Positions 1 through 64,000 of a stretch of 64,000 nucleotides of DNA are shown piece by piece. A model generated the notes under the pieces. The model saw nothing but the letters and a program-made list of their open reading frames with translations. It made no database searches and had not been told where the DNA came from. The translations under genes were made by a program, and so were the position numbers. How positions within the stretch are numbered: position 1 is the first letter of the stretch; every line of letters begins with the position of its first letter. Origin of the DNA: Palleronia caenipelagi (GTDB taxonomy: Bacteria > Pseudomonadota > Alphaproteobacteria > Rhodobacterales > Rhodobacteraceae); contig NZ_VFSV01000006.1 in assembly GCF_007004065.1 (NCBI RefSeq), positions 1 to 64,000 of the forward strand, in the 5' to 3' direction.

Positions 1-1
1 G

Positions 2-265
2 GACTGGATCAAAGCTGTCGGCGCGAAAACGGCTTACATCGAACCTGGATCGCCTTGGGAGAACGGATACTGCGAAAGCTTCAACGCCCGTTTCCGCGAC
101 GAGTTCCTGAATGGCGAAACCTTCTACAGCCTGCGCGAGGCGCAGATCCTGATCGAACAATGGAGGAAACACTACAACACGAAACGACCACACAGCGCAT
201 TAGGCTACCGCCCACCGGCCCCGGAAACCTTCGTCACGATGGACCGGAGGCCCGTCATGCACTAA
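2..265 (+). CDS. IS3-family transposase (OrfB) C-terminus, cut by the window start
   Basis: The open frame enters from the window edge and ends at a TAA at 263-265, leaving about 87 codons. It contains the end of the DDE integrase core of IS3-family OrfB proteins: the block PGSPWENGYCESFNARFRDE, which holds the last catalytic Glu, then HYNTKRPHSALGYRPPAPE. The protein would cut and join transposon ends. The rest of the gene and orfA lie outside the window, so intactness cannot be judged. The element end lies just downstream and abuts a disrupted IS1182 transposase, so this IS arrived second. Confidence 0.9.
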   Translation, partial: DWIKAVGAKTAYIEPGSPWENGYCESFNARFRDEFLNGETFYSLREAQILIEQWRKHYNTKRPHSALGYRPPAPETFVTMDRRPVMH

Positions 266-274
266 CAATCAAAT

Positions 275-299
275 TGGACCACTCAAGTGGGGCTGATCA
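275..299. mobile_element. Terminal end of the IS3-family element
   Basis: Similarity to an IS1182 transposase on the minus strand stops abruptly at about position 301. The 25 bases at 275-299, which end in TGATCA, directly follow the IS3 transposase stop. They are therefore taken as the element's terminal inverted repeat. The partner end is outside the window, so neither the repeat nor a target duplication could be confirmed. Confidence 0.55.
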
Positions 300-300
300 G

Positions 301-1057
301 TCGACCCGACCTCGGCTTGCCGGATGGATCTGGTTGCCTCGACATCGACGATCACACCATGATCGGTATCGATCAGGTAATTGTCGGAATAACTGAAGAA
401 GGCCGGCCCCTTACGTGCCGCTGTCCATTGACTGGCAGGATCGGAGTGAGAGGTGAACTTGGGTTCAACCTCGCTTGCTGCGCCGAAAGCAGCGTTATCG
501 AGCCTTTCGAGATATTCCCGCACAGCGCGTAGCGCGTCGGCTGGATCAAGGGTCGATGGGTCTCAATCCTCCTTCGGTGTCGAGTTCTGTTTGTTCGCAT
601 CCGCTTCGATCAGGCTTGCATCAACCGCCAGTCGTTGGCCGCTGACCAGACCCTCTGCGATACAGCGTGCGACGGTCGTCTCAAACAGGTGCCGCAGCAG
701 TTCGCTCTCCCGGAAGCGCCCGTGCCGGTTCTTTGAGAACGTAGAATGCTCGGGGATCTTGTCCGCCAGATCGAGGCGGCAGAACCACCGGTATGCCAAG
801 TTCAGATGGACCTCCTCGCACAGCCGGCGCTCGGAGCGGATCCCGAAGCAGTACCCCACCAAAAGCATCCGGATCAGCAGTTCAGGATCAGCGGAAGGGC
901 GGCCGGTGTGGCTGTAGAAATCTGCGAGGTAAGCCCGGATGCTGCTCAGGTCGACAAACCGATCAATGGATCTCAGCAGATGGTTTTGTGGGACATAATC
1001 TTCCAGCGAGAACTCGTAGAACAGCGCCGGCTGCGCTTCCTGCCTCGGCCCCATCAT
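301..1057 (-). pseudogene. IS1182-family transposase, N-terminal part with internal stop, truncated by IS3
   Basis: The minus frame from MMGPRQEAQPALFYEF (start near 1057 or 1054) runs through blocks typical of IS1182-family transposases: LIRMLLVGYCFGIRSERR, the HSTFSKNRHGRF motif and the VDASLIEADANKQ catalytic Asp block. A TGA at 563-565 interrupts it where the family normally has Trp (…PKED-stop-DPSTLDPADALRA…). The same frame then continues to about 301, where the IS3 end begins. The C-terminal half is missing here. This is a dead transposase with one nonsense change plus truncation by insertion. The longer upstream start at 1108 is less likely. Confidence 0.88.
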
Positions 1058-1212
1058 CGCTGATCCTCCCGCTCCACAAAAGAAGTGAATCAGCGAACGA
1101 CACCTCAATCAAGCAAGAGTTTTTCAACAAAATACGCCCCCGTTCTGTGGAAAATTACCGTTTTGCGAGCGCAGAAATGGCGGGTTTGACGACGGCATGG
1201 GTACCTTTCTTA

Positions 1213-1712
1213 TCAGGCTTCCCGCAGATGCTGCGGTGCGGGAAAGATCTTTGCGAGTTTGCGGAGGTTCTGGGCGGTTGCGGCGAGGAGGAATTCGTCG
1301 CTCGCGCCGTATGGGCCGCGTAATCGAAGTCGTCCCAGCCCGAGGATGCGTTTGAGATGGGCAAAGAGCATCTCGACCTTCTTTCGCAGCTTCATCGCGA
1401 TGACATAGTCGTCGGTCTCGGCCAGATCCCGGGCGATCTGGCGGGCGTCTTCTTGCTCTTCGCGCGTGATCTGTCTGGCATCGGCGTTGGGGCAGCATCT
1501 GGCTTTCGAGGGGCACGCCTGACAGACGTCTTTTAGCGCGCGATAGCGGGCGGTGCCCTTGCCCGTCGGCCCCCGGTTCGGATCGGAATAGTTGCGGCGG
1601 AATTGCTTCAGCTCCTGACTCTCAGGACAATGTACTGGTCGCTCTCCGGATCCCACTCGAAGTCGGTTCTGGCCCATGTCCCGTCGGGGCGGGCGGCCTT
1701 CCCCGACATTGG
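1213..1712 (-). pseudogene. IS1182-family transposase, C-terminal fragment with frameshift
   Basis: This minus-strand fragment covers the C-terminal third of an IS1182-family transposase: RPDGTWARTDFEWDPESDQY, a Cys cluster (CQACPSKARCCPNADAR), then MKLRKKVEMLFAHLKRILG and LLAATAQNLRKLAKIF. The two parts are in different frames. A single missing base near 1629-1634 (DQYI | CPESQELKQF) explains the shift. It lies upstream, on the same strand, of the N-terminal fragment at 301-1057, so the two are separate copies lying head-to-tail rather than halves of one gene. Confidence 0.82.
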
Positions 1713-1937
1713 TCCTGGTCTTGAGACTTGATGACGCCACTGAGGTGATGAACGATGAATGGATCGAGTGGCGGCGATGTTCTCCGTGTGAAGAACCATG
1801 GCAACGTGCAAACCAATGCAGGCTGGAGAGCCGCTGCGCTGTCGCGATTACCCGCATCCAAGCGCAAATTTGATGGCGGGGTCTTTGGCGGGTAACGCAG
1901 CCTAAATTTGAAATTCGATAATAAAATCGGTGGTATA

Positions 1938-1952
1938 TGGCGGAGAGGAAGG
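1938..1952. repeat. Left attachment-site copy (att core)
   Basis: TGGCGGAGAGGAAGG is identical to the tRNA-Ser 3' end at 10485-10499, in the same orientation. The flanking bases differ on both sides, so the shared core is exactly 15 bp. It begins at the complement of the tRNA CCA, as expected for integration into a tRNA 3' end. Confidence 0.85.
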
Positions 1953-2070
1953 CCGCCATGATATGATACTATAAGTTCCACTGAAGTCCTAATAATACAA
2001 TGATAACAGTTCGATAATGGCTTCACTTGTGCAGTAACTTCCGGCAAGGTCCAATGCCATCCTCGCATTA

Positions 2071-2092
2071 GTGGGGGATGTTTTGGGGGATG
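2071..2092. repeat. Paired GGGGGAT repeat, left end (putative integrase arm site)
   Basis: Two copies of GGGGGAT lie 11 bp apart, immediately before the integrase start. A 22-bp match (19 identical positions) occurs in the same orientation near the other end of the island at 10408-10429. The location between att core and integrase suggests arm-type integrase or excisionase binding sites, but binding is inferred only. Confidence 0.5.
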
Positions 2093-2096
2093 TATA

Positions 2097-3332
2097 GTGA
2101 CTTCAGGCGCCAGAAGGCCCGAACGAGCGTTGACCGCACGTTCCGTCGAATCCGTGACAAAGCCGGGTAAATACTTTGACGGTCAGGGGCTCTTTCTTCG
2201 CGTCGCAAAGAACGGCGCAAAGCAGTGGGTGCAGCGCATCACGATCCGGGGCAAGAGATGTGAGTTAGGGCTTGGCGCCCCGCCTGCTGTGTCGCTCGCG
2301 GTTGCGCGTAAGATGGCACTCGAAAATCGGGGGATCGCGATGACCGGGGGCGATCCCCTCGCGGAGAAGCGGAAGGCGCAAGGCGCCATGACATTCACCG
2401 ACGCCACCGACAAGTATCTCGCGACGAAGTTATCGGAGTTCAAAAACGAGAAGCACCGGAAGCAATGGCGCGCCACCCTCGACACCTACGCGCTGTCAGC
2501 TATCGGCAATCGACTGGTCTCGGAAATCACGGTCCATGATATTTTCCGAGTCTTAGAGCCGATCTGGACAACCAAGACTGAGACCGCATCCCGGCTGCGT
2601 GGCCGGATTGAGAACGTGCTGTCATGGGCGACCGTTGCCGGACACCGCACTGGCGACAATCCCGCGCGCTGGCGGGGGAACCTGTCGGAGATGCTACCGA
2701 AGCCCGCGAAGATCGCCAAATCTGGAAACCAGCCCGCTCTATCGCTTGCGGATGCTTCGCGCTGGTGGAGCGATCTGCAAAAGCGCGACGGTATGGCGGC
2801 GCGGGCTCTGGAGTTCCTTACCTTAACGGCGGCGCGGTCAGGTGAGGTGCGCGGGGCAGTTTGGTCTGAAATAGAGATGCCTGCCGATGGGCGTGACGGC
2901 GGCATCTGGGCGATACCCGCCGAACGAATGAAAAATGGACGTCCGCACCGAGTCCCTCTCACGCAGGAGGCCGTCACGGTATTGAAGGCGCTACCCCACG
3001 CCGAAGGCTCACCCTACGTGTTCTGGGCGCCGCGTGGCGGGATGCTGTCTGACATGAGCATATCTGCCGTGATGCGCCGAATGCAGGCCACCGAAGAAAA
3101 GGCGGGCGGGACAGGCTATCTTGACCCGACAAGTCAGAGACCTGCGGTGCCGCACGGGTTGCGCTCAACATTTCGGCAATGGGCGGCAGAACGGGGCTAT
3201 CCGCGAGATATGGCTGAAATGGCCCTCGCGCATTTTATCGGCAGTGAAGTTGAGCGGGCTTATCAGCGATCCGATCTAATTGAGCGGAGGCGCGATATGA
3301 TGGCTGAATGGGCTCAGTTTCTGGCGGATTGA
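2097..3332 (+). CDS. P4-type tyrosine integrase
   Basis: This 411-residue protein starts at a GTG just after the paired GGGGGAT repeats. It is a site-specific recombinase that inserts and excises the island at tRNA-Ser. Residues about 10-95 form the DUF4102 arm-binding domain (GLFLRVAKNGAKQWV), 97-185 the SAM-like core-binding domain, and 210-400 the catalytic domain. The visible catalytic set is R247 in TAARSGE, H353 and R356 in PHGLRSTFRQW, H379 in LAHF and Y389 in VERAYQRSD. Length and all key residues are intact, so it is probably functional. Position next to the att core fits an integrase autonomous from other mobility genes. Confidence 0.95.
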   Translation: MTSGARRPERALTARSVESVTKPGKYFDGQGLFLRVAKNGAKQWVQRITIRGKRCELGLGAPPAVSLAVARKMALENRGIAMTGGDPLAEKRKAQGAMTFTDATDKYLATKLSEFKNEKHRKQWRATLDTYALSAIGNRLVSEITVHDIFRVLEPIWTTKTETASRLRGRIENVLSWATVAGHRTGDNPARWRGNLSEMLPKPAKIAKSGNQPALSLADASRWWSDLQKRDGMAARALEFLTLTAARSGEVRGAVWSEIEMPADGRDGGIWAIPAERMKNGRPHRVPLTQEAVTVLKALPHAEGSPYVFWAPRGGMLSDMSISAVMRRMQATEEKAGGTGYLDPTSQRPAVPHGLRSTFRQWAAERGYPRDMAEMALAHFIGSEVERAYQRSDLIERRRDMMAEWAQFLAD

Positions 3333-3687
3333 TAGTTGCGAATCACCCTCAATTGCCTCTTTGAAGGTGCCAAGATCGGAAAACTGTAGTCGGAGTCATT
3401 GCTCGAAAGCGGGTTCTCCTTAGTTTTCCACAGGGTTGCACCAAGGCCAAACCCGTCAAAATCTCAACGTTAGTTCGTCAAGCCGAATCACGTGTGGAGA
3501 ACCCTAAATTTTCCATTGCCAGCGCACTAGAGATTGAGTGTTCTAGAGGGAACCAAAGCTGAACACGGCATCGGCTGAGGTGGCTCCGCGATACTGTTGA
3601 AGCAGATCGCGAAGCCGGGGTGAAATGTCCTCTCCCGGAATTTCGCCTCTTAGCTAGCCGGACAACGAGCCAAGAGGCAAGCAGATT
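3333..3687. other. Intergenic stretch inside the island
   Basis: No convincing gene is seen in these 355 bases. Short frames on both strands lack a start with a ribosome site and any recognisable family. The stretch presumably holds the promoter of the alpA-primase operon that follows and the 3' region of the integrase. Confidence 0.5.
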
Positions 3688-3894
3688 ATGAGTAAGCAGG
3701 CAACGAACCAAGCAGAGCGTATTCTGAGGCGTCCTGAAGTTGAGTCACAGACCGGGCTGTCCCGATCAACGCTCTATGCGATGATCGCCGAGGGGACCTT
3801 CCCGCGCCCCGTGAAACTTGGGAAGCGCGCCGTCGGGTGGCATCAGTCACAGATCTCCGACTGGCTCAATAGTCGCGTCACGAACATCGCGTAA
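3688..3894 (+). CDS. AlpA-like DNA-binding regulator / excisionase
   Basis: This 68-residue protein has the AlpA/MerR-like winged helix-turn-helix pattern: ILRRPEVESQTGLSRSTLYA, then GTFPRPVKLGKRAVGW and a helix with IxDWLNSR. AlpA proteins control integrase expression or act as recombination directionality factors in P4-like elements. It is the first gene of a tight cluster with the small protein, the primase-like gene and the DUF3987 gene, a common order in alphaproteobacterial tRNA islands. Whether it excises the island or only regulates transcription cannot be told. Confidence 0.85.
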   Translation: MSKQATNQAERILRRPEVESQTGLSRSTLYAMIAEGTFPRPVKLGKRAVGWHQSQISDWLNSRVTNIA

Positions 3895-3898
3895 AGCC

Positions 3899-4078
3899 AT
3901 GAAATTCGAACAGATGACCGGCGCGCAGGAATGCGTGACCGGGGCGGCGGAGCCTTGCCCTGCGAATGCGGCGGGCTCAACCGATCAAAGCGAATGGCAA
4001 GCCATTGGCGGTATTGCGGCGAAACTGGTCGCAGACGCTGCGCGGAAATATGCGGAGCGGTCCAATGCAGAGCGCTGA
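3899..4078 (+). CDS. Small hypothetical protein (59 aa)
   Basis: An ATG at 3899, four bases after the alpA stop, opens a 59-codon frame ending in KYAERSNAER. The frame overlaps the start of the next gene at 4065, which is typical of translational coupling. The sequence is Ala-rich and has no recognised domain. Similar short frames often sit between alpA and the primase gene in such islands; no function is claimed. A longer frame from 3818 overlaps alpA and is rejected. Confidence 0.55.
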   Translation: MKFEQMTGAQECVTGAAEPCPANAAGSTDQSEWQAIGGIAAKLVADAARKYAERSNAER

Positions 4079-4958
4079 GGTAATGACTAAGAGCCTCGGA
4101 GGCAATTGGTACGGCAGTTACGGCGTCGCGCCTTGTCCGGTCTGCCAACCCGAACGACGCTCCGACCAGACCGCCTTGACACTTGGCGACGGTCACTCCG
4201 GGTTGCTGGCGCATTGCAAAAAATCAGGCTGCGAATTTGGCTCCATTCTTGCGGCAGCGGGAATAACCAAAGATGACGTCTGCCCTCCTGACCCGGCGGT
4301 GCGCGCCCGGCGGGACGCGGAGAGGCGCGCCGATATAGAACGGCGCGCGCGGCAGGCTCACGCCCTCTGGTGCGAGGCGAGGCCGATCATAGGCACCATC
4401 GCCGAGGGGTATCTGCGTGACGCGCGGGCAATCCATGGTCCGTTGCCTGATAGCCTCCGCTTTCATCCTGCGGCGTGGCATGGGGCAACGGCTTCGCGGT
4501 ACCCGGCCCTAGTGGCGCGGGTGGATGGCGCCGATGGGTTTGCGGTCCACCGCACATACCTGGGGCCTGACGGTTTGGGCAAAGCGGATCTGACCCCGGC
4601 CAAGGCGATGCTCGGCGCAACCGCTGGCGGCGCTGTGAGGCTTCAGGAGGGCAATGACAGACTAGTTGTTGCTGAGGGTATCGAGACGGCACTTTCGCTC
4701 GCCTGCGGCCTTTTACACGGTCCTGCGGCGATCTGGGCGGCGCTGAGTACCAGCGGGATGACAGGGCTCAGGCTGCCGAATGAACCCGGACGGCTGGTCA
4801 TCGCCCCTGATGGCGACCCGGTGGGCAAAAAGGCTGCACAAACACTGGCCGAAAGAGCCGATGCGCTGGGTTGGTCCGTGTCGCTGTTACCGGCGCCTGA
4901 GGGGTCCGACTGGAATTCGGTCATTCAGAAGCGGAGGTCTGGCAATGCACACTCCTGA
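4065..4958 (+). CDS. Zinc-finger / Toprim primase-like protein
   Basis: The ATG at 4065 is preceded by GGAG at 7 bp, giving 297 residues; ATG 4083 is an alternative. Near the N-terminus CPVCQPERRSD followed by HCKKSGCEF forms a CHC2-like zinc-binding module. The C-terminal half carries a Toprim fold of the virulence-associated/P4 primase type: VVAEGIETALSLACGL with the catalytic Glu, and LVIAPDGDPVGKKAA with the Asp pair. Such proteins make primers or support replication of the excised element. The gene overlaps both neighbours, so it is co-translated with the DUF3987 ATPase. No polymerase-type primase active site was recognised. Confidence 0.85.
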   Translation: MQSAEVMTKSLGGNWYGSYGVAPCPVCQPERRSDQTALTLGDGHSGLLAHCKKSGCEFGSILAAAGITKDDVCPPDPAVRARRDAERRADIERRARQAHALWCEARPIIGTIAEGYLRDARAIHGPLPDSLRFHPAAWHGATASRYPALVARVDGADGFAVHRTYLGPDGLGKADLTPAKAMLGATAGGAVRLQEGNDRLVVAEGIETALSLACGLLHGPAAIWAALSTSGMTGLRLPNEPGRLVIAPDGDPVGKKAAQTLAERADALGWSVSLLPAPEGSDWNSVIQKRRSGNAHS

Positions 4959-6438
4959 GCCGATCCCGTTCGCGCCGGACTGGCCGGACCCGGCCCCGCG
5001 TTTTGTGCGCCTTGACCTACCACCGGCACCAGCATTGCCGCTGCGCGATGTTTTGGCACCGCGACTGGCGCAATGGGTCGAAGACGCTGCCGAAGCAAAA
5101 GGCGCGCCGCCGGATTATGTCTTTGCCGCGCTGCTGTCAGTTGCGGGGGCGACTATCGGAAATAGCAGATGGGTTTCGCCTTGGCGCGGATGGACGGAAC
5201 CGCCGGTCATCTGGTCAATGTGCGTCGGGTTGCCCAGCGCGGGGAAAAGCCCCGCTATCGACGCTGTTTTGCAACCGCTCCGCGCCGCTGAGCGACCGTT
5301 GCGAGAAGCGGCAGAAGCTGAATTGCAGGCGTGGGCGGAAAAGGCCGAAGTCGCGAAAATTGCCGAGGCCGCTTGGAAAGAGGGGGTGCGGGCCGCGATG
5401 AAAGCTGGCGACAAAGCGCCCGATAAGCCCAACGGTGCCGACGCAGGCCCCATGCCGCACATTCCGCGACTTGTCGTCAATGATGGGACGATTGAACGCC
5501 TCGGCGCCATACTTGCGCGGCAACCGCGCGGCACATTGCAGATGCGGGATGAGTTGGCAGGATGGCTCGAAGGGATGGCGCGTTACTCCGGCGGCGGGTC
5601 GGATCGACCCTTTTGGCTGGAAGCCTATGGCGGACGGGGTTTCACCGTTGAACGCATGGGGCGGGAACCGTTGACCGTGGACCGGCTGACCATTGGCGTT
5701 ATGGGAGGCATCCAGCCTGACCGCCTGAAAAGTCTGTTGTTCAAATCCGACGATGACGGGCTCTTAGCGCGCTTCCTCCCGATCTGGCCTGACCCCGCGC
5801 CATTGCGGCGCCCGGAAGCATGGGCAGATGAGGTGTTGATTGACCGCGTCTTGGCGCGGCTCCTATCGCTGGAAATGGTCAACGACGACGAAGGCACGCG
5901 GCCATGGGTCGTGCCGTTCTCTGAGGGTGCGCGGGGGATGATGGATGACTTCCGCGAGGCGGTTCGGGAATGGGAGGCGGGGACTGATGGGCTTTTGCTG
6001 TCGTTTATCGGCAAGTTGCCCGGACTGTCTGCCCGGCTGGCGTTAGTCCTGGCCCTTCTCGACTATGCGGCAGACGACGCAGAAGCCCCGCGCGAGATAA
6101 CGGTCAACGCCTATGGGCGGGCTTGTCATCTGGTCGAGGCATATCTCCTGCCGATGGCACGGCGCGCCTATGCGGATGCTGCGACACCGAAAGCCGACCG
6201 GGCCGCGCGCAGATTGGTTACGCTGATCCGCGATCAAAAATGGCGATCCTTTTCGACGCGGGACGTCATGCGGCTCGACCGCGCGGGGTTGGCGTCCAAG
6301 CGGGATCTCGACCCCGCGCTGGCAGCGCTCGAAGATGGTGACTGCATCCGGTCTGTTGAGGCGCCACCGCGACCGCAAGGGGGAAGGCCGCAACGCCTCT
6401 ATTCGGTCAATCCGGCTCTGCTGGCAGGGACGTCATGA
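4945..6438 (+). CDS. DUF3987-family P-loop ATPase (replication-associated)
   Basis: The start at ATG 4945 has GGAGG 7 bp upstream and gives 497 residues. A Walker A motif, GLPSAGKSP, lies at residues 95-103 after a hydrophobic strand (VIWSMCV). Downstream are RGTLQMRDELAGWLEGM and WLEAYGGRGFTVERMGR, both typical of the DUF3987 helicase-like family. These proteins follow Toprim primases in islands and are thought to act as replicative ATPases, although no activity is proven. The gene overlaps the primase gene by 14 bp and the next gene by 4 bp (ATGA). The C-terminal 100 residues resemble a winged-helix segment. Confidence 0.85.
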   Translation: MHTPEPIPFAPDWPDPAPRFVRLDLPPAPALPLRDVLAPRLAQWVEDAAEAKGAPPDYVFAALLSVAGATIGNSRWVSPWRGWTEPPVIWSMCVGLPSAGKSPAIDAVLQPLRAAERPLREAAEAELQAWAEKAEVAKIAEAAWKEGVRAAMKAGDKAPDKPNGADAGPMPHIPRLVVNDGTIERLGAILARQPRGTLQMRDELAGWLEGMARYSGGGSDRPFWLEAYGGRGFTVERMGREPLTVDRLTIGVMGGIQPDRLKSLLFKSDDDGLLARFLPIWPDPAPLRRPEAWADEVLIDRVLARLLSLEMVNDDEGTRPWVVPFSEGARGMMDDFREAVREWEAGTDGLLLSFIGKLPGLSARLALVLALLDYAADDAEAPREITVNAYGRACHLVEAYLLPMARRAYADAATPKADRAARRLVTLIRDQKWRSFSTRDVMRLDRAGLASKRDLDPALAALEDGDCIRSVEAPPRPQGGRPQRLYSVNPALLAGTS

Positions 6439-6839
6439 CGCGCTGGCTCGACGCTGCCCGGAAGGTTCAACAGACACTGACAGAACCGACAAAACCGACA
6501 AAACTCCGATCTGAGCCGGTTCTGTCAGTTAAATCGGTTTTGTCCGGGCAAGATGAGCGCGACGCCTCGCGCCAGATAAGCGACGCTGAAAGCGGGGGAC
6601 CGGTGAAAGCTGGTTCCCGACCGCCGGACCCTAAGATCACCCTAAGGCTTAAAAAGGTTAGAGTTCAGAATCGACCGCAAGACGGCAGCAACGGCAGGTC
6701 GGTTGCGGGCAGGCCGCTCACGTGGACCGGGCGTCCCGTGAGTGAAACCGCTTGGCGCGGGTTGAGCGAATGGCAGCGGCATGGGCCGGGTTGGAAAGTC
6801 TGGTGTGCGCTACGGCGCGACTGGCTTGACCCGAATTAG
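6435..6839 (+). CDS. Small basic hypothetical protein (134 aa)
   Basis: This gene begins in an ATGA overlap with the DUF3987 gene, so it is probably part of the same operon. The protein is basic and apparently disordered in the middle (SVLSGQDERDASRQISDAES…). A compact Trp-rich end (ETAWRGLSEWQRHGPGWKVWCALRRDWL) could be a small DNA- or protein-binding module. No family is recognised. Its fixed position after the ATPase suggests a replication accessory role, which is inference only. Confidence 0.7.
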   Translation: MTRWLDAARKVQQTLTEPTKPTKLRSEPVLSVKSVLSGQDERDASRQISDAESGGPVKAGSRPPDPKITLRLKKVRVQNRPQDGSNGRSVAGRPLTWTGRPVSETAWRGLSEWQRHGPGWKVWCALRRDWLDPN

Positions 6840-7134
6840 ATCAAGACTTGCGCCATCTGCCCGCTCAGGCCACCGCCGAGGCCTGCATGACGCTCAGAAG
6901 AACGCACCCGAGACAAAAGCGGCATGATCGTTGCATCTTGGGACTGCCCAAATGCGCCAAAGTCCGAGAAACATGCGGAAAACACAACTGCAGAGCCCTC
7001 GCAATCGATGATCTGGCACCCGACGCCGCCGTCAGAGTTGAAAACACCCACCAAAACGGTCAAGCTCCCGCTAAAACCAAGATACTTGGGAAATATCAAA
7101 TAAAACCTACAATATCAGCAAGCTGGATAAAGCT
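6840..7134. other. Intergenic stretch separating replication genes from cargo
   Basis: About 295 bases mark the shift from GC-rich operon DNA to AT-rich cargo. Two opposed frames exist here (plus 6848-7138 and minus 6836-7099). Neither has a good ribosome site or a recognised family. The minus frame ends in Ser/Gly-rich sequence and could be a decayed gene end. The AT-rich last 70 bases probably contain the promoter of the next gene. Confidence 0.4.
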
Positions 7135-8352
7135 ATGAGCAAAGCAACGAACCACATTTACGTAAAATATTTTGCAGCATTCGCATTATGCTCTTTCATG
7201 GGCAACCCGGCTTCCTCTGAAAGCAATAAATTAGATTATTGGATTGAAAGTTTAGTCTATGAAATTAAACAGAATACCGTATTTGAAAAATCTGAACATA
7301 CACACCCAAAGATTCTAGAAGAAACGGCAAAATTGGCTGGCTTTGAAAACACCGAAGACTTCCTAAATATAGCTAGGTCAGGATATGAAATATCTAAGAA
7401 ACAAATAGAAATTTGGGACGTGTCTGCAGTTAACGAAAATATCTTGCAGGGAAGCGCAGAAAACTGGGATTGGGCTTTAGTTCCAATCTTGTCTAGGGCA
7501 AAAATGGTTCAAAGTGGGGATATGCTTCCAGACAGCTGCAATGTTCATTTGTTTTTTTGGAATCCAAAAGGATGGTATAGAACCAGCATATCTGGTCAAA
7601 CTAGTAAAATCGCGACCGTGAGCGCAATACCAGAACTGCGTAAAGCGGTATATTCCACGCCCCCAACGTGCTTGGTTTCATCCACCAGTGATGCGGGCCA
7701 ACAATCGCCCGTAAATGATGATGAAATAAATAAAAAGAAAGAATTATATGAAATCATTTACGGTAACTACCCTACAAACTGTACCCCCAAATTTTTAGTT
7801 CAGAAAAACTCGTGCATCGTTGAGCATATTTCTTTCTGCTCAAATGACACTATTTTTATCACACAAGACAAAGAAGGAAGCGCGGAAAAAGTAAATTATA
7901 CCTATTCCAGTGATGGTAAAATTCAAATGTTGTGGGGGAGTTATCAAGGTTATCCAGTCTGGGTGGATATCCCCATCGAAGAACAAAACGGTTTTATTCC
8001 TATCGCCGCATTAAAGGAAAATAGGGATGGTTCTCTCACCGAAAGACGCCGTTTTCTGGCACCAATATCTAACGACGATTTGGAATACACATTAAAAGCC
8101 GAGTTCTCTTCAGGAGAGTCTCTAATATTAGATGGTGTCAAACTTTTATCCGTGACTGGAGAATACACCTATAATTACCCAGACAAAATTACCAATATGA
8201 CCGAAGGCTTTTTCATAATGACTGATTATAATGTGATTATAGAAGGGACTAAATCCATAGGTCCCGTACGGGATGAAACACCTCGAGAAATACTGAGGAC
8301 ATCACAAGCAACATCGCGTGATGAAGCGGGTAAATATCAATGCCGTGATTAA
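7135..8352 (+). CDS. Exported hypothetical protein (405 aa), AT-rich island cargo
   Basis: The protein begins with a Sec-type signal (KYFAAFALCSFMG, then NPASS as a probable cleavage region), so it should reach the periplasm or outside. The mature part contains several spaced Cys residues (for example in NSCIVEHISFCSN, PPTCLV and a terminal YQCRD), which could form disulfides. It is rich in beta-forming and polar residues. No domain is recognised. Base composition is strikingly AT-rich compared with everything around it, with AAA/ATA/TTA codons common, indicating recent transfer from a different host type. It lies upstream of, and in the same direction as, the SNIPE-like nuclease gene; a functional link is possible but unproven. 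Confidence 0.75.
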   Translation: MSKATNHIYVKYFAAFALCSFMGNPASSESNKLDYWIESLVYEIKQNTVFEKSEHTHPKILEETAKLAGFENTEDFLNIARSGYEISKKQIEIWDVSAVNENILQGSAENWDWALVPILSRAKMVQSGDMLPDSCNVHLFFWNPKGWYRTSISGQTSKIATVSAIPELRKAVYSTPPTCLVSSTSDAGQQSPVNDDEINKKKELYEIIYGNYPTNCTPKFLVQKNSCIVEHISFCSNDTIFITQDKEGSAEKVNYTYSSDGKIQMLWGSYQGYPVWVDIPIEEQNGFIPIAALKENRDGSLTERRRFLAPISNDDLEYTLKAEFSSGESLILDGVKLLSVTGEYTYNYPDKITNMTEGFFIMTDYNVIIEGTKSIGPVRDETPREILRTSQATSRDEAGKYQCRD

Positions 8353-8385
8353 GTGAGTTAGTCGAGGGCGCAGATCCCTTTTCCA

Positions 8386-8466
8386 TTATGCCGCCGCACT
8401 CACATCAAACTCGAAGTGGATGCGGTCATAAGGGAACTTTACGCCCTTCTCTGTCCGATTAATCAC
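8386..8466 (-). pseudogene. Short C-terminal coding remnant
   Basis: On the minus strand a 26-codon frame reads …EKGVKFPYDRIHFEFDVSAAA before a TAA. It has strong coding character for its length but no proper start region, and a stop precedes it directly. It looks like the surviving 3' end of a deleted gene, left between the two cargo genes. The parent family is not identified. Confidence 0.3.
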
Positions 8467-8634
8467 CCCTTATAAAAAGCACTATCGAACACGAAACGCG
8501 ACGACAGGCCGAACGGCGGCAATGAGACTAGCTTGTTAATCCATCATAGCGCAGCGAAGGTCTGCAATACCTATTTTTGATTGCCTCCACGGCGCTGGTC
8601 AAATTGAAAAATAGAAATTGAAAGGCTGCAAATA

Positions 8635-9981
8635 ATGGAACCTTTTATAGTCTTCGTAATCGCTTGGTTGCTCCTACCCATCATTCTTTTGATATTTTGG
8701 CTTCGCGCGCGTGGTGCGAAGAACCGCGCCGAAAAGCGGATTACAGAAGCGGAATTGACTGCCGCATCGCTCAGGGAAAAATATGCGCCAATCACATCTG
8801 TTGAGAATGAAGTCTCGGCGCTCAGGGACAAAGCAACACAGTTACAGAAGCAAATCGACGAGACTCGCAGCTCCTATTCCGATAAGCGCGCCACGCTAAA
8901 AAAATTGGAGCAACAAGTCGCAATCTATGACGAAAAGCTCTCTTTCGCGGAGTTAGGTGTCTATGAACCCCATTTCGAGTTCAACGATGCTGACGAATAC
9001 AAGCAAGAGATCAAACGTATCCGCGACCTCCAGAAAGCAATGGTTTCGGCCAAGACCTCGACTCTCTGTCCGACTGACTGGCAAGTAGACGGAAGCCGCG
9101 CCAAGGGTCAGACGATGATTAGCCGCCAGACCCGTCTGACCATGCGCGCTTTCAACAACGAATGCGAGGCCGCAATCGCAAACACGCGCTGGAACAATGT
9201 CAACGCGATGGAGAAGCGTATCCTCAATGCAGCCAAGCAAATCGACAAAACAAACGAGTCTATGAATCTGTTTATCAGCGAGGATTATGTCGGCCTCAAG
9301 CTGGACGAATTGCACGCGACTCACGAATATCGTGAACAGCTCAAGTTCGAGAAAGAAGAACGCGCAGAGTTGGCGCGCGCGGAACGCGAAGAGAGAAAGT
9401 TACTGGCGGAAGCCGAAGCGGCGGAACGTGAAGAGGAACGGTATCAGAAGCTATTGGATAAAGCGCGCTTAGAGGCGGGCAGAGATGAAGACCGCATTGC
9501 GGAGTTGGAAGCTGCATTGGCTGAAGCCCACGCGACAAGCGAGCGCGCCCGCGCAATGGCCGAGATGACAAAATCCGGCTATGTCTACATTATCTCGAAC
9601 ATTGGTTCCTTTGGCGAGGATGTAGTTAAAATTGGCCTGACGCGGCGGCTTGAACCAGAAGACAGGGTAAAAGAGCTAGGTGACGCAAGCGTCCCGTTCG
9701 GCTTCGACACCCACGCCATGATCTACTCGGATGAAGCCCCCACCCTCGAAAGCGCTCTTCACAAAGAGTTCGCGGACCGCCGAGTGAACGCTTCGAACCT
9801 GCGTAAAGAGTTCTTCCGGGTTGGCTTGGAAGAGGTCGAGGATGCGGTGAAGCGTCTTGCCCCATCCGCCAGTTTCTTCTCAGACCGTGAGGCGCAGGAG
9901 TGGCATGAAACCCTTTCACGCCGCAAAGAGGCGTTGAAGAACATGGTGCGACCATCAGACGAATTACCGCAAGCCATATGA
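8635..9981 (+). CDS. Membrane-anchored DUF4041 + GIY-YIG nuclease (SNIPE-like anti-phage protein)
   Basis: This 448-residue protein has one N-terminal membrane helix (residues about 4-23), a basic linker and a short coiled coil (40-100). A DUF4041-type region follows (about 105-230: FAELGVYEPHFEFNDADEYK … ICPT-like TLCPTDW … TMRAFNNECEAAI). A long charged coiled coil (232-312) leads into a C-terminal T5orf172/Mug113-type GIY-YIG domain (315-408). In that domain GYVYI supplies the GIY strand and VKIG the YIG strand, with DRVKELGD carrying the Arg and LESALHKEF the catalytic Glu. This order (helix, DUF4041, GIY-YIG) is that of SNIPE, an inner-membrane nuclease reported to cut phage DNA during injection. 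Location as island cargo supports a defence role. All recognisable motif residues are present. Confidence 0.9.
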   Translation: MEPFIVFVIAWLLLPIILLIFWLRARGAKNRAEKRITEAELTAASLREKYAPITSVENEVSALRDKATQLQKQIDETRSSYSDKRATLKKLEQQVAIYDEKLSFAELGVYEPHFEFNDADEYKQEIKRIRDLQKAMVSAKTSTLCPTDWQVDGSRAKGQTMISRQTRLTMRAFNNECEAAIANTRWNNVNAMEKRILNAAKQIDKTNESMNLFISEDYVGLKLDELHATHEYREQLKFEKEERAELARAEREERKLLAEAEAAEREEERYQKLLDKARLEAGRDEDRIAELEAALAEAHATSERARAMAEMTKSGYVYIISNIGSFGEDVVKIGLTRRLEPEDRVKELGDASVPFGFDTHAMIYSDEAPTLESALHKEFADRRVNASNLRKEFFRVGLEEVEDAVKRLAPSASFFSDREAQEWHETLSRRKEALKNMVRPSDELPQAI

Positions 9982-10407
9982 CCTTGAAAGCTAACGTTCG
10001 CGCAGTTGCAGCGATAGCTCACTTGGTTCGCACTCTTGCCATTGCTGCTACAACTAAGAATGGGAGGTGTCACTTCCGAGAGGGAAGTATCTAAATTTGA
10101 GAACAGCAGTAGCAAGCGACCGCAAGCAGTTCGCATATCTCCCCCCCCTAAAAAAAGGGGACATACCGGGCTGTGTAAAACCTGCTGCCCTCCTGCGCTT
10201 GCGCAGCCATGCCGCCCTAGCAAGGGGTAGGAATGTCTAGCGGCACGGCTTCCGTGTAAGATGCAGGGGGCGGTCTTACCTCTGAATTGATACCGGGTGA
10301 AACCGACTGACTCGTGCGCGGTAGCTAAACCGCAAGAAAATGTTGCGCTTCATATTCACGCAAGCCTGACGAACCGTCCGAAGCATTCCGAGACGATACA
10401 GGTCAAT
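9982..10407. other. Non-coding right part of the island
   Basis: No supported gene lies here. Visible structures include an inverted repeat with the arms ACTTCC and GGAAGT just before 10095, and a CCCC-A-rich-GGGG hairpin near 10141-10160. The latter could terminate transcription of the nuclease gene. The rest is featureless until the paired GGGGGAT repeat. Confidence 0.4.
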
Positions 10408-10429
10408 GCGGGGGATATTGTGGGGGATG
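10408..10429. repeat. Paired GGGGGAT repeat, right end (putative integrase arm site)
   Basis: This 22-bp block repeats the one at 2071-2092 with 19 of 22 positions the same and the same 11-bp spacing between the two GGGGGAT units. It lies 55 bp inside the tRNA end of the island. Presence near both ends, in the same orientation, supports a role in recombination. Confidence 0.5.
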
Positions 10430-10484
10430 AACCTCTTTGCACGCAAATTTTTCCGTTTGCAATCAGGTAGTTGCTTAATTTGGC

Positions 10485-10499
10485 TGGCGGAGAGGAAGG
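10485..10499. repeat. Right attachment-site copy within tRNA-Ser
   Basis: The 15-bp core TGGCGGAGAGGAAGG is part of the acceptor and T-arm end of the tRNA-Ser gene. The same bases recur at 1938-1952. The tRNA stays complete, so integration restored its 3' end or left it untouched. Confidence 0.85.
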
Positions 10500-10574
10500 G
10501 ATTCGAACCCTCGAGACGGTTTCCCGCCTACACACTTTCCAGGCGTGCGCCTTCGACCACTCGGCCACCTCTCC
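10485..10574 (-). tRNA. tRNA-Ser (anticodon GGA)
   Basis: On the minus strand the gene starts GGAGAGGTGGCCGAGTGG and ends CCTCTCC-G-CCA, with a 7-bp acceptor stem and an encoded CCA. The anticodon loop reads CTGGAAA, giving anticodon GGA (10538-10540 on the plus strand). A long variable arm follows (the paired CGGG…CCGT region), as in class II serine tRNAs. The T loop is GGTTCGAATCC. It is the attachment site of the neighbouring island. Confidence 0.96.
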
Positions 10575-10653
10575 GAGGCCGCGTTTAGCGAAGAGTGATG
10601 GGGGAGTGCAAGGGGGCCTGTGGGGAATATCTCTCGATCCTCACGAAAAAAGA

Positions 10654-13092
10654 TCAGCGGCCGTCCGCATCACCCTCTGGATCGGCGTGCTGAGCGGTGG
10701 ACCGTACGCTTGAGATCGTCCCACTCTCAGGTTTTGCGGCGTGGTCACGATCCGACATCTCGCGCATCCAGACATCCCGCTGGGCGTAGGGAATCTCAAT
10801 GCCTTCTTCAGTGAACCGCAGGATGATCTCGTGGTTCAGATCGGTCTCGACGTTCAGCAGAAAGTTCACATCCCGCAGGATTGTCCGCAGCTCGAATTCC
10901 AGCCCGTTCTCGCCCGCTCCTTTGAAATACACGAACGGCGCCGGGTTCAGGCTGACCATCGAGTGCCCTTCAGCGATTTGGGTGAGGATCGCTTCGACCC
11001 GCCGCGTATCGGTGCCAAAGGCGACCCGCACCGGAATAATCGCCCGACCCACATTGTTGCCATGGGTCCAGTTGGTGACCGTTCGGGAGACGAGATCTCC
11101 ATTTGGAACAATCAGGTCTCGGCGGTCGAAAGTCTCGATCCGGGTAGAGCGGACGGAAATGTCGCGGACGTAACCCATCTGGCCGTTCACTTCGATCCAG
11201 TCCCCCTCCGTAATCGGACGTCCGATCAGCAGAATGATCCCGGACACGAAGTTCGACACGATGTTCTGGAGACCGAAGCCAATACCAATCGAAAGAGCCC
11301 CAGCGACAAAGGCGAGGCTTGAGAGGTCAATGCCGGCGCTGGTAAACGCGACAATGCCGGACAGGGCGATCCCCACGTATCCGACCCCAGCCACGATGGC
11401 ATTGCGCGCGCCGATATCCAGTCGCGTCCGCGTCAGCACCTGATGGCGCAGGGTCAATTGGACAAAGCGGGTCAGCGCGTAACCGAGGAAAAAGACCAAA
11501 AGGATCGCCAGAATGTCCTGCGGCGAGATCCGGGTCTGACCGATTGTGATCCCCGCCCGGAAGGCAGACCAGACATCTGTCAGATCCGACACTCGTGCGC
11601 CCCAGATTAACGCCAGAAGCGGGATCGCGGCGAGGGTCAGCAAAAAGCCCAAAAGCACCGGCAGGAGACCTTCACGCTGGCTCTCGGGAACCCGCCGGGC
11701 CAGCGCGTACAAGTCATAGCTGAGCTTTTGGAGGATCAGGATCAGAGCGCAAAGCGCCAGAGTTAGGGCCTCGGCGCGCAGGAGATAGCCGGCGGCAGTC
11801 GAATAGCCAGCAACCGTCAGCACGGCTCCTCCGACAGAAACCACCAAAGCAGCGCGACCAAACAGCCCGGCAATGGTTTTCAGCAGGCTGCGTTCGTCGT
11901 CTTCGTCTTCTTCGTCCACCGTTGCAAAGGTGGACAGGTCCCGCCCGAGACGGATGAGGGACAGAGCCAGCAGTACATGGGGCACAAGCAACAAGGCGCC
12001 GGCTGCCGTCGAATCACATCCGCTGATCCGGATGACGGTCAGGGCAACCGCATTGAGGGAAGTTGCTATCGCGACCAGCCAGATGTTGCGCCTCGCGCGT
12101 GTGGCGAGACCGGGCTCCACGTCAACCGGGCTGGGGCGACCTTCGGGCAGGAGCATCGGAGCAATCCAGTTGCCCGCGATCAACGGCAGAAGGGTAGCCT
12201 GCACGCCCGTTACCAGAACATCCACCGCCTCACCCCGCAAACCACTCAGAGCCACTGCTGAGCCGAGGAGATGCAGGCCGATCAGAGCGGGAATGAGCTG
12301 ACCCAAAGAGACAACAAAGGCGACGAGTCCCGGACGACGTCTGGCTGCCCCAAACCCGTCCAGCCAGCCCTCAATCCAGCGACGCCAAGTTCCCGCGCGC
12401 AACAACAGAATTAGCCCAATCAAGAGCACCGGGAGCGCTAGTATCACGCCGTCAGTCACATTGCTCCGCCAGCCTTCGCTGGAGAAATGAGCGCGAGTGT
12501 CCCGGCCAATGGCAGATGCCGTATCGAACACAGCCTGAACTGCACCGGGCCATGAGGTCGGGAACAGCGGCGACGGGGTGCGGTCGAGGAATTGCTCCTT
12601 ATAGCTCTTGCGGATCTGCTGATCGAGCGCCGCGATCAGCGCGTTCGCGTCCGCAAAGGCCTCTTGCGCGGCCAGAACCGGCTCATAGAGCGTTTCCAGC
12701 TCGCTGTTCAGGTAGTCACGTCGTTGCCGGATCTGAGGCAACTCGGGCGCCTGCCCATCCGCTGGCGGAGCGCCGAGGGCGTTGAGCATGCCCCGGAGCA
12801 CTTCTATCTGTGCATCGTTGATGCTTTGCGCTTCGAGGAAGGCCTCGCGCCTCTGGGCCAGATCCGCGCGAACCGCCTCCAGACGGGCCACGTCCTGCTC
12901 CCGGTCGAGGAGATCCCGAACCTGGTCCGCGACCTTCGGCCACTCGCGCAGGCCCGGGATCTGGTCCAGCACAGCCTGCTCGATGGAAGGCGACGCGGCC
13001 TCAGAAAGCGGAACGTCCCCCCCCTGATCCTGCGCCACTCCAGCGACCGCCAGAGACAGCCATAAGAGCAGTGCGCCGAGAAACCGTATCAT
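10654..13092 (-). CDS. MscS-family mechanosensitive channel with DUF3772 periplasmic domain
   Basis: The 812-residue protein opens with a signal peptide ([18 protein letters not shown]). A helical periplasmic DUF3772-type region (about 35-190) follows, then roughly ten membrane segments. The MscS pore and beta domain are near the C-terminus ([21 protein letters not shown], then [12 protein letters not shown] and RNVIVPNGDL-like [10 protein letters not shown]). It should release solutes on hypo-osmotic shock. Its start overlaps the cysK stop by 4 bp, so it is co-transcribed with cysK. The size resembles MscK/YbdG-type large channels rather than the 286-residue MscS. Ion specificity is not predictable. 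Confidence 0.9.
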
Positions 13093-14120
13093 ACGTCAGC
13101 AAAGACTTTCGGCAGATCCATAGTAGCGGTGTCCAGCAACCAATCAGGCTGCGGCAGGCCCTTCTCCGCAAGGAACTCCGGGTTGAAAATCTTGGACTGA
13201 TAGCGCGTGCCGTAATCGCAGAGGATCGTGACGATGGTGTGGCCGGGACCGAGTTCACGGGCGAGCCGCATGGCCCCCGCCACATTGACGCCAGTGGATC
13301 CGCCCATGCACAGACCTTCGTTCTGCAACAGATCAAACACCACGTTCAGCGCCTCCGCATCGGGGATGCGGTAGCAGAAATCGGGAGTCAGGCCTTCGAG
13401 ATTGGCCGTGATCCGGCCCTGCCCGATGCCCTCCGTGATCGAATTGCCGGGGTTGTCCTCGCCCGTGTAGATCTTGAACATGCCCGCGCCCTCGGGATCG
13501 GCGAGACCGATCTTCACGCCTTTGCCCTGCAACGCCTGCGCCACGCCGGCCAGCGTCCCGCCAGAGCCTACCGCACAGATGAACCCGTCCACCTTGCCGC
13601 CGGTCTGCTCCCAGATCTCCGGCCCGGTGGTCTCGGTATGGGCCTGCCGGTTGGCCGTGTTGTCGAACTGGTTGGCCCAGATCGCCCCGTGGGGCGCCGT
13701 CTTCGCCAGCTCCGCCGCCAGACGGCCGGAATATTTCACATAATTGTTGTCGTTCTTGTAAGGCACCGCCGGAACCTCAACGAGCTGTGCGCCCGCGAGC
13801 CGGACCATATCCTTTTTCTCCTGACTCTGGGTCTCGGGCATCACGATAACCGATTTGAAGCCCATGGATGTTCCGACCAAGGACAGCCCGATCCCGGTAT
13901 TGCCCGCCGTGCCCTCGACAATGGTGCCGCCCGGCTCCAGCAGTCCCTTCTCCACCGCATCGCGGATGATGAACAGCGCCGCGCGGTCCTTGACCGACTG
14001 GCCCGGATTCAGGAATTCGGCCTTGCCGAGGATCGTGCACCCTGTGGCCTCGGAGGGACCCTTCAGCCGGATCAGAGGCGTTCCGCCGACCGCTGCGGCC
14101 AAATCGCTGTGAATCTTCAT
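13089..14120 (-). CDS. cysK: Cysteine synthase A
   Basis: O-acetylserine sulfhydrylase makes L-cysteine from O-acetylserine and sulfide using PLP. The PLP lysine lies in NPGQSVKDRAA, the substrate loop is EGTAGNTGIG, and the phosphate-binding loop is GSGGTLAG. At 343 residues it is slightly longer than enteric CysK, with extra C-terminal sequence (PQPDWLLDTATMDLPKVF) common in alphaproteobacteria. ATG 14120 has a GGAG 8 bp upstream and is preferred over the GTG at 14129. It overlaps the downstream channel gene by 4 bp, an unusual pairing. Confidence 0.93.
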   Translation of the reverse strand: MKIHSDLAAAVGGTPLIRLKGPSEATGCTILGKAEFLNPGQSVKDRAALFIIRDAVEKGLLEPGGTIVEGTAGNTGIGLSLVGTSMGFKSVIVMPETQSQEKKDMVRLAGAQLVEVPAVPYKNDNNYVKYSGRLAAELAKTAPHGAIWANQFDNTANRQAHTETTGPEIWEQTGGKVDGFICAVGSGGTLAGVAQALQGKGVKIGLADPEGAGMFKIYTGEDNPGNSITEGIGQGRITANLEGLTPDFCYRIPDAEALNVVFDLLQNEGLCMGGSTGVNVAGAMRLARELGPGHTIVTILCDYGTRYQSKIFNPEFLAEKGLPQPDWLLDTATMDLPKVFADV

Positions 14121-14177
14121 CTCCGGCACTCCATTATCTCAGTTGGACAATATGAGTATGGTGCCCGGAGGCTGAAC

Positions 14178-15281
14178 TCAAGAGAAGGTGCCGTCCTCAC
14201 GCGCCCGTTGCAACCACAAGGCCGAGACCAGCAGCGGGCCGTTATTGGCCTCCCCGGTCCGGATCAGCTCCATCAGCTGGTCAAAAGAGATGAGGTGCAG
14301 CCGCAGATCCTCATTCTCTTCGGCAAGCCCGCCCAGACGCGGCAGCGTATCGGGCAAATCGGCCTCGGCCACGTAAGAGACCAGATATTCGGCCAGCACG
14401 CCGGGGCTGGGGTAGTAATTACCGATCTTGTGCAGGCGCGTCAGGGTCAGGGCCGCCTCTTCCCCCGCCTCGCGATGGGCTGCCTCCTCAAAGCTCTCCC
14501 CGGCATCGACCCGGCCCGCGATAGGCTCAAGCGACCAGGGATACGTGTCGCCCCGCAGCCAGATCCCATAGCGGAACTGTTCGACCAGCAGCACCCGGTC
14601 GCGCTGGGGATCATAGGGCAGCACGGTCACCGCGTCAGCGGCATGCAGCCCCGCCCATTCCACCTCGGTGCCTGCCCCTCCATCGCTGTGAGGGATGCGC
14701 ATTTGGGTCTGTCCGACCGCGAAATAGTGGCAATAGGGCACCTCGTGTTTGAGGATCTCGACGCTCGCCCGAAGGGCGGGATTGCGGAGCAATTCCGGGC
14801 GCGGACTCCGGGCCGCGCGGATCGCCGAGTGCGCGCGGGCGCGGATTTGCGGCATCCGATAGTGCAGGGCTGCGCCGTCGATCTGGCCAAAGAACCGCAT
14901 CGCCTCACCGGCCGCCAACCGAGTCATGGGTCCGCTTGTTTCCTGCCACTCCGCCAGATCCCAGGGCACCCCGGCCCCCTGCCCCTCTGGCGCGCGATAG
15001 AGCATCACCGGGCGTCCGTTGCTGAGCCGTGCGGTGTGCCGGACATAGGCAAACCCGGCCTCATAGTAATCGAGCCGCGCCACCTGTTCGGAAGTCAGCC
15101 GCACCACAGCGCCTTGGGCCACCGCCCCGGGGCGCTCCACGAGGATCGGCCAATCGCCAGCTGCGGCGCGCTCAATGGCATGCCATGGCAGCGCACCCAC
15201 TTCCTGCATTACAGGACCACCGGCCACGCGCTCCAGCAGTTCGGGATCGCGTAACGTCCCGAACAGAAACACGTCGGTCAT
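14178..15281 (-). CDS. AIG2/GGCT-like domain fused to NUDIX hydrolase (ADP-ribose pyrophosphatase type)
   Basis: The 367-residue protein has two parts. Residues 1-150 match the gamma-glutamylcyclotransferase-like AIG2 fold (VFLFGTLRDPELL … YYEAGFAYVR). Residues about 165-360 are a NUDIX domain with the metal-binding box GRVDAGESFEEAAHREAGEEAAL, preceded by LVEQFRYG as in ADP-ribose pyrophosphatases. The NUDIX half probably hydrolyses ADP-ribose or a related nucleotide sugar; the AIG2 half is of uncertain use. The stop overlaps nothing downstream, while the start overlaps the cfa stop by 4 bp (ATGA), so cfa and this gene form an operon. Confidence 0.88.
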   Translation of the reverse strand: MTDVFLFGTLRDPELLERVAGGPVMQEVGALPWHAIERAAAGDWPILVERPGAVAQGAVVRLTSEQVARLDYYEAGFAYVRHTARLSNGRPVMLYRAPEGQGAGVPWDLAEWQETSGPMTRLAAGEAMRFFGQIDGAALHYRMPQIRARAHSAIRAARSPRPELLRNPALRASVEILKHEVPYCHYFAVGQTQMRIPHSDGGAGTEVEWAGLHAADAVTVLPYDPQRDRVLLVEQFRYGIWLRGDTYPWSLEPIAGRVDAGESFEEAAHREAGEEAALTLTRLHKIGNYYPSPGVLAEYLVSYVAEADLPDTLPRLGGLAEENEDLRLHLISFDQLMELIRTGEANNGPLLVSALWLQRAREDGTFS

Positions 15282-16489
15282 GCGGGGCGCTCTACGGTGA
15301 TCTGGGTCACATCACAGTTGCCGCTGTGAAAGGTCGCCGCGCAGGAGGTCAGGTAGAAATTCCACATGCGCCGGAACCGGTCATCGAAGCCCATCGCCGC
15401 GACCTGCTCCCACTTGTCGTTGAATGTATCGAACCAGCGCCGCAGGGTCAGGCTGTAGCTTTCGCCGAATTCCAGTGAGCGCAGTACCGTCAGTTCCGCA
15501 TGGCGAATCTGCTCGCGCAACACCGTGGGGCTAGGCAACATGCCGCCCGGAAAGATGTATTTCTGAATGAAATCAGGGGCACGGCGGTAGGTTTCCCATC
15601 GGCTGTCTTGCACGGTGATGATCTGCAGCGTTGCCCGCCCGCCGGGCTTCAGCCGCTCGCGCACCGCGTTGAAGTAGACCGGCCAGTATTTCTCGCCCAC
15701 CGCCTCGAACATCTCGATGGAGGCGATTCCGTCATAAGTTCCCGTCTCATCACGATAATCCTGAAGCTTGATCTCCACCCGGTCCGACAGCCCCGCCTTT
15801 GCGATCCGCTCCACCGCGTATTTATACTGCTCCTCGCTGATCGTCAGGCAGGTCACCCGCAAGCCGCGCTCACTGGCCGCGTATTCCGCAAATCCACCCC
15901 AACCGCAGCCGATCTCCAGCACGTGATCGCCCGGCTGTGCCCCCATCTGGTCCACCATAGAGGCATATTTGGCAATCTGCGCGGCCTCGAGGCTCTCTTG
16001 TCCACTCTCGAACAAGGCCGACGAATAGGTCATGGTCTCATCAAGCCACAGGGCGTAGAAATCATTTCCCAGATCGTAATGGGCGGCGATGTTCTTCTTC
16101 GCCTGCCGCTTCGTATTGCGGTAAAACCAGAACCGCAGCTGCTCAAAGAGACGCACCAGCCCCATCACCGGGAAACCGTCATAGATCTCGTCATTATCGG
16201 CGTGGAACAGATCCAGCAGCGCTTGCAGGTCGGGGGTACTCCACCATTCGTCCAGATAGGCTTCGCAGAAGCCCAGATCTCCCTCGCGGATCAACCGGGC
16301 AAAGATATCCGAGTTGTGGATCACGAGTTCCGCCACCGGCCCCGGATTACGCCCTTCGGCACGGAATCGGCGCCCGTCCGGCAGCACAAAGTCCAGCCGA
16401 CCGTGCTCCATCCGATCTGCCATATGGAACACTTGCGTAAAGTAACGTGGCAGATGGGACTGGCCTTCGACGCGCGTCAAAACGGTCAT
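15278..16489 (-). CDS. cfa: Cyclopropane-fatty-acyl-phospholipid synthase
   Basis: This SAM-dependent enzyme adds a methylene bridge across unsaturated acyl chains of membrane phospholipids. The SAM-binding motif is VLEIGCGWGGFAEYA. Family signatures include HYDLGNDFYALWLD, MTYSSALF and SIEMFEAVGEKYW, with the bicarbonate-site Glu region near the end. ATG 16489 has GGGGAG at good spacing and gives 403 residues; the in-frame ATG at 16516 is less likely. It is followed without gap by the AIG2-NUDIX gene. Confidence 0.93.
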   Translation of the reverse strand: MTVLTRVEGQSHLPRYFTQVFHMADRMEHGRLDFVLPDGRRFRAEGRNPGPVAELVIHNSDIFARLIREGDLGFCEAYLDEWWSTPDLQALLDLFHADNDEIYDGFPVMGLVRLFEQLRFWFYRNTKRQAKKNIAAHYDLGNDFYALWLDETMTYSSALFESGQESLEAAQIAKYASMVDQMGAQPGDHVLEIGCGWGGFAEYAASERGLRVTCLTISEEQYKYAVERIAKAGLSDRVEIKLQDYRDETGTYDGIASIEMFEAVGEKYWPVYFNAVRERLKPGGRATLQIITVQDSRWETYRRAPDFIQKYIFPGGMLPSPTVLREQIRHAELTVLRSLEFGESYSLTLRRWFDTFNDKWEQVAAMGFDDRFRRMWNFYLTSCAATFHSGNCDVTQITVERPA

Positions 16490-16599
16490 GAAATCTCCCC
16501 GGAAACCTCTTTTCAAACAGGTTAACCGGCTCCGGGAGAGGGTGCCACGGTGAATTGCCCAAGCCGTCCATTTGGTCGCGCTCCGAACCCGTGCACAAA

Positions 16600-16633
16600 G
16601 AAAAACGCCGCCTCCCGCAGGGGGAGACGGCGC
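16600..16633 (-). terminator. Rho-independent terminator after bioY
   Basis: Read on the minus strand, an 11-bp nearly perfect stem (CGCCGTCTCCC … GGGAGGCGGCG) with a 5-base loop is followed by TTTTT. It sits 28 bases past the bioY stop. Confidence 0.85.
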
Positions 16634-16660
16634 CGATCCGAAGTGTATCCGTGACTTGGA

Positions 16661-17248
16661 TCAGGCCTTGCGGCGCGACAGCCCAGTGACCGCAACAGCA
16701 GCAAGGACCGCCTTGATCGCATCACCGATGAGGAATGGCAGCACCCAGCCCGTCCAGAGCGTCAGAGCCGAGGTCGAAGCCCAGGCGGCCTCGACACCGA
16801 AGGCAGAGGCCACTGCAAAGGGCCATGCCACGCCCGGGATATAGAGCATGGCTGTGGCGTAGAGGCTACAGACGGCTGTCGAGATGACACCGCGCGCCAG
16901 TCCACGCTCAATCGCAAAGCCTGCGAACCAAGCCATTGCCACGTAACCGAGCAGGAAGCCGCCCGTGGGTCCAGCCATGTAGGCAAGACCCGCGCCACCA
17001 TTCGCAAAGACCGGCAGACCCATGGCGCCCTCGGCCAGATAGGCCAGAACAGTCATCGCGCCGAGACGCGAGCCGAGCGTCAGGCCCACCATCAGGATGG
17101 CCAGCGTTTGCAGCGTCACCGGCACCGGCCAGAGCGGGACAGCCACCTGAGCGGCCACGGCGATGAGGGCCGAGCCCCCCAGCACAAGGGCAGCCTGCTG
17201 CCAGAACGCGCGATCCTGACCGCGCAGAAGGGGCGTTGCTTGGGTCAT
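16661..17248 (-). CDS. bioY: Biotin transporter substrate-binding subunit BioY
   Basis: This 195-residue, highly hydrophobic protein has about six membrane segments and the BioY signatures VPLWPVPVTLQTLAILMVG and GPTGGFLLGYVAMAWFAG. It is the S component of an energy-coupling-factor biotin importer. No bioM/bioN ATPase or T-component gene is adjacent, so it may act alone or with a shared energising module. No BioR-like operator was recognised in the short upstream region. A strong terminator follows. Confidence 0.93.
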   Translation of the reverse strand: MTQATPLLRGQDRAFWQQAALVLGGSALIAVAAQVAVPLWPVPVTLQTLAILMVGLTLGSRLGAMTVLAYLAEGAMGLPVFANGGAGLAYMAGPTGGFLLGYVAMAWFAGFAIERGLARGVISTAVCSLYATAMLYIPGVAWPFAVASAFGVEAAWASTSALTLWTGWVLPFLIGDAIKAVLAAVAVTGLSRRKA

Positions 17249-17344
17249 CTTTTACTCCTCATAGGGCTTTGCGCTATTTCTCGGCCTTCCCCGGCCCCAC
17301 GTCAATCCCTTGCCAATCGATCCCTTTGGTTCCATGACGCTAAC

Positions 17345-18001
17345 ATGACAAAGATTGCACTGATCACCGGCGCCTCCCGGGGGCTTGGGGCGGCGCTGGC
17401 CGAAGCGCTCAGCCCGGATTATCACATCGTGGCGGTCGCCCGCACCACTGGCGCGCTCGAAGAGCTCGACGACCGGATTCAAGCCAAAGGCGGCGCTGCT
17501 ACGCTGGCACCAATGGACATAGGCAACCGCGACGCCATGGCCCATCTGTGCCGTGGCATTCACGACCGCTGGGGCCATGTGGATCTCTGGTGTCACGCCG
17601 CAATTCATGCTGCCCCCCTGACGCTGGCCTCGCACATCTCGCAAAAGGACTGGGACAAGAGCCTCTTGGTGAACGTCAACGCCACCCAGACCCTGATCGC
17701 CATGGTCGAGCCGCTGCTGAAAGCCGCGCCCGAAGGTCATGCGGTGTTTTTCGAGGACCCGCGCGGCGGTCAGAAGTTCTTTGGCAGCTACGGTGCAAGC
17801 AAGGCCGCGCAGATGGCGCTGGTCCGCTCCTGGCAGACCGAAACGCAGAGTACCGGTCCGAAGGTGTCAGTCGTCGCGCCCAACCCCATGCCAACGGCCA
17901 CCCGCGCGCGGTTCTTCCCCGGCGAAGATCGGGACGCCCTGACAGCCTGCACCGATGAGGCCGCGCGTATCGTAGAGCAGCTCGGCCAGACCACCGCCTG
18001 A
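17345..18001 (+). CDS. Short-chain dehydrogenase/reductase family protein
   Basis: The 218-residue protein opens with the NAD(P)-binding motif TGASRGLG and has the YxxxK pair in GSYGASKAAQM. The catalytic Ser normally found about 13 residues before the Tyr is not obvious (the stretch reads FFEDPRGGQKFFG), so redox activity is uncertain. ATG 17345 is the first Met of the Rossmann strand; the longer frame from 17108 lies antisense to bioY. It converges on the PfkB kinase gene, only 12 bp from its stop. Substrate unknown. Confidence 0.85.
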   Translation: MTKIALITGASRGLGAALAEALSPDYHIVAVARTTGALEELDDRIQAKGGAATLAPMDIGNRDAMAHLCRGIHDRWGHVDLWCHAAIHAAPLTLASHISQKDWDKSLLVNVNATQTLIAMVEPLLKAAPEGHAVFFEDPRGGQKFFGSYGASKAAQMALVRSWQTETQSTGPKVSVVAPNPMPTATRARFFPGEDRDALTACTDEAARIVEQLGQTTA

Positions 18002-18013
18002 CCGATCCTTCGG

Positions 18014-18997
18014 TCACATAAGACCCAACGCTCTAAAACGCGCCTGCATATCCGCCTGCGGGCGCGGCCCCACATGGCCGATCACCTCGGCAGCACAAGT
18101 CACGCCCATGCGTGCGGCCGTCTCCAGATCTGTGCATGTGACATAGCCGTAGAGGAACCCCGCAGCGAATTGATCTCCCGCCCCCGTGGCGTCCACCGGA
18201 ACGACCCGTTCCACCGGCGCCGCGATCCGGATGTCACCTTGTCGCACCACCACCGGATCGCCTGAACGCGTGCAGACCACCGTCTTGCAGACCTTCGCCG
18301 CGCGGATCAGCGCGTCTTCAAGATCGCACTCATAAAGCGTCGTCCACTCCGCCTCATTACCGATCACCAGATCCATCTCATTCTCGATCAGATGCTGGAA
18401 ATCGGCGCGATGGCGGTTCACGCAGAACGGATCCGACAGAGTAATCGCCGTCTCGCCCCCCGCCTCATGCATCAACTGCGCAGCCCGGCGAAAGGCCGAT
18501 TTGCCCTCATCCTTGTCAAAGAGATAGCCTTCGAGAAACACCAGCTTTGCGCCCGCGAACACATCCCGCGGGACATCATCGGCGTCGAAATCCGCACCGG
18601 CGCCCAGATAGGTGTTCATCGACCGCTCCCCATCCGGGGAGACAAAGATCATCGAGCGCGAGGTCGGCGCAGCCACGTCCCCGGAGGGCGGGTTCGGAAA
18701 TGCGCCCCCATTGGCCGTCATGTCATTGACATAGAATCGCCCCAGCGCATCGTCCTTCACCTTGCCCAGGAACGCCGTGCCCAGACCCAGATGACCGATC
18801 CCGGCGATGGTGTTGGCCACCGACCCACCCGCCGCCTGCGCACGGTCATTCATTGCCGCATAGAGCAACTCGGCCCGATCCTTCTCCACGAGCTGCATGA
18901 TGCCTTTTTCGATCCCCATATTGTCGAGAAACTGGTCATCGGCATGGGAAATCACGTCGACAATGGCGTTGCCGATCCCGATCACATCGTGGGTCAT
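18014..18997 (-). CDS. PfkB-family carbohydrate/adenosine kinase
   Basis: The 327-residue protein carries both PfkB signatures: an early GGSVANTIAGIGHLG glycine block and VDATGAGDQFAAGFLYG with the catalytic Asp. Overall layout (GIGNAIVDVI start, lid strands and length) is closest to adenosine kinase-like enzymes of alphaproteobacteria, which phosphorylate nucleosides or sugars with ATP. The start overlaps the nth stop by 4 bp, so the two genes form an operon. Exact substrate is not assignable from sequence. Confidence 0.88.
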   Translation of the reverse strand: MTHDVIGIGNAIVDVISHADDQFLDNMGIEKGIMQLVEKDRAELLYAAMNDRAQAAGGSVANTIAGIGHLGLGTAFLGKVKDDALGRFYVNDMTANGGAFPNPPSGDVAAPTSRSMIFVSPDGERSMNTYLGAGADFDADDVPRDVFAGAKLVFLEGYLFDKDEGKSAFRRAAQLMHEAGGETAITLSDPFCVNRHRADFQHLIENEMDLVIGNEAEWTTLYECDLEDALIRAAKVCKTVVCTRSGDPVVVRQGDIRIAAPVERVVPVDATGAGDQFAAGFLYGYVTCTDLETAARMGVTCAAEVIGHVGPRPQADMQARFRALGLM

Positions 18998-19641
18998 TCT
19001 TGGGTCTTCTCCTCAAAGGGGCAGAGGTCGCGGATCAGACAAGCCGGACATTTCGGCTTGCGCGCGACGCAGGTGTAACGGCCATGCAGGATCAGCCAGT
19101 GATGGGCATGGCGCTGAAATTCGGCGGGGACGTTGTCCTCGATGGCACGCTCGACAGCGACGACATCCTTGCCCGGTGCGAGCCGCGTGCGGTTGCCGAC
19201 GCGAAAAATATGGGTGTCCACCGCCTGCGCCGGATGGCCCCACCACATGTTCAGCACAACATTGGCGGTCTTCCGCCCCACGCCCGGCAGGCTTTCCAGC
19301 GCCGCGCGGGATGACGGCACCTCTCCGCCATAGTCCTCCACAAGGATCCGGCTGAGCTTAATGACGTTCTTCGCCTTGTTGCGGTAAAGACCAATGGTCT
19401 TGATATGCGCGATGACGCCCTCTTCGCCCAACTCAAGCATCTTTTCGGGCGTATCCGCCACCGCGAACAGCCCCCGCGTGGCCTTGTTCACCCCGACATC
19501 GGTCGCCTGCGCAGACAGCGCCACAGCCAGCACCAGCGTATAGGCGTTAACGTGCTCTAGCTCGCCCTTCGGTTCCGCCTCAGCGGCCTGAAAGCGGTGA
19601 AAGATCTCGACCTGGGTCTGATATGGCAAGGCTTTGGACAT
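18994..19641 (-). CDS. nth: Endonuclease III
   Basis: This DNA glycosylase/AP lyase removes oxidised pyrimidines. The helix-hairpin-helix is LPGVGRKTANVVL, with the catalytic Lys in GVGRKTA and catalytic Asp in AVDTHIFRV. A C-terminal 4Fe-4S cluster is set by C-x6-C-x2-C-x5-C in CVARKPKCPACLIRDLC. ATG 19641 gives 215 residues, the usual length; the in-frame start at 19683 lies in the leader. The upstream region contains one copy of the palindromic leader element described at 19685-19740. Confidence 0.95.
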   Translation of the reverse strand: MSKALPYQTQVEIFHRFQAAEAEPKGELEHVNAYTLVLAVALSAQATDVGVNKATRGLFAVADTPEKMLELGEEGVIAHIKTIGLYRNKAKNVIKLSRILVEDYGGEVPSSRAALESLPGVGRKTANVVLNMWWGHPAQAVDTHIFRVGNRTRLAPGKDVVAVERAIEDNVPAEFQRHAHHWLILHGRYTCVARKPKCPACLIRDLCPFEEKTQE

Positions 19642-19684
19642 GGGCTCAGCTTCTGCCTCCGAACGCGCCCCGATTGCAAGCACC

Positions 19685-19740
19685 CTTCATCTTTCCACAA
19701 ATACCCCGGGGAGCCGCGTCAGCGGCGGGGCAGAGCCCCA
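19685..19740 (-). repeat. Palindromic leader element, copy A (before nth)
   Basis: In the direction of nth the order is GGGGCTCTGCCCC, a GC-rich inverted repeat (CCGCTGACGCGG), CCCCGGGGTATTT, then GGAAAGATGAAG. The same order is found before fmt, recF, bchZ and bchY. It lies 43 bp upstream of the nth start, in the expected 5' leader. Confidence 0.6.
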
Positions 19741-19793
19741 AATTGCGCAAGCTTCGGGTCGCGCGACACGTATGCTGCGGCTAAACCGAACCC

Positions 19794-20624
19794 ATGACCG
19801 ACTCTATCGACACCAGCTATCATTGGCATCTCATGCGCCGGGCCATCGACCGGCTCGATTCCGGGCGCGACCTCACCCTTGAGGAGATCGCCACGGAGAT
19901 GAACCTCAGTCCGGCCCATTTCCAGCGGCTGTTCTCCCGCTGGGCCGGGATCAGCCCCAAGCGGTTCCAGCAGTTCCTCACGCTCGGCCATGCAAAACGG
20001 CTGCTGGCCGAGCGCCATTCCCTGCTCGACACCGCCGATGCGGCGGGGCTCAGCGGCACCGGGCGGCTCCACGACCTGTTCATCCGCTGGGAGGCCATGA
20101 CCCCCGGCGAATTCGCCCGCAACGCCGAGGGCCTCACCCTGCGCTGGGCCAGGGGTGACAGCCCCTTTGGTCCCGTTCTGGCCATGGCCACCGATCGCGG
20201 GCTCTGCGGGCTTGCCTTCATTGCCGAAGATGGCGAGGAGGCGAGCTTTGCCGATCTGGCGCGCCGCTGGCCTGCCGCCCGGATCATACATGACCCCGAG
20301 GCTCTCGCGCCCCATCTGGGCAACATCGCGAGACAGACCCGAGTGCACTTGCACATCATGGGCGGACCGTTCCAAATCAAGGTCTGGGAAGCGCTGCTGC
20401 ACATCCCTGAGGGCCACGTGACGACCTATGGCGATATTGCCCGCGTCATCGGCCATCCCAAGGCCCATCGCGCGGTCGGCTCTGCGGTGGGGCGCAACCC
20501 GATCAGCTGGCTCATCCCCTGCCACCGGGCGCTGCGCAGCACCGGAGAACTGGGCGGATATCACTGGGGCCTCCCGGTAAAACGTGCACTTCTCGCCGAC
20601 GAAGCTGCCCGGACCGGCTTCTGA
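19794..20624 (+). CDS. Ada-like protein: AraC-type HTH plus O6-methylguanine-DNA methyltransferase
   Basis: The 276-residue protein joins an AraC-type helix-turn-helix (about 25-105: LTLEEIATEMNLSPAHFQRLF) to an Ogt/Ada C-terminal methyltransferase (about 115-270). The acceptor Cys lies in LIPCHRAL, and VTTYGDIARVIGHPKAHRAVG is the DNA-binding helix. It repairs O6-alkylguanine by suicidal transfer. The N-terminal Ada zinc domain with the phosphotriester-sensing Cys is absent, so it cannot sense backbone damage as E. coli Ada does. Whether it still regulates transcription is open. Confidence 0.9.
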   Translation: MTDSIDTSYHWHLMRRAIDRLDSGRDLTLEEIATEMNLSPAHFQRLFSRWAGISPKRFQQFLTLGHAKRLLAERHSLLDTADAAGLSGTGRLHDLFIRWEAMTPGEFARNAEGLTLRWARGDSPFGPVLAMATDRGLCGLAFIAEDGEEASFADLARRWPAARIIHDPEALAPHLGNIARQTRVHLHIMGGPFQIKVWEALLHIPEGHVTTYGDIARVIGHPKAHRAVGSAVGRNPISWLIPCHRALRSTGELGGYHWGLPVKRALLADEAARTGF

Positions 20625-20730
20625 CGGGCGGAAACGCGCCGAAACAAGAAGGTGATTTGGCCTCGGTCAAGTTTTGGGTAAACACTGTCATCGTAAGTGG
20701 TGTGACCCAAAAATATGAGCAGAGGACAAA

Positions 20731-21378
20731 ATGACCACCCGAATTTCCCTTCTTCTGGCCACGACCGGCGTTGTCGCCTTGTCAGCCTGCGTGACCTCAA
20801 CCGGCCCCGAGGATCCGAACCGGACTCGTCAGGGCGCGCTCATTGGCGCCGTCGGCGGCGCCATCGCCGGTGCTACTGTTGACAATGACGACCGTCTGAA
20901 AAACGCCGCCATCGGCGCGGTCGTGGGCGGCGGCGTGGGCGCCACCGTTGGCGCCTATCTCGACCAGCAAGAGCGCGAACTGCGCGCCCAGCTCGGCACG
21001 GGCATCGTGATTGAGAACACCGGCTCAGAACTGATCGTTCGCCTCCCGCAGGACATCCTGTTTGCCGTCGACAGTGCCGCCGTTCAGCCTGGCCTGCGCG
21101 GTGATCTGCAATTGCTGGCCAACAGCCTGAACAAGTACAGCGCGTCTTCGGTCGAAATTCAGGGCCACACGGACAACACTGGCGATGCCGGCTACAATCA
21201 GGGTCTGTCCCAACGCCGTGCTCAGTCCGTGACATCGGAACTGATCGCCTACGGTGTCGCTCCGTCACGCCTGCGTCCCGTCGGTTATGGCGAGAGCCGC
21301 CCGATTGCCGACAACCTCACCGATGCGGGCCGCGCCCAGAATCGTCGCGTGCAGGTGGTCATCCGCCCCACCGGCTGA
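20731..21378 (+). CDS. OmpA-family lipoprotein (YiaD-like)
   Basis: A lipobox, LSAC, ends the signal peptide at about residue 20, so the protein is lipid-anchored, presumably to the outer membrane. Two glycine-zipper segments follow (GALIGAVGGAIAGATV and AAIGAVVGGGVGATVGA). The C-terminal OmpA domain has the peptidoglycan-binding pattern in IQGHTDNTGDAGYNQGLS and RRVQVVIRP. The order lipobox, glycine zippers and OmpA domain matches YiaD-type envelope lipoproteins. A terminator follows 50 bp after the stop. Confidence 0.92.
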   Translation: MTTRISLLLATTGVVALSACVTSTGPEDPNRTRQGALIGAVGGAIAGATVDNDDRLKNAAIGAVVGGGVGATVGAYLDQQERELRAQLGTGIVIENTGSELIVRLPQDILFAVDSAAVQPGLRGDLQLLANSLNKYSASSVEIQGHTDNTGDAGYNQGLSQRRAQSVTSELIAYGVAPSRLRPVGYGESRPIADNLTDAGRAQNRRVQVVIRPTG

Positions 21379-21431
21379 TGGGCCCGCCGAGGGGCCGAAA
21401 CCGGCCCCTCCTCAGCGCATAAAACAAAAAA

Positions 21432-21460
21432 CCCCGGAGCCGTCGGCACCGGGGCTTTTT
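21432..21460 (+). terminator. Rho-independent terminator, probably bidirectional
   Basis: The stem CCCCGGaGCC … GGCaCCGGGG with a 3-base loop is followed by six T on the plus strand and preceded by a run of A. It can end the OmpA gene from the left and the ATP synthase F0 operon from the right. Confidence 0.85.
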
Positions 21461-21488
21461 TCATTTCAAAGTGCTCTGGTCGGAGCGA

Positions 21489-22046
21489 TCAGTGCAGTTT
21501 CTGGCTGATCGTCTCGATGGAACGGTCGAACAGGGCACCGGAGCGCTCCGCGTTCATCTGCTCAGCCAAGACCTGACGGGCAGCGGCGACGGCGACCTCG
21601 ACCGCACGGTTCCGAACCTGACGCTTGGCGTCTTCCTCGGCCTGAACGATCTGCTCCTTGGCGGCCTTGACGCGGCGCTCGACAGAGAGGGCAAGCTCCT
21701 TCTCGGCCTCGACCTTGTCGTTCTGCGCCTGCTCACGCGCTGCGGCAACAATGCGATCAGCGTGCTCCTGCACTTCCTTCTGCTTGCGCTCGTAGCTGGC
21801 CAGCAGAGATTGCGCCTCTTCACGCAGGGCGCGGGCTTCGGCGAGATCCGATTTGATGCTCTCCGCGCGGGCATCCAGCATCTCGGTGATCTTGGCTGGC
21901 ACCTTCATGTAGACAAGCACACCAACAAAGATCAGAAAGCCAAGCGACACCACGAAGTCGGTATTGTTCAGCGAAAAGAACGGGCCGCTCGCGGCAAATG
22001 CAGGAACCGGCAGCAGCGCCAGCGCAAGGATTGCGATCCGGGTCAT
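21489..22046 (-). CDS. atpF: ATP synthase F0 subunit b
   Basis: The 185-residue protein has one N-terminal membrane segment (FVVSLGFLIFVGVLVYMKVP) and a long Ala/Glu/Lys-rich helix, the peripheral stalk linking F0 to F1. It is the last gene of atpI-B-E-F'-F. Its ATG overlaps the stop of the b' gene by one base. Rhodobacteraceae carry both b and b' subunits and keep F1 genes in a separate operon, as here. Confidence 0.93.
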   Translation of the reverse strand: MTRIAILALALLPVPAFAASGPFFSLNNTDFVVSLGFLIFVGVLVYMKVPAKITEMLDARAESIKSDLAEARALREEAQSLLASYERKQKEVQEHADRIVAAAREQAQNDKVEAEKELALSVERRVKAAKEQIVQAEEDAKRQVRNRAVEVAVAAARQVLAEQMNAERSGALFDRSIETISQKLH

Positions 22047-22570
22047 CAGCGGCCTCCCATCTTCGAACTTACCACGCCAGCGATCTGACCACTGTCAGCC
22101 TGACCACCCAGATGGGCAACCAACGCTTCAGCGGTGTCTTTGGCCACGGCTTCGACATTGGCGGTCGCGCTGTCGCGGATCTCACCGATCCGGGCGGCGC
22201 TCTCTTTTTGTTGTTCTGCGATCTCGGCATCAGCTTTGGCCAGCGCCGCATCAAGCTCAGCCTGCATGGAGGCCTTGGTCTCCGCCGTGATCTCCGCTGC
22301 TTCGGCGCGGGCGTCGGCCAGCGCCTTATCATAGGCCTTTTCGGCCTCGGCAGCTTTGAGCTTTAGCTCTTCGGCGGCCGCGATGTCATTGGTGATCGCC
22401 CCCTGACGCTCGGCCAGAACGGCCCCGATCCGGGGCAGCGCGACGCGGGACAGTAGGAGATAGATCGCCACGAGCGCCAGGACCAGCCAGAAGATCTGGT
22501 TGGAATAGGTGCTGGGATCCAGCTGCGGCATGCCGGATGCAGATTCGGCACCATGTGTTTCGGTTGCCAT
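22046..22570 (-). CDS. atpG: ATP synthase F0 subunit b'
   Basis: The 174-residue b' subunit has a single membrane helix ([20 protein letters not shown]) after a hydrophilic start, and a long coiled-coil stalk rich in Ala, Glu and Lys. It pairs with b as a heterodimeric peripheral stalk, as in photosynthetic bacteria. The symbol varies between sources (atpF', atpG, atpX). It is separated from atpE by a GC-rich hairpin. Confidence 0.9.
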
Positions 22571-22597
22571 CGGCGTCCTCCAGAGGTGTGAGTTAAC

Positions 22598-22620
22598 GGG
22601 GCCGCGTCAGCCGCGGCCCC
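22598..22620 (-). other. Intercistronic hairpin between atpE and b' gene
   Basis: GGGGCCGCG and CGCGGCCCC form a 9-bp perfect stem with a 5-base loop and no following T-run. It is therefore more likely an mRNA-stabilising or attenuating structure than a terminator. It follows atpE, whose product is needed in many copies. Confidence 0.6.
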
Positions 22621-22645
22621 GATCTCGGAGAGGTAAGCGCTTGGC

Positions 22646-22882
22646 TCAGACGGCGAACATCAGCAGCAGCGCAACGAGGAACGAGAAGATCCCCAGCGCT
22701 TCGGCAAACGCGATGCCGATGAAGAGCGTAGCGGTCTGGCCAGCGGCGGCCGACGGGTTGCGCAAGGCGCCCGACAGGAAGTTACCAGCAACGTTGCCCA
22801 CACCGATGGCGGCGGCACCAGAGCCGATGCCAGCCAGACCAGCACCGATGTATTGTCCGAGGTTTGCGATATCGCCTTCCAT
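22646..22882 (-). CDS. atpE: ATP synthase F0 subunit c
   Basis: The 78-residue proteolipid has two membrane helices joined by a polar loop ([17 protein letters not shown]). The first is glycine-zipper rich ([17 protein letters not shown]), and the second carries the ion-binding Glu in [16 protein letters not shown]. The c ring rotates as protons pass. ATG 22882 gives the normal length; the upstream in-frame start at 22957 is rejected. GC-rich hairpins flank the gene on both sides. Confidence 0.95.
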
Positions 22883-22929
22883 GGTCTCTCTCCTTGAATT
22901 GGAAGTTTTCGTAGCGTTGTAGGATGAGG

Positions 22930-22950
22930 CGCGCACCGCAGCGGTGCGCG
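22930..22950 (-). other. Intercistronic hairpin between atpB and atpE
   Basis: CGCGCACC and GGTGCGCG form an 8-bp perfect stem with a 5-base loop (GCTGC on the minus strand), immediately after atpB. With the hairpin after atpE, the atpE message is bracketed by stems. Confidence 0.55.
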
Positions 22951-22956
22951 TCGTCA

Positions 22957-23760
22957 TTAGTGTGACGGGTGCAGTGCGTCTTTCAGATACACGCAGGTCA
23001 GAATGGTGAACACATAGGCCTGGATGAAGGCCACCAGCAGTTCGAGGGCGTAGATCCCGGTGATCGCCAGGATCGGGATGAACGAGAACAGCCCCAGTGC
23101 GCCGGCAAAGCCCGCGAAAACTTTCAGCACCGCGTGGCCCGCCATAATGTTGCCGGCGAGACGGACAGAGTGACTAACCGGACGCACAAAGTAGGAAATC
23201 AGCTCGATCACGGCCAGAATCGGGCGCAGCACCAGAGGCGCGGAACTCACCCAGAACAGGCCGAGGAACTTGCTGCCGTTCAGAACGAAGCCGAGCACGG
23301 TCACGGCGATGAACACCGAGAAGCCGAGCACCGCTGTCACCGCGATCTGGCTGGTGGGCGAGAATGACATGGGCAGCAGCGCCAGCATGTTAGAAAACGC
23401 GATGAACAGAAACAGCGTCATGATGTAGGGAAAGAACTTCAGCGCGTCCTTACCAGCCACATCCTCGACCATTTTGTGCACGAAACCGTATGCCAGCTCG
23501 GCCACGGACTGAACGCGGGACGGGACCACCGCGCGACCACGGGTGCCGACCACCAGAAGGAGCGCGACGCCCAGCACGGCGAGCGCCAGCCAGAGCGTGG
23601 AATTGGTCACGGTGAACATGTGCACCGGGCCGTCGGAGAAGAGCGGCTCGACCACGAACTGATCCATCGGATGGATGTTCAGGCCCGAACCCCCTTCTGC
23701 CGCGTGACCCGCAGCCTCGGCCGCGTGGGATGCGCCTTCACCCGTCGCCTTGTCCGCCAT
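22957..23760 (-). CDS. atpB: ATP synthase F0 subunit a
   Basis: The 267-residue membrane protein contains the essential Arg in the helix [20 protein letters not shown], and the C-terminal helix [25 protein letters not shown]. It forms the proton half-channels against the c ring. The N-terminus has an Ala/Glu/His-rich extension. The start overlaps the end of atpI by 23 bp. Confidence 0.95.
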
Positions 23761-24085
23761 TCTCGTTCCTCATCTCGCCTTCGGGGGAAGCTTCCCCCAG
23801 GTTCACATCTTTGGCTGTTCGCATCATCACGTTGATGCCGGCCGCAAAGCCCAGAAATATGAATATCACCAGAAAAACGGGCATGGTCCCAAGCAGGAGA
23901 TCCAGTCCGTATCCGATGCCGAACCCGATCCCCAAACCGACGACCAGCTCGATGACCATCCGCCAGGCAAGTTCCGCCCCCGAATAGCCACTTGATGGGG
24001 AAGAGGCCGGAGCGTCCGCTTTGCGGCGCTCCGAGAGCTTTTGCTCCAAAGCCTCCATGCGGGCCCGTGTCGACTCATCAACCAT
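23738..24085 (-). CDS. atpI: ATP synthase accessory protein AtpI
   Basis: The 115-residue protein has two membrane helices ([20 protein letters not shown] and [20 protein letters not shown]), the usual AtpI/AtpQ pattern, and assists c-ring assembly or ion supply. ATG 24085 has a GGGGG run 6 bp upstream; the in-frame TTG at 24097 is less likely. It is the first gene of the F0 operon and overlaps atpB. Confidence 0.88.
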
Positions 24086-24263
24086 GGACACCCCCAATCG
24101 TTGGCCGGAACCTAGGCTTAGCGCCCCATGTGGTCAAGACAGCAAAGACAAAGCTGTTTCAGCTACTTAACTGAAATCATACCAGCAAATAAGGCGGGCC
24201 CAACATTCAACGTTTTGGTTGAGCATCTTGACCGGGCCCACGTTTCCGGCGCATCCCGGAGCC

Positions 24264-24602
24264 ATGTCTGACCCGCTCGACACTATCTTTCAGGCCCTCG
24301 CCGATTCGACCCGGCGCAGCATTCTGACACTGCTGCTCGAAGACGATATGAGTGTGACCGATGTGGCGGCGGGGTACAGCATGTCCCTTGCCGCGATCTC
24401 TAAGCACCTGCGTATTCTGAACCAGGCGGGTCTTATCTCTCAGGAGAAACGGGGACGTGTGATCTGGTGCAAGATTGAGCCTGATTCTCTGCGCGATGCG
24501 TCGGTCTGGATGCAGGGGTTCGGGCAATTTGAGCCCGTCGAGCTCGACAGCTATGAAGATTTCCTTCGGCGGGAAGGCGTCATAACTGACGAAGCCCGGT
24601 GA
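24264..24602 (+). CDS. ArsR-family transcriptional regulator
   Basis: This 112-residue protein has a winged helix-turn-helix: LADSTRRSILTLLLEDDMSV, then SMSLAAISKHLRILNQAGLI with the recognition helix. No metal-binding Cys pair is seen, so it belongs to the non-metal ArsR group often paired with SRPBCC-type proteins, though none is adjacent. ATG 24264 is preferred over the TTG at 24219. It diverges from the F0 operon; its targets are unknown. Confidence 0.87.
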   Translation: MSDPLDTIFQALADSTRRSILTLLLEDDMSVTDVAAGYSMSLAAISKHLRILNQAGLISQEKRGRVIWCKIEPDSLRDASVWMQGFGQFEPVELDSYEDFLRREGVITDEAR

Positions 24603-24657
24603 CCACTCCGAGAGCCCCGCAAAGATCTACTCTGAAAATCAGTCATTAGCCCAAAAG

Positions 24658-24682
24658 AAGGGGCACCCGAAAGTGCCCCTTC
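24658..24682 (-). terminator. Terminator hairpin between convergent genes
   Basis: AAGGGGCAC and GTGCCCCTT form a 9-bp perfect stem with a 7-base loop. On the minus strand it is followed by CTTTT, so it most likely ends the acidic-protein gene at 24720. Confidence 0.75.
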
Positions 24683-24719
24683 CACAAATCTGTTTCAGGC
24701 CTCAGCCAGAAAAACAGTA

Positions 24720-25031
24720 TTAGTCTTCTTCGGAGGACGAGCTCGAGGAGCTGCCGTCGGAGTCATCATCATCATCATCGTCGTCCAGAGCGGCGGCGAT
24801 CAGAGCAGCGGCAACCACGCCACCTGCGATGGCAGCGGCGGTACCAGCGGTACCCATTCCACGGATGCCCGAAGAACCGGTAGCCGCGGGAGCGTAGACA
24901 ACCGACTGACACTCAGGGGCGTCGGGGGTCACGTCACAATCAACGGCGGGCGCAAAACCACCGGCCAGAGCGGCCTGGGCAGAAACGAGCGCCACGGAGG
25001 CGGCAGCGGCGAGGGTCGTACGGAAGTTCAT
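24720..25031 (-). CDS. Exported protein with polyaspartate-polyserine tail
   Basis: The start MNFRTTLAAAASVALVSAQAALAG is a clear signal peptide; ATG 25031 with GGAG 6 bp upstream is the likely start. The mature protein has a short Cys-containing segment (CDVTPDAPECQSVVY), a Gly/Ala-rich hydrophobic helix (TAAAIAGGVVAAALIAAAL), then eight Asp in a row, a few polar residues and a run of seven Ser. It could be a small envelope protein with a cation-binding tail. No family is known to me. A terminator follows. Confidence 0.72.
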   Translation of the reverse strand: MNFRTTLAAAASVALVSAQAALAGGFAPAVDCDVTPDAPECQSVVYAPAATGSSGIRGMGTAGTAAAIAGGVVAAALIAAALDDDDDDDDSDGSSSSSSSEED

Positions 25032-25175
25032 CATAGGCTCCATGTTCAAATGATCGCCCCCTCGATAATCAGAAAATTCTCTGGATGCAATGGATCAAAC
25101 CCCAATCAGGGCAAGAACCCGCGCAACTCCGGCGGGTGTTGCAGCTCTGCACTAATATCCCGTCAAGTCGACGTA

Positions 25176-26051
25176 TTACGGTGAAAAATGGGTCTTCAGC
25201 GCGTTCAGAGCGGCCTGTACCTTCGCACTACGATGAAGGTCGACGTGGGAGACCAGCCACAGCGGCGCCTGCCATTCGTCGCGAGTGTCAAAGATCTCGA
25301 TGAGATCTGACCAATTTTCTCCGATATTCTTTGGCAGGAAGCCTAAGCCGGCACCGGCCCGAATCGCCTCGACGACCTGCTCTGTCCACTGGACCCGTTG
25401 CCGGATCGCATGAGGCGGCACCGTATGCTCCAGCCAACGATAGAACGGAGCCCGGGCGAGCGCATCGACAGCGCCGATAAAATGATGCCTATCAAGGTCC
25501 TCCCAATGCTCTGGTGGCGCGTTCTCTGTGAGATAGTCCCGACTGCCGAACAGCCCCATCTCAAGGTGCCCCAGCCGCTGCACGACATTGTCAGGTTCCT
25601 GCGGCGACGGGCCAGCCCGCACGGCCACATGAGCTTCGCCATATTCCAGCCGGAAGACCCTTGGATCCGTCCGGAGATGAACGATGAGGCCGGGATGCTG
25701 TTTCTGCAACGTCGTCAGTGCCCGCAGAACGGGTTTGCCCAGAGCGTCGATTGTCGTCACGACCAAATCGCCAGACAGATCCTCACTCTGGCCGCGGAGC
25801 CGGGCCTCAAGCTGGGAAAAGAGATCATCTGCCACCTGTCCCACCCGCAAGAGGTCCTGGCCAGCGTCCGTCGCCACGTACCCGCGGGCGTGTCTGTGAA
25901 ACAGCCGCAACCCCAGTCGCGCCTCCAGAGCGTCAACGTGGCGAATCACGGTCGCATGATGGACACCCAATGCATCGGCTGCACCGCTGACGGTGCCAAC
26001 CCGCGCCACGTGATAAGCGGTCTTCACCTCATCCCAAGAGCCGATCGACAT
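25176..26051 (-). CDS. LysR-family transcriptional regulator
   Basis: The 291-residue protein has an N-terminal LysR helix-turn-helix (VKTAYHVARVGTVSGAADALGVHHATVIRHVDALE) and a C-terminal effector domain. The start at ATG 26051 matches the usual LysR N-terminus; the frame extends upstream without a supported start. The neighbouring divergent gene is murJ, whose control by this protein is possible but not indicated by any site I can see. Confidence 0.88.
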   Translation of the reverse strand: MSIGSWDEVKTAYHVARVGTVSGAADALGVHHATVIRHVDALEARLGLRLFHRHARGYVATDAGQDLLRVGQVADDLFSQLEARLRGQSEDLSGDLVVTTIDALGKPVLRALTTLQKQHPGLIVHLRTDPRVFRLEYGEAHVAVRAGPSPQEPDNVVQRLGHLEMGLFGSRDYLTENAPPEHWEDLDRHHFIGAVDALARAPFYRWLEHTVPPHAIRQRVQWTEQVVEAIRAGAGLGFLPKNIGENWSDLIEIFDTRDEWQAPLWLVSHVDLHRSAKVQAALNALKTHFSP

Positions 26052-26124
26052 TCTGCTTCCCCGCTGCCTCTTGCGCGCCGCGTTCGGCGGCTCCATAGCA
26101 AAACTAGCGCGAACAAGGAGCACT

Positions 26125-27663
26125 ATGGCACAGCAAAAGAGCCTGATCAGTCGATTTCTGACCGTCGGAGGCTGGACCTTTGCCTCTCGGATCCTTGGAT
26201 TCGTCCGCGACATCATGATCGCGGCCTTTGTCGGCGCGGGTCCGGTGGCCGAAGCGTTCTTCGTCGCCTTCTCCCTGCCCAACATGTTCCGCCGGTTCTT
26301 TGCCGAGGGCGCATTCAATATGGCCTTCATCCCGCTCTTCTCCAAGAAGCTGGCGGGACAGGAAGATGCCCATGACTTTGCCCGAGATGCGTTTTCCGGG
26401 CTGGCGGGAATCCTGATCATATTCACGCTGATCGCCCAAATCGCCATGCCGCTCCTCGTTCTCGCCATGGCCAGCGGCTTTGCCGGAGATGAACGATTCG
26501 ACCTCGCGGTGCTCTACGGGCGCATATGCTTTCCGTATATCCTGCTCATTTCTCTCGCCGCGCTCCTGTCGGGCGTTCTCAACGCCGCCGACCGCTTTGT
26601 CGCCGCAGCCGCCGCGCCCGTACTCCTGAATGTCGCGATCATCGGCGCGCTGACGGCGGGATGCTGGGCGGGCTGGGATCCGGGGCTGACGCTGGTCTGG
26701 ACGGTCCCCGTGGGCGGCGTACTGCAACTGGGCCTCGTCTGGATCGCCGCCGCACGGGCCGGTTTCCCGCTCATTCCCCGGATGCCCCGCCTGACCCCGG
26801 ATCTCAAACGCCTCGCCATCATCGCCCTGCCCGCCGCGCTTTCGGGCGGCGTCGTGCAGGTGAACCTTCTGATTGGGCGACAGGTCGCGAGCTTTTTCGA
26901 CGGCGCGATCGCGTGGCTTAGCTATGCCGACCGTCTCTATCAGCTGCCACTCGGCGTGGTGGGAATCGCCATCGGCGTGGTACTCCTGCCCGACCTGTCC
27001 CGCAAATTGCGTACCCAGGATGTGGAGGGCAGCCGCCATGCCCTGTCGCGCGCGGGCGAATTCGCCCTGATGCTGACCGTCCCCTCCGCCGTGGCCTTCC
27101 TCGTGGTGCCGGGCCCGCTCGTGGCCACCCTCTTCGAGCGCGGTGCCTTCGACGCCGCCGACACACGCGCTACCGCTCTGGCTCTGGCGATCTACGGGCT
27201 CGGCCTGCCCGCGTTTGTTCTGCAAAAGGTCTGGCAGCCGCTCTATTTCGCCCGCGAAGACACCCGCACCCCGTTCCGCTACGCTCTCGGAGCGCTGATC
27301 ATCAACGCGGTGATCGCCATCGGCCTCGCCCCCGTCTTCGGCTACCTCGCCGCCGCTCTAGGGACGACGCTGGCAGGCTGGGGCATGGCCTTTTTGCTGA
27401 TCAGAGGCACCGGTGGCATGGGCGAAGCGGCACAGATCGACACGCAGATGCGCCGTCGAACCCCACGAATTATCGCCGCCTCAGCCCTGATGGGCGCCGT
27501 CGTCTGGGTCGCTGCGCGCCTGATGGAGCCGCTCTTTGCCGGGGCCTTCGCAATTCCCGCGCTGATCGCCCTGATCCTTCTCGCCGCCGTCACCTATTTC
27601 GGTGGGGGCCACGCGATCGGGGCCTTCTCCCTGCGCGATCTCAAGCGCGCGCTCCGCCGCTGA
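26125..27663 (+). CDS. murJ: Lipid II flippase MurJ
   Basis: The 512-residue protein has about 14 membrane segments and MurJ signatures: GWTFASRILGFVRDIMIAAF near the start, then FRRFFAEGAFNMAFIPLF and FERGAFD. It flips the lipid-linked cell-wall precursor to the periplasm. ATG 26125 follows AAGGAG and is clearly the start. The stop is 2 bp from the convergent fmt stop. Confidence 0.95.
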   Translation: MAQQKSLISRFLTVGGWTFASRILGFVRDIMIAAFVGAGPVAEAFFVAFSLPNMFRRFFAEGAFNMAFIPLFSKKLAGQEDAHDFARDAFSGLAGILIIFTLIAQIAMPLLVLAMASGFAGDERFDLAVLYGRICFPYILLISLAALLSGVLNAADRFVAAAAAPVLLNVAIIGALTAGCWAGWDPGLTLVWTVPVGGVLQLGLVWIAAARAGFPLIPRMPRLTPDLKRLAIIALPAALSGGVVQVNLLIGRQVASFFDGAIAWLSYADRLYQLPLGVVGIAIGVVLLPDLSRKLRTQDVEGSRHALSRAGEFALMLTVPSAVAFLVVPGPLVATLFERGAFDAADTRATALALAIYGLGLPAFVLQKVWQPLYFAREDTRTPFRYALGALIINAVIAIGLAPVFGYLAAALGTTLAGWGMAFLLIRGTGGMGEAAQIDTQMRRRTPRIIAASALMGAVVWVAARLMEPLFAGAFAIPALIALILLAAVTYFGGGHAIGAFSLRDLKRALRR

Positions 27664-27665
27664 TT

Positions 27666-28565
27666 TCAGTCAAGCCGCTCCGGCAGATCAAACCCCCGGA
27701 GCGCCGCCTCCACCGGCTGCGCCCGACGCCCTTCGAGCTGAACCTCAACCAGCTCCAACGCTCCGTCCCCGCACGCAATCCGCGCCCCGGACAACACCTG
27801 CCCCGGCGCTCCCGCGCCATCGGCCAGCGAGGCGCGCAGGATCTTCATCCGCACATCCCCCGCCCGGCACCACGCACCGGGAAAGGGCGACAAGCCGTGA
27901 ATATGCCGCACCAGCTCCGTCGCCGGACGCGCCCAGTCGATCCGGGCCTCAGCCTTGTCGATCTTGACGGCGTATGTGACGCCCTCTTCGGCCTGCGCCA
28001 CAGGCTCCAGATCCGCCAGTTCTGCAAGTGCCACCACCACTTCGGACGCGCCCAGAACCGAGAGCCGGTCATGGAGATCACCTGTGGTCTCTTCCGCCCC
28101 GATGGCCACGGCAGCCCGGCGCAGGACCGGCCCGGTGTCCAGCCCCGCCTCCATCTGCATGATGCAGACGCCTGTTTCCGAATCTCCGGCCATGATCGCG
28201 CGATGGATCGGTGCCGCCCCGCGCCAGCGCGGCAGCAGCGACGCATGGATGTTCAGACACCCAAAACGCGGCGCATCGAGAACCGCCTGGGGCAATATCA
28301 GCCCGTAGGCCACCACGACTACCACATCGGCTCCCAGCGCCGCGAACTCCGCCTGCGCCGCATCATTGCGCAACGACACCGGATGACGCACGGCAATCCC
28401 CACCGCCTCGGCCGCGCGCTGGACCGGCGAAGGGCGCTCCTTCTTGCCCCGCCCGGCAGGGCGTGGCGGCTGGGTGTAGACACAAACGATCTCGTGCCCC
28501 GCGGCGATCAAGGCCTCCAGAGCCGGCACCGAGAACTCCGGCGTTCCCATGAACACGATCCGCAT
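27666..28565 (-). CDS. fmt: Methionyl-tRNA formyltransferase
   Basis: The 299-residue enzyme formylates initiator Met-tRNA using 10-formyl-tetrahydrofolate. The start [19 protein letters not shown] and the active-site region [20 protein letters not shown] (Asn, His) with GLDTGPVL are present; the C-terminal OB-like domain follows. ATG 28565 has AGGGGG upstream. It follows def on the same strand, the common def-fmt pairing. A partial palindromic leader copy lies between them. Confidence 0.95.
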
Positions 28566-28575
28566 GGCGCCCCCT

Positions 28576-28601
28576 GCTTCATCTTTTTGTCCAAAAATAC
28601 C
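28576..28601 (-). repeat. Palindromic leader element, copy B (partial, before fmt)
   Basis: In the fmt direction this reads TTGGGGTATTTTTGGACA, then AAAAGATGAAG, only 10 bp before the start codon. The upstream GGGGCTCTGCCCC palindrome is missing, so this is a shortened copy. Confidence 0.45.
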
Positions 28602-28641
28602 CCAATCCCGCCACACCAACGGGATCAGGCGCCCGCAAGAT

Positions 28642-29160
28642 TCAGGCCCGCGCCAGCTCGCGCTTCAGCTTCTGCATCCGCCGGGTGATCATCTGCCGCT
28701 TCATCGGGCCGAGGTAATCGATGAACAGCTTGCCATCGAGGTGGTCGATCTCATGCTGCACACAAGTCGCCCAGAGTCCGTCGAAATGCTGGCTCTGCGG
28801 GTTGCCGTCGAGATCGGTCCAGGTCACATCGACCTCACGGGGCCGCGTCACCTCGGCGTACTGATCGGGGATCGACAGGCAGCCTTCCTCATAGACATTC
28901 GTCTCTTCGGACCGCCCAGTAATCACCGGGTCAATCAGCACCATGGGCTGGCGCGGAGCGGTCTCGTCCTTGACGCAATCCATGACCAGAATGCGCTTCA
29001 TCACGCCAATCTGCGGCGCGGCCAGTCCGATGCCAGGCGCATCATACATGGTCTCAAGCATATCGTCAGCCAGCGCCCGGATCTCATCATCCGGGGCACC
29101 TACTTCGTCCGCCCGGGCCTTCAGCCGCGGATCGGGATGGATCAGGATCGTGCGTAACAT
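28642..29160 (-). CDS. def: Peptide deformylase
   Basis: The 172-residue metalloenzyme removes N-formyl groups from nascent proteins. All three motifs are intact: [17 protein letters not shown] with the metal Cys, and QHEIDHLDG with two metal His and the catalytic Glu. ATG 29160 ([13 protein letters not shown]) is preferred over 29169. It lies upstream of fmt on the same strand. Confidence 0.95.
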
Positions 29161-29269
29161 GCGCTCCATTTAAGGCAGCCGTCGCGCCTTCGCAACGGCG
29201 CGGATGGGGGACCGCTTGCGCTGTCCGGACATTCGCGCAAGGTAGGGCAAGACGAGGGAAGGTTTGGCC

Positions 29270-30442
29270 ATGGATTTCGACAAGATCATCGACCGGCGCG
29301 GCACGGGATCGGTAAAATGGGACAAGATGGAAGCCCTCTATGGTGTCTCACCCGAGGATGGTCTCTCCATGTGGGTCGCGGATACGGATTTCCGGGCGCC
29401 CGATCCGGTCCAGCGCGCCTTACAGGCTATGGTCGATCACGGCGTCTATGGCTACGGAAGCGACGAGGCGGCGTATCATGACGCGATCACCTGGTGGATG
29501 GCGGAGCGCCACGGCTGGGAGGTTGATCCGGCCCATATTCTGACGAGCCACGGGCTGGTGAATGCGGTCGGGCTGTGCCTCGATGCGCTGACCGCGCGGG
29601 GCGACGGGATCGTGCTGTTCACCCCGATCTATCACGCCTTTGCCCGGGTGATCCGGGCCGCCGGGCGAGATTTGCGCGAGGTCGAACTGGCACAGGACGC
29701 CACTGGCCTCTACCGCCTTGACATGGACGCCGCCGAAGCCGCCCTGACCGGCAATGAGAAAATGCTGATCTGGTGCTCCCCGCACAACCCCGGCGGGCGG
29801 GTCTGGAGCCGCGACGAACTGGAGCAGGTCGCAGAGTTTGCACGGAGGCACGATCTGATCCTGATCTCCGATGAGATCCATCACGATCTGGTCTTCCCCG
29901 GCCACACTCACATCCCGATGACCGCGCTCGATGACCTGTCGGACCGGCTGATCATGCTCACCGCGGCGTCAAAGACCTTTAACATCGCGGGTGGCGAGAC
30001 CGGCAATGTCATCGTGGCCGATGACACCCTCCGCAATCGGATCAAGGGCCGCATGGCCGCGCTGGGCCTGTCGCCCAATATCTTTGGAATGGAGATGATC
30101 CGTGCCGCCTATTCTCCCGAAGGCGCGGTTTGGGTTGATGAGCTGGTCACCTATCTCGATGGCAACCGGCGCCTGTTCGACCGAGGCATCGCCGAGATCC
30201 CCGGCCTGCGCTCCATGGCGCTGCAATCGACTTATCTCGCGTGGGTTGATTTCTCCGGCACCGGAATGCCGCGCATGGAGTTCACGTCCCGCGTCGAACA
30301 AGGCGCCAGGATCGCCGCCAATCACGGGCCGACCTTCGGCACCGGCGGCGACAGCTGGCTGCGCTTTAACCTCGGCACTCCCCGCACGCGGATCGCAGAG
30401 GCCGTATCCCGACTGCAGCAGTCCTTTGGCGATTTACAGTGA
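29270..30442 (+). CDS. MalY/PatB-type PLP-dependent C-S lyase
   Basis: The 390-residue fold-type I enzyme has the opening DRRGTGSVKWDKM and the PLP lysine in TAASKTFNIAGGETGN. SDEIHHDLVF carries the PLP-binding Asp. These match the MalY/PatB branch, which cleaves cystathionine and other S-substituted cysteines. ATG 29270 is preferred over the upstream TTG. It stands alone, so the physiological substrate is not shown by context. Confidence 0.88.
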   Translation: MDFDKIIDRRGTGSVKWDKMEALYGVSPEDGLSMWVADTDFRAPDPVQRALQAMVDHGVYGYGSDEAAYHDAITWWMAERHGWEVDPAHILTSHGLVNAVGLCLDALTARGDGIVLFTPIYHAFARVIRAAGRDLREVELAQDATGLYRLDMDAAEAALTGNEKMLIWCSPHNPGGRVWSRDELEQVAEFARRHDLILISDEIHHDLVFPGHTHIPMTALDDLSDRLIMLTAASKTFNIAGGETGNVIVADDTLRNRIKGRMAALGLSPNIFGMEMIRAAYSPEGAVWVDELVTYLDGNRRLFDRGIAEIPGLRSMALQSTYLAWVDFSGTGMPRMEFTSRVEQGARIAANHGPTFGTGGDSWLRFNLGTPRTRIAEAVSRLQQSFGDLQ

Positions 30443-30730
30443 CGCGCACCCTCTTTGGGTGCGACATCTTGACACAATCTCGCTTAGCGTGTACAGTTTT
30501 CGATGTCTGAAGCCGTGCGGATACGTGCCCATCCGCAAATATGCCGGTCCCTTTTTGTCGCAATAGCACACCCGGTCCAGACATCGTGGCACCTCTGAAT
30601 GTCCTGTAGGGCCAAGGGGTGAGTGTGAGGTGTCCGCTTCAAAAAATCATAAAACTGGACCTGCGACCTCATGCGTCTGTCAGCGCATGCAGACGCCGCA
30701 GGCCATTTCCCAAATTCAACAGATTTTCCC
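30443..30730. other. Intergenic region after the C-S lyase gene
   Basis: No supported gene. Several short frames cross the region on both strands without ribosome sites or recognisable sequence. It precedes a small plus-strand frame and may hold its promoter. Confidence 0.4.
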
Positions 30731-30940
30731 ATGACCCACTCAATACATCGCGCCGATCGTCCCGAAAGTCTTTTGCAGTTCCGCAACTATATGGAATGTC
30801 CCGTCGAATCGCGGGATCTGTCTTTCATGTCAGGCGAAGCCCTCAACAGCGACACGAGGCCGACGCGACCGCACGCTGACCTGCATCTGTTGGGCGGACG
30901 CTGGCAGCGGGACTGGCTGGGGGAACGCTGGGACGACTAA
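30731..30940 (+). CDS. Small hypothetical protein (69 aa)
   Basis: A 69-codon frame from ATG 30731 (MTHSIHRADRPESLLQFRNY) to the stop just before the convergent dehydratase gene. It contains a charged, Trp-containing end (LLGGRWQRDWLGERWDD). No family is recognised and the ribosome site is weak, so this is a possible gene only. A longer start at 30671 exists. Confidence 0.35.
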   Translation: MTHSIHRADRPESLLQFRNYMECPVESRDLSFMSGEALNSDTRPTRPHADLHLLGGRWQRDWLGERWDD

Positions 30941-30947
30941 GCCTCGC

Positions 30948-32717
30948 TCAGTGGTTGTCCCGCGGCAGTTCCTTTGAGATGCGCTGATAGGCTGTGGCCA
31001 ATTCCAGACAGCCCCCCCGACCGAGCTGCCCCACGGTCTGGCGATAGATCTCCTGCCACGGGGTCTGATGGGTGAGTTCCGGCCGCTGCCAGGCGGCGCG
31101 CCGGGCCTGCCACTCAGCATCCTCGACCAGCGCATTCAGCGTTCCCGCCTCCAGATCGAGGCACACCCGGTCGCCGGTCTGCAACAGCGCCAGCCCCCCG
31201 CCGACAACCGCCTCGGGCGTGGCGTTCAGGATCGAGGGGCTCTCGGAGGTGCCGGACTGCCGCCCGTCACCAACGGTCGGCAGATGGCGGATGCCCTCCA
31301 TAAGCACCGCATCCGGCGGCTGCATATTCACCACCTCGGCCGAGCCAGGATAGCCCACGCAGCCCACATTGCGGATAAAGAGGATTGTGTGCTCATCAAT
31401 GCCGAGGCTCTCATCATTGATCCGGTGATGATAATCCTCGGGCCCCTCGAACACCACCGCCCGCGCCTCGAACTTGCCGTTCCTCAGGAACCGCTGGCGG
31501 AAATCGTCGGAGATCACGCTGGTTTTCATGAGGGCCTCGTCAAAGAGGTTGCCAGAGAGCACGAGGAACCCGGCCCGCTCCCGCATCGGCTGGTCAAAGG
31601 GGCGGATCACATCCGTGTCGAGACTGCCGAGGCCGGAGATGTTCTCTCCGACGGTTCTACCCGAGGCGGTCATCGCGCCTTCATGCAGTCGCCCAGCACG
31701 GCGCAACTCTTCCATCACCGCCGGCACACCGCCCGCTCTGAAAAAGCTCTCGCCCAGATACTCGCCCGCGGGCTGCATGTTCACCAGCAACGGCACATCA
31801 TAGCCGTAGGTCTGGAAATCCTGCGTTGTCAGGTCCACCCCGGCATGGCGCGCGATGGCCACCAGATGCGGCGGCGCGTTGGTCGAGCCGCCGATGGCCG
31901 TGTTCACGACGATGGCATTCTCAAAGGCCTCGCGGGTGAGGATATCAGACGGTTTCAGGTCCTCATGGGCCATTTCTACGATGCGACGCCCCGTCTCGTA
32001 AGCGGCTTGCATCCGCTCGCGGAAGGGCGCCGGAATCGCCGCCTGACCGGGCAAGGACATACCCAAAGCCTCGGCGATCGCGTTCATGGTCGACGCGGTA
32101 CCCATGGTGTTGCAATGGCCGAGCGACGGCGAGGAAGAGCAGGCGCGCTGCATGAATTCCTCGTAGTCGATCTTGCCCTCGGCCAGTAGCCGGCGGCTCT
32201 CCCAGATCATTGACCCGGAGCCCGAGCGCTTCCCCTGCCACCAGCCGTCGAGCATAGGCCCGCCGTTCAACGCAATGGCCGGAATATCCACCGTAGCGGC
32301 CCCCATGAGGAGCGCCGGCGTGGTCTTGTCGCAACCTGTGGTCAGAACGACTGCGTCGATCGGATAGCCATGCAGAACTTCAACAAGGCTCAGATATTGC
32401 AGGTTGCGGTCCAGCGCGGCCGTGGGACGCTTGCCGGTCTCCTGAATAGGATGCACCGGGAATTCCATCGGCACCCCGCCCGCGTCGCGGATGCCCGCCT
32501 TAATCCTGTCCATCAGGAAGACATGGATCTTGTTGCAGGGCGCCAGGTCCGAACCGGTCTGCGCGATCCCGATGATTGGTCGCCCGGATTGCAACTCTTC
32601 GCGGGTGAAGGTCTGGTTCTGGTACCGCTCCAGATAGAGCGCGGTCATTCCGGGATTATTTGGATTGTCGAACCATTCCTGCGACCGGAACCGGCCATTC
32701 GCGCGCGTATCGCCCAT
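30948..32717 (-). CDS. IlvD/Edd-family sugar-acid dehydratase (L-arabinonate dehydratase type)
   Basis: The 589-residue enzyme belongs to the IlvD/Edd iron-sulfur dehydratases. Cluster Cys candidates lie in DLAPCNKIHV, TTGCDKTTPALLMG and LGHCNTMGTA. The segment NVGCVGYPGSAEVVNMQPP and the opening RSQEWFDNPNNPGMTALYLER fit L-arabinonate/D-xylonate dehydratases rather than the branched-chain enzyme IlvD. It removes water from an aldonic acid to form a 2-keto-3-deoxy acid. ATG 32717 is preferred over 32792. No sugar-pathway genes are adjacent, so the substrate is inferred from sequence only. Confidence 0.85.
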   Translation of the reverse strand: MGDTRANGRFRSQEWFDNPNNPGMTALYLERYQNQTFTREELQSGRPIIGIAQTGSDLAPCNKIHVFLMDRIKAGIRDAGGVPMEFPVHPIQETGKRPTAALDRNLQYLSLVEVLHGYPIDAVVLTTGCDKTTPALLMGAATVDIPAIALNGGPMLDGWWQGKRSGSGSMIWESRRLLAEGKIDYEEFMQRACSSSPSLGHCNTMGTASTMNAIAEALGMSLPGQAAIPAPFRERMQAAYETGRRIVEMAHEDLKPSDILTREAFENAIVVNTAIGGSTNAPPHLVAIARHAGVDLTTQDFQTYGYDVPLLVNMQPAGEYLGESFFRAGGVPAVMEELRRAGRLHEGAMTASGRTVGENISGLGSLDTDVIRPFDQPMRERAGFLVLSGNLFDEALMKTSVISDDFRQRFLRNGKFEARAVVFEGPEDYHHRINDESLGIDEHTILFIRNVGCVGYPGSAEVVNMQPPDAVLMEGIRHLPTVGDGRQSGTSESPSILNATPEAVVGGGLALLQTGDRVCLDLEAGTLNALVEDAEWQARRAAWQRPELTHQTPWQEIYRQTVGQLGRGGCLELATAYQRISKELPRDNH

Positions 32718-32891
32718 GAGATCCTCCTGCTTCGCGCGGAGTTGTCGCGCTAACACAACCTCGATGCAAGTGGTCTTGCCAGTTCCCTTCAATCAGAGCG
32801 GCCCTGAGAAGTTTTGAAAGCCTCCAATCCGATTTCTATGCTGGAAATCGCGCCCCGGATCAGAGGTCACACCCAGTTCACCCGACTGATG

Positions 32892-34418
32892 TCAGAACGC
32901 GCCAGCAACAGCCGCCACGACGACCATCGCCCCGGCTCCGAGACCGGCGGCCAGCAAGGGATGCATCCGCGAATGCGGCGGCGCGGTCCGGGGCTCGATG
33001 CCCCGGATCAGCGCCTGCTCCGCCATCTGCGGCAGTTTCGGGCCAAAACGGGACAGCACCCGCGCCGTCCGCGTCAGATCCCGGAGGAGCGCCTTCGGCC
33101 CAACATTCTGCTTGATGTAATCGGCCACCACCGGCTGCGCCGTATCCCAGATGTTGATCTGCGGGTTCAGCGAGCGCGCCACCCCCTCGACCACCACCAT
33201 GGTGCGCTGCAACAGGATCAGCTCGGTCCGTGTCTCCATGCCAAAGCGCTCAGTCACTTCGAACAGATAATTCAGTAGCCGTCCCATGGAGATCTGCGTG
33301 GCATTCATACCGAAAATCGGCTCCACAACCGAGCGCAAAGCACGAGCAAATTCGTCCACATCGCGATCGGGCGGCACATAGCCCGCTTCGAAATGCACCT
33401 CAGCCACGCGACGGAAATCGCGGCGGATGAAACCGAACAGGATCTCCGCATAGACCCGGCGCGTGTACTCATCGAGCCGTCCCATGATCCCGAAATCCAG
33501 TGCAATGATGTCGCCATTGCGCCCGATCTTCAGGTTCCCCTGATGCATGTCGGCGTGGAAAAATCCGTCCCGCAGCGCATGTTGCAGGAACAGCCGCAGC
33601 ACCCGGTCGCCGAGCTCCGCGCGGTTCAACCCTGCGGCATCGATGATGGCGAGGTCGTTGGCGGGAATACCCTCAGCCCATTCCAGCGTCATCACCCGCC
33701 GCGCCGAGAGGAACCAGTGCACTTGAGGAACGCGAAAGCCTTGGTCATCCGCCGTGTTCGCGGCGAATTCCGCGCAGGAGGAGGTCTCCAGCCGCAAATC
33801 CAGTTCGGCCCGCGTCACACCGTTGAAATGGTCGATCACGTCCATGGGCTTCAGCCGACGGGCCGCGGGTGCGAGGACCGAGACCAGCCGCGCGATTAGA
33901 TAGAACGCGTCCACATCCTTGCGAAAGGCGCGTTCGATGCCGGGCCGCAGCACCTTCACCGCGACCTCTTCGCCACTATCGGCCAGCCGGGCGCGATGGA
34001 CCTGCGCGATGGAGGCCGCCGCAATGGGTTCGGAAAACTCCGCGAAGATCACATCGGGATCAACCCCCAGCTCCTTGCGGATCTCCGCCAGCGCTTCGTC
34101 CCGTGAAAAGGGCGGCAGCTTGTCCTGCAACACCTTCAACTGCCCGGCGAGTTCCGGCCCCACCACGTCGGGCCGGGTCGATAGAACTTGCCCGAACTTG
34201 ATATAGGCGGGACCCAGCGCGGTCAGCGCCCGGGTCACCGGCGGCATGGCCGGATCGCCCTTATAGCCCAGCCACTTGAACGGCCAGCCCAGCGTTCGCG
34301 CGGCAATCCGCAGCGGCTTGGGCGCCTCGAACGCATCAAGCACCACGGTCATGGCGCCCGTACGCTCCAGCGTGGCGCCGGTGCGGATCAGGCGCCAGAT
34401 GTTATGGGGACCCCGCAA
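32892..34418 (-). CDS. ubiB: UbiB atypical kinase/ATPase of ubiquinone synthesis
   Basis: The 508-residue protein has the ADCK/UbiB signatures: the KxGQ motif in YIKFGQVLSTRPDVVG, the Ala-rich loop AAASIAQVHRA, HADMHQGNLKI and the metal-binding DFGIMGRL. Two C-terminal membrane helices follow (LLAAGLGAGAMVVVAAVAGAF). It supports coenzyme Q synthesis. It is directly downstream of ubiE (3 bp), forming a ubiE-ubiB operon. Confidence 0.94.
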   Translation of the reverse strand: MRGPHNIWRLIRTGATLERTGAMTVVLDAFEAPKPLRIAARTLGWPFKWLGYKGDPAMPPVTRALTALGPAYIKFGQVLSTRPDVVGPELAGQLKVLQDKLPPFSRDEALAEIRKELGVDPDVIFAEFSEPIAAASIAQVHRARLADSGEEVAVKVLRPGIERAFRKDVDAFYLIARLVSVLAPAARRLKPMDVIDHFNGVTRAELDLRLETSSCAEFAANTADDQGFRVPQVHWFLSARRVMTLEWAEGIPANDLAIIDAAGLNRAELGDRVLRLFLQHALRDGFFHADMHQGNLKIGRNGDIIALDFGIMGRLDEYTRRVYAEILFGFIRRDFRRVAEVHFEAGYVPPDRDVDEFARALRSVVEPIFGMNATQISMGRLLNYLFEVTERFGMETRTELILLQRTMVVVEGVARSLNPQINIWDTAQPVVADYIKQNVGPKALLRDLTRTARVLSRFGPKLPQMAEQALIRGIEPRTAPPHSRMHPLLAAGLGAGAMVVVAAVAGAF

Positions 34419-34421
34419 CGC

Positions 34422-35174
34422 TCAGATCTTCCAGCCGGAATGGAGCGCGGCGATGCCCATGGACAGGTTGCGGTATTTCACCTGCCCAAAGCCTGCCGTT
34501 TCGATCATCGCGGCGAATGTCTCCTGATCGGGAAACTTGCGGATCGATTCCACCAGATACTGGTAGCTGTCCCGATCCCCCGCTATCACTTGCCCCATGC
34601 GCGGGATCACGTTGAAGGAATAGAGATCGTATAGCCGTTGCAGCATGTCATTTGGGATCTGGGAAAACTCCAGCACCATCAGCCGCCCGCCGGGACGCAG
34701 CACCCGGTAGGCCTCCGACAGGGCATCTGGGATACGCGTCACGTTCCGGATGCCAAAGCTGATCGTGTAAGTGTCGAAGCTGTTATCCTCAAAGGGCAGC
34801 TTCATCGCGTCGCCCACCACCCAGTCGAGGCGGTCGGCCATGTCTTCGGCCTCGGCGCGCTTGCGGCCCTCCACCAGCATCGATTCGGTCAGGTCCAGCA
34901 CCACCGCCTCGGAGCCCGGCGCGCGTTTAAGGAAGCGGAAGGACACATCTCCCGTTCCCCCCGCCACATCAAGAAGCCTTTGGTGCGGGCGCGGTGCCAA
35001 CCAGTCCATCATCGCGTCCTTCCAGACGCGGTGGATGCCGACGCTCATCACATCATTCATGATGTCATATTTCGAGGCGACCGAGGAGAAGACCCCATGT
35101 ACGAGCCCCGCCTTCTCGGATTCGGGGACGGTCTGAAATCCGAAGCTGGTGGTTGCGTCGTCTTTACTGGCCAT
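34422..35174 (-). CDS. ubiE: Ubiquinone/menaquinone C-methyltransferase
   Basis: This 250-residue SAM-dependent methyltransferase methylates the demethoxy quinone ring in ubiquinone synthesis. Signatures are [18 protein letters not shown], the SAM site [15 protein letters not shown] and [28 protein letters not shown]. It is divergent from mutM across a short gap and co-directional with ubiB. Ubiquinone links this pathway to the photosynthetic reaction centre encoded later in the window. Confidence 0.95.
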
Positions 35175-35262
35175 GTGCTCTTGCGATCCTGCGCTGTGTT
35201 GGCTTTCTTATAGAGCCCATGCGAGGCGATACAATGCGGCCTCTGCGCAGCCGAGGTCCGAA

Positions 35263-36114
35263 ATGCCCGAATTACCCGAAGTCGAGACTGTTCGTCGCGG
35301 TCTTGAGCCTGCCATGACCGGCAACAGAATCACCCGCGCCGAGGTCAGACGCCCCGATCTGCGCTGGCCGTTTCCGCCGCGCATGGCCGAGCGGCTGACC
35401 GGAGCGGGCATTCTGCGGCTGGGGAGGCGGTCGAAATACCTGCTGATCGATCTCGACACGGGCGAGACACTGATCGTGCATCTGGGCATGTCGGGCCGGA
35501 TGCAGGTGGATACGGCGCCCACGGCGGAGTTCGTCCACAGCCACGGCGCCCTGCCCGCCCATGACCATGTTGTGCTGCATCTGGACAGCGGAGCCACGGT
35601 GACTTTCAACGACCCGCGACGGTTCGGGGCCATGGACCTGACGCCGACCGCGGCGATAGACGACCATTGGCTGCTGGCGAAACTGGGGCCAGAGCCGCTT
35701 GGGAACCAATTCGACGAGACCTACCTGACCGCAGCCTTTGCCGGACGCCGCAGCCCGGTGAAAACCGCCCTGCTTGACCAGCGCATCGTGGCAGGACTGG
35801 GCAACATCTACGTCTGCGAAGCGCTCCATCGCGCCGGGATTTCCCCTCTCCGCAAAGCCGGTCACATCAGCAAGGCCCGCCTGCGCCGTCTCGTTCCGGA
35901 GATTCGGGAGACGCTGGCGGAGGCAATCGAGGCGGGCGGATCCTCTCTGCGCGACTACCGTCAGGCAGACGGTGCGCTTGGCTATTTTCAGCACAATTTT
36001 AGGGTGTATGGCCGCGAAGATGCGCCCTGTCCGTCACCCGGCTGCGACGGGACGATTCGTCGAATCACTCAATCGGGACGCTCCAGCTTCTATTGTCCGC
36101 AATGCCAAAGATAG
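35263..36114 (+). CDS. mutM: Formamidopyrimidine-DNA glycosylase
   Basis: The 283-residue enzyme excises 8-oxoguanine and related lesions. The catalytic N-terminus is [14 protein letters not shown] (Pro and Glu after Met removal), a Lys-bearing turn is in HLGMSGRM, and the helix-two-turn-helix contains [16 protein letters not shown]. The C-terminal zinc finger uses CPSPGCDG … [11 protein letters not shown] 35263 is fixed by the need for a free N-terminal Pro. Confidence 0.95.
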
Positions 36115-36176
36115 CTTGAACCACGGCGCCTGACTGCTATGGCTGTCAATTCGACCGAAACCTGCGAGAGCGGAAA

Positions 36177-36953
36177 ATGGCCTATAACACCATCATCGTC
36201 GAGATCGAGGACCACATCGCCCTGATCCGGCTTAACCGTCCTGACGCCATGAATGCCCTGAACAGCGTGTTGCTGTCGGAACTGGCGCAGGCCGTGAGCG
36301 AAGCCGAAGCCAATGAAAAGGTGCGCTGCATCGTCGTCACCGGCTCTGAAAAGGCTTTTGCAGCAGGCGCCGATATCAGTGAGATGGCCGAAAAGACCTA
36401 TGTGGATGTATTCACCAGCGGCCTCTTTGCCGATTCGGTGAAGGTTATCGAGGATTGCCGCAAGCCGATCATCGCCGCTGTCGCAGGCTACGCGCTCGGC
36501 GGGGGCTGCGAACTGGCGATGATCTGCGACATCATCATCGCAGCCGACAGCGCAAAGTTTGGTCTGCCTGAAATCAATCTTGGGGTGATCCCCGGCATCG
36601 GCGGGACCCAGCGTCTGCCCCGCGCCATCGGCAAGGCCAAGGCCATGGATATGGCGCTGACGGGCCGGTTTATGGATGCCGAGGAGGCCCTGCGGTCCGG
36701 GCTCATCAGTCGTGTGGTCCCGGCCAAGAAGCTCATGGACGAAGCCACGAGTACCGCGCAAAAGATCGCGGAAAAGAGCCAGATTGCCGTGATGGCAGCG
36801 AAAGAAGCGCTGGACCGCTCGTTCGAAACCTCCCTAACCGAAGGCCTCGCCCATGAGCGGCACCTCTTCCACGGGATGTTCGCAACCGAGGACCAGAAAG
36901 AAGGCATGGCCGCCTTCCTGGACAAGCGCGAGGCCCAATTCCGCGACCGCTGA
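36177..36953 (+). CDS. Enoyl-CoA hydratase (crotonase family)
   Basis: The 258-residue protein hydrates 2-enoyl-CoA in fatty-acid oxidation. The oxyanion loop [11 protein letters not shown] and [15 protein letters not shown] carry one catalytic Glu, and [20 protein letters not shown] the other. It lies between mutM and rpsT, a conserved neighbourhood in Rhodobacteraceae. Chain-length specificity is not evident. Confidence 0.93.
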
Positions 36954-37103
36954 CCCCTTTTCAAACGCGGCTTGATGCTGTATCCGACCGCTCGAACATG
37001 CGTGTGAGGCCCGCTCTGGCCGGATCGTCCCGGTAATGAACCCGGGCCTGACGGGTCTTCCGCACGTACAGACATACTATGTGACCCGAAAGGCAGAGAT
37101 CCC

Positions 37104-37367
37104 ATGGCAAATACGCCCCAGTCCAAGAAACGCGCCCGTCAGAACGAGCGTCGCTATGCCGTAAACAAAGCCCGCCGTTCGCGCATTCGCACCTATCTGC
37201 GCAAAGTTGAGGAAGCCATCGCGTCCGGCGATTCGGCTGCGGCCAAGGACGCGCTCCGCGCCGCCCAGCCCGAACTGATGCGCGGCGTCACCAAGGGTGT
37301 GATGCACAAGAACACCGCTGCACGCAAAATGTCACGCCTGTCGGCTCGGGTGAAAACACTCGGCTAA
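37104..37367 (+). CDS. rpsT: 30S ribosomal protein S20
   Basis: The 87-residue basic protein binds 16S rRNA in the small subunit. It begins [17 protein letters not shown] and has the helical pattern [17 protein letters not shown]-like [20 protein letters not shown] strong terminator follows 29 bp after the stop. Position just upstream of dnaA is typical of the family. Confidence 0.96.
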
Positions 37368-37396
37368 CCGTATCGGTGATTGAATATCGCCTGACA

Positions 37397-37422
37397 AAGC
37401 GCGCCACTGGCGCGCTTTTTTT
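37397..37422 (+). terminator. Rho-independent terminator after rpsT
   Basis: AAGCGCGCC and GGCGCGCTT form a 9-bp stem with a 3-base loop, followed by further T residues (seven T in a row in all). Confidence 0.9.
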
Positions 37423-37859
37423 GTGGCTGGAAAACCACGCCGTGTCCCCCGGAAACAGGGCTGATAACTTGGCTCATAGATTCGCGTGCGGGAAAGATCC
37501 TTGTCAATCGCTTTGATCTGTTGCGCCGGATCGCCCCCCCTCGCTAATGTCCGAGGGCGATTCACGAAATGGGGCACAAGAGGCCGAGCGGATCAGAGAC
37601 AAGGCTGCTAAAAAACGAACTCTGATATCCGCTCCGACGATTAAAGCGGCGAAGCATTAGTCGATCCGGCCACACTGTATAGACCATGCTGGCAGGGAGT
37701 CACCCGGGCGTTTATGCCGGGATATTTCTTGTTTTTCACTCGGCAGGCGACCGCCTGGCCGACATGGTATCCGTGTGCTTCATCGTCGTGGTCGGCGGAG
37801 GTTCAGAGTCAGTTTGCAGGCTCTGATGTGACAAACACGACGGGGTATGGGGCGAGATA
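37423..37859. other. rpsT-dnaA intergenic region
   Basis: This 437-base region should contain the dnaA promoter. No cluster of DnaA boxes (TTATCCACA-like) and no AT-rich unwinding stretch is visible, so it is not obviously the replication origin. A CCCGG…CCGGG hairpin lies near 37706-37723. No gene is supported. Confidence 0.5.
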
Positions 37860-39227
37860 ATGACCGACGACATCTGGGGTGTGGCGCAGAATCGGCTAAA
37901 GACGCAGGTTGGTCAGAACAACTATGTCACGTGGATTGAACCGCTACGCTTCCGGGATCTTCAAGATGGCATCCTGACGTTCGACGTCCAATCGCAGTTC
38001 ATGGGAAATTGGGTCGAGCGCTATTTCGGCGATGCCATTCTGCGCGAAGTCGCCGCCATGGGTGAGGCCGTTGACCGCCTGAGCTTCGTCGTCAATCGCA
38101 GCCCGCGCCCTCCGAAGAGCGCCCCAGCTACGGCCCAGGAGCCCGTGCCCGCCCGCCCTGCGGCCCGCAGCAGAATGGGGCAGGAGAACGGTCTGCCGCT
38201 GGAGCCGCTCTACACCTTTGACACTTTCGTGGTCGGCAAATCCAACGAGCTGGCCCACGCCGCGGCCCGCCGCGTTGCGGATAGCGATGAGGTGAGCTTT
38301 AATCCCCTCTTTCTTTATGGTGGTGTAGGCCTTGGCAAAACGCACCTGATGCATGCCATTGGCTGGGAGTTGCGCAACCGCCGCCCCGACGCCAAGATCG
38401 TCTATGTCTCCGCCGAAGACTTCATGTACCGCTTCGTCCGCGCGCTGCGCGAAAAGGACATGATGGGCTTCAAGGAGATGTTCCGCTCCATCGACGTGCT
38501 CATGGTCGATGACGTGAAATTCATTGCTGGCAAGGATGCGACGCAGGAGGAATTCTTCCACACGTTCAACTCGCTGGTCGAACAGAAGAAGCAGATTATC
38601 CTCAGCTCGGACGCTGCTCCGGGGGAGATTGACGGGCTGGAAAAGCGCATCGTCAGCCGGTTGAACTCCGGTCTTGTCATCGACATCCACCCCACCAGCT
38701 ACGAGCTGCGGCTGGGCATTCTGCAGCGCAAAGTCGAGGTCTTTGGCGACCGCTGGCCCGGCGCCCGGATCGGCGATGGCGTGCTGGAATTTCTCGCCCA
38801 CAAGATCTCGTCCAATGTGCGGGAACTCGAAGGCGCGCTGACCAAGCTCTTTGCCCATTCCTCCTTCCTCGACAGGGAGGTTGATCTGGAACTGGCGCAG
38901 GAATGCCTGCGTGACATGCTGAAAACCGTGGATCGACGCACGACGATCGACGAGATCCAGCGCAAAACGGCAGATCATTACGGGATCAAGCTCGCCGATC
39001 TGATCGGCCCCCGTCGCAATCGCGTGTACGCCCGTCCGCGTCAGGTGGCCATGTATCTGGCCAAAGAGATGACCGACCGGTCACTGCCGGAGATCGCACG
39101 CAAATTCGGCGGCAGGGATCACACAACGATCATGTACGGCATCCGCCAGATCGAAAAGCTGTCGGCCACCGATTCGGCCTTATCCGAGGATCTGGATCTG
39201 CTGCGCAAAGCGCTGCGCTGGTCTTGA
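37860..39227 (+). CDS. dnaA: Chromosomal replication initiator DnaA
   Basis: The 455-residue AAA+ protein opens origin DNA. Domain I (1-80) contains NYVTWIEPLRF, followed by a Pro/Ala-rich linker. The ATPase domain has Walker A GGVGLGKTH at 154-162 and Walker B LMVDDVKF, where Lys stands in the place usually taken by Gln. The C-terminal DNA-binding domain carries the signature ARKFGGRDHTTIMYG. It leads the dnaA-dnaN-recF-gyrB group. Confidence 0.97.
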   Translation: MTDDIWGVAQNRLKTQVGQNNYVTWIEPLRFRDLQDGILTFDVQSQFMGNWVERYFGDAILREVAAMGEAVDRLSFVVNRSPRPPKSAPATAQEPVPARPAARSRMGQENGLPLEPLYTFDTFVVGKSNELAHAAARRVADSDEVSFNPLFLYGGVGLGKTHLMHAIGWELRNRRPDAKIVYVSAEDFMYRFVRALREKDMMGFKEMFRSIDVLMVDDVKFIAGKDATQEEFFHTFNSLVEQKKQIILSSDAAPGEIDGLEKRIVSRLNSGLVIDIHPTSYELRLGILQRKVEVFGDRWPGARIGDGVLEFLAHKISSNVRELEGALTKLFAHSSFLDREVDLELAQECLRDMLKTVDRRTTIDEIQRKTADHYGIKLADLIGPRRNRVYARPRQVAMYLAKEMTDRSLPEIARKFGGRDHTTIMYGIRQIEKLSATDSALSEDLDLLRKALRWS

Positions 39228-39320
39228 ACCGGGCCGATCCGGAGAAAACAGCCCAATCCCCCTTGAACACGCCGAGAATGCGGATAGCGTGACGCTCCCG
39301 GATCTGCGGTGGAGGATGAA

Positions 39321-40439
39321 ATGAAAGTCAGCATCGAACGGAACGCATTGCTTCGTGCGGTGGCCCGCGCGCAATCCGTTGTGGAACGCCGGAACACAAT
39401 CCCGATCCTATCCAATGTCCTGATTGAAGCCGATGGCGATGAGATACAGTTCCGGGCCACCGACCTCGATATCGAGGTGGTGGACAAAGCACCGGCCAAG
39501 GTCGAGCGCGCCGGATCCACCACCGTCAACGCGGTGCTGTTTCACGAGATCATCCGCAAACTGCCCGATGGCGCGCTGGTTAACCTCAGCGAAGATGGGG
39601 CCAGCGGGCGGCTGGATGTGCATGCGGGCCGGTCAAGCTTTCACCTCGCGACCCTGCCGCGGCAGGATTTCCCGGTCATGCAAACCGGCGACTATCAGGC
39701 GAATTTCAACGCCCCTGCCCCCGTGCTGCGGCGGCTGTTTGACAAATCCAAATTCGCCATCTCGACCGAGGAGACCCGCTATTATCTGAACGGCGTCTAT
39801 ATGCATGTGGCCGAGGGCGAGAGCGGGCGCGTGCTGCGCTGCGTGGCCACCGATGGTCACCGTCTGGCGCGGATCGATGCAGGTCTGCCGGAGAACGCAG
39901 AAACCATGCCAGGCGTCATCGTGCCCCGCAAGGCAGTGGGCGAGCTGCGCAAACTGCTCGACGATGACGAGGCAGAGATTGCGGTGTCGGTGTCGGAGAC
40001 CAAAATTCGCTTCGCCACGCCGGATATTACCCTGACGACGAAGGTCATTGACGGGACCTTCCCGGATTATCACCGGGTGATCCCGGCCAATAACACCCGT
40101 AAGCTCGAAGTGGATGCGAGCGACTTTGCCCATGCGGTGGACAGGGTGGCCACAGTGTCGTCCGAGCGGTCGCGCGCTGTGAAGCTCCAGATCGAGGAAG
40201 ACAAGCTGACCCTCTCGGTCAAGGCGCCCGATTCGGGCAATGCCGAGGAGGAGCTGGTAGTCGCCTATGGTGACGAGCCTCTGGAGATCGGCTTTAACGC
40301 CAAATACCTGCTGGAGATCGCCGGTCAGGTGGATCGGGAAAACGCGGTGTTTCTGTTCAATTCCCCCGGCGACCCGACCTTGGTGCGCGAGGGAAGTGAC
40401 ACATCGGCGGTTTATGTCGTGATGCCGATGCGTGTGTGA
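39321..40439 (+). CDS. dnaN: DNA polymerase III beta sliding clamp
   Basis: The 372-residue protein forms the ring that tethers DNA polymerase III. It begins MKVSIERNALLRAVARAQSVVERRNTIPIL (start 39321 after GGAGG) and ends with YVVMPMRV, the usual clamp terminus. Three repeated clamp domains fill the length. A palindromic leader element separates it from recF. Confidence 0.97.
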   Translation: MKVSIERNALLRAVARAQSVVERRNTIPILSNVLIEADGDEIQFRATDLDIEVVDKAPAKVERAGSTTVNAVLFHEIIRKLPDGALVNLSEDGASGRLDVHAGRSSFHLATLPRQDFPVMQTGDYQANFNAPAPVLRRLFDKSKFAISTEETRYYLNGVYMHVAEGESGRVLRCVATDGHRLARIDAGLPENAETMPGVIVPRKAVGELRKLLDDDEAEIAVSVSETKIRFATPDITLTTKVIDGTFPDYHRVIPANNTRKLEVDASDFAHAVDRVATVSSERSRAVKLQIEEDKLTLSVKAPDSGNAEEELVVAYGDEPLEIGFNAKYLLEIAGQVDRENAVFLFNSPGDPTLVREGSDTSAVYVVMPMRV

Positions 40440-40450
40440 CGGACCTGGGC

Positions 40451-40515
40451 TGGGGCTCTGCCCCGCCTGCCCTGATGGGCAGACTCCCCGTGGTATTTTT
40501 TAGACAAAAAGAGAG
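40451..40515 (+). repeat. Palindromic leader element, copy C (before recF)
   Basis: In the recF direction the order is GGGGCTCTGCCCC, an inner inverted repeat (CTGCCCTGATGGGCAG), CCCCGTGGTATTTTT, then an A-rich purine stretch ending AAAAAGAGAG. It lies between dnaN and recF and ends 12 bp before the recF start. It is the only copy on the plus strand. Confidence 0.6.
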
Positions 40516-40527
40516 GGGGGCGCGGGG

Positions 40528-41619
40528 GTGTATCTGACGCGTCTCGATCTCAGCCATTTCCGGTCTCATAGACGTTCTGTGCTGGAGGTGGACAGTCGCC
40601 CTGTGGCCATTTGGGGACCGAACGGGGCGGGCAAGACCAATCTCATCGAGGCGGTATCCCTCTTGTCCCCCGGGCGGGGACTTCGGCGCGCGGCGGCGGA
40701 GGAACTGGTGCGACGACCGGAAGCGCTGGGTTGGCGTGTGGCGGCGGAGGTGACGCAGGGCGGGCTCGGCGAGGAGGTAGAGACCCGGGCCGAGCCGAAC
40801 CATGGGCGCACGGTGCGGATGAGCGGCAAGCTGGTCCCACAGGCGGCGCTGGGGCGGCTGGTGCGGGTGTTGTGGCTGGTGCCGAGCATGGACAGGCTCT
40901 GGATCGAGGGCGCCGACGGGCGGCGGCGGTTTCTGGACCGGATGACACTGTCCTTTCGCCCGGAGCATGCGGAAGTATCGCTGCGTTATGAGAAGGCGAT
41001 GCGCGAGCGCAACCGGCTCCTGAAGGATCAGGTGCGCGATCCAGCCTGGTACCGGGCGCTGGAAGTCACGCTGGCTGAGGATGGGGCGCGGATTACTGGT
41101 GCGCGTCAGGAGGCGGTGACGCGGCTTAGGGCGGCGCAGGACGATGCGGAGACGGGCTTTCCAGTATCAGAGCTGGAGATTGTCGAGGCGGAGGGGCCGG
41201 AGTTATCGGCCGAGGCGCTGGCGGAGGGCCGAATGCGGGACATGGCCGCCGGGCGGACCCTGATCGGGCCGCACCGTGCGGATTTGCGGGCAACCTATCG
41301 CGAGAAGGGCGTCCCGGCGGCGCAGTGCTCAACCGGCGAGCAGAAGGCCCTGCTTATTTCGCTGATCCTCGCCAATGCGCGTTCGCTGCGAGATGAAACC
41401 GGGGAGGCTCCGATCCTACTACTCGACGAGGTGGCGGCCCATCTGGATGCGGGGCGGCGGGCGGCGCTGTATGACGAGATCGAGGGGCTTGGTGCGCAGG
41501 CTTGGATGACCGGAACGGGACGGGAGCTGTTCGAGGAGCTGGGGTCGCGCGCGCAAGGGGTTGAAGTTTCGGAAACCGGCGGTGAAAGCTGCGCCGTTCC
41601 AAGGGACCTCCAACTATGA
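40528..41619 (+). CDS. recF: DNA replication and repair protein RecF
   Basis: The 363-residue SMC-like ATPase helps load RecA at gaps. Walker A is GPNGAGKTNLIEA, the signature is CSTGEQKALLISLILA, and the Walker B is ILLLDEVAAHLD. It starts at a GTG at 40528 in a GGGGG-rich context. It overlaps the next gene by 4 bp. Confidence 0.95.
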   Translation: MYLTRLDLSHFRSHRRSVLEVDSRPVAIWGPNGAGKTNLIEAVSLLSPGRGLRRAAAEELVRRPEALGWRVAAEVTQGGLGEEVETRAEPNHGRTVRMSGKLVPQAALGRLVRVLWLVPSMDRLWIEGADGRRRFLDRMTLSFRPEHAEVSLRYEKAMRERNRLLKDQVRDPAWYRALEVTLAEDGARITGARQEAVTRLRAAQDDAETGFPVSELEIVEAEGPELSAEALAEGRMRDMAAGRTLIGPHRADLRATYREKGVPAAQCSTGEQKALLISLILANARSLRDETGEAPILLLDEVAAHLDAGRRAALYDEIEGLGAQAWMTGTGRELFEELGSRAQGVEVSETGGESCAVPRDLQL

Positions 41620-42236
41620 CCCTCTCGCCCCTCGACCTGTCGCTCTACGCGGTCGCGTTGTTTGTGCTGTTCCTCACCCCCGGTCCTGTCTGGGTAGCGA
41701 TGCTGGCGCGGTCGCTCTCGGGCGGGTTCCACGCGGCATGGCCGCTGGCGCTGGGGGTGGTCGTCGGCGACGTGCTCTGGCCGCTGCTGGCGATCCTCGG
41801 CGTATCCTGGGTGTTGTCGCTCTATGGCGGGTTTCTGGATGCTCTGCGCTGGGTAGCGTGCGGGGTCTTTTTGCTGATGGGCGCGCTGATCCTGAAGAAC
41901 CGCGATGAAACCATCGCCAGTGACAGCCGCCTGACGCGGCCCGGCGTCTGGGCCGGATTTCTCGCCGGACTGGCGGTGATCATCGGTAACCCCAAGGCGA
42001 TCCTGTTCTACGCGGGCATGTTGCCGGGCTTTTTCGATCTGACGGCGCTGACCCGCTGGGACATCCTCGCAATCTGCGCGATTTCGGCCCTGGTACCGTT
42101 CTGCGGCAACCTCCTGCTGGCCCTCGGCGTGGATCAGGTGCGCAAGCTCCTGTCCTCTCCCGCCGCCATCCGCCGGACCAATACCGTCGCGGGCGGATTG
42201 CTGATCGCGGTGGGGCTCGCAATCCCCTTTATCTGA
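41616..42236 (+). CDS. LysE/RhtB-family exporter
   Basis: The 206-residue membrane protein has about six helices and the LysE-family opening FVLFLTPGPVWVAMLARSLSGG, with GNPKAILFYAGMLPGFF in the middle. These proteins export amino acids or related compounds. It begins in an ATGA overlap with recF, so the two are co-translated despite unrelated roles. Substrate unknown. Confidence 0.9.
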   Translation: MTLSPLDLSLYAVALFVLFLTPGPVWVAMLARSLSGGFHAAWPLALGVVVGDVLWPLLAILGVSWVLSLYGGFLDALRWVACGVFLLMGALILKNRDETIASDSRLTRPGVWAGFLAGLAVIIGNPKAILFYAGMLPGFFDLTALTRWDILAICAISALVPFCGNLLLALGVDQVRKLLSSPAAIRRTNTVAGGLLIAVGLAIPFI

Positions 42237-42262
42237 CACAATATCTGGTGGGTTCAGCGTGA

Positions 42263-44731
<2,469 letters not shown>

Positions 44732-44740
44732 TCTACACAG

Positions 44741-44767
44741 AAAAAGCGCCCCGGTTTCCCGGGGCGC
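44741..44767 (-). terminator. Terminator between gyrB and the vWA gene
   Basis: GCGCCCCGG and CCGGGGCGC form a 9-bp stem with a 4-base loop. The run of T follows on the minus strand, so it primarily ends the vWA gene; gyrB, which converges on it, may also use it. Confidence 0.85.
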
Positions 44768-44792
44768 CCGTCACTCTCTACACACCAAAACT

Positions 44793-47036
44793 TCAGGCGA
44801 GACCAAAGATATCGACGGCGGTGGTCATGCTCATATCGGGGATGCCGTCCTGATTATCGTCAAACCGGATCGTCAGTTCCGCAGTATTCAGGTCGCCGAA
44901 ATCAGCGTCCAGCCCCGACGCGGCCAGATCGAGCTGGAGACCATAGACCGTATCCACGAAGGCGTCAGGGTCCAGGCTTTGCGCGTCAATCATGGCACCG
45001 CTGGTGTCATAGGTGGTCAGGGTCGCCTCCACGATGCTTCCATCCGGGATTGGAGAGGCCAGCAGTGCTTCGCGCAACTCATCGCTCGAGAACACCTTTT
45101 CGGCGCCGCCCGTGTTGTCGATCCGCTGGAGCTCGACGAGGCTCGAACCGGCACCGACACCGATCGCCGTCACCTGAGCACGATCCTGAAGGCCGGCAAT
45201 AGTCGCATCACTGAATGCTCCTCCGTAGCCGTCGGTTAGGAACATCACAACGTTGCTCTCGGGGTTGGCCGGATCATCGTCTAGCTCATTGATCAACCTC
45301 AGGGCTTCCTGCCCAGCGCGATCAAAGTTTGTCCCACCAGCGGCCTGCATCGTCTGCAATTCGGCATCAATCGCATCGCCTGTAGCCGACATGCTTGCAG
45401 CATCACCGTCCAGCGTGAATGTTTCAGTCGCCGAATCCCAGGTGATGGTGTTGGATGGTGAATACGCGTTGAAGAACACGGTTCCGATCGTCACCTGCCC
45501 GGGTCCGAAGCCCTCTCCGGCAATCTCCCGATCCACGATCGACTCGGTTACAGCGTTCAGCCCCGCGATCTCAGCGTCGAGGATGGTGTTTGCCATACCG
45601 TCGCCATTCAGATCGCCAACCGGCGTACCGGCGAATGTGTTGAACGTACTACCAGACGTATCGACAACGTAGATCACATTGAGAGTCGGCTGGATCACCG
45701 CACCGAAGCTGATCTGCACCTGACCGTCGGTCGTACCGTCCTCAGTAGTGCCGTTCAGGAAGAGAGAAACGCCAATCTCCTGATTTGTGTTGGGGGTGAT
45801 CCCGCTCACCACAGACATGGTCTGGGAACTGCCCTCACCATAGATCGTTACGTCGACGGTCGCCGTCTGGGTTTCACCCTGACCATCCTCGATCGTGTAG
45901 GTGAAGGTGTCGGTCACCGATTGCCCATCGCCCATCGCAAGGAATGCGGGGTCGATCGCATAATCGAGGCCGTCGGCCGTTATGGTCGCCAGCCCAAAGC
46001 CACCGTTGACCGAGATCACCTGAATAGCCGAGCCGTCCGGGTCGGAGTCATTCGCCATGACGTCAAGCATCTCGGATCCCAGCGCACTTGCGGTGATCGA
46101 GTAGGCATCATCGCCGGCCACAGGCGCCTGGCTGCTTCCGACAATGTCGACCGTCACGGTCTGTGTCACCGCCGACCCATTCGAGTCCGTGATCGTGACC
46201 TCGTACGTCTCGGTGATGGTTTCCCCGAGTGTCAGAAAATCGACTTCAGCGTTGGCCACCGAGAAATCCCACGTGACCTCGCCGAGCGAATCTCCGGTTG
46301 CCGAGTTCGAAATCGCCGCGGTCAGATCACCGTATTGAGTGCCGGCACTCGAGCCGACATAACTGACGGCCACCGTATGCACGTCGTTCGTATCGGGGTC
46401 GACAAAGCCAATGACGCCGCTATCCACCAACGTCACGGACGGGTCGAGATCTTCTGTGACCGAGCCTGAACTGTCCGCAGCCAGAAGGGCCACGTCGTCA
46501 TTCTCGCCCATAATCATCAGTTCCACCGTCACGGTGTACACACCCGGCTCACCGCTGTCGTGGTCATGCAGGCAGATGCGGTGTCCGATGCCGAGGCCGT
46601 TGGCATCGGTGTGCCCGCGCCCGATCTGATGGCCGATGCGGTTGGTCAGTTCCGTTTCATCTACAGTCCCCTCAACGGTAAACGTGAAGCTCTCTACGGC
46701 GAACTCGCCAGAGGAGAGATAGTCGAACTGGCCCAGGGGATTGTAGCTCAGCTGCCCGTCCGCGGTCAGGCTGATATCGCCACTCGTCAGACTGCGATCC
46801 GTCAACGAGAAGATCAGCGAGTCGGTCGTCGCGAGGCCGTCTGTCAGTGATGTGAGCAACGCCACATTTTCGCCGGTGGACAAGGACATCAACTCAGGAA
46901 GCTGAGGCTCGTCACCGCAATCATCGAGGGTCTTGCCGGTCTGCGCCAGCCACTCCGCAAACATCGCGTCCCAGTCTTGGGTGGTGGTTGCGTCAGAGCT
47001 TCCTACAATAGTGCTTTCAGTTGTATCTAATGCCAT
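44793..47036 (-). CDS. Large acidic repeat protein with cadherin/VCBS-like modules and a vWA domain
   Basis: The 747-residue acidic protein starts at ATG 47036 (GGAGG 5 bp upstream). It has no cleavable signal peptide. Residues about 80-420 carry beta-sandwich repeats of VCBS/cadherin type (APVAGDDAYSITA, DVMANDSDPDGSAIQVISV, TFTYTIEDGQGETQTATVDV). A vWA domain spans about 425-650 with a full metal site: DTSGST, a Thr in GGTNFDRA and LTDGYGG. Residues about 132-160 form an unusual His/Gly-rich insert. The C-terminus ends in Asp-rich calcium-binding-type sequence (FDDNQDGIPD). Such proteins are usually exported by type I secretion and act in adhesion. No transporter gene is adjacent. Confidence 0.85.
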   Translation of the reverse strand: MALDTTESTIVGSSDATTTQDWDAMFAEWLAQTGKTLDDCGDEPQLPELMSLSTGENVALLTSLTDGLATTDSLIFSLTDRSLTSGDISLTADGQLSYNPLGQFDYLSSGEFAVESFTFTVEGTVDETELTNRIGHQIGRGHTDANGLGIGHRICLHDHDSGEPGVYTVTVELMIMGENDDVALLAADSSGSVTEDLDPSVTLVDSGVIGFVDPDTNDVHTVAVSYVGSSAGTQYGDLTAAISNSATGDSLGEVTWDFSVANAEVDFLTLGETITETYEVTITDSNGSAVTQTVTVDIVGSSQAPVAGDDAYSITASALGSEMLDVMANDSDPDGSAIQVISVNGGFGLATITADGLDYAIDPAFLAMGDGQSVTDTFTYTIEDGQGETQTATVDVTIYGEGSSQTMSVVSGITPNTNQEIGVSLFLNGTTEDGTTDGQVQISFGAVIQPTLNVIYVVDTSGSTFNTFAGTPVGDLNGDGMANTILDAEIAGLNAVTESIVDREIAGEGFGPGQVTIGTVFFNAYSPSNTITWDSATETFTLDGDAASMSATGDAIDAELQTMQAAGGTNFDRAGQEALRLINELDDDPANPESNVVMFLTDGYGGAFSDATIAGLQDRAQVTAIGVGAGSSLVELQRIDNTGGAEKVFSSDELREALLASPIPDGSIVEATLTTYDTSGAMIDAQSLDPDAFVDTVYGLQLDLAASGLDADFGDLNTAELTIRFDDNQDGIPDMSMTTAVDIFGLA

Positions 47037-47561
47037 TTTTGCCTCCAAATACGTCGAGGCATACCGGTCAGAATCGCCAAAAAATCCTTTGGCATCCTAT
47101 CTTAAAAAAACTTGGCGACCAGTATGCTGCCGCAGAATAAATACCCGTAAGGGTCAAACAATATCCAAAGTGATATATGAAAAGACACGGTATTGCTAGT
47201 GTTTTTTATAAATTCACAGTCGAAGAAAAAGCCATTTTTAATACAGTGGCTTGCTTCTGAATGGTTCACTGGTCTTCACAGCCGACCGTACGAGACAGGC
47301 TCTGAAGACCGGCGCTGGCGACGCACACATCTTGGGGACGCACCGAACTCATCGTCGCCCCCAAGGACTGGAACATCCCAGTCTGGCGTATCCGACCTGA
47401 ACATGCTGCTTCGTGTGATCCGCCGCCCGTGCACGCCCGTGAGACAAGGGCGACAGAGCATTCGGCATCCCGAGTGACCGACCGTATGGATGTGCCCGGA
47501 ACTATCTTGCGCAACTGACGAACTACGCTGTGGGTCGTTCACCACATATGATCAGGGACGG
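47037..47561. other. AT-rich upstream region of the vWA gene and adjacent gap
   Basis: The first 180 bases are clearly AT-rich and presumably hold the vWA promoter. The rest has several short frames without ribosome sites or family resemblance. No gene, RNA or repeat is supported. Confidence 0.45.
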
Positions 47562-47756
47562 CTAGACCCGCCGCCCTCGCTCAATCGCCACGAAGGCTTG
47601 CACCCCGCGACCGACAGGTTCGGGCTGCCTGCGAGACCAGACATTCCCCATCGTCTTGCTCCAGGATTTCTGAGCACGTCGTCTCAGCGTCTCATATCGC
47701 CGCAGCCGCCCCGCGACCTGCCGCCCAAAGCCTGAATCGATCACATGTTTCGCCAT
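47562..47756 (-). CDS. Small basic hypothetical protein (64 aa)
   Basis: ATG 47756 is preceded by GGGAGG at 5 bp, a strong ribosome site. The frame encodes 64 residues, Arg-rich (VAGRLRRYETLRRRAQKSW). No family is recognised. It diverges from bchG and so shares the bchG upstream region. The strong start signal is the main reason to list it. Confidence 0.4.
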   Translation of the reverse strand: MAKHVIDSGFGRQVAGRLRRYETLRRRAQKSWSKTMGNVWSRRQPEPVGRGVQAFVAIERGRRV

Positions 47757-47898
47757 AGTATCCTCCCAGACGCTGTGGGCGTTCACCATAACACAATGAC
47801 AAAAGATCAGACCCTCCCCTTTTGGCTAAAGTTGTTCAGACCCGCCATGACGCACGCCGAGCTTGCCAGACTCAGCATTTTAGGATTTTAATTTACAT

Positions 47899-48804
47899 AT
47901 GAGTGTACATTTTGAATTACATCCTGATCGCAGCCTGCCCGAACCGACCGCGTTGCTCCGGTTGATCAAGCCAATCACATGGTTTCCGCCTATGTGGGCG
48001 CTGCTGTGCGGGGCCATCTCCTCCGGCGCACCGCTGCTCCCGAACTGGGCGCTGGTTGCAGTGGGGCTGATCCTCGCAGGACCGCTGATCTGCGGTATGA
48101 GCCAGGCCACGAATGACTGGTTCGACCGCCATGTGGACGCGATTAACGAGCCCGACCGTCCGATCCCGTCAGGCCGGGTGCCCGGGCGCTGGGGGCTGTA
48201 TATCGCCATTGCCATGACGCTGGCGGGCCTCGCGGTCGGCGCGACGCTGGGACCGTGGGGCTTTGGCGCGACGGTGGTCGCCGCCGTGGCCGCGTGGGTC
48301 TACTCCGCCCCACCGTTACGTGCCAAACAGGACGGGTTCTGGGGCACACTCCTCGTGGCGATCTCCTACGAAGGACTGCCTTGGTTCACCGGGGCCGCGA
48401 TCCTTTCGGCGGGCGCGCCCTCGTTCTTCGTCATCGTGATCGCGACGCTCTACGCCTTTGGCGCTCAGGGCATCATGATCCTCAACGATTTTAAGGCCAT
48501 CGAAGGCGACCGCCAGATGGGCATCCGCTCCCTCCCGGTGATCAAGGGTCCCCTCGTCGCCGGACGCATGGCCTGTACGATGATGATCCTGCCGCAATTC
48601 CTCGTCATCATGATGCTGATGATCTGGGACCGGTCGCTTTACGCACTGGCGATCAATGGGCTGGTCGCGGTGCAAATCCTGATGATGCGCCATTTCCTCA
48701 AGGACCCCACGGGCCGCGCGCTCTGGCTCTCGGGACTGGGCGTGCCATTCTACGTCAGCGGCATGATGATCGCGGCCTTTGCCATAAGGGGGCTCACCCT
48801 GTGA
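47899..48804 (+). CDS. bchG: Bacteriochlorophyll a synthase (esterifying prenyltransferase)
   Basis: The 301-residue UbiA-family enzyme attaches a geranylgeranyl group to bacteriochlorophyllide a. The opening LLRLIKPITWFPPMWALLCG and the Asp-rich substrate site NDWFDRHVDAINEPDRPIPSGR are diagnostic. About eight membrane helices. It overlaps the next gene by 4 bp, starting the bchG-transporter-bchP-idi operon. A PpsR-type palindrome lies over its first codons, suggesting redox and light control. Confidence 0.95.
   Translation: MSVHFELHPDRSLPEPTALLRLIKPITWFPPMWALLCGAISSGAPLLPNWALVAVGLILAGPLICGMSQATNDWFDRHVDAINEPDRPIPSGRVPGRWGLYIAIAMTLAGLAVGATLGPWGFGATVVAAVAAWVYSAPPLRAKQDGFWGTLLVAISYEGLPWFTGAAILSAGAPSFFVIVIATLYAFGAQGIMILNDFKAIEGDRQMGIRSLPVIKGPLVAGRMACTMMILPQFLVIMMLMIWDRSLYALAINGLVAVQILMMRHFLKDPTGRALWLSGLGVPFYVSGMMIAAFAIRGLTL
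47904..47921. promoter_or_regulatory. Candidate PpsR/CrtJ box over the bchG start
   Basis: TGT-N12-ACA with extended half-sites (TGTACA … ATTACA) starts 5 bases into bchG. The family consensus is TGTN12ACA. Its position inside the coding start is unusual; binding would still block initiation or early elongation. Confidence 0.45.
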
Positions 48805-50093
48805 CACTTTCGTGGCTGTCCATCTTTCGCCTCGGCGCGGTGCAGATGTGCCTCGGGGCGATTGTCGTTCTGACCACCTCGACCCTGAACCGGCTGATGG
48901 TGGTCGAGCTTGCGCTCCCTGCGGTTCTGCCCGGCGCGCTGGTGTCGCTCCATTACGGCATCCAGATCACCCGGCCGTCCTGGGGGTTCCTGTCGGATAC
49001 CGGCGGTCACCGGACCCGATGGATCATTGGCGGCATGGCGGTGCTGGCAGCGGGGGCCTATCTCGCCGCGACCGGCGTCGCGCTGATGGGCAGCCACGCA
49101 CTGGGCGGCCTGCTGCTGTCCATCCTCGCCTATGCGCTGATCGGCCTTGGAGCAGGCGCTGCGGGGACCTCCGTGCTGGCCTTGCTGGCCACCGCGACCG
49201 CACCCCGCAGGAGGGCCGCGGCGGCGACAATTACGTGGCTGATGATGATCCTCGGCATCGCGCTGACCGCGGGCATCGTCGGCGGCATGCTCGACCCCTA
49301 TTCTCCCGCGCGGCTCCTGAAGGTCGCGGGCGGGCTCTGTATCCTCGCGCTGACTCTCGCCGCGCTGGCGGTCTCGGGAATCGAGCGGCGGGTCGTGGCC
49401 CGCGCCGAGCCTGATCCCATGCCCTTCTTCGAAGGGCTGTCGGAGATCTGGGCGGAACCGAGAGCGCGGCTGTTCACCCTGTTCGTGTTCCTCTCCATGA
49501 CCGCCTATTTTATGCAGGAGCTGATCCTGGAGCCGTATGCGGGACTGGTCTTTGGGTTCACGCCGGGGCAATCGACGCAGCTTTCAGGCATGCAGAATGG
49601 CGGTGTTTTCATGGGGATGCTGCTGGTGGGGGTAGCTGCCACGGGACTCGGGATCGGGCGGCTGCGGACATGGGTCGTCGCGGGCTGCATCGGCTCGGCG
49701 CTGGCGCTGATGGCGATCGCGGGGATCGGCCTGATGGCCGTTCCGCTCCTGCCCGCCACCACCGTCGCGCTAGGCTTCTTCAACGGGATGTTCGCTGTCG
49801 CCGCCATCGGCGCCATGATGCAGCTCGCGGGCGAAGGACGCGGCGCAAGAGAGGGCACCCGGATGGGCCTCTGGGGTGCGGCGCAGGCCATCGCGGCAGG
49901 ATTCGGCGGCTTTGCCGGGGCGCTCGGGGTGGACCTGCTGCGGCTCGCCCTCGCCGATGCGCCAGCCTTTGGCAGCGTGTTCCTGTTCGAGAGCGCCCTG
50001 TTCCTCGCCGCCGCCCTGATGGCTGCCGCGATCATCGACCCCCGCTCGCACCACGCGAGACATACCGACAGAGGAGACACGGCCCATGCCTGA
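48801..50093 (+). CDS. PucC/LhaA-family MFS protein (Bch2-type)
   Basis: The 430-residue protein has about twelve membrane segments and the bacteriochlorophyll-delivery-family opening FRLGAVQMCLGAIVVLTTSTLNRLMVVE. It belongs to the PucC family, thought to handle bacteriochlorophyll or light-harvesting assembly. The position between bchG and bchP is that of the gene often called bch2 or ORF428 in Rhodobacter. It starts at GTG in an overlap with bchG and overlaps bchP by 8 bp. Confidence 0.9.
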   Translation: MTLSWLSIFRLGAVQMCLGAIVVLTTSTLNRLMVVELALPAVLPGALVSLHYGIQITRPSWGFLSDTGGHRTRWIIGGMAVLAAGAYLAATGVALMGSHALGGLLLSILAYALIGLGAGAAGTSVLALLATATAPRRRAAAATITWLMMILGIALTAGIVGGMLDPYSPARLLKVAGGLCILALTLAALAVSGIERRVVARAEPDPMPFFEGLSEIWAEPRARLFTLFVFLSMTAYFMQELILEPYAGLVFGFTPGQSTQLSGMQNGGVFMGMLLVGVAATGLGIGRLRTWVVAGCIGSALALMAIAGIGLMAVPLLPATTVALGFFNGMFAVAAIGAMMQLAGEGRGAREGTRMGLWGAAQAIAAGFGGFAGALGVDLLRLALADAPAFGSVFLFESALFLAAALMAAAIIDPRSHHARHTDRGDTAHA

Positions 50094-51288
50094 AGAACGG
50101 ACAGTTGATGTGGTCGTGGTGGGCGGCGGGCCTGCCGGAGCAACGGCCGCCGAAGATCTGGCGCGCTCGGGCGTGCGGGTTGCGCTCCTCGACCGGGATG
50201 GCCGGGTCAAGCCCTGCGGTGGCGCCATCCCGCCCCGGCTGATCCAGGACTTCCACATCCCCGACAGCCAGTTAGTGGCCAGGATCCGCACCGCCCGCAT
50301 GATCTCCCCCACCGGGCGCAAGGTCGATATTCATATCGAGGGCGGCTTTGTCGGAATGGTGGATCGGGGACCCTTTGACAGCTATCTGCGCGACCGGGCG
50401 GAACAGGCAGGGGCACTGCGTCTCCACGGTCAGTTCCTGCGGATCGACCGGGAAAATGGCACGGCGGTGGTCTATCGCGATGCCTCGGATGGCAGCGAAA
50501 AGCGGATCGCCACGCGGCTTATCATTGGCGCCGATGGGGCCCGGTCTCGGGTGGCGCGCAACGAGGTGCCGGGGGGCGACACGATCCCCTATGTGATCGC
50601 CTACCACGAGATCCTTTCCGCGCCCGAAGGCCCCGCCGCGCAGATGGCGGATTACGAGCCTGACCGCTGCGACGTGATCTATGACGGGCGGATTTCGCCG
50701 GATTTCTATGGCTGGGTCTTCCCCCACGGTCAGACACTGAGCGTCGGCATTGGGACGGAGGTGGACAGCGTGAACCTGAAACACGCAACCGAAGCCCTGC
50801 GCGCGCAGGCTGGGTTGACGGGGTGCGAGACACTCCGGCGCGAGGGGGCACCGATTCCGCTGAAACCTCTCGACCGCTGGGACAATGGGCGCGATCTGGT
50901 GCTGGCGGGAGACGCAGCAGGGGTGGTCGCCCCGTCTTCGGGCGAGGGGATCTACTACGCCATGGCCGGGGGCCGGGTCGCGGCGACGGCGGCCGCGGCG
51001 ACGCTGAAATCGGGCCGGATCAAGGACCTCCGACTGGCCCGGCAGCTCTTTATGCGCGAGCACAAAACGGTGTTTCGGGTCTTGCGCTCCATGCAGGATG
51101 CCTATTACCGCTCGGATGAGCGGCGCGAGCGGTTCGTCTCGCTGTGCCACGATCTCGACGTCCAGCGGCTGACCTTTGAGGCCTATATGAACAAGTCCCT
51201 CGTCAAGGCGCGCCCGATGGCGCATCTGAAAATCGGCGCCAAGAATATCGCCCATCTCCTGCGGCTGGTGCCGGAAACATCTGTATGA
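50086..51288 (+). CDS. bchP: Geranylgeranyl diphosphate/bacteriochlorophyll reductase
   Basis: The 400-residue FAD-dependent enzyme reduces the geranylgeranyl tail of bacteriochlorophyll to phytyl. The FAD site is VVVGGGPAGATAAEDLARSG, and GDAAGVVAPSSGEGIYYAM is the second FAD motif. Full length. It overlaps idi by 4 bp, so tail supply and tail reduction are co-translated. Confidence 0.95.
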   Translation: MPEERTVDVVVVGGGPAGATAAEDLARSGVRVALLDRDGRVKPCGGAIPPRLIQDFHIPDSQLVARIRTARMISPTGRKVDIHIEGGFVGMVDRGPFDSYLRDRAEQAGALRLHGQFLRIDRENGTAVVYRDASDGSEKRIATRLIIGADGARSRVARNEVPGGDTIPYVIAYHEILSAPEGPAAQMADYEPDRCDVIYDGRISPDFYGWVFPHGQTLSVGIGTEVDSVNLKHATEALRAQAGLTGCETLRREGAPIPLKPLDRWDNGRDLVLAGDAAGVVAPSSGEGIYYAMAGGRVAATAAAATLKSGRIKDLRLARQLFMREHKTVFRVLRSMQDAYYRSDERRERFVSLCHDLDVQRLTFEAYMNKSLVKARPMAHLKIGAKNIAHLLRLVPETSV

Positions 51289-51818
51289 CAGAGACGCTGA
51301 TCCCGGCCTGGGTGGACGGCGAACTCACGCCCGTTGAAAAGCTGGAGGTCCACCAGCGCGGACTGCGCCATCAGGCGATCTCGGTCTTTGTGATGCGCGA
51401 CGGCAAGGTGCTGATGCAACGGCGCGCACTCGGTAAATACCACACGCCGGGGCTTTGGGCGAACACCTGCTGTACCCATCCCCATTGGGGCGAGCCCTCG
51501 GAGACTTGCGCCCTGCGCAGGCTTGGAGAGGAGTTAGGTCTCTCCGGCATACCGCTCACCCCCCGGGGTACTGTGGAATATCGGGCCGACGTGGGCGGTG
51601 GGCTGATTGAGCACGAGGTCGTCGACCTGTTTATCGGCGAGGCCCCCGCAGGAATGGAGCCGAACCCGAACGCGGATGAAGTCTGCGACACCGCTTGGAT
51701 GGCACCTGATGACCTGACCCGCGATGTCGCCGAGCAGCCAGACCGATATGTTCCGTGGTTGAAGATCTATCTGCGGGACCATGCGGACAGAATTCTGGAC
51801 ACAGTCGGTGCCTCATAG
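51285..51818 (+). CDS. idi: Isopentenyl-diphosphate delta-isomerase (type I)
   Basis: The 177-residue NUDIX-fold enzyme converts IPP to DMAPP, feeding the carotenoid and phytyl pathways. The catalytic Cys lies in NTCCTHPHWGE and the Glu region in LRRLGEELGL. It ends the bchG-bchP-idi operon. Presence in the photosynthesis cluster is common in Rhodobacteraceae. Confidence 0.95.
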   Translation: MTETLIPAWVDGELTPVEKLEVHQRGLRHQAISVFVMRDGKVLMQRRALGKYHTPGLWANTCCTHPHWGEPSETCALRRLGEELGLSGIPLTPRGTVEYRADVGGGLIEHEVVDLFIGEAPAGMEPNPNADEVCDTAWMAPDDLTRDVAEQPDRYVPWLKIYLRDHADRILDTVGAS

Positions 51819-51981
51819 ATAGGCTAAGATGCTATTGAAAACTCCGTGTGCATCTATTTCTATGATTTCGTGTCAAAGGTGAACAAACTTGCGTGAGCAT
51901 TTCCGCCGATACGCGACTCACACGTTGCACCGCGCGCCAAGTCGATTAATAGACGTTTTCAGGTTTACACAGGAGTCCGCC

Positions 51982-52545
51982 ATGCTGACGAGACGACACT
52001 TTATCGTCACCGGCCTTGCCGCTGCCGCGACCCCCGCCGCTGTTTTGGGGCATAATGGCCTGCCCCATGAAAACCGCGGATCGATGATCGCACGGGACGT
52101 GGCTGTGCGGGGCGATATCGAGGTTGGGTCGATCCATATCTTCCCGAAGTATTTTTCGCTCTACCACGTACGCGCGCCGGGAATGGCACGCGAATATCAC
52201 TGCGCCGTCGGCGAAGACGGGCGCAACCTCGTCGGTGATACCGTGGTCAAGCGGATGGTCGAATGGCCGTCCTGGACCCCGACGGCCAACATGATCCGTC
52301 GCGAACCCGACCTGTACGGCAAATTCGCCGGTGGCATGCCTGGTGGTCCGGAGAACCCGCTCGGCGCGCGCGCCATGTACCTGTACAAAGGTGGGCGGGA
52401 CACGAAGTACCGCATTCACGGCACGCCGCAACCGTGGTCCATTGGCCAGGCGGTGAGCTCGGGTTGCATCCGTCTGACGAATGACGACGTGGTCGAGCTT
52501 TACAACCGGGTGACCATCGGGACGCGCGTGAAGTCCTACGCCTGA
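51982..52545 (+). CDS. L,D-transpeptidase (YkuD family), Tat-type export
   Basis: ATG 51982 follows AGGAG and gives 187 residues. The N-terminus MLTRRHFIVTGLAAAATPAAVL has the twin-Arg signal. The YkuD domain holds the active site HGTPQPWSIGQAVSSGCIRL (His, then Ser-x-Gly-Cys-x-Arg). It should make 3-3 cross-links or attach proteins to peptidoglycan. It converges on pufX, with the puf terminator starting 15 bp after its stop. Confidence 0.92.
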   Translation: MLTRRHFIVTGLAAAATPAAVLGHNGLPHENRGSMIARDVAVRGDIEVGSIHIFPKYFSLYHVRAPGMAREYHCAVGEDGRNLVGDTVVKRMVEWPSWTPTANMIRREPDLYGKFAGGMPGGPENPLGARAMYLYKGGRDTKYRIHGTPQPWSIGQAVSSGCIRLTNDDVVELYNRVTIGTRVKSYA

Positions 52546-52560
52546 TCCTCGTCAGTACGA

Positions 52561-52599
52561 AAAAAGCACCGCACCGGAGGTTGGAGTCCGGGCGGTGCA
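52561..52599 (-). terminator. Terminator of the puf operon
   Basis: On the minus strand GCACCGCCCGGA and TCCGGTGCGGTGC pair around an 8-base loop with one mismatch, followed by TTTTT. It lies about 105 bp past pufX, after a second small hairpin. Confidence 0.8.
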
Positions 52600-52601
52600 G
52601 T

Positions 52602-52620
52602 TTCCTGTAGCCAACAGGAA
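52602..52620 (-). other. Small hairpin before the puf terminator
   Basis: TTCCTGT and ACAGGAA pair with a short loop. Together with the terminator it would give a double hairpin at the 3' end of the puf message, likely protecting it from exonucleases. Confidence 0.5.
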
Positions 52621-52705
52621 GGGAACCGGGGCCGTAGCCCCAAGTGACCCGCGCCGGGAATGGCGCAGGACGGCGTGACGGGGACCCGCAAGCCCCCGGC
52701 ATCTC

Positions 52706-52921
52706 TCACCCCAACATTGTCAGTGCCGGTGCCACGAACTCCATCGCGGCAAAGGGATCCTTGGGCAGCAGATGGCTGACAGCCCGGATGATCAGGATGA
52801 AGGCAATCACTCCGAAAAACACCGCCGCCGCATAGACCGCACCAAGGGTCATCTGGGTGAAGATCCACATGCGCAGGGAGGGCGGATTTTCGTGGTACCA
52901 GGGTTTCTGTGTGTCACTCAT
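52706..52921 (-). CDS. pufX: PufX-like intrinsic membrane protein of the core complex
   Basis: The 71-residue protein begins MSDTQKPWYHENPP and has one membrane helix. The stretch LRMWIFTQMTLGAVYAAAVFFG resembles PufX of Rhodobacter (LRLWVAFQM … GGVFFG), and SHLLPKDP follows as in that family. PufX opens the LH1 ring for quinone exchange. ATG 52921 has AAGGAG 8 bp upstream and lies 5 bp after the pufM stop. No pufC follows. Assigned from sequence pattern and position. Confidence 0.85.
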   Translation of the reverse strand: MSDTQKPWYHENPPSLRMWIFTQMTLGAVYAAAVFFGVIAFILIIRAVSHLLPKDPFAAMEFVAPALTMLG

Positions 52922-52926
52922 GATCC

Positions 52927-53919
52927 TCACTCCTTTGCAGGCGGGCTGTAGATGGTGAACTCTTCGGGCGTACGGGCGGGAACGTAGTTGTTCTCGGCCC
53001 CATAGCCGTGCTCTTGCGCCCAGACGAACCAGTTATCCACGACCGTGCCGGTCAGCAGGATGCCGATTCCGCCCGTCAGTGTGGTCAGCACCGCGAACCA
53101 CCACGCCCAGCGGTGGATGCCTTCCATGGTGGCATTAAAGCCCATGGTCCAGCGCCAGAACAGACCCGCGCGCTCAGACGCCGTGCCGCGATCCGCGATC
53201 TGGTCCAGCTCCCGGTCGCCGCCATAGCGGCTGACGGCAAGGATGGTCCCGCCATGCATGGCGAACAGCAGCGCCGAGCCATAGAGGAACGCGATGGAGA
53301 GCGCGTGGAACGGGTTGTAGAACAGGTTGCCGTAGGTGAGCGAGAACAGGTTGGTCCAATCGAGATGCGGGAAGATGCCATAGGGCACCGCTTCGGACCA
53401 CGACCCCATGAGCATCGGACGGATCAGACCCAGCACGAGGAACAGCCAGACCGCAGAGGCAAACGCCCAGAAGACGTGCTTGCCCATCTTGAGCTGGGCC
53501 GCCAGTTGCCAGCTCCGCGCCAGCCAGGCCAGCACCGAGACCAGCAGGAAGGCGGAGGCGATCACCCAGAGGCCCCCTTCCCAGAGCGGTGCCATCCCGA
53601 GCCCATATTCCGGCGAAGGCGGCTCCAGCGCCATGTAGAACAGGTCGCGCATGAACACCGCCGGGTTGAACTGCGCCTGCACCCAGAAGCTTATCCCCAC
53701 GAGGAAGAACCACGCGCCGCCGGTGATCAAGCTGAGGACGCCGAACGGCCCCAGATAGACCGGCCCGAGCTGGGCGTTGCCGAGCCAGCCGAAGACGGTC
53801 GCAAAGCGCGTGCCTTCGGTCCGGTCCCGCAGATCCACGTCCTCAACCATGCCCATCTCGGGCGGGCCCTGAACCTGTACCTGGGTGAAGATATTCTGAT
53901 ATTGACGTGTACTTGCCAT
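52927..53919 (-). CDS. pufM: Photosynthetic reaction centre M subunit
   Basis: The 330-residue protein has five membrane helices and RC-M features: [17 protein letters not shown], then [29 protein letters not shown] with the bacteriochlorophyll and iron ligands, and [19 protein letters not shown] near the quinone site. It forms the core heterodimer with PufL. The gene lies between pufL and pufX. Confidence 0.97.
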
Positions 53920-53933
53920 GTCACATCCCTCCC

Positions 53934-54764
53934 TTACAGGTCAGCCCACCAGGGCAGATTGAGATACCAATCCCACCACGCGACCCACTGGTCGAACCAG
54001 ATGGTCCCGGAGATGACGATACAGATCGCCGACCAGAAGGCCGCGTTGATCGCCAGCAGATAGCCCAGACGGTGGATGCCGAGCGGCCCGATCGAGTAGC
54101 CGATATAGTCGCGGAAGAACGTGTCTTCGTGATCCGGCTGCTTCATCTCCTCGCCCTTCTCGGGATTGGCGGCGGACAGGATCAGAGACCCGTGCAACGC
54201 CAGCGCGAGGCAGGTGGTAAAGAACAGCGAGACCGCGACCATGTGGGCCGGGTTATAGTGGAAGTTGCCATAGAGATAGCCGGTGTAGCTCACCCAATCG
54301 AGGTGGCTCCAGATCCCGTAAGGGAAGGCATGACCCCAGGCGCCCAGGAGCACAGGCCGGATGACCTGCAGCGTGGTGTAGGCGAGAATCGCAAAGCCGA
54401 AGGCCACGGGGATATGCAGCCCCATGCCCAGCTTGCGACAAATCTCGACCTCCCGCAGCGCCCATGAGATGAACGCCCCGTGGGCACAGATGGTGATGAT
54501 CTGCCACAGCCCACCCATATCCAGCGGCGCGGCCCCGAGCCCATAGGAGATCGGCGGCGGGTTCACAGAGATCAGCCAGGGGTTCCAGACCCCTTGCATG
54601 GCGGCGGTATAGAAGATCAGGATCGTGCCCAGACCGGCAAAGAAGGCGGTCGTCACACCGAAAAAGCCGACATAAAACGGGCCGACCCAGAAATCGAACA
54701 GATCTCCGCCGATGAGCGTACCGCCCGGCACGCGATATTTACGTTCGAAACTGAGAAGGGCCAT
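53934..54764 (-). CDS. pufL: Photosynthetic reaction centre L subunit
   Basis: The 276-residue protein starts [20 protein letters not shown] and has the RC-L features: [39 protein letters not shown] (ligand His) and [20 protein letters not shown]. With PufM it binds the special pair, pheophytins and quinones. A 12-bp hairpin separates it from pufA. Confidence 0.97.
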
Positions 54765-54791
54765 GGCCGTGCTCCCGGTTATAAATGGATG

Positions 54792-54819
54792 GCGTCGGGC
54801 GGGCAGACCCGCCCGACGC
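54792..54819 (-). promoter_or_regulatory. Intercistronic hairpin between pufA and pufL
   Basis: A 12-bp perfect stem (GCGTCGGGCGGG with its complement) closes a 4-base loop, 20 bases after the pufA stop. In Rhodobacter a hairpin at this place protects the pufBA message from 3' decay and raises LH1 over reaction centre. The same role is inferred here. Confidence 0.8.
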
Positions 54820-54838
54820 GTTGGCTTTCGGGGTCAGG

Positions 54839-55021
54839 TCACTCGCTGGATTCGGCCCCCGGCACGCCATATTTGGCCGCCGAAGTCTCGAACCAGTTGT
54901 ACCGATCCGTGCTGAGCAGGACGAGATGAATCATCGCTGCCAGCAGGAACAGGAACACACCCTGCGCGACGAATACGCGGCGCGGGTCGAAGACCAGCCA
55001 GATCTTGTAGAATTTTGCCAT
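54839..55021 (-). CDS. pufA: Light-harvesting LH1 alpha polypeptide
   Basis: The 60-residue protein has the form [20 protein letters not shown], then a membrane helix ([18 protein letters not shown]) with the bacteriochlorophyll His in AAMIHLVLL, and a C-terminal tail. It follows pufB by 14 bp and precedes the stabilising hairpin. Confidence 0.96.
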
Positions 55022-55035
55022 TCTCTAGATCCTCC

Positions 55036-55185
55036 TCAGAACCACGGACGCCAGATGAACACCGCCAGATGGGCGAGGACCGCAACGGCCGAGAACAGCC
55101 AGAGCCCGCTCATGTAGACGGAGTGCAGTTCTTGCGCCTGCTCGTCGGTAAGACCCGTGAAGGACAGGTCGGTTCTATCAGCCAT
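55036..55185 (-). CDS. pufB: Light-harvesting LH1 beta polypeptide
   Basis: The 49-residue protein is [20 protein letters not shown], then a membrane helix ending [14 protein letters not shown]; the His in LAHL binds bacteriochlorophyll. A strong GGAGG ribosome site precedes ATG 55185. It is one of the two LH1 subunits and is upstream of pufA. Confidence 0.96.
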
Positions 55186-55285
55186 GGTAGACCTCCTTAT
55201 GGAGTCAAGCTGACGCCGCGGAGCCCCGCGGCCGGGTTCCGGCGGATGCCGGATCTCCCCCGGAGAGATGCCCCCGGGTGGAACC

Positions 55286-55516
55286 TCATGCCGAAAAGAT
55301 CATCGGCGTGATGATGCGCGCCTGGGTCCAGGCACGTGCGATCGGTCCCCGGTCAGGCCAGTGGCCCGAGCGCAGCAGGCGGAGCGCCCAGGTCAGGCAG
55401 GCCAGCGGCAGAGTCGCCAGAAAGATGATCGCGAAATAGATGAGGAATTCCGTCCGGAGCCCTTCGGCCCTGTGGATCGGCTCGGCCACGTGGGCGCTTG
55501 TCGAGATATCAGTCAT
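55286..55516 (-). CDS. pufQ: PufQ, bacteriochlorophyll-related regulatory/carrier protein
   Basis: The 76-residue protein has a single membrane helix ([22 protein letters not shown]) after a short hydrophilic start. Family position between bchZ and pufB and the pattern LRTEFLIYF match PufQ, needed for normal bacteriochlorophyll levels in Rhodobacter. It starts in a 4-bp overlap with bchZ. The 100-base gap to pufB is GC-rich and can fold. Confidence 0.9.
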
Positions 55517-56991
55517 TCTCCGTCCTCCTCAGTGATCGGTTTTGCCCCGGCGGGGCTCAGCCCCCGCACAACATCGCGGCCCACCCGGGCCTCGCCACGC
55601 TCAAGCGCCACCCTCTCGGCGGCATCGCGCAACTGTCGTGCGGCGGAAATTCGTGTCAGCACCGGATGCTCGGCGACGATCCGGTCAAGCTCGGCCTGCG
55701 CCTCCGGCTCCCAGGGCAGATCGCGGCGCAACTGGCTCGGCGTTGCAGCGGCAGCATCCATCTCATGGGCGGCGGGCAGGATGTGGAACAGCGCGTCAAA
55801 CAGCCCGTTGCAGATCTCCTGCAACAGATACGTCGCGCCCGCGTATCCCATAAAGGGCGTCCCCGTGGCCCGCCGGATCGCAGCGCCGGGGAAGCCCGCC
55901 GGAATGAAAGACGGTCGCGGCCCATGCCCCCCCGCCATCTCGGCGAGATACATTTTTTCGTTGATCGACCCCATGAGGATCAACGGACGACTCTGGTGGA
56001 TCTGTGCCCTGACAGCCTCATTATCGGTCTTCTTCCCCGCGACCCGCGCCACCGCAAAGGCACAGGGAAAGCCCAGCTCATCCTCCAGATAATGCCGGAT
56101 CCCACGCGCATAGGTCTCAGTGGACACGATCCCAAAGCTCGCGGTGGCGAAGAAATCCTGAGTGACCGAGCGCCACAGATCCCAGACGGGCTTCAGCGTC
56201 GAATGCTTCTCCCGCTCGATGAACGGTTCGGGGTCGAGACCCAGCAACTCGCCCAGCGCCCGCAGGAACTTCGTCGTCGATTCCACACCGATGGGCGCCT
56301 GCAAATAGGGCTTGCCCAGCACCTCGCACAGCCCGCGTCCGAATTCGCGATACATGCAGATGTTCACATCCGCATTCACGAGCCCTCGCATCTCGGCCAG
56401 ATGCGCGCCCAGCGGCATCACCATGTTCACCTCGGCGCCAATCCCCTCGACCAGCCGCCGGATCTCGGCCAGATCGCTGGCCATATTGAACACCCCATAC
56501 ATGGGCCCGAGGATATTCACCCGCGGAGCCGCCCCCTCGGGTCGCTTTGCCTCGGGCGGCATCCGCCCCTTCGTCTGACCCCATTCGGTGAACAGCCAGG
56601 TCATCGCCCGGTCCGCCGCCTGCCACTGGTCCTCATCGATGGTGCGCGGCAAAAACCGCTGGATCGAGGTCCCCTGCGGGGTCACCCCGCCGCCGATCAT
56701 CTCGGCAATCGACCCTGTCACCACCACCGCCGGCAGCGCCGGATCCAAAACCTCCCAGGCGCGCTTCATCGCCTCTTCGGTGCCCGCGCCCATCTCCTCT
56801 TCGCCCAGCCCCGTCACTACAATCGGCAACTCATGGGGCGGCAAGCCGTCCGTGTAATGAAGCACAGAGGTCACCGGCAGATTCTCGCAGCCCACAGGCC
56901 CGTCGATCACCACCTGCAAGCCTTTCACCGCCGTAAAGGCATAGACAGCGCCCCAATAGCCACCGGCCCGGTCATGATCGAGGATCAGCAT
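55513..56991 (-). CDS. bchZ: Chlorophyllide a reductase subunit Z
   Basis: The 492-residue subunit, with BchY, forms the catalytic component of chlorophyllide a reductase, making 3-vinyl bacteriochlorophyllide. The opening [19 protein letters not shown] and the cluster region [19 protein letters not shown] are diagnostic. ATG 56991 has GGAGGG upstream; the longer upstream frame is rejected. A palindromic leader element precedes it. Confidence 0.95.
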
Positions 56992-57010
56992 GACACCCTC
57001 CCCGACCCGG

Positions 57011-57073
57011 CCTTCATCTTTCCGGAAATACCCCGGGGGGAGGCGCCGCAGGCGACGGGGGGCAGCGCCCCCA
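57011..57073 (-). repeat. Palindromic leader element, copy D (before bchZ)
   Basis: In the bchZ direction: GGGGGCGCTGCCCCC, an inner inverted repeat (CGCCTGCGGCG), CCCCGGGGTATTT, then GGAAAGATGAAGG, ending 19 bp before ATG. It lies between bchY and bchZ. Confidence 0.6.
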
Positions 57074-57094
57074 CAGCATATGTCCGCAACAGGC

Positions 57095-58642
57095 TCACGA
57101 CAGATCCCCCATCGCCGCCCGACGCTTCGCCAGCTTCTTCGCGTTTTGCGCCCGGAACTCGGGCCGCTCATTGGGCAGGCCGGACCAAATTCCGGCCCGA
57201 TCCCCGCTCCCGACCCCTTCATAAAAGGCCCGCATCCTCGCCATGCGGTCCCGGTTCGCCATCGCCCCGTTAATTACCTGCGCGAGCGAACCTGCTCCCG
57301 CCGGTCCCATCAGAGGCCGCGCCGAAATCAGGTTGGTGAAATAGAGCGCTGGCACACCCATCTCCTTGGCCTTCTGCACCACCGGCGTGGTGCCAATGGC
57401 CAGATCGGGCCGGATCGCTTCGACCGCCGCCAGATCGTCCTCAAGCGAGGCGCGCCATTTCAACGTCACCCCCCGCGCCTCCAGCCACGCCGCATCCACC
57501 GCCGCCGCCTCTGTCCGGGGGCAAGCCGTGCCCACATAAGGCACCTCCGCCCCGCTCTCGATCAACAGCCGCGCGACCAACAACTCCGAGCCCTCATAGC
57601 CCGACAGCGTGATCACCCCGTCAATCGGGGCCGCCGCCAACGCGCCCCGGATCGCAGGCAGAAACGCATTCTTCGCAGCACCCACCGCTGCCTCGGCCAC
57701 GCCAAAGGCTTCGCCGACAGTGCTCAGCCAGGCATCTGTTCCCTCGACTCCCACCGGCGCAGAACCAAACGAAGGCCGTCCCGCCCGCGCGAATTCCCTC
57801 AGGCTCGCCGTGTAGAACGGATGGATCGCCGCCACCGCCCCACAATCCAGCGCGGCATAGAGCTCGCGCCATTCCCGCGCAGGCACCACCGGTCCCGCCG
57901 CGATCCCCATGGGCGCCAGCATCGCACCGATTTGCACAGGATCCGCCGGGAACATCTCCCCCAGCAGCGTCAGGCTGGGCCGGTCCTCGACACCAGCCAC
58001 GGGCCGCGCCACGGGACCCGCCTCGGCCTCTTCCCTTGCATAGGCCAGCATTGCACCCGCCAGGACGTCCTTCGCCTCCGCATGGGTCGGCACGCCAAAG
58101 CCCGGCACATCAATGCCGATGATCCGTACCCCGTTGATCTCTTTCGGAAGCAGCTTCAGCGGCACGCCGGACGCCGTCGGCACGCAAAGGTTCGTCACCA
58201 CAATGGCGTCATAGCGCTCCGGATCGGCCATGGCGTGGACGCTCTCGCGGATGTCCTCGAACAGCTTTCCGGTGACAAGCGTCTCGGAGTCGAACGGTAC
58301 ATACCCCACCGACCGCCGCGCACCGTAGAAATGGCTGACGAAACTCAGCCCGTAGACGCAGCAGGCCGACCCCGAGAGTACCGTCCCCACCCGGCGCATC
58401 CTCAGACCCGTCCGCAGGGAGCCAAAGGCCGGACACATGCTCTGGGGCTTGTCATGCGGCCCCTTGGGATAGTCCTTCGCATAGCGCGCGAGGATCTCCG
58501 CTGACCCGGCCAACTCCGCCGCGCGCGCGAGTTCCGCGGCCCCGCCATGGCATCCCGAGCCCTCCGCCGACACCGGAGAGGGCACCTGCCCTTCCAGCAC
58601 CTCGACCGAGGCGGTGTCGTCATATGAGATCTCTTTGGCCAT
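57095..58642 (-). CDS. bchY: Chlorophyllide a reductase subunit Y
   Basis: The 515-residue subunit pairs with BchZ. Cluster Cys candidates lie in [17 protein letters not shown] and [23 protein letters not shown]. Overall length and [20 protein letters not shown] match BchY. A palindromic leader element precedes the start at 58642. Confidence 0.95.
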
Positions 58643-58649
58643 CCTGCCG

Positions 58650-58704
58650 CTTCACCTTTCTCAAAATATCCCGGGGGCCGCGCAGCGGCGGGGCAGAGCC
58701 CCTC
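58650..58704 (-). repeat. Palindromic leader element, copy E (before bchY)
   Basis: In the bchY direction: GGGGCTCTGCCCC, an inner inverted repeat (CCGCTGCGCGG), CCCCGGGATATTTTG, then AGAAAGGTGAAG, ending 7 bp before ATG. Here the purine-rich end of the element itself supplies the only near ribosome-site sequence. Confidence 0.6.
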
Positions 58705-58715
58705 CCCGGTTCATG

Positions 58716-59726
58716 TCACACGTCGTCGTAAATCACCTCGAGAGACGGCTTCGGTGCCGATTTCGTCCCCCGCATATCCGCGTCCGTCGCAGGCTCCAGC
58801 ACCACGCCCGCACCCGTCTCACCGGGCGCGAACAGCCCCAGGAGCCCATCCTGATCCAGCGCCACGGGATGAGTGGGCGGGGAGTCGGCTACCGCCTCGG
58901 CCAGCCCGGCAAAGAGCGGACCCCAGGGACCGGCTCCGGTGCCGACAATCTGGTAATTCGCGGATTTGCGTCGCAAATCCTCATCCGCCGGAATCGCGGC
59001 CAACACTGGAATATTCACCGCCTCCGCAAAGGCTTGCGCCTCACCGGTGCCGTCATCCTTGTTGATGACCAGCCCGGCCACGCCCACATTGCCGCCGAGC
59101 TTGCGGAAATATTCCACTGCCGAGCAGACATTGTTGGCCACGTAGAGCGATTGCAGGTCGTTCGAGCCGACAAGGATCACCTTCTGCGCCATGTCGCGGG
59201 CGATGGGCAGGCCGAACCCGCCGCAAACCACGTCGCCCAGAAAGTCGAGCAGCACATAGTCGAAATCCCACTCGTGGAAGCCGAGCTTTTCCAGCAGCTC
59301 AAACCCGTGGATGATGCCGCGCCCACCACAGCCGCGCCCGACCTCCGGACCGCCAAGTTCCATGGCAAAGACGCCGCCGCGCTTGAAGCACACATCCCCG
59401 ATCCGCACCTCCTCGCCCGCCTGTTTTTTGGCGGCTGAGGTCTCAATGATCGTCGGACAGGCTTTGCCGCCGAACAGCAGTGAGGTCGTGTCGGATTTCG
59501 GGTCGCAGCCGATCAGCAGCACTCGCTTGCCCATCTCCGCCATCATGTGGCTGAGATTGGCGAGGGTGAAGGACTTGCCGATGCCGCCTTTGCCGTAGAT
59601 CGCGATGATCTGGCATTTTGAGGTCGGCTCCGCCTGCGGCACTTCCAGCGTCGGCTCGGCGGCTTCGGCGCGCAGGGTTCGGTCGTAATCTTTCAGATTG
59701 GGCGCCTGTGGCGTGTCGAGGCTCAT
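58716..59726 (-). CDS. bchX: Chlorophyllide a reductase iron protein (subunit X)
   Basis: The 336-residue NifH-like ATPase delivers electrons to BchYZ. The P-loop [15 protein letters not shown] lies near residues 44-58; cluster Cys lie in GRGCGGRGI and [12 protein letters not shown]. The N-terminal 35-residue extension is normal for BchX. It overlaps bchC by 4 bp. Confidence 0.96.
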
Positions 59727-60664
59727 GCCACGTCCCTCCAGTCCAGTACGAGTTTCAGGCAGGTCGGATCGTCAAAGGCCGTCGCATAGGCCGAGGCTGC
59801 ATCGGCGGCGGGCCGGGTCACGCTGATCAGCCCTGTCAGGGACAAGGCGCCGGATTCGACGAGCGCCCGCGTCACCTGCATGTCCGCCGGTGCCCATTCG
59901 GCCGAAACCCGCAGCCGGGCTTCCTTCATGAAAGCGGGCGGGAAGGCAAAAGAGATCGGGTCCTCATAGAACCCTGCCAGAACGATCTCGCCGCCCTTGG
60001 TGATGCGCGAGATCAGTTCGGGCAGCAAATCCGCCCGTCCGCTGGCATCAAAGATCGTCTCATAGGCCCGATGGCTGTCCTTTTCCGGGTGGATCACCTC
60101 GTAGCCCTCGGCACCGCCCATGCGGTCGGGCGAGACTTCCCAGACCACCGGAGTGCCCCCAGCCGCCACGGTGAGGCGCGCCAGCAAGCGACCGAGAACC
60201 CCATGCCCGACAATCAGCTCGGGCAGTTCCGTCCGAAGACCGGCAATCGCGTGGCGCGCCGTTGCCGCCAGTGCCAGCAGCGCGCCCTCATCACCCAGAC
60301 CGCGATCCACACGCGTCACACGGGATCCCGGCGTCACGACGCGCCGCGCAGAGCCGCCAAAAAGACCCCGGACATTGCCGTAGCAATCAGCACCGGGAAC
60401 AAAGACATGATCGCCGACCTTCAGGCCGGACTGAGGCCCCGCCTCGACCACGTCACCGACGCTCTCATAGCCGGGCACCAGTGGATAGCCCATCCCGGGA
60501 AAGGGCGGCATCCGCCCGGTCCAGAACAGTTTTTCAGTTCCGGTGGAGATCCCCGACGCCGTGATCTCGACGACCACATCTTCGACACCGGGCTCCTGCA
60601 AAACCAGCTCGGACAGAGCAACCTGTCCCGGTTCTTCCAGAACGATGGCGGTGGTTGTCAGCAC
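59723..60664 (-). CDS. bchC: Bacteriochlorophyllide a dehydrogenase
   Basis: The 313-residue zinc-type alcohol dehydrogenase-like enzyme oxidises the hydroxyethyl group to the acetyl group of bacteriochlorophyllide a. The sequences [29 protein letters not shown] and [11 protein letters not shown] are family-typical. GTG 60664 after GGGGGGG is the likely start; the frame extends upstream to 60709. Two PpsR boxes lie 59 and 85 bp upstream. Confidence 0.93.
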
Positions 60665-60722
60665 GGCACCCCCCCTTGGGTTGCCACCCCGAGTCACGCG
60701 ATTATGCAAGGGGCGGTTGCAC

Positions 60723-60740
60723 TGTCAGTCTACGTGTACA
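60723..60740. promoter_or_regulatory. PpsR/CrtJ box 1, bchC promoter
   Basis: TGT-N12-ACA palindrome upstream of bchC. It lies 8 bp from the second box; tandem boxes at 8-bp spacing are the known CrtJ arrangement at the bchC promoter of Rhodobacter capsulatus. Confidence 0.75.
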
Positions 60741-60748
60741 TTTTGTTG

Positions 60749-60766
60749 TGTCAATTAATTTAGACA
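60749..60766. promoter_or_regulatory. PpsR/CrtJ box 2, bchC promoter
   Basis: TGTCA … ATTTAGACA fits TGT-N12-ACA. It lies just past the crtF stop, so crtE-crtF transcription can run through it into bchC while bchC keeps its own regulated promoter. Confidence 0.75.
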
Positions 60767-60773
60767 TCTTCTG

Positions 60774-61847
60774 TTAACGTATTCCGACAACGACGGAGGT
60801 CACGAAGGCCCGGCGCGGCTTCAGGCATTCGGTTTTGACAAAGCCTGCTTGCCTCATCAGGGCTGCGATCTGCTCCGGTGACCGCGCCCGGCCGGTGCCC
60901 ATGGCGGCGCAATAAAGCGCGAAATAGACATCACCGGGACGGGTCGGACGGTCTCCGCCGGTCATCGGCTCGGATACGATGAGCCGCCCGCCCTCAGGCA
61001 AAGCGGCCCGGATTCGTTGCATCAGATCGAGCACCGTCTCATCCGCGTGGTCGTAACACACCCGAATCAGCGTGATCGCATCATGCCCCTCCGGCAGAGG
61101 TCCGTTGCGAAAGCTGCGCCCAACCAGATCGAGGGCCTCTCTCAGCGGGTCAGTCACGCCGGCGAGAACTTCCGGCAGATCCATCAATGTGAGCTGCAGG
61201 TTCGGGTATCGCGTATGGACATGCGACAGAAACCGGCCTGTGCCGCCCCCCACATCCAGCAGCCGCTCTACCCCTGACAGGTCGAGCTGATCCAGCGTCT
61301 CGGCGGCGACCATATCCTGGCTCTCTGCCATCAGGCGGGAATAGCGCGCGGCCTCCTCGGCCCCAGCCCCACCCCCAAATACATAGGGCCAGAACCGCGC
61401 GAGCTCCGGATCGGTCTCGTCCCGCAGAAATGCCACCGGATCGCTCAGATCCCGGTACAGCACCTCGTGATGGCGGATCATGTCCGGCAGCCCGGGCACG
61501 CCGGCCAGAGCCGCTCCGCGCAGGGTTGTGCGGTAGCCCCGGCGACCCAGCGACAACAGCCCCATGGCCACCCCAGCCCTAAAGACGAGTTCCGCGCGAT
61601 CGGGCGTCAGTGACACATCCGGGGCAAGCTCCGTCGCAGTGCGGGGTGCATCTATAAGATAGTTGAGGACATCCAGCTCGATCAGAGCGCGGAGCATCTG
61701 AGTCTGCACGAAGCCCGAAACAAGGTCGAACATCGCCTCGCCTTCCCGGCGCACCCGGCCCCGGGTCAGGGGGAAGCGCGCCGCCCATGTCTGGAACGCG
61801 GGCGACGCCGCGCGCCGCAAAAGCCGCGCGCGCAGGCGAGGCATCAT
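60774..61847 (-). CDS. crtF: Hydroxyneurosporene O-methyltransferase
   Basis: The 357-residue SAM-dependent enzyme methylates the tertiary hydroxyl of acyclic carotenoids in the spheroidene pathway. The SAM motif is LLDVGGGTGRFLSHV, with LMDLPEVLAG and RVCYDHADE downstream. Length fits the family. It begins in an ATGA overlap with crtE. Confidence 0.94.
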   Translation of the reverse strand: MMPRLRARLLRRAASPAFQTWAARFPLTRGRVRREGEAMFDLVSGFVQTQMLRALIELDVLNYLIDAPRTATELAPDVSLTPDRAELVFRAGVAMGLLSLGRRGYRTTLRGAALAGVPGLPDMIRHHEVLYRDLSDPVAFLRDETDPELARFWPYVFGGGAGAEEAARYSRLMAESQDMVAAETLDQLDLSGVERLLDVGGGTGRFLSHVHTRYPNLQLTLMDLPEVLAGVTDPLREALDLVGRSFRNGPLPEGHDAITLIRVCYDHADETVLDLMQRIRAALPEGGRLIVSEPMTGGDRPTRPGDVYFALYCAAMGTGRARSPEQIAALMRQAGFVKTECLKPRRAFVTSVVVGIR

Positions 61848-62716
61848 GAATTGGGTCGGTCGGTCTTGACCCTCGGGGCAAGCTTCGCCGCCGTGCGGTT
61901 TACCATCTCGGCCAACATCGCTTCGCCGGGGCAGGACGGGATTGAGGCAATCGCTCCCGCCAGAATCGCGTCGAGACGCGCCGACGCGCCCTCTACCCCC
62001 AGCTCGCTCACCGCACTGGGGCGCCCGAGCCGATCATCCTGACCAGTTGGCTTACCCAATTCCTCTTCATCGAGCAGTACGTCCCGCAGGTCATCAGCGA
62101 CCTGAAACGCCTCGCCAATCCGGGCGCCGAGCTCTTCCCAGGGCTCAGGGTCCTGCCCCGCCGCCGCCGCCCCCATCTGGGTCGCGGCGATGAACAGAGC
62201 GCCAGTCTTGGCCCGGTGATAGGCAGAGAGGTCGATCTTTTCCTCGCTCTCCCAGCCCTGCCCGGCGCAGATGCCGTTGGGCATGCCACTCCGCTCCGAC
62301 AGAATGGCCATGAGCTGGATCGCCCGGACGGGATCAATCTCAGCGGCGCGGATCAGCCCCTCAAAAGCCGCGATGATGAGCGAATCGCCTGCCAAGACAG
62401 CAAGCGGTTCGGAAAAGGCGCGGTGGACGCTGGCTTTGCCCCGTCGCAGATCGGCGTCATCAAAGGCGGGCAGATCATCATGGACGAGACTGGCGCAATG
62501 CATGATTTCCAGCGACGCAGCCGCCGCGTCGGTCAGACGGGGCTGATCGTCGCCACAGGCCAGCGCCACGCTGGTCAGAATAGTCGGGCGAATCCGGGCG
62601 CCGCCGGGGGTGCAGGCGTAGTAGAGCGCAGCGCCCAACCGGGGCGGGGCGGATTTCCCCTGATGACGGCGCAGGGCCGCGGTAATCGCCGTTTCGATCC
62701 GCTCAGAAATGGACAT
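61844..62716 (-). CDS. crtE: Geranylgeranyl diphosphate synthase
   Basis: The 290-residue prenyltransferase makes the C20 precursor of carotenoids and the bacteriochlorophyll tail. The first Asp-rich motif is VHDDLPAFDDAD and the second is FQVADDLRD. ATG 62716 has GGAGG at 7 bp and is preferred over 62734. It heads the crtEF-bchCXYZ-puf superoperon and is divergent from crtD. Confidence 0.95.
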   Translation of the reverse strand: MSISERIETAITAALRRHQGKSAPPRLGAALYYACTPGGARIRPTILTSVALACGDDQPRLTDAAAASLEIMHCASLVHDDLPAFDDADLRRGKASVHRAFSEPLAVLAGDSLIIAAFEGLIRAAEIDPVRAIQLMAILSERSGMPNGICAGQGWESEEKIDLSAYHRAKTGALFIAATQMGAAAAGQDPEPWEELGARIGEAFQVADDLRDVLLDEEELGKPTGQDDRLGRPSAVSELGVEGASARLDAILAGAIASIPSCPGEAMLAEMVNRTAAKLAPRVKTDRPNS

Positions 62717-62752
62717 GGGCGCCTCCGCCTTCAATCAGTCTAGACAGCAAAG

Positions 62753-62770
62753 TGTCAATTTATGTGGACA
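62753..62770. promoter_or_regulatory. PpsR/CrtJ box between crtE and crtD
   Basis: TGTCAATTTATGTGGACA is TGT-N12-ACA. It lies 36 bp before crtE and 29 bp before crtD, so one site can control both divergent genes. Confidence 0.75.
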
Positions 62771-62799
62771 CACCTCGCGACACCTGTCAACGTCTAACC

Positions 62800-64000
62800 A
62801 TGTCACAGGTCCTCGTCATCGGTGCAGGTCTGGGCGGATTGTCCGCCGCGATGCGCCTGGCCCATGCAGGGCTGAAAGTCGAGGTCTTCGAGGCGGCGCC
62901 CTATCCCGGCGGCAAGCTGCGCGCCCTGCCCTCCCCGGCCGGCCCGGTGGATGCGGGGCCTACGGTGCTGACCATGGGCTGGGTCTTTGAGACGTTGTTC
63001 CACGATTGTGGCCTGAGCCTGGCTGACTATGTGACGCTGACGCCTGAGCCCCTCCTCGCCCGTCATTTCTGGCCCGACGGCACCCGGCTGGACCTCTACA
63101 GCGACCACGGCGCCTCCATCGAGGCCGTGCACGCAAGCCTCGGGGCGACAGCAGCGCGGGAGTTCCAGCAGTTCGATGCGGACACGGCGGCACTCTTTGA
63201 CGCGTTCCTCGACCCGGTCATGCTGGCACCGCACCCGAGCCTGTCAATGCTCACCGGCATCGTGCTCCGGAACCCCGGCCTCTGGCGCAAGATGGCGTCG
63301 GGCGCGACACTGACCCGTCATCTGAACCGGCGATTTTCCGAGCCAAAGTTGGCGCAGCTTTTCGGGCGCTATGCCACCTATGTGGGCGGACTGCCCCATC
63401 AGGTGCCCGCGCTCTTGTCGCTGGTCTGGCAAGCCGAAGCGGGCGGAATCTCCCGAGTCGAAGGGGGGATGCATCAAATGGCTCTCGGCATGGCCCAAGC
63501 CCTTCGCGATCTCGGCGGCGAAATCCACTGCGACAGCCCGGTTCGGCGGATCCTGCACGGCCCCGAAGTCGAGTTAGCCGACGGATCCCGCCGCACCTCC
63601 GATCACGTGGTCTTCAACGGAGATCCCAAAGCCCTCTGGCGCGGCGATCTGGGGGCAGATCCGAAACACGCGATCCGGCGGAGCGCGGTGTTGCCCCGGT
63701 CTCTCTCGGCGGAGGTCTGGACCTTTGCCGCCAGCCCGCGGGGCGCCGATCTTCACCACCACAATGTCTTTTTCGGCACTGATCCGACGACGGAATTCGA
63801 GCCTATTGGCCGCAGCAAAGCGCCCGAGGACCCCGCCATCTATGTCTGCGCACAGGATCGTGGAACCGGGCGCACGCCGCCTGCCGTCGAACGGTTTCAG
63901 ACCATCGTTAACGCCGCTCCCCTGTCGAACCGCGAGGAGGTCCGCCCATGTTACGAGACGACATTACACGCGCTGGCCCAGCGGGGGCTGAGCTTTGCGA
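62800..64000 (+). CDS. crtD: Carotenoid 3,4-desaturase (CrtD), truncated by window end
   Basis: ATG 62800 opens a frame that stays open to the window end (about 400 codons). It starts with a FAD-binding motif (VLVIGAGLGGLSAAMRLAHAG) and the phytoene-desaturase-family PGGKLRALP. The carotenoid-site region RYATYVGGLPHQVPALLSLV is present. CrtD and CrtI are related; the divergent position next to crtE and the sequence pattern favour CrtD (methoxyneurosporene dehydrogenase). Confidence 0.87.
   Translation, partial: MSQVLVIGAGLGGLSAAMRLAHAGLKVEVFEAAPYPGGKLRALPSPAGPVDAGPTVLTMGWVFETLFHDCGLSLADYVTLTPEPLLARHFWPDGTRLDLYSDHGASIEAVHASLGATAAREFQQFDADTAALFDAFLDPVMLAPHPSLSMLTGIVLRNPGLWRKMASGATLTRHLNRRFSEPKLAQLFGRYATYVGGLPHQVPALLSLVWQAEAGGISRVEGGMHQMALGMAQALRDLGGEIHCDSPVRRILHGPEVELADGSRRTSDHVVFNGDPKALWRGDLGADPKHAIRRSAVLPRSLSAEVWTFAASPRGADLHHHNVFFGTDPTTEFEPIGRSKAPEDPAIYVCAQDRGTGRTPPAVERFQTIVNAAPLSNREEVRPCYETTLHALAQRGLSFA

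Follow-up and report, generated by a model that had tools for sequence, protein, structure and literature searches.

A SNIPE (PD-Lambda-1) family nuclease gene carried as cargo of a tRNA-Ser element in Palleronia caenipelagi

Introduction

The closest described system is SNIPE of Escherichia coli, earlier named PD-Lambda-1, in which a transmembrane helix, a helical stalk, DUF4041, a long helix and a GIY-YIG domain follow one another in that order (PMC13190303). According to the parts of that report on which we draw, E. coli SNIPE associates with ManYZ against lambda and hits other siphoviruses without ManYZ, apparently via their tape measure proteins; homologues are described in 33% of well-sequenced clades across many phyla, 59% of them with one predicted transmembrane helix and 7% with two (PMC13190303). 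The same named system also works in bacteria remote from the enteric group. In Streptococcus thermophilus, one PD-Lambda-1 is reported to give more than 3 logs of phage protection and a second one, 98.5% identical to the active protein, to give none (PMC12322248), so membership in the family does not guarantee defense.

The window analyzed here is the first 64,000 nucleotides of contig NZ_VFSV01000006.1 of Palleronia caenipelagi (family Rhodobacteraceae; assembly GCF_007004065.1). A sequence-only reading of this DNA had pointed to a SNIPE-like membrane nuclease in a tRNA island of a phototrophic alphaproteobacterium, and phototrophy is borne out by two photosynthetic reaction centre genes in the window (Photo_RC, PF00124; 53005-54677). 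The protein is an ordinary further member of the SNIPE family; the delimited element that carries its gene, the apparent movement of the gene without its neighbors and a host that lacks ManYZ are modest additions to what has been described. Taken together, we consider it very likely that the product is a SNIPE-family anti-phage nuclease, carried as horizontally acquired cargo of a tRNA-Ser element, that protects both the cell and the element from tailed phages.

Domain organization of the protein

The gene lies on the plus strand at 8635-9981, exactly the interval first proposed, and encodes 448 amino acids in an intact frame from an ATG at 8635 to a stop codon ending at 9981. A Pfam profile search placed DUF4041 (PF13250) at residues 168-222 (E = 1.3e-16; 60.6 bits against a cut-off of 27), T5orf172 (PF10544) at residues 315-408 (E = 9.3e-19; 68.3 bits against a cut-off of 20) and MUG113 at residues 331-407 (E = 1.1e-16). 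All three score above their respective gathering scores, and the DUF4041 and T5orf172/Mug113 assignments that had been made by eye hold. Two PADLOC PD-Lambda-1 models match over the full length of the protein (PDLC03977, E = 1.3e-161, residues 29-436; PDLC03976, E = 3e-158, residues 29-445), and the Pfam domains stand in the SNIPE order, in agreement with the architecture suggested earlier. By its sequence, then, the product of 8635-9981 is a SNIPE (PD-Lambda-1) family protein, with a predicted layout of a hydrophobic helix (residues 5-23), DUF4041 (168-222), a linker helix (about 223-311) and a GIY-YIG domain of the T5orf172 type (315-408) that holds E372; PADLOC, Pfam, alignment and hydropathy together establish the family, the domain order, the catalytic residue and the helix.

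For comparison with the tested protein, we took as the E. coli SNIPE reference a 500-aa E. coli phage protein encoded in a phage record annotated PD-lambda-1, because E223, N250, L253, W257, E264, K305, I308, T319 and E414, the nine residues that the SNIPE paper names, occur in it at the same numbers. The window protein is about 50% identical to this reference over residues 58-430, and its residues 1-57 gave no BLAST alignment to it; it is also shorter (448 aa against 500 aa), with a shorter linker. All nine named positions align. Catalytic E414 corresponds to E372 of the window protein, and W257 to a histidine, in a column that holds R 28 times, H 24, Y 15, F 9, Q 2, N 1 and W 1. This alignment comprises 80 distinct sequences after removal of six duplicate rows (three rows lack a start) and, since its members were chosen by similarity to the window protein, it is not representative of the whole SNIPE family. 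Within it, E372, R337, R338 and R344 are identical in 80/80 sequences, which upholds the earlier statement that the GIY-YIG domain has its Arg and Glu in place. Identity to the window protein averages 34% at residues 1-28, 34% again at 29-94, 74% in DUF4041 and 81% in the nuclease domain, the same regional pattern of conservation that the SNIPE authors describe in the relevant part of their report (PMC13190303).

The N-terminal membrane helix of the sequence-only reading is likewise supported. Judged by hydropathy and K/R distribution, which are the basis of this call in place of a dedicated predictor, the most hydrophobic 19-residue stretch is residues 5-23 (mean hydropathy 3.04), and the best stretch past residue 40 reaches 0.98. 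No K or R precedes the helix and six fall in the 15 residues that follow, which suggests, by analogy with E. coli SNIPE, that the N terminus lies outside and the rest of the protein in the cytoplasm. A similar transmembrane-like helix is present in 75 of the 77 members with a usable start; the two others, L017 and L043, have uncertain starts.

The sequence-only reading had also described an unusually long, acidic/basic coiled coil that might act as a spacer, and this did not stand. Between DUF4041 and the GIY-YIG domain the window protein has 89 aa, compared with 101 in E. coli SNIPE; the linker ranges from 89 to 101 aa over the 80 sequences, and 89 aa, found in 32 of them, is the shortest class, so the coil is an ordinary one. 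Its charge (30% D/E and 19% K/R) is like that of the E. coli linker (25% and 21%).

An AlphaFold2 model built from 53 sequences (mean pLDDT 77.8, pTM 0.45) has helices at residues 3-50, 56-106, 119-138, 155-182, 186-206, 216-279 and 285-313, followed by a mixed alpha/beta domain, the nuclease domain, which is its lowest-confidence part. Searched against a viral structure library, the model matched one phage protein across 388 columns (E = 5.5e-19), as well as several T5 Orf172-type phage protein domains. A fold search of the PDB with the model gave no match at E <= 0.001, and a search of solved structures with the sequence gave none at E <= 0.1.

Host background and proposed mode of action

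The host differs from E. coli in that its genome, which is 99.7% complete, lacks both ManY/ManZ families (PF03609 and PF03613); the same two families were found in E. coli as a positive control and also matched in B. subtilis and L. lactis. ManYZ is not a defining feature of the system, given that the E. coli protein works without it too. Its absence does mean that, if the window protein defends, it would do so via tape-measure recognition or via another membrane partner.

Topology, DNA cutting and tape-measure recognition are carried over here from the E. coli work. By that analogy, the N-terminal helix would hold SNIPE in the inner membrane with the remainder of the protein in the cytoplasm; DUF4041 and its surroundings would bind both DNA and the tape measure protein that a siphovirus brings to injection, while cutting of the phage DNA during entry would fall to the GIY-YIG domain. 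When no phage is present, attachment to the membrane would keep the protein apart from the chromosome. In the window host this defense would proceed without ManYZ, and by protecting the cell from tailed phages it would protect the element as well.

An alternative is that SNIPE also acts on other incoming DNA, for instance that of gene transfer agents, siphovirus-like particles that are common in Rhodobacterales. According to the available sections of the SNIPE paper, the E. coli protein distinguishes self from non-self by its location and by the injection apparatus, not by DNA sequence, which would favor such a wider action, but it does not block plasmid transformation (PMC13190303), and we regard this alternative as very unlikely. 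For the preferred reading, defense against tailed phages, an intact SNIPE in a host without ManYZ offers a natural test between recognition of the tape measure protein and recognition of an inner-membrane partner, a choice that the SNIPE authors leave open in the text on which we draw (PMC13190303).

The integrated element

As proposed earlier, the gene sits in a tRNA island. A tRNA-Ser (GGA) gene on the minus strand (10485-10574) is the integration site, and 15 bp of its 3' end recur without mismatch on the plus strand at 1938-1952; this left att repeat and its partner inside the tRNA gene (10485-10499, plus strand) bound an element of 8.56 kb (1938-10499). All genes between the repeats lie on the plus strand, in the order tyrosine integrase (2097-3332; PF22022, PF13356, PF00589), 68-aa AlpA-type regulator (3688-3894; PF05930, E = 2.7e-21), primase-like DUF7146/Toprim protein (3966-4958; PF23639, PF13362), helicase-like DUF3987 protein (4780-6438; PF13148, E = 3.9e-67; PHROG DNA helicase, E = 2.2e-27), 134-aa backbone ORF (6435-6839), 405-aa ORF (7135-8352) and SNIPE. 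The start of the DUF3987 gene is uncertain, and the gene as called overlaps the preceding Toprim gene. Element ends and cargo position, as read from the DNA, support SNIPE as the cargo of a tRNA-integrated island. Inside the two ends are paired GGGGGA-N6-GGGGGA motifs (2073-2090 and 10410-10427, both plus strand), which are also seen inside both ends of the related elements L129 and L132 (three of six elements examined, the window's included) and are probably arm sites of the integrase or excisionase.

The 405-aa ORF is possibly a second cargo gene. It has no Pfam, PADLOC or PHROG match, and no relative of it was found in 119 family or 384 class genomes except its own. By eye its N terminus resembles a signal peptide, and at 39% G+C it adjoins SNIPE. 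Bordering the left att site are transposase pieces (DUF772, 563-1108; DDE_Tnp, 1213-1959), with an IS3-like piece recognized by eye at the contig edge; as the contig begins at window position 1, the left chromosomal flank of the element is out of view.

P4-like and PICI-like satellites and related integrative elements are small, integrate at tRNA genes, encode an integrase, AlpA, a primase and a helicase, and carry exchangeable defense cargo. The window element shares their small size, the tRNA site with att repeats, all four of these gene types and a slot for exchangeable defense cargo, so its plan is P4/PICI-like. It differs in that no helper, packaging, capsid or capsid-remodelling gene was recognized among its main ORFs with Pfam and PHROGs. 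Structural and lysis genes are likewise absent from the main ORFs scanned (all six with Pfam; five with PHROGs, the Toprim ORF left out), which speaks against a complete prophage.

The DUF3987 protein was detected at E <= 1e-60 in 12/295 genomes of the family, the window's own counted, and we fetched the corresponding elements from 7 of the 11 others. A tRNA gene stands at the expected end in six of these seven cousins (Ser in four, Arg in one, Ala in one), AlpA is present in five of the seven, and an att repeat in all but one of the six that have a tRNA; the exception, L131, shows neither repeat nor integrase. The 134-aa ORF is shared with L129, L133 and L134. L129 and L131 occupy the same tRNA-Ser and mscK/cysK site as the window element and do so without SNIPE, and none of the seven fetched elements has a SNIPE match. 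The cargo slot lies between the helicase gene and the tRNA: L130 has a type III restriction-modification pair there, L132 a PDC-M48 candidate pair with a KAP NTPase, and L133 a sulfotransferase, and in L129, L131, L134 and L135 no PADLOC match was found among the ORFs scanned. Two of the seven cousins hence hold other defense genes in the place of SNIPE, and known or candidate defense genes occupy the slot in three of eight elements when the window's is counted. In L132 (10379-15497), PDC-M48A matches at E = 4.5e-57 and PDC-M48B at E = 1.8e-15, and the adjacent KAP NTPase, of 1150 aa, has a weak PifA match.

Defense cargo of P4-like elements and PICIs is thought to aid survival or to exclude rivals of the helper phage. 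The main role of SNIPE here might accordingly be protection of the element, through survival of element and host under phage attack or exclusion of a helper's rivals, with the same molecular action. The integrase, AlpA, primase, helicase and att repeats speak for this, as do the restriction-modification and PDC-M48/KAP genes in the same slot; that nothing like a helper, packaging or capsid gene was recognized, that five of seven cousins have no known defense gene among the ORFs scanned and that close SNIPE relatives occur outside such elements speak against it. We hold it to be possible but doubtful as the main role, next to the preferred reading of protection of cell and element alike.

SNIPE is not a fixed component of such elements, since among the flanks compared for L002-L081, some of them short, none has the full integrase-Toprim-DUF3987 backbone. 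Single distant matches occur in these flanks: integrase in L074 (39%) and L027 (30%), Toprim in L033, L034, L037-L040 and L078 (39-45%) and DUF3987 in L076 (37%). In L074 (3544-9506), from an Amylibacter MAG, a few kb separate this related integrase (39% identity) from a SNIPE (45% identity), and in L072 (9336-9704) the SNIPE relative (78% identity) is followed after about 31 bp by a predicted tmRNA gene.

Distribution and movement of the gene

One scan of genome contigs returned 108 SNIPE relatives, many from Rhodobacterales and Rhizobiales by title, of which 80 were retained; none exceeds 90% identity to the window protein over the full length. Matches were also found in 35/50,697 phage records and 186/72,556 plasmid records. 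The sequence-only reading had seen novelty in an occurrence outside enteric bacteria. Given the wide published distribution in the parts of the report consulted (PMC13190303), the relatives common in Rhodobacterales and the active S. thermophilus homologue, the host is unsurprising, and we set this idea aside; searches of one open-licence literature library listed nothing to the point about SNIPE in either Rhodobacteraceae or Rhodobacterales, or about elements of this type.

None of 13 other genomes of the genus carries SNIPE, and in the family it was detected in 10/295 genomes at E <= 1e-20, the window's own counted; seven of these ten matches run from residue 1 or 2 to at least residue 436 without a stop. 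The protein is about 89-90% identical between the window genome and Ruegeria or Maritimibacter; for comparison, within-genus identity is 79-87% for cysK (nine loci) and 47-52% for the mechanosensitive-channel gene beside the tRNA (ten congeners with a near full-length match). The G+C content is 53% in SNIPE, 62% in the element backbone and 39% in the 405-aa ORF. Arrival by horizontal transfer is the best explanation for the presence of the gene.

A recently arrived gene may also bring no useful defense, being silent or mismatched to local phages. That no congener carries it is consistent with this, and so is the pair of 98.5% identical S. thermophilus homologues of which one is inactive (PMC12322248). 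Three of the ten matching family genomes have just a fragment or a stop-containing frame, and a consensus scan found no promoter upstream of the gene on the plus strand, where a weaker candidate (TTGATT-16-TCAAAT, 8577-8604) was noted by eye. Against this, the frame of the window gene is intact, all near-invariant residues that we checked are retained, and six other loci have conserved the DNA upstream of the gene. We think a useless cargo gene unlikely, and keep to a probably functional SNIPE.

To examine what has traveled with the gene, flanks of up to 8 kb per side (at least 5.9 kb present on each) were compared among ten loci with 83-90% protein identity to the window SNIPE (the window, L002-L005 and L007-L011; L006 was dropped as a duplicate of L005). 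In 45/45 pairs the DNA in common reaches no farther than 123 bp ahead of the start codon and 64 bp past the stop, and in the 44 pairs examined for further blocks no other shared stretch of at least 150 bp passed E <= 1e-10. The widest DNA shared between the window and these close loci of other genera, with L003, is 8512-10034 on the plus strand. In another SNIPE clade (L033, L037, L039, L040 and L078), up to 7.2 kb downstream are held in common, which indicates that the method can detect longer blocks. As the shared DNA is limited to the gene and short flanks, the SNIPE gene appears from these comparisons to have moved between bacteria without its neighbors. Relaxed blastn scoring extended the blocks to as much as 712 bp on the upstream side of the gene and 133 bp on the downstream side, and added 36 other inter-locus matches, mostly at 52-58% identity, including one of 1553 bp between L003 and L008 (57%, E = 6e-66) that is probably a shared type of transporter gene; we judged these extensions to be over-extension and paralogy and kept the default scoring.

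The neighborhoods, with ORFs called mechanically, contain housekeeping families, for example glutamate synthase, S-adenosylhomocysteine hydrolase, methionyl-tRNA synthetase and cytochrome b/c1 (among the best 25 of 104 families). Among 96 neighbor ORFs of ten loci (nine of the clade and L072), there was one phage integrase family and one DNA invertase match (among the best 25 of 34 families), and PADLOC matches were few, with methyltransferases and mad proteins among them and at most three ORFs per model (among the best 25 of 27). Around the SNIPE unit, neither terminal repeats nor target duplications rose above the control in the seven of ten loci tested. Within the window, six flank matches compare with 4.19 expected, and in the compared loci the flanks as a dispersed repeat are unsupported. 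As for an empty site of the Shimia copy, of two congeners one matched the upstream gltB end alone and the other short stretches.

The simplest reading is that gene and promoter are what selection retains from many separate transfers; a dedicated mechanism that moves SNIPE is possible but unsupported. Movement without neighbors also invites the view that the protein is a self-spreading GIY-YIG/T5orf172 protein of homing or regulatory type, as T5orf172-type domains are found in many phage proteins. Yet the PD-Lambda-1 match is full length, the insertion sites of close copies have no common flanking sequence, unlike homing, and two tested members of the named system give phage defense as described in the cited portions (PMC13190303, PMC12322248); we give this view hardly any credence. 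Distinctly unlikely, too, is a combined reading in which this clade of SNIPE in Rhodobacterales forms a stand-alone unit, some 1.5 kb made up of the gene, its promoter and a short 3' tail, that a dedicated mechanism moves alone; a satellite-like tRNA element would have taken up one copy as exchangeable cargo, which there would defend without ManYZ via the tape measure proteins of local siphoviruses. The movement poses a testable question: how single defense genes cross genera without a visible mobility gene.

Three further observations concern individual loci. In L022 there is one inverted match to the downstream flank (E = 1.9e-6). In L004, from Shimia, a dispersed repeat (9416-9531) begins about 69 bp past the SNIPE stop and has whole or partial matches at nine other places in the genome. 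On contig CATOSB010000015.1, which contains L005 and L006, positions 1-15015 equal positions 15166-30180, a tandem repeat of 15.2 kb that may stem from a circular replicon with SNIPE on it, put together as a concatemer in the assembly.
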